From positions 1-50,965 of the forward strand of contig CAIKAW010000004.1 in NCBI GenBank assembly GCA_903825575.1: a DNA stretch of 50,965 nucleotides. Direction: 5' to 3'. Shown here piece after piece: positions 1 through 50,965 of this stretch; positions within the stretch are counted from its first letter, which is position 1; each line of letters begins with the position of its first letter. The notes below the pieces were generated by a model, which did not search any database, was not told the origin of the DNA, and saw nothing but the letters and a program-made list of their open reading frames with translations. This stretch comes from an uncultured bacterium (GTDB lineage Bacteria; Actinomycetota; Actinomycetes; S36-B12; CAIKAW01). The position numbers were made by a program, and so were the translations under genes.

Positions 1-568
1 AGGGGCTACCACCAGAGCCGGGCTGCTACCGGGCCCGTTGCGGGACAGGTTCGGCTTTACGGCACATCTGGACTTCTACGACACCGTTGATTTGATCGAG
101 ATTGTCACCCGCAGCGCCCGCTTGCTGGGCGTCGATTTGGCGCCCGATGCGGCCGCGGAGGTCGCCGGACGTTCGCGGGGGACGCCACGAGTCGTAAACC
201 GACTCTTGCGTCGCGTACGAGACTTCGGCCAGGTGCATGGCGACGGTCGGGTGGATTTGCAAGTGGCCAAAGCAGCCTTGGCCCTCTTCGAAGTCGATGT
301 GCTCGGCCTCGACCGGCTCGATCGAGCGGTCTTAGATGCCCTTTTGCGTCGATTTGGCGGGGGACCGGTGGGCGTGAGCACCTTGGCGGTGGCGGTCGGT
401 GAGGAAATCGAGACCGTTGAGACCGTGGTGGAGCCGTATTTGGTTCGAAGTGGTTTGCTGGCCCGGACCCCACGGGGGCGGGTTGCCACGCCGGCCGCCT
501 GGGAGCATCTCGACCTTGTGGCGCCCGGGGATGTGGCTGGACAGGCGCGTCTGGAATTCCCGGACTAG
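1..568 (+). CDS. ruvB: RuvB, Holliday junction branch-migration helicase (C-terminal part; 5' end outside window)
   Basis: The reading frame is open from base 2 to the TAG at 566-568 (188 residues visible). It opens with GATTRAGLL and PLRDRFG, the sensor/arginine-finger region of the RuvB AAA+ ATPase, and continues through the small lid domain ([21 protein letters not shown]) into the C-terminal winged-helix DNA-binding domain. RuvB hexamers drive branch migration of Holliday junctions with RuvA and RuvC. The Walker A and B motifs lie upstream of the window. It is followed by yajC-secD-secF, the usual actinobacterial order. Confidence 0.95.
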
Positions 569-576
569 GAGCCGGA

Positions 577-582
577 TAGACT
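577..582 (+). promoter_or_regulatory. Possible -10 box (TAGACT) for the yajC-secD-secF operon
   Basis: TAGACT lies just after the ruvB stop and about 62 nt before the yajC start. It matches the actinobacterial housekeeping -10 pattern TANNNT. No convincing -35 element is visible, so this is a weak call. Confidence 0.3.
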
Positions 583-644
583 CCGCGCGGCGCACCGATT
601 GGTGCCCGCAACCGTGCTCCTAGCACCGGACAGTTGGAAGCCCC

Positions 645-1025
645 GTGAACAGTTCGCTGATTGGGCAAGCGCCCTCGCCCTTCGATGCTTTGGTTGCAGC
701 GGCAAGCAAGAGCAGTCCCACTTCGCTCATACTGCCATTGCTGCTGGTCGTGGCGTTCTACTTCCTGTTGATTCGTCCTCAGCGGAACCGGCAGAAGAAG
801 GCAACGTCGCTGCGCTCTCAGATGATGCCGGGCCAGAAGATCGTGACCATCGGTGGCGTCTATGGCACAGTGACGGACATCGACGATGAGAGTTTTGGGC
901 TCGTAATTGCGCCAGGCGTCGAAGTCCGTTTCGTCAAGTCAGCACTCGGAAGAGTTATCGAATCAATCGGCGATCATGAGTCGATTCCGGATTCAGATCA
1001 CGGGCCGGACGCTCCGAACTCGTAA
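645..1025 (+). CDS. yajC: YajC, Sec translocase accessory subunit
   Basis: A 126-residue protein with a GTG start, a short N-terminal segment, one transmembrane helix at about residues 27-43, the conserved RPQRNRQKK just after it, and a small cytoplasmic domain containing MMPGQKIVTIGGVYGTV. This is the standard YajC architecture. YajC associates with SecD and SecF, which pull translocating polypeptides across the membrane using the proton-motive force. It sits directly upstream of secD and is almost certainly co-transcribed with it. The C-terminal tail (about residues 108-126) is acidic and probably disordered. Confidence 0.93.
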   Translation: MNSSLIGQAPSPFDALVAAASKSSPTSLILPLLLVVAFYFLLIRPQRNRQKKATSLRSQMMPGQKIVTIGGVYGTVTDIDDESFGLVIAPGVEVRFVKSALGRVIESIGDHESIPDSDHGPDAPNS

Positions 1026-1090
1026 ACGGGAATATGTCGAGGACAATGCTTTCGGCGCGCACCAGCGGGCCCTGAACTTGGAAGGCAACG

Positions 1091-2803
1091 GTGGCTTCAT
1101 CTAAATCCGGATATCCCGGCCGCACACTGTCCGTACTTGTGGTGGCTGTGATTGGGTTGCTCGCTTGGACTTGGTGGCCCGGATACTCCCATGCGCCCAA
1201 GCTAGGACTTGACCTGCGCGGGGGCACTCAGGTGATCCTGACGCCTTCGTTGGCGCACGGTCAGGGCGGCACCATAAGCCAGGATGCCCTAAACCAGACC
1301 GTCGGCATCATCCAACAGCGAGTCAACGGTCTCGGCGTGTCTGAAGCCACCGTGAGTTTGCAAGGTAATGGCAACAACGCGGCCATTGTGGTCTCGGTGC
1401 CTGGAGTCAACCAGCAACAGATTGCCAACACGCTCAAAGAGACTGCCTTGCTCGACTTCCGGCCGGTGTCGCAAGAGGCGGTTTCCAGCCCGACGACACC
1501 TACGCCGTCGGCCAGCGCCAGCGCGAGCTCGAAGGCATCTACGGTGGCCAAGCCAGGCGCCAGCGGGTCTTCCAGCGCCACCCCGAGCGCTTCGGCCTCG
1601 CCGACTGCCTCGCCTTCAGCCTCCACGTCTGCGACCCCGGCTCCTTCAGGTTCTGGATCCGCCGCAGCCGGTCCGACGGCACCAATCACATCGGCCAACA
1701 ACGATGCGGCACTCCAGGCCGCCTACGCCGCAATTGATTGTTCGAACCCGGCTAATCGCCCGGGAGGGGTTCCCGATGACCCCACTAAGTGGGCCGTGAC
1801 CTGCAGTCAGGACGGCGGCTTGAAGTACCTGCTTGAGCCAGCCTTCATCAAGGGCACAAACGTGAGCAACGCTCAGGCCAGCCTGCCGCAGAGTGGCGGT
1901 GCTTCGTGGATCGTGAACCTGACTTTCGATGGCGCCGGTTCCAAGGCTCTAGCAACCGTGTCTACGAGCCTGGTCAGCAAGCCTTCGCCGCAGAACCAGT
2001 TCGCGATCGTCCTTGATGGGCTGGTCGTTGAATCGCCGTACTTCCAGCAGGCGATTCTTGGTGGCCAAGCTGAGATTTCCGGAAACTTCACCGTCGAACA
2101 GGCCAAGAGCTTGGCGAATGTGCTGAAGTACGGAGCACTTCCCTTGACCCTCAACATTGGCGAAGTTACATCGGTCTCCCCAACGATTGGGTCAGACCAG
2201 TTGACGGCCGGGCTCCTCGCAGGTGGGATCGGGCTGGCGTTGGTGTTGTTGTACCTGTTGCTCTACTACCGGGCTCTTGGCTTGGTATCTATCGCCAGCC
2301 TGCTATTCGCTGCCCTTATCTCGTACGGCCTTTTCGTCGTGCTCGGCCGCACGATTGGCTTCACGTTTACGTTGGCTGGTGTGGCTGGAGCGATCGTGGC
2401 GATCGGAATCACGGCCGACTCGTTCGTCGTCTATTTCGAGCGCATCCGCGATGAGATTCGAGACGGCAAGTCTTTGCGTGCCGGGGTTGACTCTGCTTGG
2501 ATTCGTGCCCGGCGAACGATTTTGGCGGCGGACTTCGTCTCGATTCTGGCCGCTGTGGTTCTCTATTACCTGTCCGTAGGCAGCGTCCGCGGCTTCGCGT
2601 TCACTCTTGGACTTACGACCTTGGTTGATATCGGCGTTGCCTTCCTGTTCACTCGACCGCTGGTCGTCTATGTGGCTCGAAGTAAGTGGTTCTCAGGCGG
2701 TTCTGGCATGACCGGGCTCTCGCCCGCTCGACTGGGGGTCGCCAGCCTGGGAGCTCCTCCTCGTAAGACTCGCCCCGGCAGCACATCGACGAAGGGTGCC
2801 TGA
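1091..2803 (+). CDS. secD: SecD, protein translocase subunit
   Basis: A 570-residue RND-family protein. An N-terminal membrane segment (about residues 9-28) is followed by the LGLDLRGGTQVIL motif, a large extracytoplasmic P1 region, and a block of five membrane helices containing GITADSFVVYFERIRDE, the actinobacterial form of the SecD proton-path motif. The GTG start has a GGAAGG Shine-Dalgarno 5 nt upstream. A stretch of roughly 70 residues made almost only of Ser, Ala, Pro, Thr and Gly (about residues 131-200) splits P1. The stop overlaps the secF start (TGATG), implying translational coupling. Confidence 0.96.
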   Translation: MASSKSGYPGRTLSVLVVAVIGLLAWTWWPGYSHAPKLGLDLRGGTQVILTPSLAHGQGGTISQDALNQTVGIIQQRVNGLGVSEATVSLQGNGNNAAIVVSVPGVNQQQIANTLKETALLDFRPVSQEAVSSPTTPTPSASASASSKASTVAKPGASGSSSATPSASASPTASPSASTSATPAPSGSGSAAAGPTAPITSANNDAALQAAYAAIDCSNPANRPGGVPDDPTKWAVTCSQDGGLKYLLEPAFIKGTNVSNAQASLPQSGGASWIVNLTFDGAGSKALATVSTSLVSKPSPQNQFAIVLDGLVVESPYFQQAILGGQAEISGNFTVEQAKSLANVLKYGALPLTLNIGEVTSVSPTIGSDQLTAGLLAGGIGLALVLLYLLLYYRALGLVSIASLLFAALISYGLFVVLGRTIGFTFTLAGVAGAIVAIGITADSFVVYFERIRDEIRDGKSLRAGVDSAWIRARRTILAADFVSILAAVVLYYLSVGSVRGFAFTLGLTTLVDIGVAFLFTRPLVVYVARSKWFSGGSGMTGLSPARLGVASLGAPPRKTRPGSTSTKGA

Positions 2804-3918
2804 TGTCTCGCCTCGGCAGGCTTGGCCACAATCTGTACGTCGGACAAGTCTCCTATGACTTTGTCGGCCGGCGAAGAGTCTGGTACTCAATCTCCGGCGT
2901 GATCGTCGCCGTAGCTGTTCTTGGGCTTTCAGTGTTTGGGCTGAACCTTGGGATTGAATTCAAGGGCGGAGCCGCTTTCGTCGTACCAGTGAGCAACTGT
3001 TCGGTACCGACCGCGCGCGCGGCAGTGGCTAGCGCTGGCGTAAACGGTGCTCAGGTTCAGTCCCTTAGCGGCGGACGGATCCGGATCCAAACACCAACAT
3101 TGACTACTGATCAGTCCCAGACGGTTGCCAACTCTGTGGCAAGCGCTTGCCATGTGGTCGCCGGCGACATTCAAATCCAAATCGTCGGTCCCACCTGGGG
3201 TAGCCAAATCACGAAGAAGGCCTTGACCGGCCTGCTGGTGTTTATAGCCTTCACAATTATCTTCCTCACGCTTTACTTCGAATGGCGAATGGCAGCAGGG
3301 GCCATCGTCGCGTTGATCCACGATGTGCTGATCACGATTGGTATCTATGCGATTAGCCGATTCGAGGTAACGCCAGCCACCGTCATTGGCGTCCTAACCA
3401 TTCTCGGCTACTCGCTCTACGACACAGTGGTCGTATTCGACAAGGTGAAAGAGAACACAAAGACGGTTGCTGGTCAGAATCGCTACACCTACAGCGGGGC
3501 CGCAAACCTCGCGGTCAACCAGACTCTGGTTCGTTCCATCAACACCTCTGTGGTGGCCTTGCTCCCTGTGGCAGCAATCCTTTTCGTCGGCGCCGGATTG
3601 CTAGGCGCTGGGACACTTAAAGACCTAGCGCTTGCGCTGTTCGTCGGAATCGCCGCAGGCACCTACTCGTCGATTTTTGTTGCGACTCCCGTGTTGTGCC
3701 AGCTCAAAGAGCGCGATCCGGCAATGCAGGCTTTGGCCCGGCGGGTTTCCGCACGCAACTCCGCTGTGGCCAAGTCGACTGGCCAGCCCGCGGACCCAGA
3801 TGGTGCTAACGAGGTCGAGGATTTTGACCAGCCCGTCGCTAGTTCGGGATCCAGTGCCGGTCGGCCTACCGGCCCGCGCAATCAACCCCGACGAGCAAAA
3901 CCGCGTCGCACTCGTTAG
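2803..3918 (+). CDS. secF: SecF, protein translocase subunit
   Basis: A 371-residue partner of SecD. It has an N-terminal membrane helix (about residues 27-47), LGIEFKGGAAF, a short extracytoplasmic loop with two cysteines, and a helix block containing GYSLYDTVVVFDKVKEN (about residues 200-217), the SecF signature. With SecD and YajC it forms the complex that assists late steps of export through SecYEG. The C-terminal 45 residues are rich in Pro, Arg and Asp and look disordered. The start overlaps the end of secD. Confidence 0.96.
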   Translation: MSRLGRLGHNLYVGQVSYDFVGRRRVWYSISGVIVAVAVLGLSVFGLNLGIEFKGGAAFVVPVSNCSVPTARAAVASAGVNGAQVQSLSGGRIRIQTPTLTTDQSQTVANSVASACHVVAGDIQIQIVGPTWGSQITKKALTGLLVFIAFTIIFLTLYFEWRMAAGAIVALIHDVLITIGIYAISRFEVTPATVIGVLTILGYSLYDTVVVFDKVKENTKTVAGQNRYTYSGAANLAVNQTLVRSINTSVVALLPVAAILFVGAGLLGAGTLKDLALALFVGIAAGTYSSIFVATPVLCQLKERDPAMQALARRVSARNSAVAKSTGQPADPDGANEVEDFDQPVASSGSSAGRPTGPRNQPRRAKPRRTR

Positions 3919-3943
3919 CCAGACTCTTGCTCGCCCCTAGACT
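3915..3943 (+). promoter_or_regulatory. Candidate housekeeping promoter for rel
   Basis: TTAGCC (3915-3920, overlapping the secF stop) and TAGACT (3938-3943) are separated by 17 nt. This spacing is typical of the primary sigma factor and would give a 5' leader of about 15-20 nt carrying the GGGCGGGAG Shine-Dalgarno. The -35 match is only moderate. Confidence 0.4.
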
Positions 3944-3961
3944 TGGATTCCTAGGGCGGGA
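3930..3961 (+). repeat. Inverted repeat upstream of rel
   Basis: CCCTAG (3935-3940) and CTAGGG (3951-3956) pair around a 10-nt loop; with one bulged C the stem can extend through CTCGC/GCGGG. The right arm overlaps the rel ribosome-binding site. No T-run follows, so it is not a standard terminator. It could mask the ribosome-binding site in read-through transcripts from secF. Confidence 0.4.
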
Positions 3962-3967
3962 GTAACT

Positions 3968-6235
3968 GTGGCGAACGATGCGACGGCCAGTGAACGAGTT
4001 GTCGCGCCCATAGCCAGCGATGCCGGCTTCCGCTCGAGGCTGGCTCGCGCCGTTGGTGTAGGTCGCGGCTCCCACCCGGAGCTCGAACCTCTGATGAAGT
4101 CCTTGCGCCAGTACCACCCGAAATCTGATCACAAGCAGCTTGAGCGTGCCTACGACATGGCTAGCTATCTGCATCGCGACCAGGTGCGCAACTCTGGCGA
4201 CCCATATGTCACGCACCCGCTGGCCGTGGCTCAAGTGCTGGCTGAGCTTGGAATGACCGTGCCTACGCTGGTTGCGGCGTTGTTGCATGACACCTTGGAA
4301 GACACCGAATACACGCTCAATGACCTCCGAGAGGATTTCGGAGACGAAGTCGCAAAGCTCGTAGACGGGGTCACCAAGCTCGATAAGGTGAAGTACGGCC
4401 AAGCTTCGGCTGCAGAAACTGTTCGCAAGATGGTCGTTGCGATGGCCAAGGACATCCGGGTGTTGGTTATTAAGTTGGCTGACCGGCTGCACAACATGCG
4501 GACCTTGGGGTATTTGCCGCCAGAGAAGCAAGAGCGAATTGCTCGCGACACCTTGGAGATCTATGCGCCGTTGGCGCATCGGCTTGGGATGAACACGATC
4601 AAGTGGGAGCTAGAAGACCTAGCTTTTGCGAACTTGTATCCCAAGCTATTTGAGGAGATTGTCCGCCTTGTTGGCCAACGGGCACCGAGTCGAGATGTCT
4701 ACCTGTCTCGGGTGGTAAGCGCGATTGAGGAGGATCTGCGAACTTCCAAGATCAAGGCGTCAGTTACTGGTCGGCCTAAGCATTACTACTCGATCTACCA
4801 GAAGATGATCGTTGGCGGCCACGATTTCGCTGACATCTACGATCTCGTGGGTGTTCGAATCTTGGTTGAGTCAGTCCGGGACTGCTACGCGGTTTTGGGC
4901 ATCTTTCACTCGCGATGGAACCCGGTTCCCGGCCGGTTCAAGGACTACATCGCAATGCCAAAGTTCAACATGTACCAGTCCTTGCACACCACTGTAATTG
5001 GACCCGATGGCAAACCAGTCGAACTCCAAATCCGTACGTTTGATATGCATAGGGCCGCCGAGTTTGGCGTTGCGGCGCACTGGCGATACAAGCAACATGA
5101 GGTAGGCGGCAAGTCTGGGCCCGATGATTATGGCTGGCTGCGCCAACTTCTCGAGTGGCAGCGCGAGACAGAAGACCCAGGCGAATTCTTGGACGCCTTG
5201 CGGTTTGATCTGGGTAGCAACGAAGTATTCGTGTTCACACCGAAGGGCGATGTAGTCGCGCTCCCAAGCGGATCGACTTCAGTCGATTTCGCATATGCCG
5301 TGCATACCGAGGTTGGGCACCGCTGCGTTGGGGCGCGCGTGAATGGAAAACTGGTTCCGTTGGAATCAAAACTGGACAATGGTGATGTTGTCGAGATCTT
5401 CACCGCCAAAGCCGAAGGAGCAGGTCCTAGTCGCGATTGGCTGTTGTTTGTTGCCAGCCCCCGCGCCAGAAACAAGATCAAGGCTTGGTTCTCCAAGGAG
5501 CGCCGTGAAGAAGCCATCGAGCATGGCAAAGATCAACTTGCTCGCACCATGCGCAAGCAGGGGCTCCCACTTCAGCGGCTCTTAACAAATGCTGGGTTAC
5601 TGGAGATCGCTCAGGATCTGCACCAAGTAGATATCACTGGGCTTTACGCCGCGATTGGTGAAGGTCAGGTTTCGGCTCAAACCGTCGTACAGCGGTTGGT
5701 TGCTGCACTTGGCGGTGAATCGGCCACTAATGATGACATCGCCGAAACGGTTGCCGCATCTCGTATTTCTGGGCGCAGGTCTCATGTTGGCGACCCCGGA
5801 GTCGTTGTCCGAGGTGCTGACGATGTGTGGGTCAAGTTGTCGAAGTGTTGTACTCCGGTGCCTGGTGACGAAATTCAAGGGTTTGTCACCCGCGGTCAAG
5901 GGGTCTCGGTGCATCGAGCGGATTGCGTAAACCTGAAGGCTTTAGCCTCGTCAGACGGCGAACGAATGGTGGATGTGGATTGGGCGCCAACATCAAATTC
6001 TGTGTTCCTGGTAAACATCCAAGTGGAGGCGCTTGACCGGGCTCGACTGTTGTCAGATGTGACGAGGACGCTTTCGGATCAGCACGTAAATATCTTGTCC
6101 GCCTCTGTCAGCACAACTCGCGACCGGATTGCCCTCTCCCGGTTCACATTCGAGATGGGCGAACCCAAACACTTAGGTAGCGTCTTGAAGGCAGTACGAA
6201 ATATTGAGGGCGTATTCGACGTCTATCGAGTGTGA
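3968..6235 (+). CDS. rel: Rel, bifunctional (p)ppGpp synthetase/hydrolase
   Basis: A 755-residue RelA/SpoT homolog that makes and degrades the alarmone (p)ppGpp. Domains in order: HD hydrolase with HDTLEDT near residue 108; synthetase with the RFKD motif ([13 protein letters not shown] near residue 321) that marks bifunctional enzymes; TGS domain ([18 protein letters not shown], about 420-480); a helical/Cys-containing region with [15 protein letters not shown]; and a C-terminal ACT domain ending at residue 755. Both catalytic domains look intact. Length is usual for actinobacterial Rel. The GTG start is preceded by GGGCGGGAG. Confidence 0.96.
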
Positions 6236-6248
6236 ATTCGCCCTATAA

Positions 6249-7493
6249 CTAGGAGCTGAATTCCTCGGCTGCAGCTTCGGCGGCGGCAAGGAGACCGCGT
6301 TGCGCAGCGAGATCGGCTTGTGCTTGATCAATTGACTTTGAATCATTTGACGCTTGCGCAGCAGCCAGCGCCTTTTCGAGTTTAAGGACACTGCCGAGAA
6401 ATAGTTCGACAGTTGAGCGGGCGCGAGCTCCGGCTTCAGGGTTACTTCGGCGCCAACGATCCTGCTCCGAATTTCGGACTGCTTCTTCCACGCGTCGGAG
6501 CCGAGCGTCAATCCGTTCCTTGTCGTTGCGCGGAACGTGGCCTGCCTTCTCCCAGCGTTCTTGGATTTTTCGAAGTGCAGCTTTGGATGCCTCGGCATCC
6601 TTAACGGGCAGCAGCGCCTCCGCTTCGGTTGCGAGTGCTTCCTTTGTCGCCAAATTGCCCTTGAGGTCGGCGTCGCGCACGTCTAGTGCAGCAGAACGCG
6701 CGGCGAAGAACTTCTCCTGGGCGTCGCGGAATGTCGCCCAGTACCTGTCTTCCTCGACTCGGTTACCGCGGGGGGCGATCTTCCACTCAGCCATTAGGTC
6801 GCGAAAGGCAGTTGCAGTTGAAGTCCAATCAGTGGACTCAGACAGCTCCTCGGCCCGTTTTAGCAGGCTTGTCTTTGCCAGCTTCGCTTCCGCTCGGACG
6901 ATATCGACGGTCGCAAAATGGGTTCGACGCGCTTTGTCGAAGGCCGAGCGGGCGTTGCTGAAGCGCTTCCAGAGTTCCTGCTCGGTGTTTCTCTCCCCGT
7001 GCGGTTTGGCCTGCCAGTCAGTCAGCAATTCCTTATAGCGCTCACCGGTGGACTTCCACTGGGTTGAAGTTGAGAGTCGTTCGGCTTCGTCAACTATGGC
7101 GACCCGTTCAGCCACTGCCGCGGCCTTAGCGGCCTTCTTGGCTTCGGTTGCCGCCACTCGTTGAGTTCGGACTAGGTCGTCCAAAGCATCTAGGCGAAGA
7201 AGCAGGGCGGCGATGTCGCCAACGCAGCTGGGCTCCACGAGCGCTGCGCGGACTTTGGCGGAAGTCTGATGTGCACTATCGGCGTTCGATTTCCCGTCGG
7301 CCAACCGTCGGATGGCCAGTTCTACTTCGGCGGCGAGATCGTCGAATCGGCGTTGGAAGAATGCCAATCCGGCAGCTGGTTCACCGGCGGCCCATTGCCC
7401 TACTCGATGTTCGGTTCCGGAGGGCAGGCGGACAAAGACCACGCCTTCGGCATCCACGCGCCCAGTAGGCAACGCAGCGGCGCCTTCGGTCAT
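6249..7493 (-). CDS. DUF349 domain protein
   Basis: A 414-residue, highly charged, mostly alpha-helical protein with repeated Trp-containing modules (W..KPHGERNTEQELWKRF, W..APRGNRVEEDRYW, W..AGHVPRNDKERID) typical of tandem DUF349 repeats. DUF349 proteins next to rel are common in Actinomycetota; their biochemical role is not established. The N-terminus (about residues 1-60) carries a beta-rich part. The ATG start has an AGGAGG Shine-Dalgarno. It is convergent with rel, with only 13 bp between the stops and no obvious terminator. Confidence 0.88.
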   Translation of the reverse strand: MTEGAAALPTGRVDAEGVVFVRLPSGTEHRVGQWAAGEPAAGLAFFQRRFDDLAAEVELAIRRLADGKSNADSAHQTSAKVRAALVEPSCVGDIAALLLRLDALDDLVRTQRVAATEAKKAAKAAAVAERVAIVDEAERLSTSTQWKSTGERYKELLTDWQAKPHGERNTEQELWKRFSNARSAFDKARRTHFATVDIVRAEAKLAKTSLLKRAEELSESTDWTSTATAFRDLMAEWKIAPRGNRVEEDRYWATFRDAQEKFFAARSAALDVRDADLKGNLATKEALATEAEALLPVKDAEASKAALRKIQERWEKAGHVPRNDKERIDARLRRVEEAVRNSEQDRWRRSNPEAGARARSTVELFLGSVLKLEKALAAAQASNDSKSIDQAQADLAAQRGLLAAAEAAAEEFSS

Positions 7494-7525
7494 TTTCGGT
7501 CCTCCTGCAGATTCGGTCTGTGCTT

Positions 7526-7531
7526 AGCCTA
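7526..7531 (-). promoter_or_regulatory. -10 box (TAGGCT) for the DUF349 gene
   Basis: On the minus strand TAGGCT lies 32 nt before the ATG at 7493, between the upstream cyclophilin gene and the DUF349 gene. This gives the gene its own short leader with an AGGAGG site. No clear -35 element is visible. Confidence 0.4.
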
Positions 7532-7539
7532 GAGGCTGA

Positions 7540-8385
7540 CTACGTGGCGCTTGCCTTCGAGATTACCAAGGGCTGAATTGGGGACCCGTCCGTTCCTCCA
7601 CCAGTGACCCCTTGATTTGCCACGTACTTGGCAATATCTAGGCCTGAAGTGACCTTGCCCCACACGGTGTAGTTCGGTCCGAGGGTGGTGTTCGCGAAAA
7701 CAATGAAGAACTGGCTGCCACCGGTATTGGGTCCAGAATTGGCCATTGCCACCGTTCCAGCCGGGTAATTCACGCCGCTGACCGAAGGCAAGTTCTCATC
7801 GGGCACCGTGTAGCCCGGGCCACCACTTCCAGTGCCGGTCGGGTCCCCACACTGAATGACGAAGATTCCAGTCGTGGTCAGGCGGTGGCACTTGGTGTTG
7901 TTGAAGTAGCCCTGAGCTGCCAGGAACACCATCGAGGAGACAGTCTTAGGTGCCTTGGCCGCGGTCAGAGCTATCTTGATTTGGCCACAGTTGGTGGTCA
8001 ACGTCAGCACTGGTTTGCTCGTTGCACTAACGCTGATAACTGGTGCCTTTGGCCAATGCAGGACATTGGTTCGTACAGTCGCAGGTGCACCGCAGGTAAC
8101 TGTGGTTGCCAGGGCCCAGCTGGGTTTTGCGCTAGGAGAGGCACTAGGTGTCGGCTTGGCTGCAGTCGGCGTAGAGCTGGTAGGCCAAAGAAGGTAGCCA
8201 AGGCCCGCGAGCACGATTGCAACCCCGACGATGGCTCCAACAACCTGATTGCGACGTTTGGCTTTGGTGTGTTGCTGGCGACGCTTGGCGGCCTGTCGTT
8301 CGGCTTTAAGCCGAGCAAGTTCGCGCTGACGTTTGGCCCCAGCAGCCGTTACCTGTCGAGGAAGCTCACTCTTGTTGCCCGACAC
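7540..8385 (-). CDS. Membrane-anchored cyclophilin-type peptidyl-prolyl isomerase
   Basis: A 281-residue protein with a very basic N-terminal coil (residues 1-45, rich in Arg, Lys, Gln and Ala), one membrane helix at about 47-67, a Ser/Thr/Pro/Ala linker, and an extracytoplasmic cyclophilin domain. The domain shows KCHRL, VIQCGDPTGTGSGGPGY, GTVAMAN and GGSQFFIVFA, the PPIase active-site blocks. It probably assists folding of exported proteins; the exact partner is unknown. The GTG start is preceded by GGAGGG. Two cysteines in the domain could form a disulfide. Confidence 0.9.
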   Translation of the reverse strand: MSGNKSELPRQVTAAGAKRQRELARLKAERQAAKRRQQHTKAKRRNQVVGAIVGVAIVLAGLGYLLWPTSSTPTAAKPTPSASPSAKPSWALATTVTCGAPATVRTNVLHWPKAPVISVSATSKPVLTLTTNCGQIKIALTAAKAPKTVSSMVFLAAQGYFNNTKCHRLTTTGIFVIQCGDPTGTGSGGPGYTVPDENLPSVSGVNYPAGTVAMANSGPNTGGSQFFIVFANTTLGPNYTVWGKVTSGLDIAKYVANQGVTGGGTDGSPIQPLVISKASAT

Positions 8386-8575
8386 TGGCCCTCCGACTGG
8401 TCTTGCAGCGGGCCTACCCCGCTTGGCACGCCGGGAAGGCGTCCGTCGAGAGTCTAGGCAAGGTACCCCGGTCGCAGCGCGTCGGTCCCGAACCGGTTTC
8501 CCCGGAGGGGGATCAGGCGACTACCCTCGAGTGGCCGCGTGACAGCCCGTTACGCCTGAACGTGAGGCCCTATTC
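8386..8575. promoter_or_regulatory. Divergent intergenic region between the cyclophilin and hydrolase genes
   Basis: This 190-bp gap separates divergent genes. On the minus strand TAGACT at 8450-8455 is a plausible -10 box for the cyclophilin gene. On the plus strand TACCCT at 8522-8527 is a plausible -10 box for the hydrolase/hisS operon. I see no clear -35 boxes or operator. Confidence 0.35.
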
Positions 8576-9274
8576 GTGCTGGTAGCTGGATTCCCCGCGG
8601 GCCCGTGGGGCACGAACTGCTGGGTTGTGGCAGTCGGTGCTGGGGCGGAGTGCCTCGTGATTGATCCAGGCAAGGATGTCGCATCCGGCCTCAGTGAGGT
8701 GCTCCGGGAGAATCGGCTTCGGCCGGTGGCGGTCCTTTTGACTCACGGACACATCGATCACATGTGGTCGGTTACGCCGGTGAGCGCCGACTATGGAATT
8801 CCTGCCTACATCCATCCCGCCGATCGAGAACGGCTCACCGACCCCTCGCTCAGCCGCGGTGCAACGTCCCAAGCATTGCTCGCAGCTTCCGGAGGCCAGT
8901 TGCAGTTTCAGGAGCCAGCTGAGGTGCGGGAATTAGCTGATGGACTGGTTCTGGAACTTGCCGGCGTCGCCTTGCGGGTCAACCATGCGCCAGGTCACAC
9001 CCAAGGCTCAGTTGCTTTCACGGTTGATCTGCCGGATGAACCCCTGATGTTCTCGGGAGATCTTCTGTTTGCCGGATCGGTAGGCCGCACCGACCTTGCG
9101 GGTGGCGATCCAGATGCCATGCTGGCGTCGTTGGCCAGGGTTGCGCTGTCGCAGCCGGACAATATGACGGTATGTCCTGGGCATGGCCAGACGACGACGA
9201 TCGGCCAAGAGCGGATGTCGAACCCGTATCTTCAGCAGTCAACGTCGGGCAATTCGACTAGGAGGGGCTTGTGA
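8576..9274 (+). CDS. Metallo-beta-lactamase-fold hydrolase (glyoxalase II-like)
   Basis: A 232-residue enzyme with the zinc-binding motif THGHIDH (His57, His59, Asp61, His62), a second ligand region [10 protein letters not shown], the bridging aspartate in [15 protein letters not shown], and a terminal [11 protein letters not shown]. This is the hydroxyacylglutathione-hydrolase-like group of the superfamily. The true substrate is not shown by the sequence; most actinomycetes use mycothiol rather than glutathione, so a mycothiol-thioester role is possible. The stop overlaps the hisS start (GTGA). The pairing with hisS is conserved in Actinomycetota. Confidence 0.88.
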
Positions 9275-10533
9275 CGAACCTGTTTCAGGCCCCTAAGGGT
9301 GTGCCAGAGTATTTTCCGCCTGACTCTGCTGCGTTTCTTGCCGTTCGCGATGCCTTGGCCAAACCGGCGTGTAACGCCGGGTACGGGTACATCGAGTTGC
9401 CGACCTTCGAAGACACCAATCTGTTTGTGCGTGGGGTCGGCGAATCAACGGACGTCGTGTCAAAGGAGATGTACACCTTTGACGATCGAGGGGGCCGGTC
9501 AATTTCGCTCCGCCCTGAGGGGACGGCGGGAGTGATGCGTGCCGTTATCGAGCACGGTCTCGATCGTGGGCAACTGCCCGTAAAGCTTTGGTATGCGGGG
9601 CCTTTCTTTCGGGCTGAACGCCCGCAGCAAGGTCGCTACCGCCAGTTTCATCAGGTGGGAGTGGAAGCGGTGGGAATCGATGACCCGGCCCTAGATGCCG
9701 AAGTAATCTCCCTGGCCGACGAGGCGTACCGCTCTCTGGGTTTGACGGGCTACACGCTCATGCTGACTTCGTTGGGCTGCGCGGTTTGTCGCCCGCCGTA
9801 TCGCGAAATGCTCCAAACATTCCTTGGTCGACTGAGCCTTGACGAAGAGACCAGCAGACGTGCGGCTTTGAATCCGCTCAGAGTCCTCGACGACAAGCGT
9901 CCCGAAGTGCAGGAGCAACTCGCCGAAGCTCCATTGCAGGTTGATCACCTCTGTTCGGAGTGTCGCCAGCACTACGACGCGGTGCGAACGCACTTAGCGG
10001 CCTTGGGCGTGCGCTGGCAGGAAGCGCCCCGATTGGTTCGCGGCCTGGATTACTACACCCGAACCACCTTTGAGTTTCAGCACCCCGGTTTGGGGTCGCA
10101 ATCTGGAATCGGTGGTGGTGGCCGCTACGACGGACTGATGGCCCAGCTGGGAGGTCAGGACCTTGGCGGGATCGGGTTTGGCCTCGGCACCGATCGCACG
10201 TACTTGGCCTGCCGCGCCGAAGGCCTATCCGTTGGTAGACCCGAACGCTGCGATGTGTTCTTGGTCCCCTTAGGCGATGCGGCTAAGACCCGGATCGTTG
10301 CCTTGGGCGGACTGCTTCGGGTGGCCGGAGTCCGAACGGATATTGCTTACGGTGATCGTGGGCTAAAGGGTGCGATGAAGGCCGCGGATCGCAGTGGTGC
10401 CAGATATGCCGTAATTGTTGGTGACCGTGATCTAGAAAGCGGCGTTGCCCAACTAAAGCGGCTTAACACCGGCGAGCAAAGTGAAGTGCTGCTCACGGGA
10501 CTTGTCGATGTTCTTAAGGAGAGACTGGCGTGA
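9271..10533 (+). CDS. hisS: Histidyl-tRNA synthetase
   Basis: A 420-residue class II synthetase that charges tRNA-His. Visible are [14 protein letters not shown], the motif 2 region [16 protein letters not shown], the histidine-specific [15 protein letters not shown], motif 3 ([10 protein letters not shown]) and a C-terminal anticodon-binding domain. Two cysteine pairs (CAVC and CSEC) bracket the insertion domain and could bind a metal. The GTG start has an excellent AGGAGGGG site. It overlaps both neighbours by 4 bp, within a hydrolase-hisS-aspS operon. Confidence 0.97.
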
Positions 10534-12293
10534 TTCGTACCCACCAGAGCGGCTTGCTTCGACCAGAACAGGCTGGCGACTCCGTCATCCTTGCCGGATG
10601 GGTCGCCCGCCGACGCGACCACGGTGGAGTGGCCTTTGTGGACCTGCGTGATGCCTCCGGGGTGGTCCAGGTAGTGATCCGCGATCCAGAAGTCGCTGGC
10701 GAACTACGAGCGGAATACTGCTTGTTAGTTGCTGGCCAAGTCCAGGTTCGCCCGCCGGGTAACGAGAACTCAGATCTGCCAACCGGCTATGTCGAAGTGA
10801 TCGCTGAGACTGTCACAGTCCTGTCTGAGTCGGCGCCGTTGCCGTTCCCAATTGATGACCAGGTCCAGGTTGGCGATGAAACCAGGCTTCGCTATCGGTA
10901 CTTAGACCTTCGCCGGCAGGGCCCGGCCCGCGTGATGCGCATGCGGAGCCAAGTAAACCGGCTTGCCCGTGACGTGCTCTATGAACGCGACTTCGTCGAG
11001 ATCGAAACACCGACCCTGACTGCGTCGACACCCGAGGGCGCTCGGGATTTCTTGGTTCCCGCCCGACTTTCGCCAGGTTCTTGGTATGCGCTTCCTCAGT
11101 CGCCACAGTTGTTCAAGCAGTTGCTGATGGTCGCTGGCATGGAACGCTATTTCCAGATTGCCCGCTGTTATCGCGATGAGGACTTTCGAGCCGATCGTCA
11201 ACCTGAATTCACCCAACTAGACATTGAGATGAGCTTTGTTGATCAAGGCGACATCATCGAGGTCGGTGAAGCCATCGTTCGTGCCTTGTGGCAGGGAGTC
11301 GCCGGGCATTCGATCGGATCGATTCCTCATCTGACCTACTTCGATGCGATGGCTCGGTTCGGTAGCGATAAGCCTGACCTGCGTTTTGATCTGGAATTGT
11401 CTGATTTGAGCGACTACTTCGCGAACACTGACTTCCGCGTCTTCCAGGCCCCTCACGTTGGCGCAGTTGTTATGCCAGGTGGCGCCGATCAACCGCGACG
11501 GACTTTCGACGCTTGGCAGGAGTGGGCGAAGCAGCGCGGAGCCAAGGGCCTGGCATATGTGACCTTCGGTCTGGATGGCGTACTTGGCGGTCCGGTTGCC
11601 AAGAACCTTTCGGAGGCCGAGTGTGCTGGGCTAGCAGAAGCGATTGGCGCCAAGCCTGGCGATTGCGCCTTCTTCGCAGCGGGGGAGCGTATGAACGCTC
11701 TAGCGCTGCTCGGTGCGACCCGACTTGAGATTGGGCAGCGCTGCGACCTGATCGATGAAAGCGAATGGTCGTTCGTTTGGATTGTCGATGCCCCAATGTT
11801 CGAACCGACCGAGGCCGAAGATGGCACCACTGGTTGGACGGCCGTCCACCATCCATTCACTTCTCCGAATTCAGACTGGCTTGATAGCTTCGAGAGTTCG
11901 CCTAGGGAAGCCCTCGCGTGGGCCTACGACATCGTGTGCAATGGCAACGAGATCGGCGGAGGGTCGATCAGAATCCATCGTGGCGATGTGCAACAGAGAG
12001 TCTTCTCGGTGCTGGGCATGTCGAGCGCCGAAGCTGAATCTAAGTTCGGGTTTCTGCTTGATGCCTTCAAATTCGGACCGCCACCTCATGGTGGAATCGC
12101 ATTTGGTTGGGATCGGATTTGCATGCTCCTTGCAGGGGCAGCAAGTTTGCGCGAGGTCATTGCTTTCCCGAAGACCGGCGGCGGACAAGATCCACTTACT
12201 GGAGCGCCGACCCCGATTACCGAGATACAACGCCGCGAGGCGGGCATCGATGCGGGCCGTAAGAGCACACCTGTCCCAGCGGCCGAAGCTTAG
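10530..12293 (+). CDS. aspS: Aspartyl-tRNA synthetase
   Basis: A 587-residue bacterial-type AspRS. It has an N-terminal OB-fold anticodon-binding domain (about 1-110), class II motif 2 ([19 protein letters not shown]), a GAD insertion domain (about 280-410) and motif 3 ([15 protein letters not shown], near residue 525). It charges tRNA-Asp. Whether it also mischarges tRNA-Asn depends on a GatCAB system outside this window. The GTG start overlaps the hisS stop. Confidence 0.97.
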
Positions 12294-12299
12294 GCGCGC

Positions 12300-13673
12300 A
12301 TGACGGCATCCCTTTTCGATGACGGGATCGACCCGCGTCGATCGGACGCGCCGTTGGCGGTTCGGATGCGGCCGCGGTCGCTTGCCGAGATGGTAGGACA
12401 AGGGCAGTTACTTGCTGACGGGTCGCCGCTACGCCGCTTGATTGAGGGCGGTTCGGGGTTGGCTAGACCTGTGTCGTTGATTCTCTGGGGGCCACCAGGA
12501 ACGGGCAAAACTACGTTGGCGATGTTGGTCTCCCACGCCACAGGTCGTCGGTTTGTGGAGTTGTCGGCCGTAACTGCCGGCGTAAAGGATGTTCGGGAAG
12601 TAATTGATCGAGCTCGGGATGAACTTGGCGTTCATGGCACTGGCACGGTGCTCTTTGTCGACGAAGTACATCGTTTTAGCAAGACGCAACAAGATGCGCT
12701 TCTGCCCGCTGTCGAGAACGGTTGGGTGACGCTCATCGCGGCAACCACAGAGAACCCATCGTTCGCCGTGATCAGCCCGTTGCTCTCACGCTCGCTTGTG
12801 CTCTCACTTTCTTCACTTTCGGACGCAGATGTGGCAGCGGTGATTTGTCGGGCGCTGGACGATGAACAAGGACTGGCGGGCCAGGTTGATTTGGAACCGG
12901 CTGCCCTTGAGCATTTGGTGCGAATCGCCGGTGGCGATGCTCGGCGAGCATTGACTGCACTGGAAGCGGCTGCGGCGGCCGCTCAAGTTAATGTCGTTGG
13001 AAAATTCGTGGTTGATCTCTCGGCAGTTGAGCAGGCAGTCCAACGTGCGGCCGTGCGATACGACCGAGACGGGGACCAGCACTACGACGTGATCAGTGCC
13101 TTCATCAAGTCGGTACGGGGGAGCGACGTTGATGCAGCGCTGCATTACCTGGCGAGGATGGTTGAGGCAGGGGAAGATCCGCGGTTCGTCGCCAGGCGGC
13201 TGGTGATTCTTGCCAGCGAAGACATAGGGATGGCCGATCCGTCGGCGCTTGCAACCGCCGTCGCGGCCTTGCAAGCGGTCTCGTTCATCGGCCTGCCCGA
13301 AGCTCGCATCACGTTGGCGCATGCTGTCGTGCACCTTTCGTTGGCGCCTAAGAGCAATGCTGTATATCGAGCGATCAACGCGGCACTTGAAGATGTCGGA
13401 CGGGGGTTGATAGGGGCGGTTCCTGCGCCCCTTCGAGACGGGTCGTATCGCGGAGCGGCGGGTTACGGGCACGGCGTCGGGTACGTCTACCCGCACGATG
13501 TTGCCGGCGGGGTAGCAGCGCAGGTTTATGCCCCGGCCGAAGTGGCAGGGCGGGTCTACTACGAACCAAGTGACCACGGGGCCGAGGCTCGTTGGGCCGC
13601 CATATTGGATCGACTCAGGCAGGACCTCGGTCCCCGCCCAGAGTTCCCTGGCGCCGCCTCACCCTCTGCCTAG
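12300..13673 (+). CDS. rarA: RarA (MgsA), replication-associated recombination ATPase
   Basis: A 457-residue AAA+ protein of the RarA/WRNIP1 family. Walker A is [13 protein letters not shown] (about residue 65), Walker B is [19 protein letters not shown], followed by sensor 1 AATTENPSF, and the C-terminal tetramerisation domain ([19 protein letters not shown]). RarA acts at stalled replication forks with SSB. It starts 7 bp after aspS and is likely part of the same operon. Confidence 0.95.
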
Positions 13674-13695
13674 CCGGGTCGCGGGCCGGCTGCGC

Positions 13696-13701
13696 TAGGG
13701 T
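13696..13701 (+). promoter_or_regulatory. Possible -10 box (TAGGGT) for alaS
   Basis: TAGGGT in the 87-bp rarA-alaS gap would start transcription near 13708 and leave a leader of about 50 nt before the ATG with the AAGGA site. No good -35 hexamer is seen. Confidence 0.35.
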
Positions 13702-13760
13702 CGAATCCGGCCTTGCTCGTTGAGAATTGGCAACGCTGTGACCGAACTAAAGAAGGAACC

Positions 13761-16436
13761 ATGATGGAGTCAGCCGAGATCCGCAGCCGATTCTTGCGGT
13801 ATTTCGAAGGCAAGGGGCACACGATTGTCCCTTCCGCGTCGCTACTTGCTGATGACCCGACTTTGCTATTGGTCAATGCTGGGATGGTTCCATTCAAACC
13901 GTATTTCCTAGGAGAGGCCGCGCCTCCCTACCAGCGGGCGACCAGCGTCCAGAAATGCGTGCGGACGCTAGATATCGACGAGGTTGGCAAAACAACCCGG
14001 CACGCATCGTTCTTTCAAATGTGCGGAAATTTCTCGTTCGGCGACTACTTCAAGGCTGATGCCATCCCATTTGCTTGGGAGTTGTTAACCAAATCCGTAT
14101 CTGATGGCGGGTTTGGATTCCCGGAGGACCGGCTTTGGGTGACGGTTTACCACGACGACGACGAGTCAGTGGCCCTCTGGCGTGATCAGGTTGGAGTGCC
14201 CGAGGGCCGGATTCAGCGGCGCGGGATGGTCGACAACTTCTGGTCGATGGGTGTTCCTGGCCCCTGTGGTCCGTGCTCGGAGATCTATTACGACCGTGGC
14301 CCACAATACGGAGCCGAAGGTGGTCCGGTAGCGGACGAAGACCGGTACCTAGAAATCTGGAATCTCGTGTTCATGCAGTTCGAACGGGGAGCCGGATCTG
14401 GCAAAGAGGATTACCCGATCATCGGGGAGTTGCCAGCTAAGAACATTGATACCGGCATGGGTCTAGAGCGCATGGCTGCCATTTTGCAAGGCGTGGAAAA
14501 CATCTACGAGATCGACACCACAATGCTTGTACTTCAACGTGCGGCCGAGATTTCAGGTCGGCGCTATGGGGCCGAGCATCGTGATGACGTCGCACTCCGG
14601 GTAGTTGCTGATCACGCCCGCACGGCAGCGTTCCTGGTTGCCGATGGGGTGCTTCCCGGAAACGAAGGCCGCGGCTATGTACTTCGCCGCATGTTGCGTC
14701 GGACCGTGCGCAACATGCGCCTGCTTGGCGCCCACGATCCGAGTATCGCCGAATTGGTCGCGACCGCAATTGACGCGATGGTTCCGCAGTACCCGGAGTT
14801 GGAATCCGAACGTGTGCGAATTCTCTCGGTCACCGGAACAGAAGAAGAATTGTTCCTGCAAACCCTACGTACGGGCACGACCATCTTTGATGTTGCCGCC
14901 GCTGACGTTCGGCGCGACGGGGGGGCTTTGCTGTCCGGCGAGCAAGCTTTCGCTTTGCACGACACGTACGGCTTCCCGATTGATTTGACCCTCGAGATGG
15001 CTGCTGAGCAAGGCCTTGCAGTCGACGAACCTGGTTTCCGGCGGTTAATGGCCGAACAGCGGGATCGAGCTAAGGCCGATGCTCGCTCGCGCAAGTCCGG
15101 GCTTGCAGACCTCAGCGCCTACCGCGAACTTGCAGCCGGCGGCGCGACGGAGTTCTTCGGTTATGACGAAGTGACCGGCGAGGGAACGCTGCGTGGACTC
15201 CTGCGCGACGGCGCCGTCCACACCAGCGCTGTGGTCGGGGACGACGTCGAAGTGGTTCTGGATCGAACTCCGTTCTACGCCGAATCCGGAGGACAACTCG
15301 GAGACCACGGTCAGATCCGTCTCGATGGCGCTGTCATCGAGATCTACGACGTGCAAACTCCGGTGCCAGGACTCTTCGTGCATCGCGGGAGTGTCATATC
15401 TGGTGAAGTTGTAGTAGGCAGTTCGGCGGTTGGAGCAGTCGACACCGAACGGCGACTAGCGATTTCGCGCGCCCACACGGCAACTCACCTGATTCACAAA
15501 GCGTTTCGCGAAGCGTTGGGAGAGACCGCCACCCAGATGGGATCGGAGAATGCCCCCGGACGGCTGCGATTCGATTTCCCGAATCCCTCAGCAGTTCCTG
15601 CTGGTGTATTGGCTGACGTAGAGGCGCGGGTGAATGCAGTCCTGTTAGATGACCTAGTAGTACGTGCCGAGGTTATGACCCAGGCGCAAGCCCGAGATAT
15701 GGGCGCAATGGCGCTTTTCGGCGAAAAGTACGGCGATCGTGTGCGAGTTGTATCGGTCGGCGATTGGACCAGCGAACTATGTGGCGGCACCCACGCCGGT
15801 AGGTCTGGCCAACTTGGCGTAGTCACCTTCTTATCGGAGGGATCCATCGGTGCTGGCGTGCGCAGGATCGAGGCCTTGGTCGGTACCGATGCCTACCGGT
15901 TCTTGGCTCGAGAACACCTATTGGTTTCCCAGCTTGCCGAATTGGTCAAGGTGCGTCCGGAGGAGTTACCTGAACGGATTGAAGCAACGTTGGCCCGACT
16001 TCGCGAAGCTGAGCGCGAGATTGCGAAGATCCGCACCGGCGCTCTCCTTGCCGACGCTGAGTCGGTAATTGGCGAAGGCCGTGACATCGGACCAATCCGA
16101 GTGTGGGCTATCCAAGCTCCACCCGCCATGACTGCTCCCGAGTTGCGGGCATTGGCCGATCGAATCTCTGGTTTGACCGCACCGGCCGCAAGCGGACGAG
16201 TCTTCGCAGCAGCAAGTATCGACGGTGACAAGGTTTCGTTTGTTGTCGCGACCGATAGTGCCGCTCGGGCTCTTGGCGTTTCAGCTCAAAGTGTTCTACA
16301 AGTCGCCATGCCCCATGTGGGTGGCCGCGGCGGCGGTAAGGAAGATGTCGCGCAGGGTGGCGGAGGCGACATTTCCGGCGTGCCTGCGGCACTTGCGGCC
16401 GTGGCTGATGCTGTCAGCGCCGTGGTCGGGGTTTGA
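13761..16436 (+). CDS. alaS: Alanyl-tRNA synthetase
   Basis: An 891-residue AlaRS. The class II catalytic core starts at [19 protein letters not shown]; the editing domain carries [11 protein letters not shown] (zinc-binding HxxxH) and CGGTHAG; the C-terminal oligomerisation domain ends with [15 protein letters not shown]. It charges tRNA-Ala and deacylates mischarged Ser- and Gly-tRNA-Ala. I chose the ATG at 13761 because AGAAGGA lies 5 nt upstream; an in-frame TTG at 13713 would add 16 non-conserved residues. The stop overlaps the next gene. Confidence 0.96.
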
Positions 16437-16894
16437 TCTTGCGCCCCGGCGTACGCATTGCGGTGGATGTCGGCTCAGTGCGGGTAGGTCTCGCGCGATG
16501 CGATCGAGACGCAATTCTGGCCACGCCGATCGCCACCTTGGAGCGGGCGACCGCGGTTGCGCAGGTGATTCAGGTTGCGGCGGAGTTAGACGTACTTGAG
16601 ATTTATGTGGGGCTGCCGCTTGGGATGCGCGGAAACTTAGGAAGTGCCGCTGAATTGGCACAGGATTTCGCACGCGAGTTGGCGGTATCGCTACGAGCGA
16701 CCCCGATTCGACTTGTTGACGAGCGGTTGTCGACCGTAACTGCAGAGCGTGGGCTCAAGGCAGCTGGGCGCAGTGGACGCACTAGTCGTCCTGTTGTGGA
16801 TCAGGCAGCAGCCGTCGTAATTCTTGAACACGCCCTAGCGCTTGAGCGTGCGCAAGGGGTCGCGCCGGGCACACTTGTGGTGGAGGTCCCGTGA
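16433..16894 (+). CDS. ruvX: RuvX/YqgF family, putative Holliday junction resolvase or pre-16S rRNA nuclease
   Basis: A 153-residue RNase H-fold protein. Visible motifs are [45 protein letters not shown] and [14 protein letters not shown], which supply the acidic catalytic residues of the YqgF family. YqgF in E. coli processes the 5' end of 16S rRNA; a Holliday-junction role has been proposed for related proteins. A TTG at 16433 overlaps the alaS stop; a second TTG at 16439 is an alternative start. It overlaps mltG by 4 bp. Confidence 0.92.
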
Positions 16895-17949
16895 GTCAAC
16901 TTGGGCTGGATATGCGTTCCCTGCAGGTCCGGGATCGGCCGGCCGCCAAGTGGGCTGTCATGGCGTCGTTCCTTTTCCTCGCCGGCGTGATCGCGGCGGT
17001 TGTCGGGTACTTCATTTTCTGGGCCACCCAAACCAATGACTACAAGGGCAGCGGGTACGGCAAGGTTTCGGTCACCATTCAGGAAGGTGAGTCGCTAGGC
17101 GCGATCGGTCGAGCGTTGAAGAAGGCCGATGTCGTGAAGAGTTCGACGCTGTTCACCGACTCGGCGTTGGGGGACCCGCGAGCCGCGTCAATTGCACCGG
17201 GCACTTATGTCATGGCACACCACATGAGTTCTGTCGCAGCAATTGGCAGGCTCTTTGACCCAACGGCGCGCCAAGTTTCGCGGCTGGTGATCCCGGAAGG
17301 CCGACGGTTGGATGAAACGCTTCGGCTGGCTGCCAAGGCGACGGGCCTATCTCTTACGGACTTACAGAGTGCCCTGAATACGCCAATAGGACTGCCAACC
17401 TACGCTGGCGGTAGCGCCGAGGGTTTCCTGTTCCCGGCCACCTACAGCGTTCCGCCCGGCACCTCAGCTCGGCTGCTGCTGCGCGACATGGTCAGCCGAT
17501 TCACGCGGGCAGCGACTGACGTGAATCTGCAGTCGCGAGCCGCCAAGCTCGGGATAAGTCCCTACGAGGCGATCATCGTGGCGAGCATCCTCGAGGCCGA
17601 GGCTTACCCCACGGACTACGCGAAGGTCGCTCAGGTCATCTACAACCGGCTCAGCCGCGGTATGAGACTGCAGCTGGATTCGACGGTTAACTACGCCCTC
17701 GGGACTTCGCTACTGCAGTTGACTCCCGCCCAAGTAGGTACTGATTCGCCTTACAACACTTACAAACACAGCGGCCTGCCACCGACGCCAATCGATTCGC
17801 CAGGACAAGCAGCCTTGGACGCTGCGCTTTCCCCGACGGCCGGACCTTGGCTGTATTTCCTGACCGTCGATCCGGTGAATCACGTTACCAAGTTCGCGAG
17901 TTCGTTGGCTGAATTCCAGTCCCTGCAATCCAAGTACAAGAAGAAGTGA
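16891..17949 (+). CDS. mltG: MltG, endolytic peptidoglycan transglycosylase
   Basis: A 352-residue YceG/MltG-family protein. A short cytoplasmic N-terminus precedes a membrane helix (about residues 27-47), then a LysM-like subdomain (VTIQEGESLGAIGRALKKADVV) and the catalytic domain with ASILEAEA (catalytic Glu), VAQVIYNRLSRGMRLQLDSTVNY and YNTYKHSGLPPTPI. It cleaves nascent glycan strands at the outer face of the membrane and may set strand length. The GTG start overlaps ruvX, and its stop overlaps aroE. Confidence 0.95.
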   Translation: MSQLGLDMRSLQVRDRPAAKWAVMASFLFLAGVIAAVVGYFIFWATQTNDYKGSGYGKVSVTIQEGESLGAIGRALKKADVVKSSTLFTDSALGDPRAASIAPGTYVMAHHMSSVAAIGRLFDPTARQVSRLVIPEGRRLDETLRLAAKATGLSLTDLQSALNTPIGLPTYAGGSAEGFLFPATYSVPPGTSARLLLRDMVSRFTRAATDVNLQSRAAKLGISPYEAIIVASILEAEAYPTDYAKVAQVIYNRLSRGMRLQLDSTVNYALGTSLLQLTPAQVGTDSPYNTYKHSGLPPTPIDSPGQAALDAALSPTAGPWLYFLTVDPVNHVTKFASSLAEFQSLQSKYKKK

Positions 17950-18758
17950 TGCCAGTTCGGCGCGCTGCCGTACTCGGGTCGCCGATAGGGCACAGCCTGT
18001 CTCCTTGCCTGCACCGGGCGGCGTACGCGGCCTTGGGCTTGGACTGGACCTATGAGGCCATCGAGTTGGTTGCGGGCGATCTGGGCCCCTTCTTGGCGGA
18101 GTTAGGTAGTGAATGGGTGGGCTTGTCGCTGACAATGCCGCTTAAGCAGGCGGTCGTGCACAGGTTGGCCAGTGCAAGCGAATTGGTGCGGATTACTGGA
18201 GCTGCTAACACCGTGCGATTAACTCCCGAAGGTTTGCTCGGGGACAACACTGACGTCCCCGCAATCGTCGAACTCGTGGTGGGCCTAGGCGGGTTTTCGG
18301 AGTCGGTCGTGATTCTGGGTGGGGGAGCAACTGCCCGGTCAGCCGTGGCCGCTATCGCTGACCTCGGTGCCAGGGTCGTGCGGGTCGTTACGCGTAAGGT
18401 GGATCCGGCGTTGTTGGCGTGCGGCCGCGAACTAGACGTTGAGATCATCGAGACCTCGTGGGCTAGTGCCGATTCGGCTACCGCCCAAGCTGAACTGTTG
18501 ATATCAACGGTTCCGGCCCGGATTGCTAGTGAGCTAGGCGCTGACATCGTGGCGCGCGGCGCACTACTTGATGTTGCCTACGACCCTTGGCCAACTTGGC
18601 TCACCGCCCGCTTCCAAATTGCAGGTAGGCCAGTTGCCACCGGGTACGACCTCTTGCTTGCACAAGCCGCAATGCAAGTCGAGTTGTTCACGGGTATGAC
18701 GGCCCCTAGAGGCGCCATGGACATTGCAGGGCGCGCAGAGTTAGCGCGGCGAGGCTGA
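17946..18758 (+). CDS. aroE: Shikimate dehydrogenase
   Basis: A 270-residue AroE: LGSPIGHSLSPCLHRAAY (substrate pocket), LTMPLKQAV with the catalytic lysine, GDNTDVPA and the NADP-binding loop GGGATARSAVAAI. It reduces 3-dehydroshikimate to shikimate. A GTG at 17946 and an ATG at 17949 are adjacent in frame; either overlaps the mltG stop. The other shikimate genes (aroC, aroK, aroB, aroQ) lie about 15 kb downstream, beyond the pilus locus. Confidence 0.94.
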   Translation: MMPVRRAAVLGSPIGHSLSPCLHRAAYAALGLDWTYEAIELVAGDLGPFLAELGSEWVGLSLTMPLKQAVVHRLASASELVRITGAANTVRLTPEGLLGDNTDVPAIVELVVGLGGFSESVVILGGGATARSAVAAIADLGARVVRVVTRKVDPALLACGRELDVEIIETSWASADSATAQAELLISTVPARIASELGADIVARGALLDVAYDPWPTWLTARFQIAGRPVATGYDLLLAQAAMQVELFTGMTAPRGAMDIAGRAELARRG

Positions 18759-18762
18759 GCGC

Positions 18763-18791
18763 CTCAAGATTGTGGTTCTTCCGGTCGATGC
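18763..18791 (+). promoter_or_regulatory. Sigma-28-like promoter P1 (DUF4388 gene)
   Basis: CTCAAG (18763-18768), 15 nt, GTCGATGC (18784-18791). It ends 46 nt before the preferred GTG start at 18837. One of six sites in the pilus locus with consensus CTCAAG-N15-GCCGA. Confidence 0.65.
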
Positions 18792-18836
18792 CCCAAGCGG
18801 GCCCGCTTCGTCGTGTGCGGTCCGTTGGGGAGTGTC

Positions 18837-19778
18837 GTGAATCTAGCCGGGTCGCTCGAGGCGTTTGCGCTATCCGATGTGCTGACGTTGCTTGCATCGA
18901 CCGGTAAATCTGGTCGGTTGTCGTTAACTCGATTGGCCGAAGGCGAGAAGTGTTCCGGCTTCGTAGTGTTGGCCGGCGGTCGCCTCGTGGCTGCCAGCGG
19001 GGATATTCGCCGGTCCGCCCGGCTACGCCGACTCATCGGACACGGCGATGATTCCTTCTGGGCGGATGCGCATGAGTGGCCCGATGAGCAGGGGCTTGTT
19101 GCGGCGCTAGTTGGAGCCGGTTGGGTTACCGAACAGGAACTGGCTCACATCGGGGTGCGAGTCACGACCGATGCGCTTATCGAATTGCTCGCCTGGCCGA
19201 AAGGACGTTTTGAGTTCGAGGTATGCGAACCGGCGATTACAGACTTCATCACCGATCTTGGGGTCTCAGAGGTTCTGAATGAAGGCCACCGTAGGGATAC
19301 CACTCGCGCCGGAACGGATTCACTTCGGCCTAGGGCTGATTCGGTGCTGGCTCTGCCACTAACGATTGTCGCCGCCGCACAGATCGAACGCGATGACTGG
19401 CCGCTGTTGGCCCTACTCGATGGCATCCGGACGGCCGGGGAGGTAGCTGAACTCTGCGGAAGGGAAACAGCGTCTGTGCTTGACCGGTTCGCTTCGCTAG
19501 TGGGAGCTGGTCTGGTGCGCGAATACCCAGCGGCAGATGGACCAACAAAGCGTTTACTGGCCCGACTTCGACGGGTTGCCGAATTCGAACAACGCAACAA
19601 TGTTCTGGATCGGGCCGACGTCGAACAGATCGCTCGCCCGACCCCCGCGGCACTCTCATTGGCCCCAGAATCGGACTTCGCCGCCGGGTGGCAGCCATCG
19701 GATGCGCTGGCCGATCTGGCCCTGCCCGTTGATCGCGAGGCGGTTATGCGACTGATAGTTGGAGTCCAGGGACTCTAA
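18837..19778 (+). CDS. DUF4388 domain protein, putative pilus regulator
   Basis: A 313-residue protein. The N-terminal half (LAGSLEAFALSDVLTLL, GKSGRLSLTR, VVLAGGRLVAASGD) matches DUF4388, a domain often attached to response regulators. This is followed by ALIELLAWPKGRFEFEV and a second winged-helix-like module (WPLLALLDGIRTAGEVAEL, LVGAGLVREYP). No receiver domain is present. Function is not established; its place immediately upstream of pilB and behind the same promoter type as the pilus genes suggests a role in T4P control. I prefer the GTG at 18837 with GGGGAG upstream over the GTG at 18813. Confidence 0.8.
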   Translation: MNLAGSLEAFALSDVLTLLASTGKSGRLSLTRLAEGEKCSGFVVLAGGRLVAASGDIRRSARLRRLIGHGDDSFWADAHEWPDEQGLVAALVGAGWVTEQELAHIGVRVTTDALIELLAWPKGRFEFEVCEPAITDFITDLGVSEVLNEGHRRDTTRAGTDSLRPRADSVLALPLTIVAAAQIERDDWPLLALLDGIRTAGEVAELCGRETASVLDRFASLVGAGLVREYPAADGPTKRLLARLRRVAEFEQRNNVLDRADVEQIARPTPAALSLAPESDFAAGWQPSDALADLALPVDREAVMRLIVGVQGL

Positions 19779-19798
19779 GGACCGTTCACCCGGATGGC

Positions 19799-19827
19799 CT
19801 ACAGCCCAAAGCTCTTTGTGCCGATGC
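19799..19827 (+). promoter_or_regulatory. Sigma-28-like promoter P2 (pilB)
   Basis: CTACAG (19799-19804), 15 nt, GCCGATGC (19820-19827), ending 53 nt before the pilB start. The -10 half is a full match to GCCGAT; the -35 half matches the locus consensus at 4 of 6 positions. Confidence 0.6.
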
Positions 19828-19879
19828 GCTCAGGAGTGAGGGCTTGCGAGGGCGGTCCTAGCAACGGGCAGGAGGCGAA

Positions 19880-21541
19880 GTGAAGCAACTAGGCGACATC
19901 CTGCTGGAGAGTCGGATGATCTCCGAGGACCAACTGTCCGTGGCCCTTTCGGAGCAGGCGCAGGTTGGTCGCAGTCTCGGCCGGGTCTTAGTCGACTCCG
20001 GCGTCTTGTCCGAACCTCAACTGGTTGCAGCTCTGGCGGCTCAGATCGGCTTGCGATTCGTTGATCTGTCTGACACGCCCATCGATGGATCTGCAATCGG
20101 CCGCGTGCCTGGACCAGTTTGCCGCCGACACACTGCCGTACCTATCGGAGTCGAAGATGGGCGGCTGGTCCTGGCGATGGCCGATCCGGCGAATGTGTTC
20201 GCCATCGACGACATCAGGTCGGTCTCGGGGATGGATGTGCGTCCAGTCGTGGCGACCCGATCTGACGTGCTTGCCGCCATTGAGCGTTGTTATCGGGCAG
20301 ATGACGCCCTCGATGACCTGAGCTTGGCCCTGGAGACTGAAGAGGAAGACGATCTCTCGCAGGTAAAGGAGATCATCGAAGACGCCCCGATCGTGAAGTT
20401 TGTCAATTTGCTCATTAGTCAGGCAATCGCCGACCGGGCATCGGATATCCATCTGGAGCCAACCGAATTCGACCTGAGGGTTCGTTTCCGGATTGATGGT
20501 GTGCTCCACGAAGTCATGAGATCACCAAAGGCGATTCAGTCTGGGGTAATCAGCCGGCTGAAGATCATGGCTGAGATCAATATTGCCGAACGTCGAATAC
20601 CGCAGGACGGTCGTCTTTCGGTCTCGGCACAGGGGCGCAAGGTGGACCTGCGCGTGGCCACGCTGCCGACCGTGTGGGGCGAGAAGGTAGTTATGCGAAT
20701 CCTCGATACCTCTACCGCCCGCCTCGACCTGGCTGACCTCGGATTTAGCGAGTACAACTTTCGCCGTTACTCGGAGAGTTACCTGAAGCCCTACGGGATG
20801 ATTCTGGTAACTGGCCCCACTGGATCGGGCAAGTCGACGACCCTCTACGCCACCTTGAACATCGTGAACCGCGCCGAGGTCAACATCATCACGGTCGAGG
20901 ACCCGGTGGAATACCGGCTGGCTGGAATCAATCAGGTGCAGACGAACCCGAAGGCCGGTTTGACATTCTCGGCGGCTTTGCGGAGCATCCTGCGCTCGGA
21001 CCCAGATGTGGTTCTAATCGGTGAAATTCGTGACCATGAAACAGCCCAGATCGCGGTCGAAGCAGCACTTACCGGCCACTTGGTCCTTTCAACCCTGCAC
21101 ACAAACGACGCCCCCAGTGCGGTCACGCGCCTAACCGAAATGGGGATTGAGCCATTCTTAGTGGGGTCGGCTATCGACTGTGTTCTGGCGCAACGACTGG
21201 CACGCAAACTATGCCTGAAATGCCGTGAGCCTTATGAGCCCAGCATTGAGGCCCTGCGCACCGCCAAATTCAACTGGGACGAGGAACAACCCCCTCCGAC
21301 CATCTATCGCGCCGGTGGATGCCCTGCTTGTTCTCAAACCGGCTATCACGGTCGGATGGCCCTGCACGAAGTCATGCCGGTATCTGAAGAAATCGAGCGG
21401 CTGGCGGTTGAGCGTGCGTCGTCGTCCGCAATCAATTCCGTGGCTCGAGAACAGGGAATGATCTCCCTGAGGGAAGATGGGATGGCTAAGGTGAAGGCGG
21501 GTTTGACCTCGCTGGATGAGGTTCTGCGTGTTGTTGTGTGA
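19880..21541 (+). CDS. pilB: PilB, type IV pilus assembly ATPase
   Basis: A 553-residue GspE/PilB ATPase that powers pilin polymerisation at the cytoplasmic face. The N-terminus (residues 3-55) has two 24-residue repeats separated by exactly 5 residues, the layout of the MshEN c-di-GMP-binding domain. Then come Walker A GPTGSGKSTTLYATL, the Asp box EDPVEYRLAG, Walker B DPDVVLIGEIRD, the His box TGHLVLSTLHTNDAPSA, and a four-cysteine zinc module (CLKC...CPAC). The GTG start has GGAGG upstream. The stop overlaps a possible GTG for pilT. Confidence 0.95.
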   Translation: MKQLGDILLESRMISEDQLSVALSEQAQVGRSLGRVLVDSGVLSEPQLVAALAAQIGLRFVDLSDTPIDGSAIGRVPGPVCRRHTAVPIGVEDGRLVLAMADPANVFAIDDIRSVSGMDVRPVVATRSDVLAAIERCYRADDALDDLSLALETEEEDDLSQVKEIIEDAPIVKFVNLLISQAIADRASDIHLEPTEFDLRVRFRIDGVLHEVMRSPKAIQSGVISRLKIMAEINIAERRIPQDGRLSVSAQGRKVDLRVATLPTVWGEKVVMRILDTSTARLDLADLGFSEYNFRRYSESYLKPYGMILVTGPTGSGKSTTLYATLNIVNRAEVNIITVEDPVEYRLAGINQVQTNPKAGLTFSAALRSILRSDPDVVLIGEIRDHETAQIAVEAALTGHLVLSTLHTNDAPSAVTRLTEMGIEPFLVGSAIDCVLAQRLARKLCLKCREPYEPSIEALRTAKFNWDEEQPPPTIYRAGGCPACSQTGYHGRMALHEVMPVSEEIERLAVERASSSAINSVAREQGMISLREDGMAKVKAGLTSLDEVLRVVV

Positions 21542-21549
21542 CCCGTGTC

Positions 21550-21578
21550 CTCAAGGGGGGCGTGGGATCGACCGAAGA
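21550..21578 (+). promoter_or_regulatory. Sigma-28-like promoter P3 (pilT)
   Basis: CTCAAG (21550-21555), 15 nt, ACCGAAGA (21571-21578), ending 46 nt before the ATG at 21625. It lies in the segment that a longer pilT frame would translate, and so supports the shorter pilT. Confidence 0.6.
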
Positions 21579-21624
21579 GGTCATGGGGGACGCTGCTCGA
21601 AACAGCGTTTGGGACGGAGGAGCG

Positions 21625-22773
21625 ATGGAGAGCGTGGGTACTGAGGTTATGGCGGATGCGCAAATTAGCCTCGGGCGAGTGAGCACTGAGGATGTGCTGC
21701 GCCCGAGTGATGTTTCGCTGGCCGCCGTCCTAGAGCAGCTGCTTGAATTGCGTGGATCTGATCTTCACCTGACTGCCGGAGCTCGACCGATGGTTCGGGT
21801 CGACGGTTCCCTTCAGGCGCTTGAGGGGTACCCCGTAATGACCCCGCCGGAGATTCAACGCATTCTTTACAGCGCCATAACCCAAAATCAGCGTGAGCGC
21901 TTTGAAGAGGCCCTCGAGCTCGATTTCTCATACAGCTTGCCCGGGCGCTCGCGTTTCCGTGTCAACATCTACCGGCAGCGTGATGCCCTTGGTGCAGCGT
22001 TCCGAGTGATCCCATTTGAGATTTCATCGCTGGAGACCCTGGGTATCCCTCCGGTAATCGCCAATTTTGCGATGCTGCCTCGCGGCTTCGTTCTGGTCAC
22101 CGGGCCAACGGGGTCAGGGAAGTCGACGACGTTGGCCTCTTTGATTGACGTGGCGAACCGGAACCGCCACGACCACATAATGACGGTCGAAGACCCAATC
22201 GAATTCCTTCACAAACATAAGTCTTGCCTCGTGAACCAACGCGAGGTCGGCGAAGACACCCGCACTTTTGGGGATGCCCTCAAGCACGTCCTGCGCCAAG
22301 ACCCAGACATCATCTTGGTTGGCGAGATGCGTGACCTCGAGACAATCTCAGTTGCCCTCACTGCCGCCGAAACCGGGCACTTAGTCTTTGCAACTCTGCA
22401 CACGGCCGATGCCGCTCAGACAGTTGACCGAATCATTGACGTCTTCCCGCCGTATCAGCAGCAACAGGTACGTCAGCAGCTGGCTGGATCTCTACAGGGG
22501 GTTGTTTCTCAGACCTTGTGTAAGACCGCCGATGCAACCGGACGCGTCGTCGCTACTGAGGTTATGCAAGCCACCTCGGCAATCCGAAACCTGATTCGCG
22601 AAGGTAAAACGCATCAGATCTATTCAGCGATGCAGTCTGGCGCGCAGCACGGAATGCACACCATGGACCAAAGCTTGGCTGAGTTAGTTCGGAACCGACG
22701 AATCACTTACGAGACCGGACTGGTCAAGTGCCATCACGTCGAAGATTTCAATCGGTTGTGCGGACGACTGTAA
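21625..22773 (+). CDS. pilT: PilT, type IV pilus retraction ATPase
   Basis: A 382-residue PilT. It has the N-terminal PAS-like part (LRGSDLHLTAGARPMVRVDG), Walker A GPTGSGKSTTLASL, EDPIEFLHKH, Walker B DPDIILVGEMRD, the His box TGHLVFATLHTADA, and AIRNLIREGKTHQI, the C-terminal motif that distinguishes PilT from PilB. It depolymerises pili and so gives twitching or DNA-uptake capacity. I chose the ATG at 21625 because GGAGGAG lies just upstream; a GTG at 21538 overlapping pilB would add 29 non-conserved residues. Confidence 0.94.
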   Translation: MESVGTEVMADAQISLGRVSTEDVLRPSDVSLAAVLEQLLELRGSDLHLTAGARPMVRVDGSLQALEGYPVMTPPEIQRILYSAITQNQRERFEEALELDFSYSLPGRSRFRVNIYRQRDALGAAFRVIPFEISSLETLGIPPVIANFAMLPRGFVLVTGPTGSGKSTTLASLIDVANRNRHDHIMTVEDPIEFLHKHKSCLVNQREVGEDTRTFGDALKHVLRQDPDIILVGEMRDLETISVALTAAETGHLVFATLHTADAAQTVDRIIDVFPPYQQQQVRQQLAGSLQGVVSQTLCKTADATGRVVATEVMQATSAIRNLIREGKTHQIYSAMQSGAQHGMHTMDQSLAELVRNRRITYETGLVKCHHVEDFNRLCGRL

Positions 22774-22783
22774 TGGAGGAGTC

Positions 22784-24004
22784 ATGGCAACGCTGACCTA
22801 CGAATACCAGGTCCGGGATCGTGCCGGGAAGATCATTCGCGGTCACATCGACGCTGATTCGCCGGCGGCGGTTGCCACTCGTTTGAAGAGCATGGGCTAT
22901 GCCCCCATTAACATTGCAGCCAGCAACTCAGGTCTGAAGCGCGATCTAAGTTTGCCTTCGTTCGGTAAGCGCGTGAAGCTTAAGGATTTGGCGATCATGT
23001 CGCGGCAATTCGCCACGATGATCAATTCCGGACTCTCGCTCCTTCGGGCTTTGAACATTCTTTCGGAACAGACCGAGAATCCTGCCTTGGCAAAAGTTCT
23101 CGGCGAAGTACGGAACGAAGTCGAATCCGGTAGTGCGCTTTCGACCGCGATGGCTCGGCAGGCCCAAGTCTTCCCGCCGTTAATGGTGAATATGACCCGC
23201 GCTGGTGAGGTTGGCGGGTTCCTGGATCAGGTGCTGCTGCAGATTGCCATCAACTATGAATCCGAAGTTCGCCTCCGCGGCAAGGTAAAAGCGGCGATGA
23301 CTTACCCAGTCGTGGTGTTCTTTATCGCGATCTTTGCAGTTATCGGAATGCTGCTCTTCATCGTTCCTACCTTCACAGGTCTGTTCAAATCTCTGCACGG
23401 CAGCCTTCCAGCTCCGACCCAGTTTCTCGTTATCCTCTCGAGTATTTTGAGGTCTTGGTTCCCGGTCATGATCATTGCGTGCATCGCTGTGGCCGTACTT
23501 TGGTCTAGGTACCGGCACCATGATCGAGTACGAAACTTTGTTGACCCATTCAAATTGCGGCTGCCAATATTTGGTTCACTTTTCCAGAAGATCGCGCTTT
23601 CACGATTCACCCGCAATCTTGGAACGATGATCAAATCAGGAGTACCTATCCTGCAGGCGCTAGATATTGTTGCTGACACGTCCGGCAATGTCGTTATTGC
23701 TCGGGCTTCTCGCGATATCCAGCAAAGTGTGCGGACCGGTGAAAGCCTGTCGGCGCCGTTGGCCCGCCACGCAGTTTTTCCACCCATGGTCGTGCAAATG
23801 CTTGCTGTGGGCGAAGACACAGGGAATCTCGACGAAATGCTGTTCAAGATTTCCGAGTTCTACGACCAAGAGGTCGAGGCGACCACCGAGTCGCTAACGG
23901 CCCTCATCGAGCCGTTGATGATCGCATTCCTAGGCGGAATCGTCGGATCCATGATCGTCGCCCTATATATGCCCATCTTCAAGATCTTTGACCTCATCAA
24001 GTAA
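22784..24004 (+). CDS. pilC: PilC, type IV pilus inner-membrane platform protein
   Basis: A 406-residue GspF/PilC protein with two homologous cytoplasmic helical domains. The first (LAIMSRQFATMINSGLSLLRAL, about 65-185) and second (LSRFTRNLGTMIKSGVPILQAL, about 265-385) surround membrane helices near 170-190, 220-240 and 375-400. PilC couples the PilB and PilT motors to the growing pilus base. The ATG has GGAGG upstream and lies 10 bp after pilT, so the two are co-transcribed. Confidence 0.95.
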   Translation: MATLTYEYQVRDRAGKIIRGHIDADSPAAVATRLKSMGYAPINIAASNSGLKRDLSLPSFGKRVKLKDLAIMSRQFATMINSGLSLLRALNILSEQTENPALAKVLGEVRNEVESGSALSTAMARQAQVFPPLMVNMTRAGEVGGFLDQVLLQIAINYESEVRLRGKVKAAMTYPVVVFFIAIFAVIGMLLFIVPTFTGLFKSLHGSLPAPTQFLVILSSILRSWFPVMIIACIAVAVLWSRYRHHDRVRNFVDPFKLRLPIFGSLFQKIALSRFTRNLGTMIKSGVPILQALDIVADTSGNVVIARASRDIQQSVRTGESLSAPLARHAVFPPMVVQMLAVGEDTGNLDEMLFKISEFYDQEVEATTESLTALIEPLMIAFLGGIVGSMIVALYMPIFKIFDLIK

Positions 24005-24041
24005 CGGCAACCAAATACTTCACTCTTCGCATACGTCTCGC

Positions 24042-24047
24042 TACTAT
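24042..24047 (+). promoter_or_regulatory. -10 box (TACTAT) upstream of the unknown membrane protein
   Basis: TACTAT lies 6 nt before an ATG at 24054 that opens a 7-codon frame, and 27 nt before the GTG of the membrane protein. The spacing matches the leaderless promoters seen elsewhere in this window. Confidence 0.45.
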
Positions 24048-24053
24048 TCGAAT

Positions 24054-24077
24054 ATGACGGCTAAGGGTGATGGGTGA
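24054..24077 (+). CDS. Possible 7-codon leaderless leader peptide (MTAKGDG)
   Basis: The ATG at 24054 begins a frame reading MTAKGDG and a TGA at 24075-24077. The stop overlaps the GTG start (24074) of the next gene as GTGA, the same overlap used between real genes here. A TACTAT box 6 nt upstream would make the ATG the 5' end of the transcript. Expression is not proven; it may simply deliver ribosomes to the downstream gene. Confidence 0.35.
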   Translation: MTAKGDG

Positions 24078-25156
24078 ATCCAATCGGGGTCTGGTGGCGG
24101 ATCCTGAAATGGCTCAGATCAGCCGTAGCGGCCCTGTTGGTAATTGTCGGTGCGCTACTTGTCCCAGTGGGAGTCCTGGGATATTGGGCGGACCAGACCG
24201 TAACGAGCCCAGCCCGGTTTGAGGCGACCATCGGCCCGCTCGTCACAATTCCGGCGGTTCAGGATCAAGTCGCTGCCGGTTTGACGAGCATCGTCAAGGA
24301 TGCTTGGGATCAGCGAACCTTGACCTCCTTGCTGCCAAAGGCTTCCGCGAAGGCCGTAGCGGCCCGCGAAGCCGCAATTCAGAAGGTATTGCCGCTAGCC
24401 ATGCGGAAAGTGGCAGCTAGCCCCGAATTCGGGGGAATTTGGAGGTCCCTGACCGGCGCAGTCCAAACTCGGGTGTTGCATCTGGTGAGCCAGCCAACAA
24501 CGGTAACCGCCCAGGCAGGCCAAGTGAGCATCGACATCATGCCCTTGTATCTCCTAATGCGTCGGCAAGTCGTTCTGGCCGGATTCCCGGAACTAGCCTC
24601 AGTTTCAGGTCCAAAAGACCACGTGAAAATGATCGTGAAGGCGGATGCGCTAGATCGGATTCAAAAGGTGTACCGCATTGCCAATCCGATTGGCCATTGG
24701 CTCATAGTGCTCGCCGGCCTCATGCTTTTGGCCGCTGTTGCTATCTCGCGGCGTAGGCGTCGGATGGTGTTGATTGTTGGGCTATTGCTCGTAGTGGGCT
24801 CGGGTGCCTTAATTGTGACCAAGTCCGTGGGAGCGGCGCGCTTTGATAAAGCCTTGGCCACTACCAAGTTGGCCAGCGCCGGTCCGGATATCTATCGCCA
24901 AGTCACCGGGTACCTATCCACCCTGACCTATGGCCTGCTGTTCCTGGGGTTTGTGATTTCGGCCCTTGGATTGTTGGTGGTCCTAAGGCGGCGTGGGCGA
25001 CCGGAAAAGCTACGAAGAAGTAGCGCCGAACGCTCCCAACCCGCCGGTGAGCAGGAGGCTATTTCTGAACCGCAGCTAGCAACCGCGGGAGTCCCGGCCA
25101 TGGCCAGGGAAACGCCAAATTGGCCAGTCAGTTCCAAGGGTGAGGTCAGCGATTAG
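24074..25156 (+). CDS. Uncharacterised actinobacterial membrane protein
   Basis: A 360-residue protein of unknown function. An N-terminal membrane helix (about 14-38) is followed by an extracytoplasmic domain with VTSPARFEATIGPLVTIPAVQDQVA, three further helices (about residues 213-231, 236-255, 282-305), and a charged, Pro/Ala-rich cytoplasmic tail (about 310-360). Similar proteins with a GYWADQTV-type start occur singly in Actinomycetota. It lies between pilC and pilA, but it has a housekeeping-type -10 box rather than the pilus promoter type, so a pilus role is only a possibility. Confidence 0.7.
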   Translation: MNPIGVWWRILKWLRSAVAALLVIVGALLVPVGVLGYWADQTVTSPARFEATIGPLVTIPAVQDQVAAGLTSIVKDAWDQRTLTSLLPKASAKAVAAREAAIQKVLPLAMRKVAASPEFGGIWRSLTGAVQTRVLHLVSQPTTVTAQAGQVSIDIMPLYLLMRRQVVLAGFPELASVSGPKDHVKMIVKADALDRIQKVYRIANPIGHWLIVLAGLMLLAAVAISRRRRRMVLIVGLLLVVGSGALIVTKSVGAARFDKALATTKLASAGPDIYRQVTGYLSTLTYGLLFLGFVISALGLLVVLRRRGRPEKLRRSSAERSQPAGEQEAISEPQLATAGVPAMARETPNWPVSSKGEVSD

Positions 25157-25189
25157 TCGCGGACGAGGAAAACCTGCCCCAAATTGGTC

Positions 25190-25218
25190 CTAAAGTTCCG
25201 GACCAGCCGTGACGAAAG
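25190..25218 (+). promoter_or_regulatory. Sigma-28-like promoter P4 (pilA)
   Basis: CTAAAG (25190-25195), 15 nt, GACGAAAG (25211-25218), ending 51 nt before the pilA start. Both halves carry one or two mismatches to the locus consensus, but order, spacing and distance to the gene are the same. Confidence 0.55.
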
Positions 25219-25269
25219 GTAGTTGTCATCGGCAAGCGTCGGGGAACCGGCGCCACAGAGGGGAACATT

Positions 25270-25749
25270 ATGAGCTCTCGTATTCGTCGGGCGATGGACA
25301 ACAATGAGGGTGGCTTCACCCTCATCGAACTCCTTGTCGTCATGATCATCATCGGCATCCTTGCAGCGATCGCAATCCCGACCTTCCTGTCGCAGCGACA
25401 GAATGGTTACAAGTCTGCTGTTAAGAGCGACTTGCGCAACGCAGCCACAGCGGTTGAGTCCGCTGCGGTAGATAACAATGGCGATTACACCAAGGTCCTC
25501 GGCACTGGCGCCACGCCGGCTGGAACTGCTCCGGCCGCCGGGGTATCGCTCGCCGCTGCAGCTCCCGGCCTGACCTTCTCGTCTTCCCAGGGCGTCACCA
25601 TGTTCGCAGAGCAGGCGACGTCGACGGCTTTCTGCCTAGTCGGTCAGAACACCTCCGCTAGCGGAAACTGGTTCGTTTACTCGAAGGCCAAGAATGGCCT
25701 GCAGAGCACCGTCTACACGACTGAGGCGCTAGCAGCCGCAGGTTGCTAA
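25270..25749 (+). CDS. pilA: PilA, major type IV pilin (prepilin)
   Basis: A 159-residue prepilin. The basic leader MSSRIRRAMDNNEGG is cut after Gly15, giving a mature N-terminus FTLIELLVVMIIIGI with the conserved Glu5 (Glu20 of the precursor) and a 25-residue hydrophobic helix. The C-terminal domain has Cys122 and Cys159, which can form the disulfide-bounded D-region. The leader is processed by PilD and the mature protein is polymerised by PilB and PilC. The GAGGGGA site precedes the ATG. A strong terminator follows directly, suggesting a separate abundant transcript. Confidence 0.95.
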   Translation: MSSRIRRAMDNNEGGFTLIELLVVMIIIGILAAIAIPTFLSQRQNGYKSAVKSDLRNAATAVESAAVDNNGDYTKVLGTGATPAGTAPAAGVSLAAAAPGLTFSSSQGVTMFAEQATSTAFCLVGQNTSASGNWFVYSKAKNGLQSTVYTTEALAAAGC

Positions 25750-25764
25750 AGCACTTAGGCATTG

Positions 25765-25807
25765 ACCGGGGGCGACTCGAAAGAGTCGCCCCCGGTCCTA
25801 TTTCTTT
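25765..25807 (+). terminator. Strong rho-independent terminator after pilA
   Basis: A perfect 14-bp stem, ACCGGGGGCGACTC (25765-25778) with its complement (25783-25796), closed by a GAAA tetraloop and followed by CCTATTTCTTTT. It lies 15 bp after the pilA stop and before the minor pilin genes. Confidence 0.92.
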
Positions 25808-25840
25808 TGCGGCAAAAGATCGGTGGGTGGCACCTTCGCG

Positions 25841-25869
25841 CTCAAGGTTTACGGCTGGCGCGCCGACAC
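25841..25869 (+). promoter_or_regulatory. Sigma-28-like promoter P5 (minor pilin operon)
   Basis: CTCAAG (25841-25846), 15 nt, GCCGACAC (25862-25869). It is one of the best matches in the window and lies between the pilA terminator and the minor pilin operon, ending 21 nt before the ATG at 25891. Confidence 0.7.
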
Positions 25870-25890
25870 TTTGATGAGTTGGGAGGGCGA

Positions 25891-27183
25891 ATGATTCTCG
25901 CGAACCGTCGCGGTCAAGACGATGCAGGCTTTGGTTTGATTGAGCTTGTCGTCGCATTAACCATCATGTCGATCGTCATGGCGGGCATCGCCTACGGAAT
26001 CATGACCGAACTCAGTCTTACGGCGGATTCAAGAGGCCGTGAAGTTGGCGCCAATTTGGCCTCGCAATCAATCGATGCAGCTCGAGCAGTAGCGAATTTG
26101 AGTACCTTGCAGGCGGCCACCTGGACTTCCAAAGTAAATGGAGTCACCTACACAGTGCTTCAGACCGTGACAGATTATTCGGCCGGGGCCGCCTCCCCTT
26201 GTGACGGATCGAGCGCTTCGGCGATCGTCTATAAGCGGGTAAGCATCCGAGTGTCGTGGCCGAACATGATTGCCGACCCCGTCATGGCAAGCACTCTGAT
26301 TGCCCCGAGTACCAGCAGTTTCAATCCGGCCCTAGGGAACATTGGTGTAAAGGTGCTGGATGCCGGCGCAAACCCGGTCTACGGCGCTTTGGTAAACATC
26401 ACCAACGGGGCGACTTCCTATTCCTCGTACAGCGACGTTGATGGGTGTGCCTTCTTTGACGCGCTGACTCCAGGCACCTTCACCGTTACTGGGCAGTTGG
26501 CTGGCTACGTCACCACTGATGGGACTTCTGCCCCCTCGACAACCGCGTCGGTAAACCAGGGGAGTACTACCCGGGTTGCTTTCAACTTGGACTCGGCTGC
26601 CGAACTGGACGTGTTCGTGCCAGACGAGACCTATGCGGCCCCAGCGAACATGCCGTTGACCATCGGGAATAGCAGTTTGCAGCCCACGGGCAGCCGATTG
26701 GAGCCCGGAACGGGACACCGGAGAGCTCTTGTCGATCTATTCCCATTTGCATCGGGCTACACGCTGTGGGCCGGATCGTGTTCCGACGCGGATCCAGCGG
26801 GCCAAATCATGGTGAATGGCAGCGCTATCGGCCCGTATTACGCCGGTGCCGTCCGTGATCCGGCGACTTCGGTGACGACCGGATTCGGGCAGGCATCAGT
26901 AACCATGGCGAAAGTCACCGTGAACCTGCAGACGAATGCCGGATTGGCGGTAAGCGGCAGCCAAATTTCCGCAACGCACGTCGTGGCGGGCGGCGGGGTC
27001 GATCCCGGATGCCCAGCAGGCGAAGTTTGGGTGCTGGGTGTTACGAACCAGTCGGGAAGTATCAGCGCTTCGCTGCCTTGGGGCGATTGGCAGTTTCAGG
27101 CGGCAGGTACTACCGCTCCAGCCGTAATCAATATTTTGGCTCCGGCCGCGAATGTCTACGCCATTGGGTTGCGGACCCCATGA
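25891..27183 (+). CDS. PilV-like minor prepilin with beta-sandwich carboxypeptidase-regulatory-like domain
   Basis: A 430-residue protein with a class III signal peptide: leader to Gly13, then FGLIELVVALTIMSIVMAG with Glu at mature position 5. Far longer than ordinary minor pilins. Residues about 149-210 (VKVLDAGANPVYGALVNITNG, SDVDGCAFFDALTPGTFTV) resemble a carboxypeptidase regulatory-like or Cna-B-type beta-sandwich, and a second such module seems to lie near the C-terminus (VNLQTNAGLAVSG). This suggests a surface-exposed or adhesive minor pilin. The ATG at 25891 has GGAGGG upstream; the frame is open further upstream but runs through the pilA terminator. The stop overlaps the next gene (ATGA). 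Confidence 0.82.
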   Translation: MILANRRGQDDAGFGLIELVVALTIMSIVMAGIAYGIMTELSLTADSRGREVGANLASQSIDAARAVANLSTLQAATWTSKVNGVTYTVLQTVTDYSAGAASPCDGSSASAIVYKRVSIRVSWPNMIADPVMASTLIAPSTSSFNPALGNIGVKVLDAGANPVYGALVNITNGATSYSSYSDVDGCAFFDALTPGTFTVTGQLAGYVTTDGTSAPSTTASVNQGSTTRVAFNLDSAAELDVFVPDETYAAPANMPLTIGNSSLQPTGSRLEPGTGHRRALVDLFPFASGYTLWAGSCSDADPAGQIMVNGSAIGPYYAGAVRDPATSVTTGFGQASVTMAKVTVNLQTNAGLAVSGSQISATHVVAGGGVDPGCPAGEVWVLGVTNQSGSISASLPWGDWQFQAAGTTAPAVINILAPAANVYAIGLRTP

Positions 27184-27824
27184 ATCGCCGTGATTCGAAG
27201 GGCGCCCAGGCGGGATTCACACTGACTGAACTCTTGGTTTCTATGGTTCTGCTGCTCATTGTTTCCGGGATGCTAATAACTAGCGTCGTGGCGATTGACC
27301 GAGCCGTCGTGAAGGACCAAGCTGCTGGCGCGAACTTGGACATTGCGCGAGTAGGCATGAATCGCATGACGAATAACGTTCGAGCCGGCATGGAGATCCA
27401 GCAGTTATCGGGCCCGAACCTTCCTGCCTTCGCGGCGATTGCCCCAGAGTCGCTAACTGTGTACGCGAGTCTTGGAGCAGTTCCAACCAAGGTGACCTAC
27501 TCGGTGGACTCGCAACGGCGCCTGATTGAGACCAAGGTCCCCGGGACGGCCAATAGCGGTCCCTATTGGACTTTCACCGCCACACCCGTAGTTACGATCG
27601 TTGGTAGCCAAATTCCGGCCGGGACTGCATCGCCGTTGTTCACCTTCAATGACTCGACGGGCGCCCCGCTAACCGTCCAGACGTCGACAGATTCGACCGT
27701 ACTTTCAACGATAAAGAGCGTGACAATCTCTCTTACCGTCAACACTAACCCCGCCCAAGGGTTCGCCAATACGACGTTGACGAACGCTGTGGTCCTGCCG
27801 AATCTCGGGGTGGCTAAACGATGA
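27180..27824 (+). CDS. PilW-like minor prepilin
   Basis: A 214-residue protein: leader MNRRDSKGAQAG, then FTLTELLVSMVLLLIVSGM with Glu at mature position 5. The region after the helix (DIARVGMNRMTNNVRAG) resembles PilW/GspJ-type minor pilins, and the rest is beta-rich. The ATG overlaps the upstream stop (ATGA), and its stop overlaps the next gene in the same way, so the three minor pilins are made from one message. An in-frame upstream extension to 27009 lies inside the previous gene and is not likely translated. Confidence 0.83.
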   Translation: MNRRDSKGAQAGFTLTELLVSMVLLLIVSGMLITSVVAIDRAVVKDQAAGANLDIARVGMNRMTNNVRAGMEIQQLSGPNLPAFAAIAPESLTVYASLGAVPTKVTYSVDSQRRLIETKVPGTANSGPYWTFTATPVVTIVGSQIPAGTASPLFTFNDSTGAPLTVQTSTDSTVLSTIKSVTISLTVNTNPAQGFANTTLTNAVVLPNLGVAKR

Positions 27825-29506
27825 ACGGGGTTCGAAAGCTCGCAAATCGAGTCGGCCGAGGCGGCGGCACGAATGACAGCGGCCTGGCGTTAGTGGTTGT
27901 TCTAGCCGTTACGACCATGCTTACTTTGTTGTTGGTGGCAGCAACCGGATTCGCTGTCAACCAGATGAAGCAGACGCGCTCCGACCAAGATTGGCAGGCC
28001 GCACTTGCCGCAGCCGAAGGTGGGGTGGACGAATACGTCTCGCGACTGAATGCTGATGGAGGCTACTGGCGCTATGGCAATCCAGGAAACAGCTACTCGT
28101 CGGGTAGCTCTGTTACCTTGCCTACCGGGGCCACCGTCAACTCTGCCTTCAGCGGGTGGACCACATTGCCTGGCGTCACAAATTCGTACTTCCGGTATGA
28201 CGTGGACACCAGTCAATACCTGACGACCGGCATTATTAAATTGCGGTCAAGCGGCAAGGTTGGCGTTCGCATTCGCACAATTGAGGTGCAGCTAAAACGC
28301 CGCTCGTTCATTGATTTCCTGTACTTCACAAACTATGAGGAGAAGGATCCGGCTGCGTACTCTTACCCAACGGATTCCTACACGCCGGCCCAAGCAGCGG
28401 TGTTCTGTGCCAATAAGCACCACTATGAGGGTCGTGTCGATGCCGTAAACGGCGTATCGACCGGCTGCTCGGTCATCAACTTCGGCGGCGGCGACAAGAT
28501 CAATGGGCCGATGCATACGAATGACTCGTTCTACGTATGCGGGAATGTCACATTCGCTAGCAACGTAACTACTTCCTACAGCCCGGCGTCTGGTTCCCGC
28601 TACATCGTAAATACTGGCTGCGGAACGGCGACGCCCTCCTTTGCTCACACCGGTGACCCCAGCTATGCGGCACAGTTGGTCATGCCTCCGAGTAACACGT
28701 CCATTCGTCAGCAAGTGGATCCGACTTACACCAGCCCTCCGGGATGCCTATACACCGGCCCAACTCGGATTGTTTTGAACTCGAACAAGACCATGGCTGT
28801 CACGAGCCCTTGGACTAAGAATGGTGGCGCCGCATATTGCGGGGTTGGAGCCTCGGTACCGATTCCGACCAACGGAGTGGTCTACGTCCAGAATGTGCCG
28901 GCCACTGCTGATGCCTACACCACAGGCACGCCCGCGAATGGAACCTGTGCAAACGATTACGGTCTCGGCTTCCCGATTTCTGGTGACATCACTGCGTATA
29001 ACTGCAAGAACGGTGATGTATTCATTGAGGGCACCTTGAGCGGCCAACTGACGGTTGCGGCAGAGGACAACATAGATATCACGTGGAATATCACGTACGC
29101 AGGCGGCGCGAGCGGGACCGACCTGCTGGGTCTAGTTGCTAACAACTACGTGGAGATCTATCACCCAGTCAAGCTCGTCAGCAGCACCTACTCCAACCTA
29201 AATGTGACCGGCCAGGTCACGGCGTTCACAAATCCCACGATCTGGGCGGCGATCCTTTCGGTGCAGCACTCGTTCCGGGTCCAGAACTACGACAAGGGCT
29301 CCACCTTGGGCACGCTGAATATCAATGGGGCAATCGCTCAGAATTACCGAGGCATTGTGGGCATCATCGGAACGAGCGGATATGTCAAGAATTACGTCTA
29401 TGACAGTCGTCTCAAGTACGCCTCTCCGCCGCACTTCCTGGATCCGGTGCAATCCGCGTTCGGCCCCAGCCTTTGGACCGAACTGACGCCGGCCTACACC
29501 TCCTGA
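27821..29506 (+). CDS. Large PilX-like prepilin without Glu5
   Basis: A 561-residue protein with a polar leader ending at Gly21, then LALVVVLAVTTMLTLLLVAATG. Mature position 5 is Val, not Glu. The segment after the helix (DWQAALAAAEGGVDEYVSRLN) is the PilX N-terminal-type signature. The rest is a large cysteine-containing, Ser/Thr/Gly/Asn-rich region with GGGDKINGPMHTNDSFYVCGN and many short beta strands. By analogy with GspK of type II secretion, which also lacks Glu5 and is large, it may cap the pilus tip. Last gene of the minor pilin operon. Confidence 0.8.
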   Translation: MNGVRKLANRVGRGGGTNDSGLALVVVLAVTTMLTLLLVAATGFAVNQMKQTRSDQDWQAALAAAEGGVDEYVSRLNADGGYWRYGNPGNSYSSGSSVTLPTGATVNSAFSGWTTLPGVTNSYFRYDVDTSQYLTTGIIKLRSSGKVGVRIRTIEVQLKRRSFIDFLYFTNYEEKDPAAYSYPTDSYTPAQAAVFCANKHHYEGRVDAVNGVSTGCSVINFGGGDKINGPMHTNDSFYVCGNVTFASNVTTSYSPASGSRYIVNTGCGTATPSFAHTGDPSYAAQLVMPPSNTSIRQQVDPTYTSPPGCLYTGPTRIVLNSNKTMAVTSPWTKNGGAAYCGVGASVPIPTNGVVYVQNVPATADAYTTGTPANGTCANDYGLGFPISGDITAYNCKNGDVFIEGTLSGQLTVAAEDNIDITWNITYAGGASGTDLLGLVANNYVEIYHPVKLVSSTYSNLNVTGQVTAFTNPTIWAAILSVQHSFRVQNYDKGSTLGTLNINGAIAQNYRGIVGIIGTSGYVKNYVYDSRLKYASPPHFLDPVQSAFGPSLWTELTPAYTS

Positions 29507-29511
29507 TGTTT

Positions 29512-29540
29512 CTCAAGCTTGGGTAGCACCCGTAGGCTGC
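29512..29540 (+). promoter_or_regulatory. pilD promoter: leaderless -10 box with CTCAAG upstream
   Basis: TAGGCT (29533-29538) lies 6 nt before the pilD GTG, as in the other leaderless promoters. CTCAAG (29512-29517) lies exactly 15 nt before it, the position it has in the sigma-28-like sites, but GCCGA is absent. Confidence 0.5.
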
Positions 29541-29544
29541 CCGC

Positions 29545-30333
29545 GTGAATCTGACCTATCTGGCCGTGGGCCTGGCAGTGCTTCTTGGGCTAGCGATCGG
29601 TTCCTTCCTCAACGTCGTGATTTGGCGGGTTCCGCGCGGGGAAAGCGTGGTCCGGCCGCCGAGCCACTGTCCGGGCTGTGACCGCGAAATCCTTGGTCGC
29701 GACAACATCCCGGTTGTTTCTTGGTTGTTGTTGCGAGGCAAGTGTCGTAGTTGTGGGAACCCGATCAGCGGTCGTTACCCCTCCGTGGAGTTGCTCACCG
29801 CTGTCATCTTTGGGGTTCTAGCAGTGAAATTCGGCTGGAGTCTGCAACTTCTGGCCTTTGAGTATCTGGCGGCAGCGACTATCGCGCTGTCATTTATCGA
29901 CCTGGACACCAAGCGGCTACCAGATGTGATCGTTTTGCCTTCATATTTTGTTGGGACACTTCTACTGGCCATCGCTGCCGGGACGTCCGGGGAATGGCAC
30001 CGGCTGCTCGGGGCTGGTTTGGGCGCCCTGGCCCTGTTCGGTTTCTATTTCAGTACGTGGTTCGTCTTCCCGCGCGGGATGGGATTCGGCGATGTAAAGC
30101 TTGCTGGGGTGCTTGGGCTCTATCTTGGCTGGCTGGGCTGGGGACCGGTTGTCGTTGGGGCCTTCTCAGGCTTCCTGATCGGGGCCACTGCAGGCGTGCT
30201 TCTCATGGCTTTCAGCCGGGCGGGCCGCAAGTCGGCAATTCCATTTGGCCCGGCCATGTGTGTTGGCACCCTGACCGGCATCCTTATCGGCCAGCCAATC
30301 GCCACCTGGTATCTCACCCTTCTGACGGGCTGA
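29545..30333 (+). CDS. pilD: PilD, prepilin peptidase
   Basis: A 262-residue A24-family aspartic peptidase. The N-terminal methyltransferase part has paired cysteines (CPGC, CRSC) and SFLNVVIWRVPRGES; the peptidase part has the two catalytic aspartates in SFIDLDTKRLPD and MGFGDVKLAG. About eight membrane helices. It cleaves the leaders of PilA and the three minor prepilins after glycine and methylates the new N-terminus. The GTG start has no Shine-Dalgarno but has TAGGCT 6 nt upstream, so the message is probably leaderless. Confidence 0.94.
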   Translation: MNLTYLAVGLAVLLGLAIGSFLNVVIWRVPRGESVVRPPSHCPGCDREILGRDNIPVVSWLLLRGKCRSCGNPISGRYPSVELLTAVIFGVLAVKFGWSLQLLAFEYLAAATIALSFIDLDTKRLPDVIVLPSYFVGTLLLAIAAGTSGEWHRLLGAGLGALALFGFYFSTWFVFPRGMGFGDVKLAGVLGLYLGWLGWGPVVVGAFSGFLIGATAGVLLMAFSRAGRKSAIPFGPAMCVGTLTGILIGQPIATWYLTLLTG

Positions 30334-30344
30334 TCCCCGGGCCG

Positions 30345-30373
30345 CTCAAGGTTGGGGGCGAAGCGGCCGATCA
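30345..30373 (+). promoter_or_regulatory. Sigma-28-like promoter P6 (pilM-pilN-pilO operon)
   Basis: CTCAAG (30345-30350), 15 nt, GCCGATCA (30366-30373), ending 45 nt before the preferred pilM start. It is the closest match to a FliA/WhiG-type promoter in the window. Confidence 0.72.
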
Positions 30374-30418
30374 GGAATCTGTCGGGCTTTCCGGCAGAGT
30401 GCCTTGAGGGGTGAGGTC

Positions 30419-31483
30419 GTGGCAAGGGAATCGGCAATCGGGTTAGACATAGGTAGCTCGAGTGTGCGCGCCGTCGAACTTTCATTCGGGCGCTCAGGCG
30501 TCACGGTCGAGCGGTTTGGGCAGGTGGCCCTTGCCCAGGGAGCTGTCGTCGACGGAGAAGTCGTCGATCCCGAATCGGTCGCAACGGCAATTCGTTTGCT
30601 CTGGAATCAAGTCAAGTTCAGTAGTAAGCGGGTGGTGCTCGGAGTTGCCAACCAGCGTGTAATCGTCCGTCAGGTTGACCTACCTTGGCTTCCCGAAGCA
30701 GAACTTCGAGCTTCGCTCAAACACTTGGTGAGCGATCTAGTTCCCATGCCAGTCGACGAAGCGGTCTTGGATTTCGTTCCCATCGAAGATTTCGTTGAGG
30801 GCGACGGCGGGCGGTTCGTCCGTGGACTTCTTGTCGCCGCAGCCGAAGAAATGGTCCTAGCGTCCATTGAAGCAGTCAGCCGGGCGGGACTGACCGCGAC
30901 GAGCGTGGACCTTGCGCCGTTCGCCATTTTGCGTTCCTTGGTGCATCGGTCTGATCTTGGCTTAGTTGCTGGACCGGAAGCGATTGTGGATGTAGGCGCC
31001 CGGATCACAAACATCGTCGTGCACGAAGACGGGGTACCACGATTTGTTCGGATTCTGCTAATGGGCGGGCAAGACGTAACCGATGCGCTGAAAGTTCACG
31101 CGGACTTGGACATGGTTGCAGCCGAAGACGCTAAGCGGCGGGTGGGCTTGGGTGGTACAGGTTCGCTCGATGACGCTCAGCTGACTCGAGTGATGATGCC
31201 GGCCGCTGCAGCGCTCGTCGACGAAATTCGTGGCTCGCTGGACTACTACCTGGCAACTGCCGGATCGCGTGACGCCTTAAGTCGGGTCGTAGTCACGGGC
31301 GGTGGGATGCAACTAGACGGATTGGTCGACCGATTGGCCGCTGCTGTCCGGGCTCCCGTGGTCCGCGGATCAGCACTTGAAGGACTGAAATTTGGTCGCA
31401 CAGGTCTTACTCCAGAACAGCTTGAGTTTGTCGCTCCGCTGGTGAGTTTGCCGGTTGGCCTTGCCCTCGGGATGGCGTCATGA
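30419..31483 (+). CDS. pilM: PilM, actin-like type IV pilus assembly protein
   Basis: A 354-residue FtsA/actin-fold protein: AIGLDIGSSSVRAVEL (phosphate 1), VDVGARITNIVVHEDG (phosphate 2) and VVTGGGMQLDGLVDRL (adenosine region). PilM sits on the cytoplasmic face, binds the N-terminal tail of PilN and links the motor to the alignment complex. I prefer the GTG at 30419; a TTG at 30404 is an alternative. The stop overlaps pilN (ATGA). Confidence 0.93.
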   Translation: MARESAIGLDIGSSSVRAVELSFGRSGVTVERFGQVALAQGAVVDGEVVDPESVATAIRLLWNQVKFSSKRVVLGVANQRVIVRQVDLPWLPEAELRASLKHLVSDLVPMPVDEAVLDFVPIEDFVEGDGGRFVRGLLVAAAEEMVLASIEAVSRAGLTATSVDLAPFAILRSLVHRSDLGLVAGPEAIVDVGARITNIVVHEDGVPRFVRILLMGGQDVTDALKVHADLDMVAAEDAKRRVGLGGTGSLDDAQLTRVMMPAAAALVDEIRGSLDYYLATAGSRDALSRVVVTGGGMQLDGLVDRLAAAVRAPVVRGSALEGLKFGRTGLTPEQLEFVAPLVSLPVGLALGMAS

Positions 31484-32181
31484 CAACCGTGGACGTACGA
31501 ACCGAGGTTAATCCAGAAGCGGTGCTGCCACGTGTGAATTTGATCCCCGCGTCGATTCACGAACGGGCCCGGATTGCCCGAACGCGATCTGTGGCGGCTG
31601 CCTTACTTGCGGGATCATTCGTCGTGACCGGCGGTTTGTGGTTGCTCGCACACGCTTCAGTTGCCGATGCTCAAGGTCGAGTTGATCAAGCCAACGCCCA
31701 GAACACGAGTTTGCGTAGCCAGGCGGCCAAGTACGCGGCTGTTCCGCAGGTCCAGGCGCAACTTGCGGCCGCCCAAGCGCAACTGGCTGGGGCGATGGCT
31801 AGCGATATCCGATTCTCATTCCTGCTTAACGATCTGGCGCTTACGATTCCGCGAAGCGTTGTCATAACTCAGCTGACTATCTCAAGTGCACCAGCTGGTA
31901 CCACCGGCGGAGCAGTGAATTCCGGCGCGCTGACCGGACCACTAGCGACGGGGGTCGGGTCGATCACCTTCCAAGGCAAGGCTACCTCGATCAACGCGGT
32001 GGCGGACTGGCTCGATAAGGGCCTAGCCAACTCTCCCGCATATGCAAACCCATTCGTCACAAACGTCGGTAGCGAGAGTGCCGCAACCGGCGCAGGCGGC
32101 GCCGCCACCATCGGGTTCACATCGAGTTTGGTGTTGATGCCCAGCGCTTACTCACACCGCTTCGACCAAGGTGGAAACTGA
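31480..32181 (+). CDS. pilN: PilN, type IV pilus alignment protein
   Basis: A 233-residue bitopic protein. Near the N-terminus VLPRVNLIPASI is the equivalent of the INLLP motif that PilN uses to bind PilM. A membrane helix (about 40-62) is followed by a coiled-coil stretch (ADAQGRVDQANAQNTSLRSQ) and a ferredoxin-like extracytoplasmic domain. The ATG overlaps the pilM stop. It should pair with PilO. Confidence 0.88.
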   Translation: MTTVDVRTEVNPEAVLPRVNLIPASIHERARIARTRSVAAALLAGSFVVTGGLWLLAHASVADAQGRVDQANAQNTSLRSQAAKYAAVPQVQAQLAAAQAQLAGAMASDIRFSFLLNDLALTIPRSVVITQLTISSAPAGTTGGAVNSGALTGPLATGVGSITFQGKATSINAVADWLDKGLANSPAYANPFVTNVGSESAATGAGGAATIGFTSSLVLMPSAYSHRFDQGGN

Positions 32182-32182
32182 C

Positions 32183-32830
32183 ATGAACCGAAGCCGAATC
32201 TGGTTAGCAGGCGGAGCTGCCGTGGCTCTGCTAGCGCTGGTGTTTGGGTGGATGTTCGTCGTCTCCCCGCAACGTGCGAAGGCCGCAGGACTAAATACCC
32301 AAGCCGATCAGATCACGTCAGCCAATGCCTCCTTGGTGACGCAGATAGCGCTTCTCAAGACACAGTTTGCGAGTCTGCCCGCGACTGAAGCAAAACTTGC
32401 TCAGTACTCACAGCGGATCCCGGGGACGCCAGCGCTAGCGGCATTCCTTCGCCTGCTTTCAGCGACTGGCGCGGCCAGTCACGTTTCGATCACCGCAATC
32501 TCGCCGACGAGTTTGACCGCGGTTGCCGGAAAATCGGGCCGGAATCTCATGGCGAGTAACGTAAATATTTCCTTCACTGGGCACTATGCAGCTACCGAGG
32601 CGTTTCTGACTCGGATCGAAGGGTTGCAACGGGCCTTCCTGGTGACAGGGCTTTCGATCTCCAAGGCAGGCGCGGTGACCGCTGGCACCACGACCGGTGG
32701 AGCTGCTGCGGATCCGGATTCGTTACAGGTCACCATCACAGGGCGGATCTTTGTGGCGGTCTCGTCAAACATCCCAGTCACTACTCCCAGCGCAAATCCC
32801 GTATCCGGTTCAAGCGGACAGACTTCCTGA
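32183..32830 (+). CDS. pilO: PilO, type IV pilus alignment protein
   Basis: A 215-residue protein with a short cytoplasmic N-terminus, a membrane helix (about 7-27), a coiled-coil (LNTQADQITSANASLVTQIALLK region) and a PilO-type domain (RIPGTPALAAFLRLLSATGAAS, FTGHYAATEAFLTRIEGLQR). It forms a heterodimer with PilN. I chose the ATG at 32183; a GTG 12 nt upstream overlaps the pilN end and is possible. Confidence 0.86.
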   Translation: MNRSRIWLAGGAAVALLALVFGWMFVVSPQRAKAAGLNTQADQITSANASLVTQIALLKTQFASLPATEAKLAQYSQRIPGTPALAAFLRLLSATGAASHVSITAISPTSLTAVAGKSGRNLMASNVNISFTGHYAATEAFLTRIEGLQRAFLVTGLSISKAGAVTAGTTTGGAAADPDSLQVTITGRIFVAVSSNIPVTTPSANPVSGSSGQTS

Positions 32831-32839
32831 GGACTCACG

Positions 32840-33409
32840 ATGATTAGTTCACTGAAGACCAAGTCAGCGCGAATCGAAAGACATGATGTCGTCCGAGATC
32901 GGCGGCCACTGTTTGCCGTTGGTGGCGCAGTTGCACTAGTCGTGGTGGGTATTGCGCTGTACCTGCTCTTTTTCGCTGGGAATTCAACGGACAGCAACGC
33001 AATGTTGGGTCCGGTATCCCTGCCGACTCACGGGGCTAGCGCGAGCGCCGCCCCGGCCGTGACTGTTGCTCCGGTGGCGGTGGTTGGAACGCGCGATCCG
33101 TTCAACGCTGTAGGCGTGATTCCCGCTGTGGTGGCCACCCCGGCGCCCACCACAGCTGCCCCTGTCGCTCCCACGCCAAGTGTGTCGCCAACCAATTCCG
33201 GTACGCAGTTTGTCTTCAAGCTTGTAGACCTGTCTAAGACGACGACGACCGTCCTCGTCAACGGACACGCCTACACCCCGGCAGTTGGCGATCAATTCGG
33301 GACTTTCTTCCGGCTCTACGCGATCTTTGGCAGCACCTGCGCCGGGTTCCAGTTCGGGACCCAGAACGTGGCACTGTGCAAGGGCGACTCCACGGTGCTG
33401 ACGCAGTAG
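32840..33409 (+). CDS. PilP-like single-pass membrane protein
   Basis: A 189-residue protein in the place usually held by pilP. It has a charged cytoplasmic N-terminus, a membrane helix (about 25-47), a Pro/Ala/Val/Thr-rich linker containing GTRDPFNAV near residue 90, and a small C-terminal beta domain ([18 protein letters not shown]) with two cysteines. The RDPF motif is typical of PilP, which in diderms bridges PilNO and the secretin PilQ. Overall similarity is too low to be sure. No secretin is encoded nearby, so its partner would differ here. Last gene of the pilM operon. Confidence 0.7.
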
Positions 33410-33479
33410 TCCGGTTTGGTGCCTCGACCCCGGCCGTCGTTATCAGAGTTGGGCGGCCCGGCATGGGAGGATTCATCCC

Positions 33480-34658
33480 ATGCTGCGTTGGTTGACCGCT
33501 GGAGAATCCCATGGCCCGGCCCTGCTCGCCTTGCTCGAAGGGCTGCCCGCCGGTGTCGAGGTGACCGTCGAATCGGTTGGTGATCAGCTTGCCCGCCGTC
33601 GTTTGGGGGCCGGCCGAGGTGCCCGGATGTCCTTTGAACGAGATGAAATCGAACTTTTGGGTGGGATTCGCCATGGACTGAGTATCGGAGCGCCCATTGC
33701 GATCCGGATCGGTAACAGCGAATGGCCCAAGTGGTCGACCGTGATGTCGGCTGCACCTGTGGACCCATCCGAGTTGGCAGGGCTGGCTCGCAATGCGCCA
33801 CTGACCCGGCCCCGCCCGGGTCACGCAGACCTAGTGGGAATGCAAAAGTACTCATTTGACGATGCCCGCCCGGTCCTCGAACGGGCAAGCGCCCGCGAAA
33901 CAGCCGCCAGAGTCGCGCTGGGAGCAGTGGCCCAAGCGTTTCTAGCCCAAGTTGGCGCTATTCGTGTGCTTAGCCACGTCGTGGCCATCGGCGGGGCCGA
34001 AAGTGCCCGGGGTCGAGTTCCTGAAGCCAAGGATCTTGCGACTATTGATGCCGATTTGGTGCGCTGTCTTGATCCCGAGGCCAGTTTGGCAATGCAGGCT
34101 GAAATTGATGCCGCGCACCTAGCCGGGGACACCTTGGGCGGGATCGTTGAGGTGGTCGTTCACGGGCTTCCACCCGGATTGGGGTCCTACGTCCATTGGG
34201 ACCGTCGGATCGATTCGCGACTGGCGGGAGCCCTGATGGGCATCCAAGCGATCAAGGCCGTCGAGGTGGGCGATGGATTTGCCGTTGCTGGCGTTCGAGG
34301 ATCGCAGGCGCAGGACGAAATTGTGGCTACGAGCGATGGGTTGCGACGTACGTCCGGGCACTCGGGCGGAACCGAGGGTGGCATGACCACCGGGGAGGTA
34401 CTTCGGGTTCGTGCTGCCATGAAGCCAATCTCAACGATTCCGCGCGCGCTGCGGACTGTGGACGTCGCAACCGGGGAACCGGCCGCGGCAATCAATCAAC
34501 GCAGCGATGTTTGCGCGGTTCCGGCGGCAGGTGTTGTTGCAGAAGCCATGGTCGCCTTGGTTTTGGCTGACGCGGTGCTCGAAAAGTTCGGTGGAGATTC
34601 GGTGGCTGAGACGAAGGCCAATCTGGCGGGGTACCTAGAACGGTTGACGATCAAATGA
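33480..34658 (+). CDS. aroC: Chorismate synthase
   Basis: A 392-residue Aro[21 protein letters not shown] (residues 2-21), [15 protein letters not shown] and [16 protein letters not shown], the FMN and EPSP-binding signatures. It converts EPSP to chorismate, the last shared step of aromatic biosynthesis. The ATG has GGGAGGA upstream. It begins the downstream shikimate block and overlaps aroK by 4 bp. Confidence 0.96.
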
Positions 34659-35164
34659 CTCCCCGCGTAGTACTCGTTGGCAGCCCTGGATCTGGAAAGA
34701 GCACAACCGGCCGTCTCCTCGCCGAACATTGGCAGGAGGGATTCCGGGACACCGACGATGACATTGCCAAGGCCGCCGGCAAAACCGTCGCTGACATCTT
34801 CATCGAAGACGGCGAGGATACGTTTCGTAGGCTCGAAGGGGAGGCTGTGGCGCACGCGCTACGCGAGCACGACGGGATCTTGGCGCTCGGCGGGGGGGCT
34901 GTGCTGTCGCTGGAAACCCGTGAACTCCTCAAGGCTCAATCGACCGTTTGGCTTCGGGTGGGACTTGCTGACGCAGTTAGTCGGGTAGGTCTTTCGGGCG
35001 CTCGCCCGCTTCTGGTGGGCAATGTTCGTGGTCAGCTGAACACACTCCTCCAACAGCGCACCGCGCTATATCAAGAAGTTGCTCGCGTCATTGTGGACAC
35101 TGATTCCAGGACACCCGACGACGTGGTGGCAGCGATCGTGGCTGCACTCGAGGTGGCATCTTGA
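34655..35164 (+). CDS. aroK: Shikimate kinase
   Basis: A 169-residue P-loop kinase: Walker [12 protein letters not shown] (residues 9-19), substrate-binding DTDDDI (about 34-39) and FRRLEGEAV, and [10 protein letters not shown]. It phosphorylates shikimate at the 3-hydroxyl. The ATG overlaps aroC and its stop overlaps the TTG start of aroB. Confidence 0.95.
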
Positions 35165-36243
35165 CTCGAGTCGTAGTCGAAGTCGCAGTGCCTGAGGCAC
35201 TGGGGTACCAAGTAGTGGTCGGCCGCGATCTGGGGTCTTCCATCGGCGAAGTTGTAAGTAGTTCAAGACGGGTCGCCTTGATCTACCCACCCGATCTGGC
35301 TTTCAAGGCGGCCAAATTGGCAGGGGCATTAGCCGATCTGGTTGAAATTACGTTGATCCCAGTTCCCGATGCCGAACAGCAGAAGACGGCTGTGGTGGCC
35401 GCGACCTGCTGGGAAGCGCTGGGAACGGCTGGCTTTACGCGCACCGACACGATCGTAGGGATTGGCGGCGGTGCGACGACCGATCTGGCTGGGTTCGTTG
35501 CCGCCACTTGGTTGCGGGGAGTGCGGATCGTTCACGTGCCCACAACCCTGCTTGCGATGGTCGACGCTTCCATCGGCGGGAAGGCAGGTATCAACACCGC
35601 TGCTGGGAAGAATCTCGTAGGCGCATTTCACCCGCCGAGCGCTGTCTTTTGCGACTTAGATTCGCTGGCAACTTTGCCAAAGGCTGACCTCGTCGCCGGG
35701 CTAGCGGAGGTTGTGAAGGTCGGGTTCACTCATGACTCGAAGATCTTGTCGCTTATAGAGTCGGATCCGAAGCTTGCGGCCGATCCGAACGGTCCGGTAC
35801 TCGTTGAACTTATCGAGCGATCAATCACAGTAAAGGCGAGCGTAGTGGGCGCGGACCTACGCGAGTTATTGCCGGGCGGTCGAGAAATTCTCAACTACGG
35901 ACACACGCTGGGACACGCGATCGAACGGCTAGAGAATTATGGGTGGCGACACGGTGAGGCGGTCAGTGTAGGGCTGGTCTTCGCCGCCGAATTGGGGCGC
36001 GCGGCCGGCCACTTATCGGATGCGACGGTAGATCGCCACCGCAGCATTTTGCAATCACTCAGCCTGCCCACCACCTACCCCGGTGCCCGGTGGCTTGATT
36101 TGCTCCAGGCAATGCAACTCGATAAGAAGAAGCGTGGAGATGTGCTCCGATTTGTCGTAATCGACGACGTATGTAAGCCCCGCGTCCTGGCCGGGGTCGA
36201 CCCTGAAGTGTTGGCGGCCGCCTATGCGGAGGTATCTATATGA
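35161..36243 (+). CDS. aroB: 3-Dehydroquinate synthase
   Basis: A 360-residue NAD- and metal-dependent enzyme that cyclises DAHP to 3-dehydroquinate. Visible are [41 protein letters not shown], and the metal-binding [11 protein letters not shown] and WRHGEAV. It starts with TTG overlapping the aroK stop (TTGA) and ends overlapping aroQ (ATGA). Confidence 0.96.
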
Positions 36244-36665
36244 CGCACGTACTGGTACTCAATGGCCCGAATCTCGGACGTCTTGGTAGTAGGGAACCTG
36301 ATATCTACGGGAGCGAGTCCTACGCCGATTTGGTCTCGTTTTGTCAGTCTGTGGCGAGCGAACTCGGGCTAACTGTCGATGTTAGGCAGACCGATGATGA
36401 AGCCGAATTGGTCCATTGGTTGCACGAAGCGGCTGACGTTTCTTGTCCAGTGATCTTGAATCCGGCAGCTTTTACGCACTACTCATATGCGGTGCGCGAT
36501 GCGTGCGCGATGCTCACGGCGCCGCTTATTGAGGTTCACCTATCTAATCCAGCCGCACGTGAGGAATTTCGCCATACCTCGGTGATCTCTGGTGTTGCTG
36601 TCGGCACGATTGCTGGTTTTGGTCTGCGCTCCTACGAGTTGGCGTTGCGGTCACTTTCGGCTTGA
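36240..36665 (+). CDS. aroQ: 3-Dehydroquinate dehydratase, type II
   Basis: A 141-residue type II dehydroquinase: [19 protein letters not shown] with the catalytic tyrosine, [15 protein letters not shown] and [18 protein letters not shown]. It forms 3-dehydroshikimate, the substrate of AroE. Closes the aroC-K-B-Q block. Confidence 0.95.
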
Positions 36666-36688
36666 GTAAGGGGCAACTCACATGTGCT

Positions 36689-36694
36689 TAGACT
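36689..36694 (+). promoter_or_regulatory. Leaderless promoter -10 box (TAGACT) for pepQ
   Basis: TAGACT ends 6 nt before the ATG at 36701, with no Shine-Dalgarno between them. Confidence 0.6.
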
Positions 36695-36700
36695 GTAAGA

Positions 36701-37789
36701 ATGTCTGATATTCACGCTGGCCGACGAGCTAGCCTTCGCCAACGCCTTCGAGAAACCGATGGGCCCGCGTCGCTATTGGTCACCAATCTGATCAATATCC
36801 GATACTTGTGCGGCTTCACAGGCTCGAACGCGGGCCTGCTCATTAGCCCTGATTCCACCGTGCTTGCAACGGATTTTCGCTACTTGACCCAAGCTGAGGC
36901 TGAGTCTGGAGACATTGAGCGGGTAATTGAACGCGCCTGCGCTCTGGCATTAACGGCTCGGGCAGTGGCCGATTCCCTTGGTGGGATTCGGTTTGAATCA
37001 GATGACGTCAGTGTGCACGCATTTAACGGTTTGCAGGCGGCCACCGGAGGTTCGCTGGACTTAGTTCCGGCGACCGGTGTGGTCGAGGCTTTGCGGGTGG
37101 TCAAGGACGCAGGGGAACTAGCAGACTTAGCCCAGGCGTGCGCCGTGTCAGGAACCGCATTGGAAGTCCTGCTCGGGGAGATTCGCGTCGGGCTGACCGA
37201 GCGTCAAGTTGCCCGTCGCCTAGATTGGCTGATGCTAGAACATGGCGCGGACGCAGTGTCTTTCGAGACAATCGTCGCCTCAGGAGCAAATTCTGCGATT
37301 CCCCATCACCAACCCACAGAAAAGTCCATTGCGATTGGCGACTTGTTGAAGATTGATTTTGGGGCGATGGTGCGTGGTTATCATGCCGATTGCACCCGTA
37401 CCTACGTTGTCGGTGCTGAACCAACCGATTGGCAACGGGAAATCCACGACCTAGTTCGGACTTCGCAGCGAGCCGGAACAACTGCGTTGCGAGCCGGAGT
37501 AGTCACCGGAGCCGTGGACAAGGTGTCTCGGGATTTGATTGCCGAAGCTGGTTTCGGCAATCAGTTTGGCCACGGCCTAGGCCACGGAGTTGGGCTAGAG
37601 ATTCATGAGGCGCCGAGCCTGGCGGTTGGACAAACCGCTATTCTGCTACCCGCGACGCCGGTGACCGTCGAGCCCGGTGTCTACCTACCGGGGCGTGGCG
37701 GGGTCCGGATCGAGGACACGTTGGTGGTCTGGGACGATACTTGTGAGTCGCTGACCACCCCAACCCGCGAACTTTTGGTGCTCGGCTAG
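36701..37789 (+). CDS. pepQ: M24-family Xaa-Pro aminopeptidase/dipeptidase
   Basis: A 362-residue pita-bread metallopeptidase. The N-terminal creatinase-like domain (about 1-125) is followed by the catalytic domain with the five metal ligands in [19 protein letters not shown] (two Asp), [16 protein letters not shown] (His), VEPGVYLPG (Glu) and [10 protein letters not shown] (Glu). It removes or splits N-terminal residues before proline. Position just upstream of efp is conserved in many bacteria. Confidence 0.92.
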
Positions 37790-37820
37790 CCAAGAGTCGC
37801 CCGAAACAGGAGCTATCCCC

Positions 37821-38384
37821 GTGGCATCGACGAACGACCTAAAGAATGGTCTGGTCCTGAACTTTGACGGCCAGTTGTGGACCGTTATTGAGTTTCAGCA
37901 TGTCAAGCCCGGCAAGGGTGGCGCTTTCGTGCGTACCAAACTGAAGAACGTGCTCTCCGGCAAAGTGGTAGATCGGACCTTCAACGCCGGTGTGAAAGTT
38001 GAGACCGCAACTGTAGACAAGCGCGAGATGCAGTACCTCTACCGCGATGGTGATGACTGGGTATTCATGGACGCCCAAACATACGAGCAGACTCATGTCC
38101 CCGACGTTGTGGTTGGTGAAGGCGCCAACTACTTGTTAGAGAACCAGACAGCAAATGTGGCACTACATGAAGGCGTACCCCTTTACGTCGAACTCCCGGC
38201 GTCGGTGGAATTGGTCATCACCTACACCGAGCCAGGATTGCAAGGTGACCGATCCACCGGGGGCACCAAGCCGGCCACATTAGAGACTGGCGCCCAGATC
38301 CAGGTGCCGCTCTTTCTAACTCAAGGCGAGCGAATCAAGGTCGATACGCGTGATGGCGGCTATCTCGGCCGCATCAACGGCTGA
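37821..38384 (+). CDS. efp: Elongation factor P
   Basis: A 187-residue EF-P with three beta-barrel domains. The loop that reaches the peptidyl-transferase centre reads [16 protein letters not shown], with the tip lysine at about residue 32 and no sign of the arginine type. It relieves ribosome stalling at polyproline stretches. The GTG start has AGGAG upstream. The nusB start follows 2 bp after the stop. Confidence 0.96.
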
Positions 38385-38386
38385 TC

Positions 38387-38812
38387 GTGACTGCTCGAGG
38401 CAAGTCTCGCAAGCGGGCGTTGGACATCCTGTTCGAAGCTGAAGTCCGCAGTGTCGCAATCCCCGACGTTCTTGCTGAACGAATCGGATCAGCGCATCCA
38501 CCGCTAAACGAATACGTTTCAACTCTTGTTGAAGGAGTGGTCGCTCGCAAATCGGAAATCGATCAACTCCTGGCTGCGAACACCGGTGATTGGCCGTTGG
38601 AGCGCATGCCGATTGTTGATCGTAACGTGGCCCGAATCGCTGTGTATGAACTCCTCGCGGGGCAGGTCCCAACGGGCGTCGTTCTGTCCGAGGCAGTCGA
38701 GCTTGTTTCTGATCTGTCGACGGATGAATCCCCGAAGTTTCTTAATGGACTACTGGCGCGCATTGCGCAGACCTTGCCCGAGTCGGTTGCGACGACCAAT
38801 GAGTTGGATTAG
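38387..38812 (+). CDS. nusB: NusB, transcription antitermination factor
   Basis: A 141-residue all-helical NusB: ARGKSRKRALDILFEAEVR at the N-terminus (arginine-rich RNA-binding helix), MPIVDRNVARIAVYELL, and VVLSEAVELVSDLSTDESPKFLNGLLARI. With NusE (S10) it binds boxA and supports rRNA transcription. The GTG start is 2 bp after efp. Confidence 0.95.
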   Translation: MTARGKSRKRALDILFEAEVRSVAIPDVLAERIGSAHPPLNEYVSTLVEGVVARKSEIDQLLAANTGDWPLERMPIVDRNVARIAVYELLAGQVPTGVVLSEAVELVSDLSTDESPKFLNGLLARIAQTLPESVATTNELD

Positions 38813-38837
38813 GTCCGTTCCCGAAGCCGGGTCGGAC
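38813..38837. terminator. Candidate hairpin between nusB and tRNA-Leu
   Basis: GTCCG (38813-38817) pairs with CGGAC (38833-38837), and CCCG (38820-38823) with CGGG (38828-38831), around an AAGC loop. There is no T-run on the plus strand. It lies directly between the nusB stop and the 3' end of the opposing tRNA gene, so it could serve both. Confidence 0.45.
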
Positions 38838-38840
38838 GAG

Positions 38841-38923
38841 TGCCGGGTGCGGGAGTCGAACCCGCATGTCCTTTCAGACAGATGGGTTTGAGCCATCCGC
38901 GTATACCATTCCGCCAACCCGGC
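38841..38923 (-). tRNA. tRNA-Leu(CAA)
   Basis: An 83-nt gene on the minus strand. The acceptor stem GCCGGGT pairs perfectly with ACCCGGC; the D arm contains GCGGAATGGTATACGC; the anticodon stem GATGG/CCATC encloses CTCAAAC, giving anticodon CAA (codon UUG); a long variable arm (GTC/GAC) marks a class II tRNA; the T arm is GCGGG-TTCGACT-CCCGC; the discriminator is A. The CCA end is not encoded. Leu rather than Ser is set by the anticodon and discriminator A. Confidence 0.96.
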
Positions 38924-38933
38924 GCGTTGCGAA

Positions 38934-38939
38934 AGTGTA
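38934..38939 (-). promoter_or_regulatory. -10 box (TACACT) for tRNA-Leu
   Basis: On the minus strand TACACT lies 10 nt before the tRNA 5' end, which fits transcription starting a few bases upstream of the mature tRNA. No clear -35 box is seen. Confidence 0.45.
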
Positions 38940-38977
38940 GCGGGGACCCGAACGCATGAGCGGCCGGGTTCGGTCCG

Positions 38978-38983
38978 TACCCT
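38978..38983 (+). promoter_or_regulatory. Leaderless promoter -10 box (TACCCT) for pdtaR
   Basis: TACCCT ends 6 nt before the GTG start at 38990. No Shine-Dalgarno of good strength is present. Confidence 0.5.
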
Positions 38984-38989
38984 GAGCAG

Positions 38990-39571
38990 GTGAACCGCCG
39001 GGTAGTAGTTACCGAGGATGAGGCGTTGATCCGCCTTGATTTGGTCGAACTTCTTGTCGAAGCCGGCTATGAAGTCGTTGGCCAGGCCGGAGACGGGCAG
39101 GCCGGGGTTGATCTGGTGCGGGAACTGAAGCCGGATTTGGCTCTGTTCGATGTCAAGCTTCCCGGACTAGACGGAATCTCCGCAGCCGAACTGGTAGCCG
39201 ATATTTCGGCGGTGGTGCTGCTAACCGCCTTCAGTCAGCAGGAGTTGGTCGAACGAGCTGTGGCTGCCGGGGTTATGGCGTATGTGGTCAAACCTTTTGG
39301 AGCAGCCGATCTGCTTCCAGCGCTGGAGGTGGCTTGGGCCCGATTCCAGCAGGTTCGAATGCTAACCGCGGATCTGGATGCCGCCGTGGACCAGTTGGCG
39401 ACCCGAAAGCTGATGGATCGGGCAAAGGGGCTGCTGATGGTTGGGCACGGGATGAGCGAACCCGAGGCTTTTCGTTGGTTGCAGAAATCAGCGATGGATC
39501 GCCGTCGATCGCTAGCCGAGGTTGCTCAACTGGTTGTTGATGAGCTTGGTGGAAAGTCGTCAGCGGTGTAA
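38990..39571 (+). CDS. pdtaR: ANTAR-domain response regulator (PdtaR-like)
   Basis: A 193-residue regulator. The receiver domain (1-120) has the acidic pair TEDEALIRLDLVELL, phospho-acceptor Asp in LALFDVKLPGLDG, Thr in VVLLTAFSQ and Lys in AYVVKPFGAADLLPAL. The C-terminal ANTAR RNA-binding domain has LMDRAKGLLMVGHGMSEPEAF. ANTAR regulators bind paired RNA hairpins to prevent termination; mycobacterial PdtaR pairs with kinase PdtaS, not seen here. In mycobacteria the gene is also near polA. The 3' end overlaps the convergent DUF554 gene by 12 bp. Confidence 0.9.
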   Translation: MNRRVVVTEDEALIRLDLVELLVEAGYEVVGQAGDGQAGVDLVRELKPDLALFDVKLPGLDGISAAELVADISAVVLLTAFSQQELVERAVAAGVMAYVVKPFGAADLLPALEVAWARFQQVRMLTADLDAAVDQLATRKLMDRAKGLLMVGHGMSEPEAFRWLQKSAMDRRRSLAEVAQLVVDELGGKSSAV

Positions 39572-40300
39572 GGCAGTAGTCAGCAGCCATGTCAAGACTG
39601 GCGCTACGGCTAGAGCTGGCAGCAGGTCGGCGACTGGGATTGCGCGTACCCGCAGTAGGCGCATACCGGTGCCAAGGAGCAGGACGCCTCCGGTGGCAGT
39701 GATCGATGAAATCTCGGCGATGGGGAGCAAACCTCCCACCAACCCTCCGACGATTGTCCAACCGATTTGATAAACACCAACAGCCAGTGCTGAGAGCGAA
39801 ACTCCCCAGCCGAAAGCCGACGCAAACGCAATCGAAGTGATGCCATCAAGGATTGCCTTGAGTGCAAGTTGGTCGATCCCGTGACCCATCCCATCTGAGA
39901 TGGATCCAAGGATTCCCAATGGTCCGATCACAAACACCAGACTTGCGGTGACAAAGCCTTCTACGAAGCGCGGTTGGCCGCCGTCCTTCCGGACGAGGTG
40001 GCGTTTAAGCCACGCACCTAGCCCTTCGGTCCGCGCCTCCAGGTTCGCCAGCGAACCTGTTATCCCGCCCAATACGACGGCACCGAGCACAACAAGAATG
40101 GCACTAGACCCCACGGCCGCAGTAAACCCTTCATCCCTGACTGCAACTATGTTTAGTGCAGCAACGACGAGGACGATTAGGCCGATCCCGTCGGTGATTG
40201 TGTCGGCGGTGCGCTGGGGCAATCGCTCTCCGAGCAAAGTGCCAATCCCGGAGCCCAGCAGGATTGCGCCCACATTCAGTAAGGTTCCTAGACCACGCAA
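39560..40300 (-). CDS. DUF554 family membrane protein
   Basis: A 246-residue hydrophobic protein with about six to seven membrane helices. The opening GLGTLLNVGAILLGSGIGTLLG and the repeats FVIGPLGILGSISDGMG and GITSIAFASAFGWGVSLSAL are typical of DUF554 (YdfK/YqgA type). Function is unknown. It starts with TTG behind GGAAGGG and lies 30 bp downstream of the thioesterase gene, likely in one operon. Confidence 0.85.
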   Translation of the reverse strand: MRGLGTLLNVGAILLGSGIGTLLGERLPQRTADTITDGIGLIVLVVAALNIVAVRDEGFTAAVGSSAILVVLGAVVLGGITGSLANLEARTEGLGAWLKRHLVRKDGGQPRFVEGFVTASLVFVIGPLGILGSISDGMGHGIDQLALKAILDGITSIAFASAFGWGVSLSALAVGVYQIGWTIVGGLVGGLLPIAEISSITATGGVLLLGTGMRLLRVRAIPVADLLPALAVAPVLTWLLTTALHR

Positions 40301-40330
40301 TGGGGCGACCCTTCCACTTCCGGTTGGGTG

Positions 40331-40768
40331 CTAGCGGTTATCGCGCAGTAGGCAAGTCAACCGAGCTGAGGCAACCTGATTGCCTTGTTCGTCGGCGATT
40401 GAAATGACGTAGGTGGCTGTTGTGCGTCCTAACTGGACAGCGGTCGCCGTGGCCTCCACGTGACCATCGCGCACCGCCTTGTGGTGGCTGATGTTCAGTT
40501 CGATCCCGACGGCACGACGACCCGGTCCCGCATGGATCTGGGCAGCATACGAACCGACGTGTTCGGCCAGAGCCGCCGAGGCCCCACCGTGTAGCAAGCC
40601 GAAGGGTTGGGTATTTCCTGTAACCGGCATCCGGGCTCGCACGAGCGTCGCGGAAGCTTCGAGCATCTCGATCCCCATGCGCTCGCCGAGGGCCCCGTTG
40701 CCCATCTCGGCTAATGATTCGTAAACGCCGGGCGCTGCGGTCACCGGTTGCTGGTCAGGCGAAGTCAT
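40331..40768 (-). CDS. Hotdog-fold acyl-CoA thioesterase (PaaI/4HBT-like)
   Basis: A 145-residue hotdog protein with the active-site helix FGLLHGGASAALAEHVGS, including the HGG motif and a catalytic Glu, and the strand GIELNISHHKAVRDGHVEA. This is the PaaI/YdiI group that hydrolyses aryl- or hydroxybenzoyl-type CoA thioesters; the substrate cannot be told. The ATG is preceded at 6 nt by TAGGGT and lacks a Shine-Dalgarno, so it is probably leaderless. Confidence 0.88.
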   Translation of the reverse strand: MTSPDQQPVTAAPGVYESLAEMGNGALGERMGIEMLEASATLVRARMPVTGNTQPFGLLHGGASAALAEHVGSYAAQIHAGPGRRAVGIELNISHHKAVRDGHVEATATAVQLGRTTATYVISIADEQGNQVASARLTCLLRDNR

Positions 40769-40774
40769 GACCTA

Positions 40775-40784
40775 ACCCTAGGAT
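40775..40784. promoter_or_regulatory. Overlapping divergent -10 boxes for the thioesterase gene and polA
   Basis: On the minus strand TAGGGT (40780-40775) lies 6 nt before the thioesterase ATG; on the plus strand TAGGAT (40779-40784) lies 6 nt before the polA GTG. The boxes share the TA at 40779-40780. The whole intergenic space is 22 bp, so both messages are leaderless and the -35 regions lie inside the opposite gene. Confidence 0.6.
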
Positions 40785-40790
40785 CGTGCC

Positions 40791-43475
40791 GTGAACGACG
40801 ATCAGAGCCCCCGGCTATTGCTCCTGGACGGCCATTCGCTGGCCTATCGGGCGTTCTACGCGGTGCCAGTCGAGAACTTCTCGACCTCAACAGGACAACC
40901 CACCAATGCGGTCCACGGTTTCACGGCCATGTTGATCAATGCGTTGCGCGACGAGAACCCGAGTCACGTCGCCGTTGCATTTGATGTCTCGCGGCAAACG
41001 TTCCGGACGGAACAGTACCCGGAATACAAGGCCACCCGAGCGGCCAGTCCGGAAGCCTTTCGAGGCCAGGTTGACCTCATCAAAGAGGTCCTTGCCGCGA
41101 TGCGCATCGTTGCCGTCCAGGCGGCGGGTTTTGAAGCTGACGATGTGATTGCCACCCTCGCCACCCAGGCCAAACGCGAGGGATTCCAAGTCTCGATCAT
41201 TACTGGGGATCGTGACGCGTTCGCCCTTGTCGATGGCGACATCACGGTGCTCTACCCGGTGCGTGGGGTGTCTGAACTTGCCCGGATGACTCCGGATGCT
41301 GTGTTTGCAAAGTACGGCCTGACTCCCGGGCAGTACCCGGATTATGCGGCGTTGCGCGGGGATCCAAGTGACAATTTGCCGGGCATCCCAGGGGTGGGCG
41401 AGAAGACGGCGGTGAAATGGATTCGCGATTTTGGAACGTTGGCGGACCTTGTCAGCCGGGTGGATGAGGTACCGGGTAAGGCGGGCGATTCGTTGCGGGC
41501 CGCACTAGCCCAGGTCCTAACCAATCGGCGCCTGACCGAACTTGTCCGCGATGTGGATCTCCCCGTGGCACCGGGGGATCTTGGCCGGGTCGACATTGAC
41601 GTCGCGGCGGTTGAGACGGTCCTAGCCTCGCTGCAGTTTCGTGCCCTACGTGAGCGCTTGTTCACTGTGCTAGGCCCGACACTACGCCCCCAGGTTGCCG
41701 TGGCTTCGCCTGAACAAGTTATTCCGGAACCTGAAGTAGACGTTCTTACCACCGCGACTTTGGGCGCCTGGTTGGACAAGTACGCGGGAATCGGATCTGC
41801 GGTTGCGGTCGACGTGGCTGGCAGTTGGGGCCGCGGAATTGGGCAGGTGCGTGCGCTGGCATTAGCTGCCGAAGGGCGCACGGCTTCGGTTGTTCCCGCT
41901 GAGCTTACGGACGACACGGCTTTGGCGGCCTGGCTTGCCGATCCAATGCGTCCGAAATGGTGGCATGACGCCAAGGGCCCGCTCCTAGCGCTGTGGTCAT
42001 CTGGACTCGACGTTGCGGGCATCGATTTCGACACCGCTGTGGCGGCCTACCTAGTGGCTCCGGGTCAGCGTTCATTCGACCTGAACGATGTCTGTCTAGC
42101 CTTCCTTGGTCATTCGCTGCCTGATTCTGATTCAGCAGATCAGTTGAGCCTGGACCTAGATGCGTCGCACTCAACTGATCATGCGGCCAGGGCGGTGGCG
42201 GTTCGTGAACTAGTTTTGGCGCTGCGCAAGGAAACCGAAGCAAGAGGCGCGCGTGACCTCTTTAACAACGTCGAACTCCCACTGGTGCGTCTCTTGGCTG
42301 AGCTTGAGCGGGTGGGCATAGCCGTTGACCAAGGCGTGCTCCAGCGGCTCGAAGCCGATTTCGCTGAGCAAAGCGCAGCGGCAGAACATCAGGCACATGA
42401 GATCGTCGGGCGGCCATTCAACCTAGGATCGCCCAAACAGTTACAAGAGATCCTGTTTGTGGAGCGCGGCCTACCAAAGACAAAGAAGATCAAGACGGGT
42501 TACACCACTGATGCTGACGCATTGCAGTGGCTTGCTTCCGCGTCCGACGACGCGCTGCTGCCGGTGCTGCTCCATTGGCGCGATGTCATTCGACTGAAGC
42601 AAACTGTGGCCAGCCTGATTCCGCTGGTGGCCGCCGATGGTCGAATCCACACCACGTTCAATCAATTAGTGGCAGCGACGGGTCGACTGTCTAGCACTGA
42701 CCCGAACCTGCAGAACATCCCGGTTCGGACCGAAGCTGGGCGTCGCATTAGGGCAGCATTCACGGTTGGCGCAGGCTTCTCCGAACTGCTTACGGCCGAC
42801 TACAGCCAGATCGAGCTGCGAATCATGGCTCATTTGTCGCACGATTCTGGACTTATCGAAGCGTTCCGAAGTGGCGAAGATCTGCACACGACGATGGCTG
42901 CAGGAGTGTTTGGGGTTGATCACCAGCAGGTTGATGCGGAAATGCGCAGGCGTATAAAGGCGATGAGTTACGGACTGGCGTATGGGCTTTCGGCATTTGG
43001 GTTATCTCAGCAACTCGGAATCGCGGCGAGCGAAGCCAAGTTGCTGATCGAGAACTATCTCGAACGTTTTGGGGGAGTACGCGCGTACCTGAACGAAGTT
43101 GTTGCTGCGGCACGAATCTCGGGCTACACCGAGACTCTGCTCGGACGGAGACGCTACTTGCCAGATCTGACTAGCGAGAATCACCAACGCCGCGAAATGG
43201 CTGAGCGAATGGCTTTGAACGCACCAATTCAGGGCTCAGCGGCAGATTTGATCAAAGTCGCAATGCTTCATGTTGATCAGGATTTGAAAGCGAGTGAACT
43301 CAAATCGCGACTGCTCCTACAGGTCCATGATGAACTTGTAATCGAAGTAGGTCCCGGCGAACGGGACCAAGTGGCTGAGATTGTGACTCGTCGCATGTCA
43401 GGTGCGTATCCGTTGTTAGTCCCGCTGGACATCAGCATCGGTACTGGGTCAACGTGGGATGAAGCCGCGCACTGA
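40791..43475 (+). CDS. polA: DNA polymerase I
   Basis: An 894-residue family A polymerase for Okazaki-fragment maturation and repair. The N-terminal 5'-nuclease (about 1-300) has LLLDGHSLAYRAFYA, AFDVSRQTFR and EADDVIATLA. The middle domain lacks the DxE exonuclease residues (reads AVAVDVAGSW), so proofreading is probably absent, as in other actinobacterial PolA. The polymerase domain has motif A DYSQIELRIM (about 670), motif B RRRIKAMSYGLAYG (about 719) and motif C VHDELVIEV (about 845). Motif B carries Tyr where Taq has Phe667. The stop touches the end of the convergent dprE2. Confidence 0.97.
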   Translation: MNDDQSPRLLLLDGHSLAYRAFYAVPVENFSTSTGQPTNAVHGFTAMLINALRDENPSHVAVAFDVSRQTFRTEQYPEYKATRAASPEAFRGQVDLIKEVLAAMRIVAVQAAGFEADDVIATLATQAKREGFQVSIITGDRDAFALVDGDITVLYPVRGVSELARMTPDAVFAKYGLTPGQYPDYAALRGDPSDNLPGIPGVGEKTAVKWIRDFGTLADLVSRVDEVPGKAGDSLRAALAQVLTNRRLTELVRDVDLPVAPGDLGRVDIDVAAVETVLASLQFRALRERLFTVLGPTLRPQVAVASPEQVIPEPEVDVLTTATLGAWLDKYAGIGSAVAVDVAGSWGRGIGQVRALALAAEGRTASVVPAELTDDTALAAWLADPMRPKWWHDAKGPLLALWSSGLDVAGIDFDTAVAAYLVAPGQRSFDLNDVCLAFLGHSLPDSDSADQLSLDLDASHSTDHAARAVAVRELVLALRKETEARGARDLFNNVELPLVRLLAELERVGIAVDQGVLQRLEADFAEQSAAAEHQAHEIVGRPFNLGSPKQLQEILFVERGLPKTKKIKTGYTTDADALQWLASASDDALLPVLLHWRDVIRLKQTVASLIPLVAADGRIHTTFNQLVAATGRLSSTDPNLQNIPVRTEAGRRIRAAFTVGAGFSELLTADYSQIELRIMAHLSHDSGLIEAFRSGEDLHTTMAAGVFGVDHQQVDAEMRRRIKAMSYGLAYGLSAFGLSQQLGIAASEAKLLIENYLERFGGVRAYLNEVVAAARISGYTETLLGRRRYLPDLTSENHQRREMAERMALNAPIQGSAADLIKVAMLHVDQDLKASELKSRLLLQVHDELVIEVGPGERDQVAEIVTRRMSGAYPLLVPLDISIGTGSTWDEAAH

Positions 43476-44231
43476 TTAGAACGGCAACTTTCGAAATATC
43501 GGTCGCGGGAGATGCCGTAGACCTGACATCACCACACGCATTGCGCCCGGTGCGTAGACGATTTCACGACCCTTAGCTATTGCACTAACAATCTTGGCCG
43601 CAACCTCGTCCGCGTCTACGGCGAGTGGGGCATCGGCTAGATGGGCGGTCATTCTTGTTCGAACGAATCCGGGTCGCACTACCAGAACCCGCGGACCTCG
43701 ACCGTGCAACGCGTCGCCTAGCCCCACAGCGAATGCATCGAGTCCTGCCTTGCTAGATCCGTACACGAAGTTCGATCGGCGCGCGCGTTCGCCGGCGACC
43801 GACGAAAGCACGACTAGTACTCCGTGGCCTTGTTCATCCAGATGGTGGGCAATGTTCAGTCCGACCGAAACCGCGCCGACATAGTTAACTTGGGCAACGA
43901 GCACGGCGGCGGCTGAATCGCGCTCAGCCTCGTCTTGGTCGCCTAGGAGCCCGAAGGCCAGTAGCACGACGTCGATATCCCCTTCGGCGAAAACGCTGGC
44001 AACGAACGCGGCGTGAGTTTCGGGCTTAGTTGCGTCGAAATCTGCCACTTCCACAGTGTCCGCGAGCCCGGAGATGCTCGCGGCAGCCGCAGCACGATCG
44101 GGGCCTGGACGTCCTGCAAGGACGACACGAACTAGCTTCGGACGTGCCAGTTTGGCAACGGTCGCCAAAGCAATTTCGCTGGTACCGCCGAGCACTAGGA
44201 CTGTCTGCGGGTTACCTAACGCATCGATCAC
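43476..44231 (-). CDS. dprE2: DprE2-like decaprenylphosphoryl-2-keto-ribose reductase
   Basis: A 251-residue short-chain dehydrogenase. The Rossmann motif is VLVLGGTSEIALATVAKLA and the catalytic triad lies in VVLSSVAGERARRSNFVYGSSKAGLDAF (Ser, Tyr, Lys). Following DprE1, it reduces decaprenylphosphoryl-2-keto-erythro-pentofuranose to decaprenylphosphoryl-arabinose. Assignment rests on family type plus adjacency to dprE1, which it overlaps by 4 bp. Last gene of the operon. Confidence 0.9.
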   Translation of the reverse strand: MIDALGNPQTVLVLGGTSEIALATVAKLARPKLVRVVLAGRPGPDRAAAAASISGLADTVEVADFDATKPETHAAFVASVFAEGDIDVVLLAFGLLGDQDEAERDSAAAVLVAQVNYVGAVSVGLNIAHHLDEQGHGVLVVLSSVAGERARRSNFVYGSSKAGLDAFAVGLGDALHGRGPRVLVVRPGFVRTRMTAHLADAPLAVDADEVAAKIVSAIAKGREIVYAPGAMRVVMSGLRHLPRPIFRKLPF

Positions 44232-45601
44232 AGTAGAAGCCTCCTGGCTAAGTCCGAATTGAACCGACGAGTTGGGTCAAGTCTGGCGCGCCCCGATTGC
44301 CATTCGGTGAGCCGGGGATACATCAACGGCAGCAGATCTGGGCGCAGGCGGGAGTCTTTGGCCAAATAGATGCGGCCGCCCGCAGCGGCCACCAGGTCGT
44401 CCAATTCCGACAAGGCAACCGACAGCCCCGGAATGGCCGCGGGGATATCGAGCGCGAGCGTCCAGCCTGGCTGCGGAAAGGACAGCGGGGCCGGATTGGC
44501 AGCACCAAAACGTTTGAGTACCGCAAGGAACGAGGGAGCTGGGACCTTGCGCAGCCTTTCGATGGCGATCCGGATCAGGTCGCTAGCCTCCATTGGAACT
44601 ACGAACTGATACTGCAGGAAGCCGCTGGGGCCATATGCGTTGTTCCAGTTTCGAACTCCATCTAACGGGTGGAAGAACGTTCCGATCGATTGGATTTCGC
44701 CGGCCCTGGATTTAGGTGCCTTGCGATACCAGAGTTCATTGAACGCAGAAATGCTGTACCGGTTCAGCAAGCCGCCGGGTATCACATTCGGAATGCCCAG
44801 CCGCACTTTCGGATCAAACTCAAGTGCCGTAGCGCGATCCGCCATGGACAACTCTTCAAGCTTGGCGTGATCTCCTCGAGTCAGAACACCCCGGCCCAGA
44901 GACCGACCACCGGCGACACAGTCGATCCAAGCCACCGAGTAGCGGTAATCATCGTCACCGGAAGTCATACGAGACATCAAGTCGTCGAGGTCGGTGGCTC
45001 GTTCAGTATCAACCCGCAACGAGGAAGTTGTGACAGGTAGAAGTTGCATTGAAGCCTGCGTGATTAGTCCTGTGAGGCCCATGCCGCCAACTGTCAGCCA
45101 GAAATCTGCCGCGGGATCTTGCGGCGTCAGCTTGCGATAGACCCCATCCGCACCGACAAGTTCAAGCTCCAGAATGTGGGCGCCGAAAGTGCCATCTATG
45201 TGGTGATTCTTGCCGTGCACATCTGCGGCGATAGCACCGCCGATGGTGACCTGACGGGTGCCTGGCGTAACGGGAATGAACCAGCCGAGCGGTAGAACCT
45301 TGCGAAGTAACTGATCCAAGCTCACTCCGGCACCGATCTTCGCTATGCCTGTGTCCGGGTCAAGGTCAATACGATCGAATCGCGCAAGGTCGGCGACATC
45401 ACCACCCGAGTTCTGGGCTGCATCGCCGTAAGCGCGGCCCAGACCTCGGGCAAGGATTCCGCGGTGCCCACTTTCGAGAACCAAATTACTTAGCGAGTCA
45501 GACGACATTGGGGTGCTTACCCGGGCACGAGTGGGAGCCGTGCGACCCCAGCCCGACAGCAAGGTGCCGTCGGTGCCCAGCCCGGCAAGAGAATCAGACA
45601 C
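44228..45601 (-). CDS. dprE1: DprE1-like decaprenylphosphoryl-ribose oxidase
   Basis: A 457-residue FAD enzyme of the VAO family. FAD-binding segments ARGLGRAYGDAAQNSGG, VTPGTRQVTIGGAIAADVHG and KNHHIDGTFG are followed by the substrate domain FGAANPAPLSFPQPGW and YLAKDSRL. It oxidises decaprenylphosphoryl-ribose at C2'. The residue aligned by eye with Cys387 of the M. tuberculosis enzyme, the covalent target of benzothiazinones, is Ala383 (GWTLALD against GWNICVD). The 5' end overlaps the upstream transferase by 8 bp. Confidence 0.93.
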   Translation of the reverse strand: MSDSLAGLGTDGTLLSGWGRTAPTRARVSTPMSSDSLSNLVLESGHRGILARGLGRAYGDAAQNSGGDVADLARFDRIDLDPDTGIAKIGAGVSLDQLLRKVLPLGWFIPVTPGTRQVTIGGAIAADVHGKNHHIDGTFGAHILELELVGADGVYRKLTPQDPAADFWLTVGGMGLTGLITQASMQLLPVTTSSLRVDTERATDLDDLMSRMTSGDDDYRYSVAWIDCVAGGRSLGRGVLTRGDHAKLEELSMADRATALEFDPKVRLGIPNVIPGGLLNRYSISAFNELWYRKAPKSRAGEIQSIGTFFHPLDGVRNWNNAYGPSGFLQYQFVVPMEASDLIRIAIERLRKVPAPSFLAVLKRFGAANPAPLSFPQPGWTLALDIPAAIPGLSVALSELDDLVAAAGGRIYLAKDSRLRPDLLPLMYPRLTEWQSGRARLDPTRRFNSDLARRLLL

Positions 45602-46478
45602 CGAAGGCCCCCAATCCGAACAGAATCAGCCAAATCAGGCCGACGATCTGTAGCACACGGTCGCCCAGCACTACATCCTCTGGTGCGTCGGCTTTGCCTG
45701 CGTCAACATCGACCGCGTAGCGAAGCAGCCCCAATACGAACGGTGCGATTGACCAGATCGCCCATGGCAAAGACGCGGGGGTAGCCCCCACTTCAAAAGC
45801 CCAGAGGCAGTACGCCGTCACAGTTACAGCGGCCGCCAGCGCCCAGACGAACCTTAGGTACGAAGTCGTGTAGCCCGCCAGGCTCCGACGGGTGGAGCCG
45901 GCATCTTTGCCGAGCGAAACGAGTTCGCCGTAGCGCTTTCCGGCTGCCATGAAAAGTGAGCCGAATGCCGCCACGATCAAGAACCATTTTGAGATTGGCG
46001 TGCCGGTTGCGCTTCCTCCAGCAACGGCTCGAAGCAAGAACCCCGAAGTAAGAAGTCCAAGTTCAATTACCGGCTCGTGCTTGAACCTGAGGCTGTACGC
46101 GAGAGTCGCTGCCACATATGCCACGACAGTCCAGCACAGCGCCGGACGCACCAGCCAAGCAAGAATAGTTGCAGCGACGAAGAGTGCGACGGCTGCGCTA
46201 ACCGCAAGGGTGGGGCTGAGCAACCCGGCGGCGATGGGTCGGAACTGCTTGGTGGGGTGCTCACGATCAGCCGCTCGATCGACCGTGTCGTTGATCAGGT
46301 AGGTAGCCGACGCGGCGAGGCAAAAGGAAACGAACGCGACGCCCACACGCAGGCCCACGGTGCCATGAAACAGACTTCCTGCAGAAAGCGGGACTGCAAA
46401 CACGAGCACGTTCTTAAGCCATTGCCGGGGCCGCATTGCCCGGAACAGGGCGGCTGGGGAAACCGTCTGGGAAGCCAC
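45594..46478 (-). CDS. ubiA: Decaprenyl-phosphate phosphoribosyltransferase (UbiA family)
   Basis: A 294-residue integral membrane prenyltransferase with about nine helices. The first Asp-rich motif is YLINDTVDRAADREHPTK and the second lies in KRYGELVSLGKDAGSTRRSL. It opens with LFRAMRPRQWLKNVLVFA, characteristic of the DPPR synthase subgroup (Rv3806c type). It transfers 5-phosphoribose from PRPP to decaprenyl phosphate, making the precursor for DprE1/DprE2. It lies 9 bp after the methyltransferase gene. Confidence 0.93.
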   Translation of the reverse strand: MASQTVSPAALFRAMRPRQWLKNVLVFAVPLSAGSLFHGTVGLRVGVAFVSFCLAASATYLINDTVDRAADREHPTKQFRPIAAGLLSPTLAVSAAVALFVAATILAWLVRPALCWTVVAYVAATLAYSLRFKHEPVIELGLLTSGFLLRAVAGGSATGTPISKWFLIVAAFGSLFMAAGKRYGELVSLGKDAGSTRRSLAGYTTSYLRFVWALAAAVTVTAYCLWAFEVGATPASLPWAIWSIAPFVLGLLRYAVDVDAGKADAPEDVVLGDRVLQIVGLIWLILFGLGAFGV

Positions 46479-46487
46479 CTGCCGAGG

Positions 46488-47321
46488 CTACTCGCCACCG
46501 ACGCCGGGCCGGACACAGGAGAAGATCGCCGTGCCGGGCAGAATTCGGCCACGAAGTGGGCTCCAACCGCCCCATGATTGATCATGGTGAGAGGGCCAGG
46601 TTGGCTCGATTAGGTCGACAATGACAAATCCTGCTTCTGACAGGGAGCGCACGATGGCACCCATCGTGTGGTGGTGCTCGGCGTACCCGACTTCACCATC
46701 TTCATCCAGTTCGACGTAGGCGCGTTCGTCCCAGTAGGAGTTCTGGGCGACCAGCCCGCGCTCCGAACCGTCGTCGAGAAAACACCAGCGAATCGGGTGG
46801 GTGAGCGAAAACACCCAGGCTCCGCCGGGGCGAAGCACGCGGGCTACTTCGTTGAAGACGCCAGCTAAGTCGCCAATGAAGGGGAGCGCTCCGTAGGCAG
46901 AGCAGGCGATATCGAAGGCGTCGTCGGCGAAAGGCAACCGACCGGCGTCGGCCTGGACGAGAGCCACTTGAGTCGTTGACGTACCCAACTCTCGGGCAAT
47001 TGAGAGCATCCCAAGGGAAAGATCGAGGCCGGTGACGCGGGCACCTTGGCCGGCCAGCCAACGCGAGCACGGCGCGGTACCGCAGCCAATCTCCAGCACA
47101 TCGGCCCCGGCAACGGGCCCAAGCAGCCCAGCCGTCGCTTCGTTCAAGCCTTCGGGACACCAGATGAAATCGGCTGTACCGAGGAATTCTCCATGGGCTT
47201 GCCAATAGGCCTCGGCATCTGAATCCCACCACTTCCGGGCTGCGGCCACACTCGTCGAATGCTCTAAGCGGCGCCGGTCTACCCCGCCTGGCGCTACCTG
47301 GTTTGACCCTTGTCCGTCCAC
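46488..47321 (-). CDS. Class I SAM-dependent methyltransferase
   Basis: A 277-residue protein with motif I VLEIGCGTAPCSRWLAGQGA, acidic motif II VTGLDLS, QADAGRLPFADDAFD and ARVLRPGGAWVFSLTHP, the UbiE/Methyltransf_11 layout. Its N-terminus (RKWWDSDAEAYWQAHGEFLG, WCPEGLNEA) is typical of an actinobacterial group found next to rpsA. The substrate is unknown. The GTG start abuts GGAG with no spacing; CAGAAT 6 nt upstream hints at a leaderless message. First gene of the arabinan-precursor operon. Confidence 0.88.
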   Translation of the reverse strand: MDGQGSNQVAPGGVDRRRLEHSTSVAAARKWWDSDAEAYWQAHGEFLGTADFIWCPEGLNEATAGLLGPVAGADVLEIGCGTAPCSRWLAGQGARVTGLDLSLGMLSIARELGTSTTQVALVQADAGRLPFADDAFDIACSAYGALPFIGDLAGVFNEVARVLRPGGAWVFSLTHPIRWCFLDDGSERGLVAQNSYWDERAYVELDEDGEVGYAEHHHTMGAIVRSLSEAGFVIVDLIEPTWPSHHDQSWGGWSPLRGRILPGTAIFSCVRPGVGGE

Positions 47322-47487
47322 CTCCGTATTCTGGCGGACGCGGTTGGGCTTGCGTGTCCTCGGACCTAGCAGGCTCGCGCAGTTCGTTCCATGAGTACAC
47401 CAGGTCGCCCGACCAGGAACCCACGGCCGGCGAACACGGGCCCACTCGCATCAGGAACGACTTCTATCCGCCGGGACAAACAACCCC
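47322..47487. promoter_or_regulatory. Divergent promoter region between the methyltransferase gene and rpsA
   Basis: A 166-bp gap. On the plus strand TTGGGC (47344-47349), a 17-nt spacer and TAGCAG (47367-47372) may form an rpsA promoter with a leader of over 100 nt; the -10 match is imperfect. I see no clear leader hairpin or peptide. Confidence 0.3.
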
Positions 47488-48963
47488 ATGACCGTAATCT
47501 CCGCAATTTCCTCAGTACCTCAGGTCGCCATCAATGACATCGGCTCAGCCGAGGACTTCTTGGCCGCGATCGAGGAGACCATCAAGCCCTTTAACGACGG
47601 AGATCTCGTCGAGGGCATAGTCGTCAAAGTCGACCGGGACGAAGTTCTGCTCGACATCGGCTACAAGACCGAGGGAATCATCCCCTCCCGCGAACTTTCC
47701 ATCAAGCATGACGTTGACCCGAATGAAGTTGTCAAGGTCGGTGACCAGATCGAAGCCCTCGTACTCCAGAAGGAGGACAAGGAAGGTCGACTGATTCTGT
47801 CCAAGAAGCGGGCCCAGTACGAACGCGCTTGGGGCACCATCGAGAAACTCAAAGAGGAAGACGGCGTCGTCGTCGGCACCGTCATTGAGGTCGTCAAAGG
47901 CGGCCTGATTCTCGACATCGGCCTCCGCGGCTTCCTGCCGGCCTCGCTCGTTGAAATGCGCCGAGTCCGCGATTTGCTGCCTTACGTCGGCAAGCAGATC
48001 GAAGCCAAGATCATCGAACTGGACAAGAACCGCAACAACGTCGTGCTGTCACGTCGAGCCTGGCTCGAGCAGACCCAGTCGGAGGTTCGTCAGAACTTCT
48101 TGACGACGCTGCAAAAGGGCCAGATCCGTCCAGGTGTGGTTTCGAGCATCGTTAACTTCGGAGCGTTCGTTGACCTCGGTGGGGTCGACGGATTGGTTCA
48201 CGTCTCCGAACTTTCCTGGAAGCACATCGATCACCCGTCAGAGGTCGTCGAGGTTGGCCAGGAAGTCACTGTTGAGGTGCTCGAAGTTGACATGGATCGT
48301 GAACGCGTCTCCTTGTCGCTCAAGGCCACTCAGGAAGACCCATGGCAGCAGTTCGCTCGTACCCACCAGATCGGGCAGGTTGTTCCCGGCAAGGTCACCA
48401 AGTTGGTGCCGTTCGGTGCGTTCGTTCGCGTCGAAGAGGGCATCGAAGGTCTTGTCCACATCTCCGAACTGGCTGAGCGCCACGTCGAGATCCCCGAACA
48501 GGTAGTCCAGGTCGAAGACGACATCTTCGTGAAGGTGATCGACATCGACCTAGAGCGTCGCCGGATTTCCCTTTCGCTCAAGCAGGCGAACGAGAGTGGA
48601 GTGGCCGACGCGGACGACGCGTTCGATCCCTACCTCTACGGAATGCCGCCGTCGTACGACGACCACGGCGCCTACATCGGGCCGCAGGGCTTCGACCCGA
48701 ACACCGGGGAATGGAAGGCCGGCTTCGAGGACGAGCGAGTCGAGTGGGAGAAGCAGTACGCGGATGCCCACCTGCGTTGGGAAGCGCACCAGAAGCAGAT
48801 CACCGATGCGCGTGTGGCTGACGCCGCCGCGGTCGTCGAAGGCGAATCGGCCACCTCGTACACGAGCGAAGCTGACGACTCCAGCGGCACGTTGGCTTCG
48901 GACGAGGCGCTTCAGGCGCTTCGCGACAAGTTGACGGGTGAAGATTCAACCAGCGCCGAGTAA
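47488..48963 (+). CDS. rpsA: 30S ribosomal protein S1
   Basis: A 491-residue S1 with four OB-fold S1 repeats at about residues 35-105, 122-190, 207-276 and 293-363 (for example VRPGVVSSIVNFGAFVDL-type openings). A C-terminal extension (about 370-491) is acidic and has FDPYLYGMPPSYDDHGAYIG, the typical actinobacterial tail. S1 brings mRNA to the 30S subunit. Given the many leaderless genes here, its role may be limited to leadered messages. The ATG lacks a strong Shine-Dalgarno. A strong terminator follows. Confidence 0.96.
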   Translation: MTVISAISSVPQVAINDIGSAEDFLAAIEETIKPFNDGDLVEGIVVKVDRDEVLLDIGYKTEGIIPSRELSIKHDVDPNEVVKVGDQIEALVLQKEDKEGRLILSKKRAQYERAWGTIEKLKEEDGVVVGTVIEVVKGGLILDIGLRGFLPASLVEMRRVRDLLPYVGKQIEAKIIELDKNRNNVVLSRRAWLEQTQSEVRQNFLTTLQKGQIRPGVVSSIVNFGAFVDLGGVDGLVHVSELSWKHIDHPSEVVEVGQEVTVEVLEVDMDRERVSLSLKATQEDPWQQFARTHQIGQVVPGKVTKLVPFGAFVRVEEGIEGLVHISELAERHVEIPEQVVQVEDDIFVKVIDIDLERRRISLSLKQANESGVADADDAFDPYLYGMPPSYDDHGAYIGPQGFDPNTGEWKAGFEDERVEWEKQYADAHLRWEAHQKQITDARVADAAAVVEGESATSYTSEADDSSGTLASDEALQALRDKLTGEDSTSAE

Positions 48964-48973
48964 CCAAGTTTGA

Positions 48974-49018
48974 CAGTCAGGGCCGCAGACCACTTGGTGT
49001 GCGGCCCTGACTGCTTTT
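48974..49018 (+). terminator. Rho-independent terminator after rpsA
   Basis: CAGTCAGGGCCGCA (48974-48987) pairs perfectly with its complement (49000-49013) around a 12-nt loop and is followed by CTTTTC. It lies 10 bp after the rpsA stop. Confidence 0.9.
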
Positions 49019-49023
49019 CGCCC

Positions 49024-49029
49024 TAGGCT
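49024..49029 (+). promoter_or_regulatory. Leaderless promoter -10 box (TAGGCT) for coaE
   Basis: TAGGCT ends 6 nt before the coaE ATG, immediately after the rpsA terminator. Confidence 0.6.
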
Positions 49030-49035
49030 GAGTGC

Positions 49036-49659
49036 ATGTTGCGGATTGGTCTGACGGGCGGAATCGGCTCAGGGAAGTCGATGGTCGCCAGGTTGTTGGC
49101 CGAGCGCGGGGCGCTCGTGATCGATGCTGATGAGATCTCCCGGCAGCTCGTCGAACCGGGCACTATAGCTCTGAGTGAGATTGTGACCGAGTTCGGAGCC
49201 GAGGTTCTAACCGCCGACGGCCGTTTGGACCGGGCGGCCTTAGCCAAAATCGTATTTGGAAATCCGGCTCGGCTCTTGGCACTCAACACCATCATGCATC
49301 CGTTGATCGCCGCCCGATCTGCCGAACTGCTGGCCGCCGCGCCGGCCGATGCCGTGGTGGTTTACGACCTGCCGCTGCTGGTAGAAAACGGACTCGCTGG
49401 TGGTTGGGACGCAGTAGTGGTGGTTGATGCCCCGGATGACGTGCGGATTGACCGGGTCATGGGTAGCCGCGGCATGAGTCGTAACGAGGTACTCAATCGC
49501 ATGGCCGCCCAAGCCTCACGCGCCGACAGAATCGCGGTTGCGACCTTCGTGATTGATAACTCGGGGACGCCTGAAGCCCTGTTTAGCCGTGTAAGTGAGG
49601 TTTGGGCGGCCCTCCTGGGCCACGGGCTCGAATCCGGCTTCTCGCAGTCACGTCGGTAG
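49036..49659 (+). CDS. coaE: Dephospho-CoA kinase
   Basis: A 207-residue P-loop kinase: [33 protein letters not shown], and [26 protein letters not shown]. It phosphorylates the 3'-hydroxyl of dephospho-CoA, the final step of coenzyme A synthesis. Some actinobacterial CoaE proteins carry a C-terminal GrpB domain; this one does not. The gene has no Shine-Dalgarno and is probably leaderless. Confidence 0.95.
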
Positions 49660-49666
49660 CCACACG

Positions 49667-49672
49667 TACGGT
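49667..49672 (+). promoter_or_regulatory. Leaderless promoter -10 box (TACGGT) for uvrB
   Basis: TACGGT ends 6 nt before the uvrB ATG at 49679. Confidence 0.5.
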
Positions 49673-49678
49673 GTTCCC

Positions 49679-50965
49679 ATGACGCGGCCACTTACCGACC
49701 TTCAACGTACGGTTGCGCCCTTCGAGGTGCTCGCGGACTTCGAGCCGGCGGGCGACCAGCCGGCGGCAATCGAAGAGATGGTCCGCCGAATCAATGTGGG
49801 GGAGCAGAAGGTGGTGCTTCTCGGCGCCACAGGTACCGGCAAATCAGCCACCACTGCATGGCTTATCGAGCGCCTGCAGCGCCCGGCCTTGGTTATCGCG
49901 CCAAACAAGACATTGGCGGCCCAATTGGCTAACGAGTTTCGCGAACTCCTACCCAACAATGCGGTCGAGTACTTCGTCTCGTATTACGACTATTACCAGC
50001 CCGAGGCATACCTACCCCAAACCGATACCTACATCGAGAAGGACTCCTCAGTTAACGAGGAGGTCGAACGCTTGCGACATTCCGCCACTAACTCATTACT
50101 TACTCGGCGCGATGTAGTGGTTGTGGCCACGGTCTCTTGCATCTACGGCCTTGGCACCCCCCAGGAGTATGTGGATCGCATGGTTCGGCTACGAGTTGGC
50201 GAGACTCTTGATCGAGATGCCTTTCTCAAGCAACTCGTCGGTAATCAGTACTCGCGCAATGATCTGGCATTTACTCGTGGAACATTCAGAGTGCGCGGCG
50301 ACACGGTCGAGGTATTTCCGGTCTACGAGAAGCAACCGGTTCGGGTTGAGTTCTTCGGCGACGTGGTTGATCGTCTCATGACCTTGCATCCAGTCACCGG
50401 GGAAATCATTACAGAGGATGAAGCCCTCTATATCTTTCCCGCAACCCACTACGTGGCTGGTCCGGAGCGGATGGAAAGAGCGATCGGACAGATCGAAGCC
50501 GAGCTCGAAACCCAACTTGCTTCATTCGAAGCTGCTGGGAAACTCCTGGAAGCCCAACGACTTCGAATGCGCACGACTTACGACATTGAAATGATGCGCC
50601 AAGTCGGATTCTGTTCCGGGATTGAGAACTATTCCCGACACATTGATGGTCGTGAAGCTGGTTCACCTCCGAATTGCTTGCTCGACTATTTCCCCGAGGA
50701 TTTCCTACTGGTTATTGACGAATCTCACGTAACGGTTCCGCAAATCGGAGCGATGTACGAAGGCGATATGAGTCGCAAGCGAACGCTCGTCGAACATGGT
50801 TTCCGGTTGCCCAGTGCCATGGATAACCGACCGTTACGTTGGACCGAATTTCTGGAACGCACCGGACAAACCGTTTACCTGTCCGCGACCCCTGGACCCT
50901 ATGAACTGACGGAAGTCGCAGGAGATGTCGTTGAGCAAGTTATCCGGCCGACCGGTCTTATCGAC
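49679..50965 (+). CDS. uvrB: UvrB, excinuclease ABC subunit B (3' end outside window)
   Basis: The frame is open from ATG 49679 to the window edge (429 codons). It begins [17 protein letters not shown], then Walker [30 protein letters not shown], the damage-sensing beta-hairpin region [26 protein letters not shown], the domain with [11 protein letters not shown], and [19 protein letters not shown] with the DExx box. UvrB verifies DNA damage with UvrA and recruits UvrC. The C-terminal helicase part and UvrC-binding domain lie beyond the window. Confidence 0.96.

Follow-up and report, generated by a model that had tools for sequence, protein, structure and literature searches.

The type IV pilus (T4P) locus of the window, the whole 50,965-nucleotide stretch analysed here, carries six sites resembling CTCAAG-N15-GCCGA. 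Two of them are weak, and the six are most likely promoters for the sigma factor WhiG that switch on the locus. WhiG belongs to the FliA/sigma-28 family and would be the master switch of the T4P genes: one promoter set would jointly fire the DUF4388 gene, pilB, pilT-pilC, pilA, the minor-pilin/pilD group and pilM-N-O, with transcription predicted to start just downstream of each site. By analogy with Rubrobacter and Streptomyces, the c-di-GMP-bound anti-sigma factor RsiG would keep WhiG inactive at high c-di-GMP and free it when c-di-GMP falls. A single alternative-sigma regulon of the sigma-28 type had been proposed in the original prediction, and it is supported by the sigma gene, the conservation at pil genes and the unprompted recovery of the motif. 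RsiG and c-di-GMP had not been named there.

Six promoter-like sites in the T4P locus

The six sites were found on the plus strand at the predicted positions, with the predicted 15-nt spacer in every case (Table 1). As had been claimed, four of them have an exact CTCAAG, the pilB and pilA sites being the deviating ones. Compared with CTCAAG-N15-GCCGA, the minor pilin and pilM sites have no mismatch and the DUF4388 and pilT sites have one. The pilA and pilB sites are weak because they are degenerate, with two mismatches each; in the -10 half of pilA the core reads GACGA. All six -10 blocks are GCCGATAA-like, as expected for the sigma-28/WhiG type. The start codons chosen are plausible and begin 22-53 nt after the sites. 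Counted from the end of the 8-nt -10 block to the base at which the start codon begins, the distances agree with the earlier ones: 46 for DUF4388, 53 for pilB, 47 for pilT, 52 for pilA, 22 for the minor pilin and 46 for pilM.

Table 1. Promoter-like sites and genes of the T4P locus in the window.
Feature	Coordinates	Strand	Motif or domains	Start codon or ORF	Score
WhiG/sigma-28-like promoter, DUF4388	18763..18791	+	CTCAAG-N15-GTCGATGC	GTG 18837	19.1
DUF4388 gene	18837..19778	+	PF14332, 69.2 bits	listed ORF starts 18813	
Weak promoter-like site, pilB	19799..19827	+	CTACAG-N15-GCCGATGC	GTG 19880	11.6
pilB, extension ATPase with MshEN domain	19880..21541	+	PF00437, PF05157		
Promoter-like site, pilT	21550..21578	+	CTCAAG-N15-ACCGAAGA	ATG 21625	18.7
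pilT, retraction ATPase	21625..22773	+	PF00437	mechanical ORF starts 21538	
pilC, platform protein	22784..24004	+	PF00482		
Weak promoter-like site, pilA	25190..25218	+	CTAAAG-N15-GACGAAAG	ATG 25270	12.0
pilA, major pilin	25270..25749	+	PF07963		
Promoter-like site, minor-pilin genes	25841..25869	+	CTCAAG-N15-GCCGACAC, perfect	ATG 25891	18.7
Minor pilin with carboxypeptidase-regulatory-like domain	25891..27183	+	PF07963, PF13620	mechanical ORF starts 25762	
Second minor pilin	27009..27824	+	PF07963 at residues 66-89	mechanical ORF, true start probably later	
PilX-like protein	27821..29506	+	PF14341, 25.6 bits (cut-off 25.5)		
pilD, prepilin peptidase	29545..30333	+	PF06750, PF01478		
Promoter-like site, pilM	30345..30373	+	CTCAAG-N15-GCCGATCA, perfect	GTG 30419	21.3 (rank 1)
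pilM	30419..31483	+	PF11104	mechanical ORF starts 30404	
pilN	31480..32181	+	PF05137, 22.4 bits (below cut-off 22.8)		
pilO	32171..32830	+	PF04350		

The textbook sigma-28 promoter reads TAAA-N15-GCCGATAA. The sites described here have CTCAAG at N15 in place of TAAA-N15, which is equivalent to TCAA-N16-GCCGA, and variants with N14 occur in relatives. The predicted -35 element CTCAAG would be a variant of this lineage, other than the textbook form.

When up to three mismatches were allowed, the window contained 255 matches compared with a mean of 180 in shuffled sequence, and none of 100 shuffles reached 255. CTCAAG itself occurs 19 times on the plus strand. The four copies outside the sites that had been listed before indeed have no GCCGA at the -10 position, but the list was incomplete, since 15 such copies exist. 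One that had been missed, at 38320, reads CTCAAG-N14-GTCGATAC.

The sites were scored with a matrix trained on sites of relatives with at most one mismatch to the predicted motif. At spacer 15, pilA and pilB took ranks 7 and 8, below two other sites of the window, and these ranks are partly circular because the training sites were picked by their likeness to that motif. When spacer 14 was allowed, the site at 38320 scored 19.2, beside the DUF4388 site, and a minus-strand site at 46972 scored 18.6. A 457-aa ORF on the opposite strand contains the window site at 45161 (rank 5), which was set aside.

Occurrence of the motif in the genome

The genome contains nine perfect sites. Four of them are located at the 5' ends of pilus genes: the two in the window, one at a second pilA and one at a second pilT. 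At the second pilA, on contig C83, the ATG follows the 8-nt -10 block at 53 nt, as counted by eye. Another perfect site precedes the gene of a kumamolisin-like protein and one (C13:23409) falls inside the kumamolisin-like gene. For those on contigs C44, C59 and C100, no convincing gene start was seen close downstream. These four of nine perfect sites speak for the enrichment at pilus genes that had been foreseen. The one-mismatch motif was only mildly in excess and is not rare, with 125 places compared with 84 for the reversed pattern. Of these 125 places 100 were listed, and the context was examined for the nine perfect sites, two others and those in the scored stretches. The related pattern CTCAAG-N14..16-NCCGAT showed no excess genome-wide (4 compared with 4 for the reversed control).

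Eight GGDEF loci were found in the genome. One, a GGDEF-EAL gene on contig C74, has GTCAAG-N14-GCCGATAA some 50 nt upstream of its ORF; the stretches inspected may miss some gene starts. WhiG would probably also fire this gene, the second pilA, the second pilT and the secreted kumamolisin-like protein.

Conservation of the motif in relatives

The upstream regions of orthologues were searched in 80 named relatives. Regions in which the alignment started more than 45 residues deep or which had less than 200 nt upstream were excluded from the counts. At spacer 15 the motif was present upstream of pilM in 39/48, pilA in 35/64, pilB in 20/52, the minor pilin in 8/30 and pilT in 8/71 cases, and each of these counts was reached by none of 500 permuted motifs. 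The few pilT sites lie mostly 128-202 nt upstream, compared with 46 in the window. No motif at this spacer was found upstream of pilN (0/31) and pilX (0/31), nor at the control genes aroE (0/47), yceG (0/29) and aroC (0/28). The DUF4388 site was barely conserved (1/13 relatives). With spacer 14, the motif was found at 13/64 pilA genes, and 4/47 aroE controls had one-mismatch matches. Motif sites were seen in Kineosporia, Kineococcus, Cellulomonas, Actinotalea, Sanguibacter, Nocardioides and many MAGs.

An unprompted search made no use of the predicted motif. All pairs of a 5-mer and a 4-mer with spacers of 10-20 were counted in the pil upstream regions of the relatives. The commonest pair was TCAAG-N16-CCGA (81/265 regions), and TCAAG-N17-CGAT was among the commonest (67/265). 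In 241 control regions, TCAAG-N16-CCGA was outside the top eight pairs. With pilM alone it ranked first (37/48). At the minor pilin the motif came third (5/30) and at pilT it was outside the top six, while the pairs that lead at pilA and pilB seem to reach into the beginning of the coding sequence.

WhiG and RsiG homologues

A sigma gene of the fliA/whiG type, which the original prediction required, is present in the genome, with 283.7 bits to TIGR02479 (cut-off 189.6). It is the only FliA-family sigma factor over the cut-off and has the domains PF04542, PF04539 and PF04545 of regions 2, 3 and 4. Its best solved relative was WhiG of Streptomyces venezuelae (6pfj_A, E 1.1e-108, 366 bits), and the best FliA chain was 6pmi_F (1.7e-50, 175 bits). 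By these scores the sigma factor is nearer to WhiG than to FliA. Flagellin (PF00669), the one flagellar protein searched for, had no match in the 95.4% complete genome and was present in 7/119 genomes of the order. The earlier reference to motile actinomycetes is therefore inapplicable in the flagellar sense.

Two homologues of the RsiG anti-sigma factor are encoded, on contigs C13 and C55. The C13 protein has 184 aa and 102 bits to PF22802, and its residues 18-178 match 6pfj_T (E 2.2e-33). Of the c-di-GMP motif E(X)3S(X)2R(X)3Q/H(X)3D, its first copy is intact, but the second ends in Leu instead of Asp, so that one of the two motifs is complete. The protein with this replacement is the closer of the two RsiG homologues. 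In the C55 protein (205 aa, PF22802 45.3 bits) both motifs are intact by eye. Gating of WhiG by RsiG and c-di-GMP would be expected from the analogy with the known systems.

A T4P-bearing family without RsiG

A related family with T4P but without RsiG served as a natural control. In ten T4P stretches of WhiG-bearing relatives the N15 sites numbered 14 with no mismatch and 34 with at most one (permuted mean 4.9). In ten T4P stretches of the family without RsiG there was no perfect site, and the 5 with at most one mismatch were no excess over the permuted mean of 4.4. The site upstream of pilM was present in 15/18 evaluable genomes (14/17 without the window's own) and in 0/10 of the comparison family, a contrast in which relatedness is uncontrolled because this family is a single clade. 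Two loci, L158 with 66 nt upstream and L180 at a contig end, were excluded from this count. The motif thus goes with WhiG/RsiG across the relatives.

There were exceptions. The WhiG- and RsiG-bearing T4P relatives G002 and G017 have no pilM site and the pilM site of G058 has two mismatches; few sites were found in the T4P stretches of G017, G002 and G037. A weaker FliA-type sigma factor was over the cut-off in 2/10 members of the comparison family (G028 and G056). Of the seven N14 matches read out in that family, six come from one and the same stretch of pilB coding sequence and the seventh is at the end of that gene, at 9874 in L189.

Alternative readings of the sites

That the sites are chance matches, picked by eye in a window of 59% GC, is barely conceivable. 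The mild genome-wide excess at one mismatch and the level counts for the related pattern would fit such a reading, but the conservation at five genes and the unprompted recovery of the motif do not. The permuted motifs, the control genes and the unprompted search led to the rejection of chance for the whole set, but it may still account for single sites. The pilA and pilB look-alikes could have decayed or arisen fortuitously, their genes being read from other promoters or the neighbouring operon, so that only the strong sites (pilM, the minor pilins, perhaps pilT and DUF4388) would be WhiG promoters. The mismatches and low ranks of the two sites and the abundance of one-mismatch matches agree with this, and the second pilA with its perfect site could be the regulated pilin. 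However, the pilA and pilB sites share their start-codon distance with three strong sites and the orthologues of both genes often carry good sites. We regard this restriction to the strong sites as possible but rather unlikely.

It is improbable that another sigma factor or a DNA-binding activator recognises the conserved motif and that WhiG is present by coincidence. Aligning TCAA to TAAA gives a spacing that exceeds that of TAAA-N15-GCCGATAA by one base, which would speak for such a different factor. On the other hand, the -10 half is the GCCGAT of the family, with CGAT also emerging unprompted, WhiG is the one sigma factor of its family over the cut-off in the genome and the motif and WhiG/RsiG co-occur. 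The -35 half CTCAAG also departs from the published TAAA (PMC8325347). The promoter specificity of FliA is shared by WhiG (PMC8325347), and a flagellar FliA regulon could also cover the pili. Since flagellin, the one flagellar protein searched for, had no match in the 95.4% complete genome and the sigma factor scored nearer to WhiG, we consider this highly improbable. The preferred reading is that WhiG would read all six sites, with the genes behind them grouped into putative operons.

Relation to known WhiG systems

WhiG control of pili is already known from a few actinobacteria, and what is new here is another lineage. WhiG-RsiG-c-di-GMP control of T4P was published for Rubrobacter radiotolerans and R. 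xylanophilus with mapped transcript starts (PMC8325347). There, the T4P cluster itself contains flagellar-type promoters, nine pil genes having three of them in R. radiotolerans and 13 having two in R. xylanophilus, and such promoters also precede DGC/PDE genes (PMC8325347). A FliA-family WhiG, an RsiG anti-sigma factor and flagellar-type promoters, here predicted, in the T4P cluster are common to Rubrobacter and the genome of the window. Here, however, the cluster has six sites with the consensus CTCAAG-N15-GCCGA, compared with TAAA / GCCGATAA in Rubrobacter, and RsiG has twin domains and two homologues, whereas it is of the single-motif form in Rubrobacter. The Rubrobacter sites rest on mapped transcripts, those of the window on their sequence.

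According to PMC8325347, a WhiG-like sigma factor controls T4P and flagella in the zoospores of Actinoplanes missouriensis, and Actinoplanes, which has flagella, lacks RsiG, whereas here RsiG is present and no flagellin match was found. The closest solved relatives of the proteins are WhiG and the twin-domain RsiG of the Streptomyces sporulation switch (6pfj). WhiG-RsiG controls sporulation in Streptomyces (PMC8325347), whereas the sites described here are at pilus genes. The twin-domain form of RsiG is otherwise known from sporulation; that it goes with pili here is relevant to the question of how this switch passed between pili and sporulation. Beyond Rubrobacter and Actinoplanes, WhiG-type T4P control would reach a broad actinobacterial set; the consensus can be used to find the regulon, and there are named genera for testing the link between c-di-GMP, WhiG and pili.

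Matches to a c-di-GMP-I riboswitch model before pilA of relatives

The c-di-GMP-I model (RF01051) matched before pilA in 23/80 relatives, usually about 16 nt after the motif. The match begins shortly after the motif-like site, where the transcript would start. The pilA of the window had no c-di-GMP-I riboswitch match.

It is conceivable, although we put it slightly short of even, that the twin-domain RsiG-WhiG of this lineage is a dedicated pilus switch and that in many relatives c-di-GMP acts twice on the pilin gene, at the WhiG promoter and then at a c-di-GMP-I riboswitch that starts at the predicted first bases of the WhiG transcript. The species of the window would have dropped the RNA layer at pilA or never had it. 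Depending on whether the signs of the two c-di-GMP inputs are opposite or matching, the pilin output would be band-pass or a sharp switch, and the tandem of promoter and riboswitch would be a clear example of a single messenger that controls one gene at two steps.

Pilus genes of Clostridioides difficile are under a c-di-GMP riboswitch, as the matches suggest for pilA in these relatives; riboswitch control of T4P in that species is named in a title cited in PMC6916266. Unlike there, RF01051 directly follows a WhiG-type site in the actinobacterial leaders, and the window's own pilA is without it. Among the matches listed from open-licence PMC titles and abstract openings, no description of a c-di-GMP-I riboswitch before an actinobacterial pilA was found. 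The outer helix of seven pairs that closes the leader was formed in most of 20 leaders, and two of its pairs were changed on both sides, as judged by eye.

Conserved promoter-like sites before the pil genes

The original prediction had joined the T4P locus into one sigma-28-type regulon by six copies of the motif CTCAAG-N15-GCCGA. All six are present in the window with the 15-nt spacer (see the table), and the gene names DUF4388, PilB, PilT, PilC, pilin, minor pilins, PilX-like, PilD, PilM, PilN and PilO were borne out. The locus is flanked by yceG-aroE on one side and aroC-aroK-aroB on the other. Its PilB carries an MshEN domain, through which c-di-GMP may act on PilB.

Conservation was examined in 80 named loci of relatives, collected via PilC (the best 80 of 206 confirmed). 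For each orthologue of a window gene, the scan covered at most 250 nt before the estimated start and 30 nt after it, allowing one mismatch. At N15, the motif was found before pilM in 39/48 relatives, pilA in 35/64 (13/64 at N14), pilB in 20/52 (6 at N14), the first minor pilin in 8/30 and pilT in 8/71. For these five genes none of 500 permuted motifs reached the observed count. For DUF4388 the motif was found in 1/13 relatives, a count reached by 29/500 permuted motifs. Of the controls, aroE (0/47), yceG (0/29), aroC (0/28) and aroK (0/10) had no N15 site at this threshold, nor had pilN (0/31), pilX (0/31) and mp2 (0/10) within the locus; pilO (1/29), pilD (1/46) and pilC (1/79) had one each. 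In the relatives, the distance from the end of the N15 site to the gene is 36-97 nt for pilM, 10-94 nt for pilB, 19-76 nt for the minor pilin, 20-93 or 142-209 nt for pilA and 67-202 nt for pilT, whose start is the least certain.

The site was also recovered by a motif-free search, in which every 5-mer/4-mer pair with a spacer of 10-20 was counted in 265 upstream regions of pilM, pilA, pilB, pilT and minor pilin. TCAAG-N16-CCGA was the commonest pair, occurring in 81 regions. TCAAG-N17-CGAT and CTCAA-N17-CCGA, which represent the same site, came next with 67 regions apiece. The commonest pair was absent from the top eight pairs in 241 control regions. Taken gene by gene, it ranked first for pilM (37/48), the motif site was third for the minor pilin (5/30) and outside the top six for pilT, and for pilA and pilB higher-ranked pairs appear to overlap the coding start.

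Could the sites be chance matches? Allowing up to three mismatches, the pattern matches the window 255 times, compared with a shuffled mean of 180 (0/100 shuffles as high), which is only a soft excess. In the window's own genome, G000 (2.21 Mb, 95.4% complete), four of the nine perfect sites, two of them in the window, lie at pilus genes. The pattern with at most one mismatch is not rare there (125 matches versus 84 for the reversed pattern). CTCAAG-N14..16-NCCGAT showed no excess there (4 versus 4 for the control). Since the bare pattern is not rare, the case must rest on position and conservation, and these do carry it. A matrix built from 73 distinct sites of relatives, run over both strands of the window at spacer 15, ranked 30345, 18763, 25841 and 21550 first to fourth and 25190 and 19799 seventh and eighth; in 20 simulated windows no site equalled the weakest of the top four. 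This ranking is partly circular, because the training sites were picked by likeness to the predicted motif, so more weight falls on the permuted motifs and the motif-free search.

Two further features of the window were recorded. CTCAAG-N14-GTCGATAC at 38320 (matrix score 19.2 at spacer 14) lies within a 188-aa ORF, 42 nt upstream of a NusB-like ORF (named by eye). Between pilC and pilA, a 360-aa protein (24074-25156) had a sub-threshold Pfam match only, and tblastn against the 80 relatives' loci plus the window matched one record, taken as the window itself.

Relatives with and without WhiG and RsiG

Among 119 genomes of the order, 35 had WhiG/FliA and RsiG over the cut-offs, 3 the sigma factor alone, 5 RsiG alone and 76 neither. 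In the sampled genomes of family f5, T4P is present without RsiG over the cut-off. Ten T4P stretches of WhiG-bearing relatives contained 14 perfect N15 sites and 34 with at most one mismatch (permuted mean 4.9; 0/100 permutations attained the observed count); ten f5 stretches, some ending at contig ends, contained 0 and 5 (permuted mean 4.4). A pilM site with at most one mismatch was found in 15/18 evaluable WhiG-bearing genomes (14/17 without the window's own) and in 0/10 f5 genomes, which form a single clade. In two of these ten, G028 (236 bits) and G056 (222 bits), a weaker FliA-type sigma factor passes the cut-off; G102 has a sub-threshold one plus flagellin. G002 and G017 carry WhiG and RsiG and lack the pilM site; G058 has it only with two mismatches.

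WhiG and c-di-GMP

A fliA/whiG-type sigma gene, which the original prediction implied, exists in G000: one gene exceeds the FliA_WhiG cut-off (283.7 bits), and the scores of two further sigma genes are 109.7 and 87. Among solved structures, the product of the one gene over the cut-off is nearest to Streptomyces venezuelae WhiG, at 366 bits compared with 175 bits for the best FliA chain. The gene adjoins ORFs resembling XerC/D recombinase and M23 peptidase (named by eye). No flagellin, the sole flagellar gene looked for, was found in G000. The genome has eight GGDEF loci and two RsiG homologues. In homologue 1, the first c-di-GMP motif is intact and the second is altered at its final residue (D to L). 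According to PMC8325347, a second RsiG copy occurs in just 1/134 genomes; several relatives examined here likewise had RsiG matches in more than one location.

Most likely, WhiG-RNA polymerase would read the six sites and activate the T4P locus as one unit, a reading based on the sequence results given above. At high c-di-GMP, RsiG with c-di-GMP would restrain WhiG, a step inferred from work on Rubrobacter and Streptomyces (PMC8325347). The same source describes three WhiG-type promoters with mapped transcript starts in the T4P cluster of R. radiotolerans, two predicted ones in that of R. xylanophilus, further ones before DGC/PDE genes in Rubrobacter, and WhiG-like sigma factors transcribing T4P and flagellar genes in Actinoplanes. 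The kind of system is thus already known, and the one predicted here belongs to another lineage. Compared with Rubrobacter as described there, it has a larger number of sites, a variant -35 half and two genes for RsiG, and its RsiG is of the twin-domain form.

A riboswitch behind the pilA site of relatives

Where the motif lies about 180-200 nt upstream of pilA, the c-di-GMP-I riboswitch RF01051 was detected in 6/6 loci scanned, selected for long leaders (49.6-55.5 bits, cut-off 35). Our own model from these six matched 23/80 relatives' loci, the six included, and 2/20 T4P stretches (G015 and G025, both with WhiG and RsiG). In 22 of the 23 loci the match starts 15-23 nt past the best motif-like site, usually about 16 nt, and in the remaining one 40 nt past it. 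Eight of these sites fit the motif perfectly, nine have one mismatch, five have two and one has three. As the riboswitch begins about where a WhiG transcript would, it separately supports the promoter reading. In these relatives pilA is predicted to have a second c-di-GMP input. No riboswitch was found in the window or the other scanned stretches of G000. The tandem was not mentioned in titles and abstract openings among the matches listed, nor in the available text of PMC6916266; it may be in print.

Other candidate targets in G000

Perfect sites on three contigs (C44, C59, C100) had no convincing gene start; the others are in the table. The kumamolisin-like protein (879 aa) is a possible non-pilus target. 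The site before a GGDEF-EAL gene came from a scan of selected G000 stretches (264 kb, overlaps counted). Two more PilC-like genes, C53:22751 and C6:8583 (34% and 32% identity), have prepilin-like genes nearby, which suggests further systems of pilus or secretion type. Their scanned stretches yielded no motif match above the score thresholds. The contig with the second pilA also bears a small SRP RNA and a tRNA.

Coordinates of motif sites and associated features (C, contigs of G000; L, stretches analysed; for window sites, mismatches to the motif and position of the start codon counted from the end of the 8-nt -10 block)
Feature	Location	Strand	Details
Motif site	window 18763		1 mismatch; base 46
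Motif site	window 19799		2 mismatches; base 53
Motif site	window 21550		1 mismatch; base 47
Motif site	window 25190		2 mismatches; base 52
Motif site	window 25841		0 mismatches; base 22
Motif site	window 30345		0 mismatches; base 46
Perfect site, CTCAAG-N15-GCCGATAT	C83:2887 (L206)		before second pilA, ATG 53 nt past -10 block (by eye)
Perfect site	C64:9601		5' end of second pilT frame, true start unsettled
Perfect site	C13:23681		58 nt upstream of kumamolisin-like gene
Perfect site	C13:23409		within kumamolisin-like gene
Kumamolisin-like gene	C13, L205 6984-9623	minus	sub-threshold fibronectin type III match
GTCAAG-N14-GCCGATAA	C74		about 50 nt upstream of GGDEF-EAL gene
RsiG homologue 1	C13, L037 1444-1998		184 aa; matches S. 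venezuelae RsiG, residues 18-178, E 2.2e-33
RsiG homologue 2 (paralogue)	C55, L038 1165-1782	minus	205 aa; both c-di-GMP motifs intact by eye
Riboswitch RF01051	L041 8007-8113		
Riboswitch RF01051	L046 11315-11414		
Riboswitch RF01051	L052 11441-11540		
Riboswitch RF01051	L053 11390-11492		
Riboswitch RF01051	L057 5056-5160		
Riboswitch RF01051	L060 11283-11379		
c-di-GMP-I riboswitch	L194, L202		own model; between motif-like site and pilA

Follow-up and report, generated by a model that had tools for sequence, protein, structure and literature searches.

How are two divergent genes transcribed when only 22 bp separate their start codons? The question is raised by polA and a thioesterase gene in the window (the whole stretch of DNA analysed, 50,965 nucleotides from an uncultured member of the Actinomycetes). 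An earlier note on this DNA had proposed that each gene has its own -10 box in the gap, that the two boxes overlap on opposite strands and that both products are leaderless. It had also expected the two genes to compete, and had called the arrangement unusual.

Layout of the polA/thioesterase locus

The features of the locus are as follows.

40331-40768, minus strand: 4HBT hotdog-fold thioesterase gene, ATG at 40768, predicted leaderless
40768, minus strand: predicted thioesterase transcription start (A of the ATG), from the 6-nt spacing
40775-40780, minus strand: -10 box TAGGGT of the thioesterase gene, reading ACCCTA on the plus strand and ending 6 nt before the ATG
40779-40780, both strands: TA common to both -10 boxes (2-bp overlap)
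40779-40784, plus strand: -10 box TAGGAT of polA, ending 6 nt before the GTG
40791, plus strand: predicted polA transcription start (G of the GTG), from the 6-nt spacing
40791-43475, plus strand: polA (DNA polymerase I), GTG start

The thioesterase ORF (145 aa) matched the family models TIGR00369 and PF03061, and the polA ORF (894 aa) matched TIGR00593 and NF004397. The genes are divergent, with a gap of 22 bp (40769-40790). The plus strand from 40766 to 40793 reads CAT GACCTA ACCC TA GGAT CGTGCC GTG, where CAT (40766-40768) is the thioesterase ATG on the minus strand and the GTG at 40791-40793 starts polA. The gap length, both boxes, the common TA and the 6 nt to each start were thus all correctly given in the earlier note. 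A TANNNT box ending approximately 6-7 nt before the start codon, the sign of a leaderless gene used here, was present at both genes (6 nt in each case), and this register places the two predicted transcription starts 23 bp apart.

In bacterial bidirectional promoters, start spacings of 18, 10 and 23 bp are preferred (PMC12825309). Given this spacing, we read the gap as a conserved minimal bidirectional promoter that probably gives rise to two leaderless mRNAs (probability about 0.82).

Close to polA there is also an ANTAR-domain response regulator gene (38990-39571 of the window); in Mycobacterium, pdtaR is likewise located near polA.

The 6-nt register against chance

As a bare pattern the 28-bp layout is not rare. 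The pattern CAY-N6-ANNNTANNNT-N6-RTG, with free N, had one match in this 2.2-Mb genome, as did the reversed pattern used as control, and it was not enriched across 99 genomes of the same order (147 matches vs. 142 for the reversed control). Fixing GG (TAGGNT, spacing 6-7) gave 66 matches vs. 31 in the control on both strands of 40 order genomes, a modest surplus in which polA itself is counted. The layout is significant because it sits at two start codons, because TANNNT peaks genome-wide at this 6-nt distance and because the box is conserved at polA in relatives. In 334 kb of stretches from this genome (270 called genes), TANNNT was found at spacing 6 in 31 of 927 candidate starts, while the counts at the other spacings (up to 40) ranged from 0 to 8. 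This peak, approximately tenfold over background, is what leaderless genes are expected to produce. At least one of the 33 divergent gene pairs called was predicted to be double-leaderless; the count is a lower bound, since the simple gene caller used overlooked the thioesterase ORF.

Conservation of each -10 box

Loci of polA were collected from the order genomes and from a set of 80 named genomes, most of them of other Actinomycetes. A box was counted when 6-7 nt separated it from an in-frame start codon close to the position where polA starts in the alignment. TANNNT was present in 136 of the 148 usable actinobacterial loci, while shuffled upstream DNA gives 2.5. On the other side of the gap, 53 of the 60 order loci that retain the thioesterase gene had TANNNT 6-7 nt before its start. 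Boxes in the same register in relatives were TAGGCT, TAGGGT, TATTCT, TACGCT and TAAGGT, with TACAGT, TACTCT and TAGTCT also found. The central bases differ (as in TATTCT, TAAGGT and TACGCT) around a constant TA and T; as TANNNT is part of the definition of the shared state, the invariance of T, A and T alone is not independent evidence.

These variants bear on whether TAGGAT and TAGGGT might instead be Shine-Dalgarno-like sites (AGGA and AGGG), with mRNAs that begin upstream, inside the opposite gene. AGGA does sit 7 nt ahead of the polA GTG, within TAGGAT, and could double as a weak site. However, the polA variants TACGAT, TAGTAT, TATGAT and TAAGAT lose AGG while keeping TA and the last T, which argues against this interpretation, and the thioesterase boxes TATTCT, TACAGT, TACTCT and TAGTCT likewise have no AGG. 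The 6-nt register also coincides with the genome-wide TANNNT peak, and we consider the Shine-Dalgarno interpretation very improbable.

In Microbacteriaceae the polA box was kept, no TANNNT box was found 6-7 nt before the thioesterase start, and the thioesterase gene had a leader with a Shine-Dalgarno-like site (loci inspected by eye). The polA promoters of this family (L122-L181) also carry a conserved GTCGG approximately 10 bp before TAGGCT, too close to the -10 box for a -35 element.

Conservation of the shared TA

The earlier note had suggested checking whether the 22-bp arrangement is conserved in related genomes, and this was found to be the case. The overlap of the two -10 boxes on opposite strands, at the TA corresponding to 40779-40780, was present in 28 order genomes belonging to six of the seven families (f1, which is the window's own, f2, f4, f5, f6 and f7). 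The same bases were present in one further locus (L008) that is cut by a contig end. Two of the f6 loci matched named records without a difference over 1 kb, and one of these records is a Candidatus Nanopelagicales genome, which makes Nanopelagicales the most likely order of the window. The other 22 order genomes with both boxes had them offset by at least 12 bp. An A in the position of the final T of the minus-strand box was present in 31 order loci. In 28 of these the minus-strand start lay exactly 6 nt away, and one of the other three is on a truncated contig; among the 34 order loci lacking this A, none had a start at 6 nt.

A tree of polA, made with a quick method from 190 columns and having few firm branches, needed approximately 9 changes for the shared state vs. 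22.6 with shuffled labels. This points to a TA-sharing state that is clustered by descent, yet has been repeatedly gained or lost. Sharing is not required, since the boxes lie apart in roughly half of the relatives that have both.

The shared core often contains CCTAGG, a perfect palindrome that is frequent among the shared loci and might serve as the operator of a regulator or as the site of some other protein, with TA included only by coincidence. However, three genomes of family f5 with AGAATAGGAT, as well as G003 (ACCTTAGGAT) and G025 (AGCGTAGGGT), break the palindrome and keep both TANNNT boxes. Judged from these loci, CCTAGG is not required at shared sites, and we consider an operator very improbable as well.

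A different matter is whether the overlap has a purpose. Two leaderless promoters may simply have been packed tight by genome compaction, in which case the common TA would have no regulatory role. This explanation is compatible with the molecular layout proposed here, and we hold the chances that it is right to be about even. The order genomes are small, the thioesterase and polA have no evident functional link, and the several gains or losses of the shared state (9 changes on the polA tree) are in line with compaction. On the other hand, among the order loci with both boxes these were offset by exactly 4 bp or else by 12 bp or more, offsets of 5-11 not being seen, and TA-sharing was retained over six families at 65-78% polA identity; both observations count against compaction.

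A probable minimal bidirectional promoter for two leaderless mRNAs

If the gap is a bidirectional promoter, a single RNA polymerase with the housekeeping sigma factor would bind it in either orientation. Transcription from TAGGAT would start at the GTG of polA, transcription from TAGGGT would start at the ATG of the thioesterase gene, and both mRNAs would be leaderless. Register and conservation lend good support to the overlapping -10 boxes and the leaderless products on both sides, as previously proposed, with transcription itself predicted from the sequence. Because the common TA would have to open for either direction, only one orientation could be engaged at a time. This part of the earlier proposal agrees with the literature, in which two polymerases cannot bind a bidirectional promoter simultaneously (PMC12825309). 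Its expectation that the genes should compete holds only conditionally. In five E. coli bidirectional promoters the basal activity was too low for competition, and only once one direction was boosted did the two sides compete and the opposite one become repressed (PMC12825309). By analogy, the promoter studied here may have a modest activity with low-level output both ways, and interference would arise only when one side is strongly activated.

Bidirectional promoters with symmetric or overlapping -10 elements are attributed to Warman et al. (2021) in passages of PMC10268837 and PMC12825309. Like those promoters, in which divergent starts lie within 7-25 bp, the present one has predicted starts at 23 bp and -10 elements that overlap on opposite strands, and would have room for one polymerase at once. 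Unlike them, in that the spacing there is most commonly 18 bp and the divergent RNA often noncoding, both products are predicted here to be leaderless mRNAs and the promoter core takes up the whole intergenic space. The second parallel is M. tuberculosis, where, according to passages of PMC3898074, 73% of primary start sites are preceded by TANNNT at a distance of 7-12 bp, a -35 motif was not detected, and leaderless genes make up 22-26% of those with a start site. The -10 consensus and its position are the same as here, again with no evident -35 element. The same passages describe closely juxtaposed divergent promoters as common and include a divergent leaderless pair (prpD/Rv1129c); sharing of -10 bases at a double-leaderless pair, as seen here, is not stated in them.

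Related layouts in the Actinomycetes

The description of the arrangement as unusual was not borne out. A start spacing of 23 bp is common, as are leaderless genes in Actinomycetota and, in the text cited above, juxtaposed divergent promoters in M. tuberculosis; the same double layout was also found at other divergent gene pairs of the class. A class-wide pattern search with TAGGNT as the plus-strand box detected the same layout somewhere in 240 of 395 genomes, partly by chance. Thirty of these loci were fetched, and approximately 20 were flanked by two divergent ORFs of 90 codons or more, some of them probably spurious in GC-rich DNA. Such pairs included proC-like/cation-efflux-like, rsmI-like/mannosyltransferase-like, dapD/dapE-like and birA-like/carboxyltransferase-like, as judged by protein sequence only, without family models.

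A search for the 18-bp type revealed a site with a CTACCGTA core between dapD and dapE (identified by TIGR03535 and TIGR01900) in many order genomes, this one included.

G000:C46:6999-7021 (L202:2000-2022), divergent: dapD/dapE intergenic site, predicted double-leaderless

The dapD/dapE gap is 17 bp long. Its core is the symmetric TACCGTA/TACGGTA, and each start is 6 nt from a TANNNT box. The site was also present in L203-L210, L212-L216 and L218, and is conserved across families of the order. We predict that it is a bidirectional promoter for two leaderless mRNAs, with starts at the canonical 18-bp distance. It resembles the polA/thioesterase promoter in its predicted double-leaderless layout and in having -10 bases common to divergent genes. 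It differs in its TANNNTA core, its 18-bp start spacing and its 17-bp gap, and in that its two genes belong to one pathway. Literature searches on leaderless or bidirectional transcription of polA or dapD/dapE gave no relevant result.

The polA/thioesterase promoter is a deeply conserved, natural example of the already known bidirectional promoters, in which two divergent leaderless mRNAs, including that of DNA polymerase I, seemingly depend on the 10-bp ANNNTANNNT, and in which sequence alone predicts both start sites. What may be new is the recurrence of the double-leaderless form as a compact class in Actinomycetes. We propose, tentatively and as less probable than not, that minimal bidirectional promoters of the double-leaderless kind, whose -10/-10 overlap (of the 23- or 18-bp type) makes up the entire intergenic region, form a recurrent class selected to couple the expression of divergent pairs such as polA/thioesterase and dapD/dapE. 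Taken with dapD/dapE, the polA locus leads to a simple genome-wide prediction, namely that the gaps between divergent start codons in Actinomycetes should cluster at 17 and 22-23 bp.

In two loci of family f39 (L236 and L238), the proC-like and cation-efflux-like genes diverge over a symmetric ATCCTAGGAT core in which the -10 boxes share 2 bp, as they do at polA.
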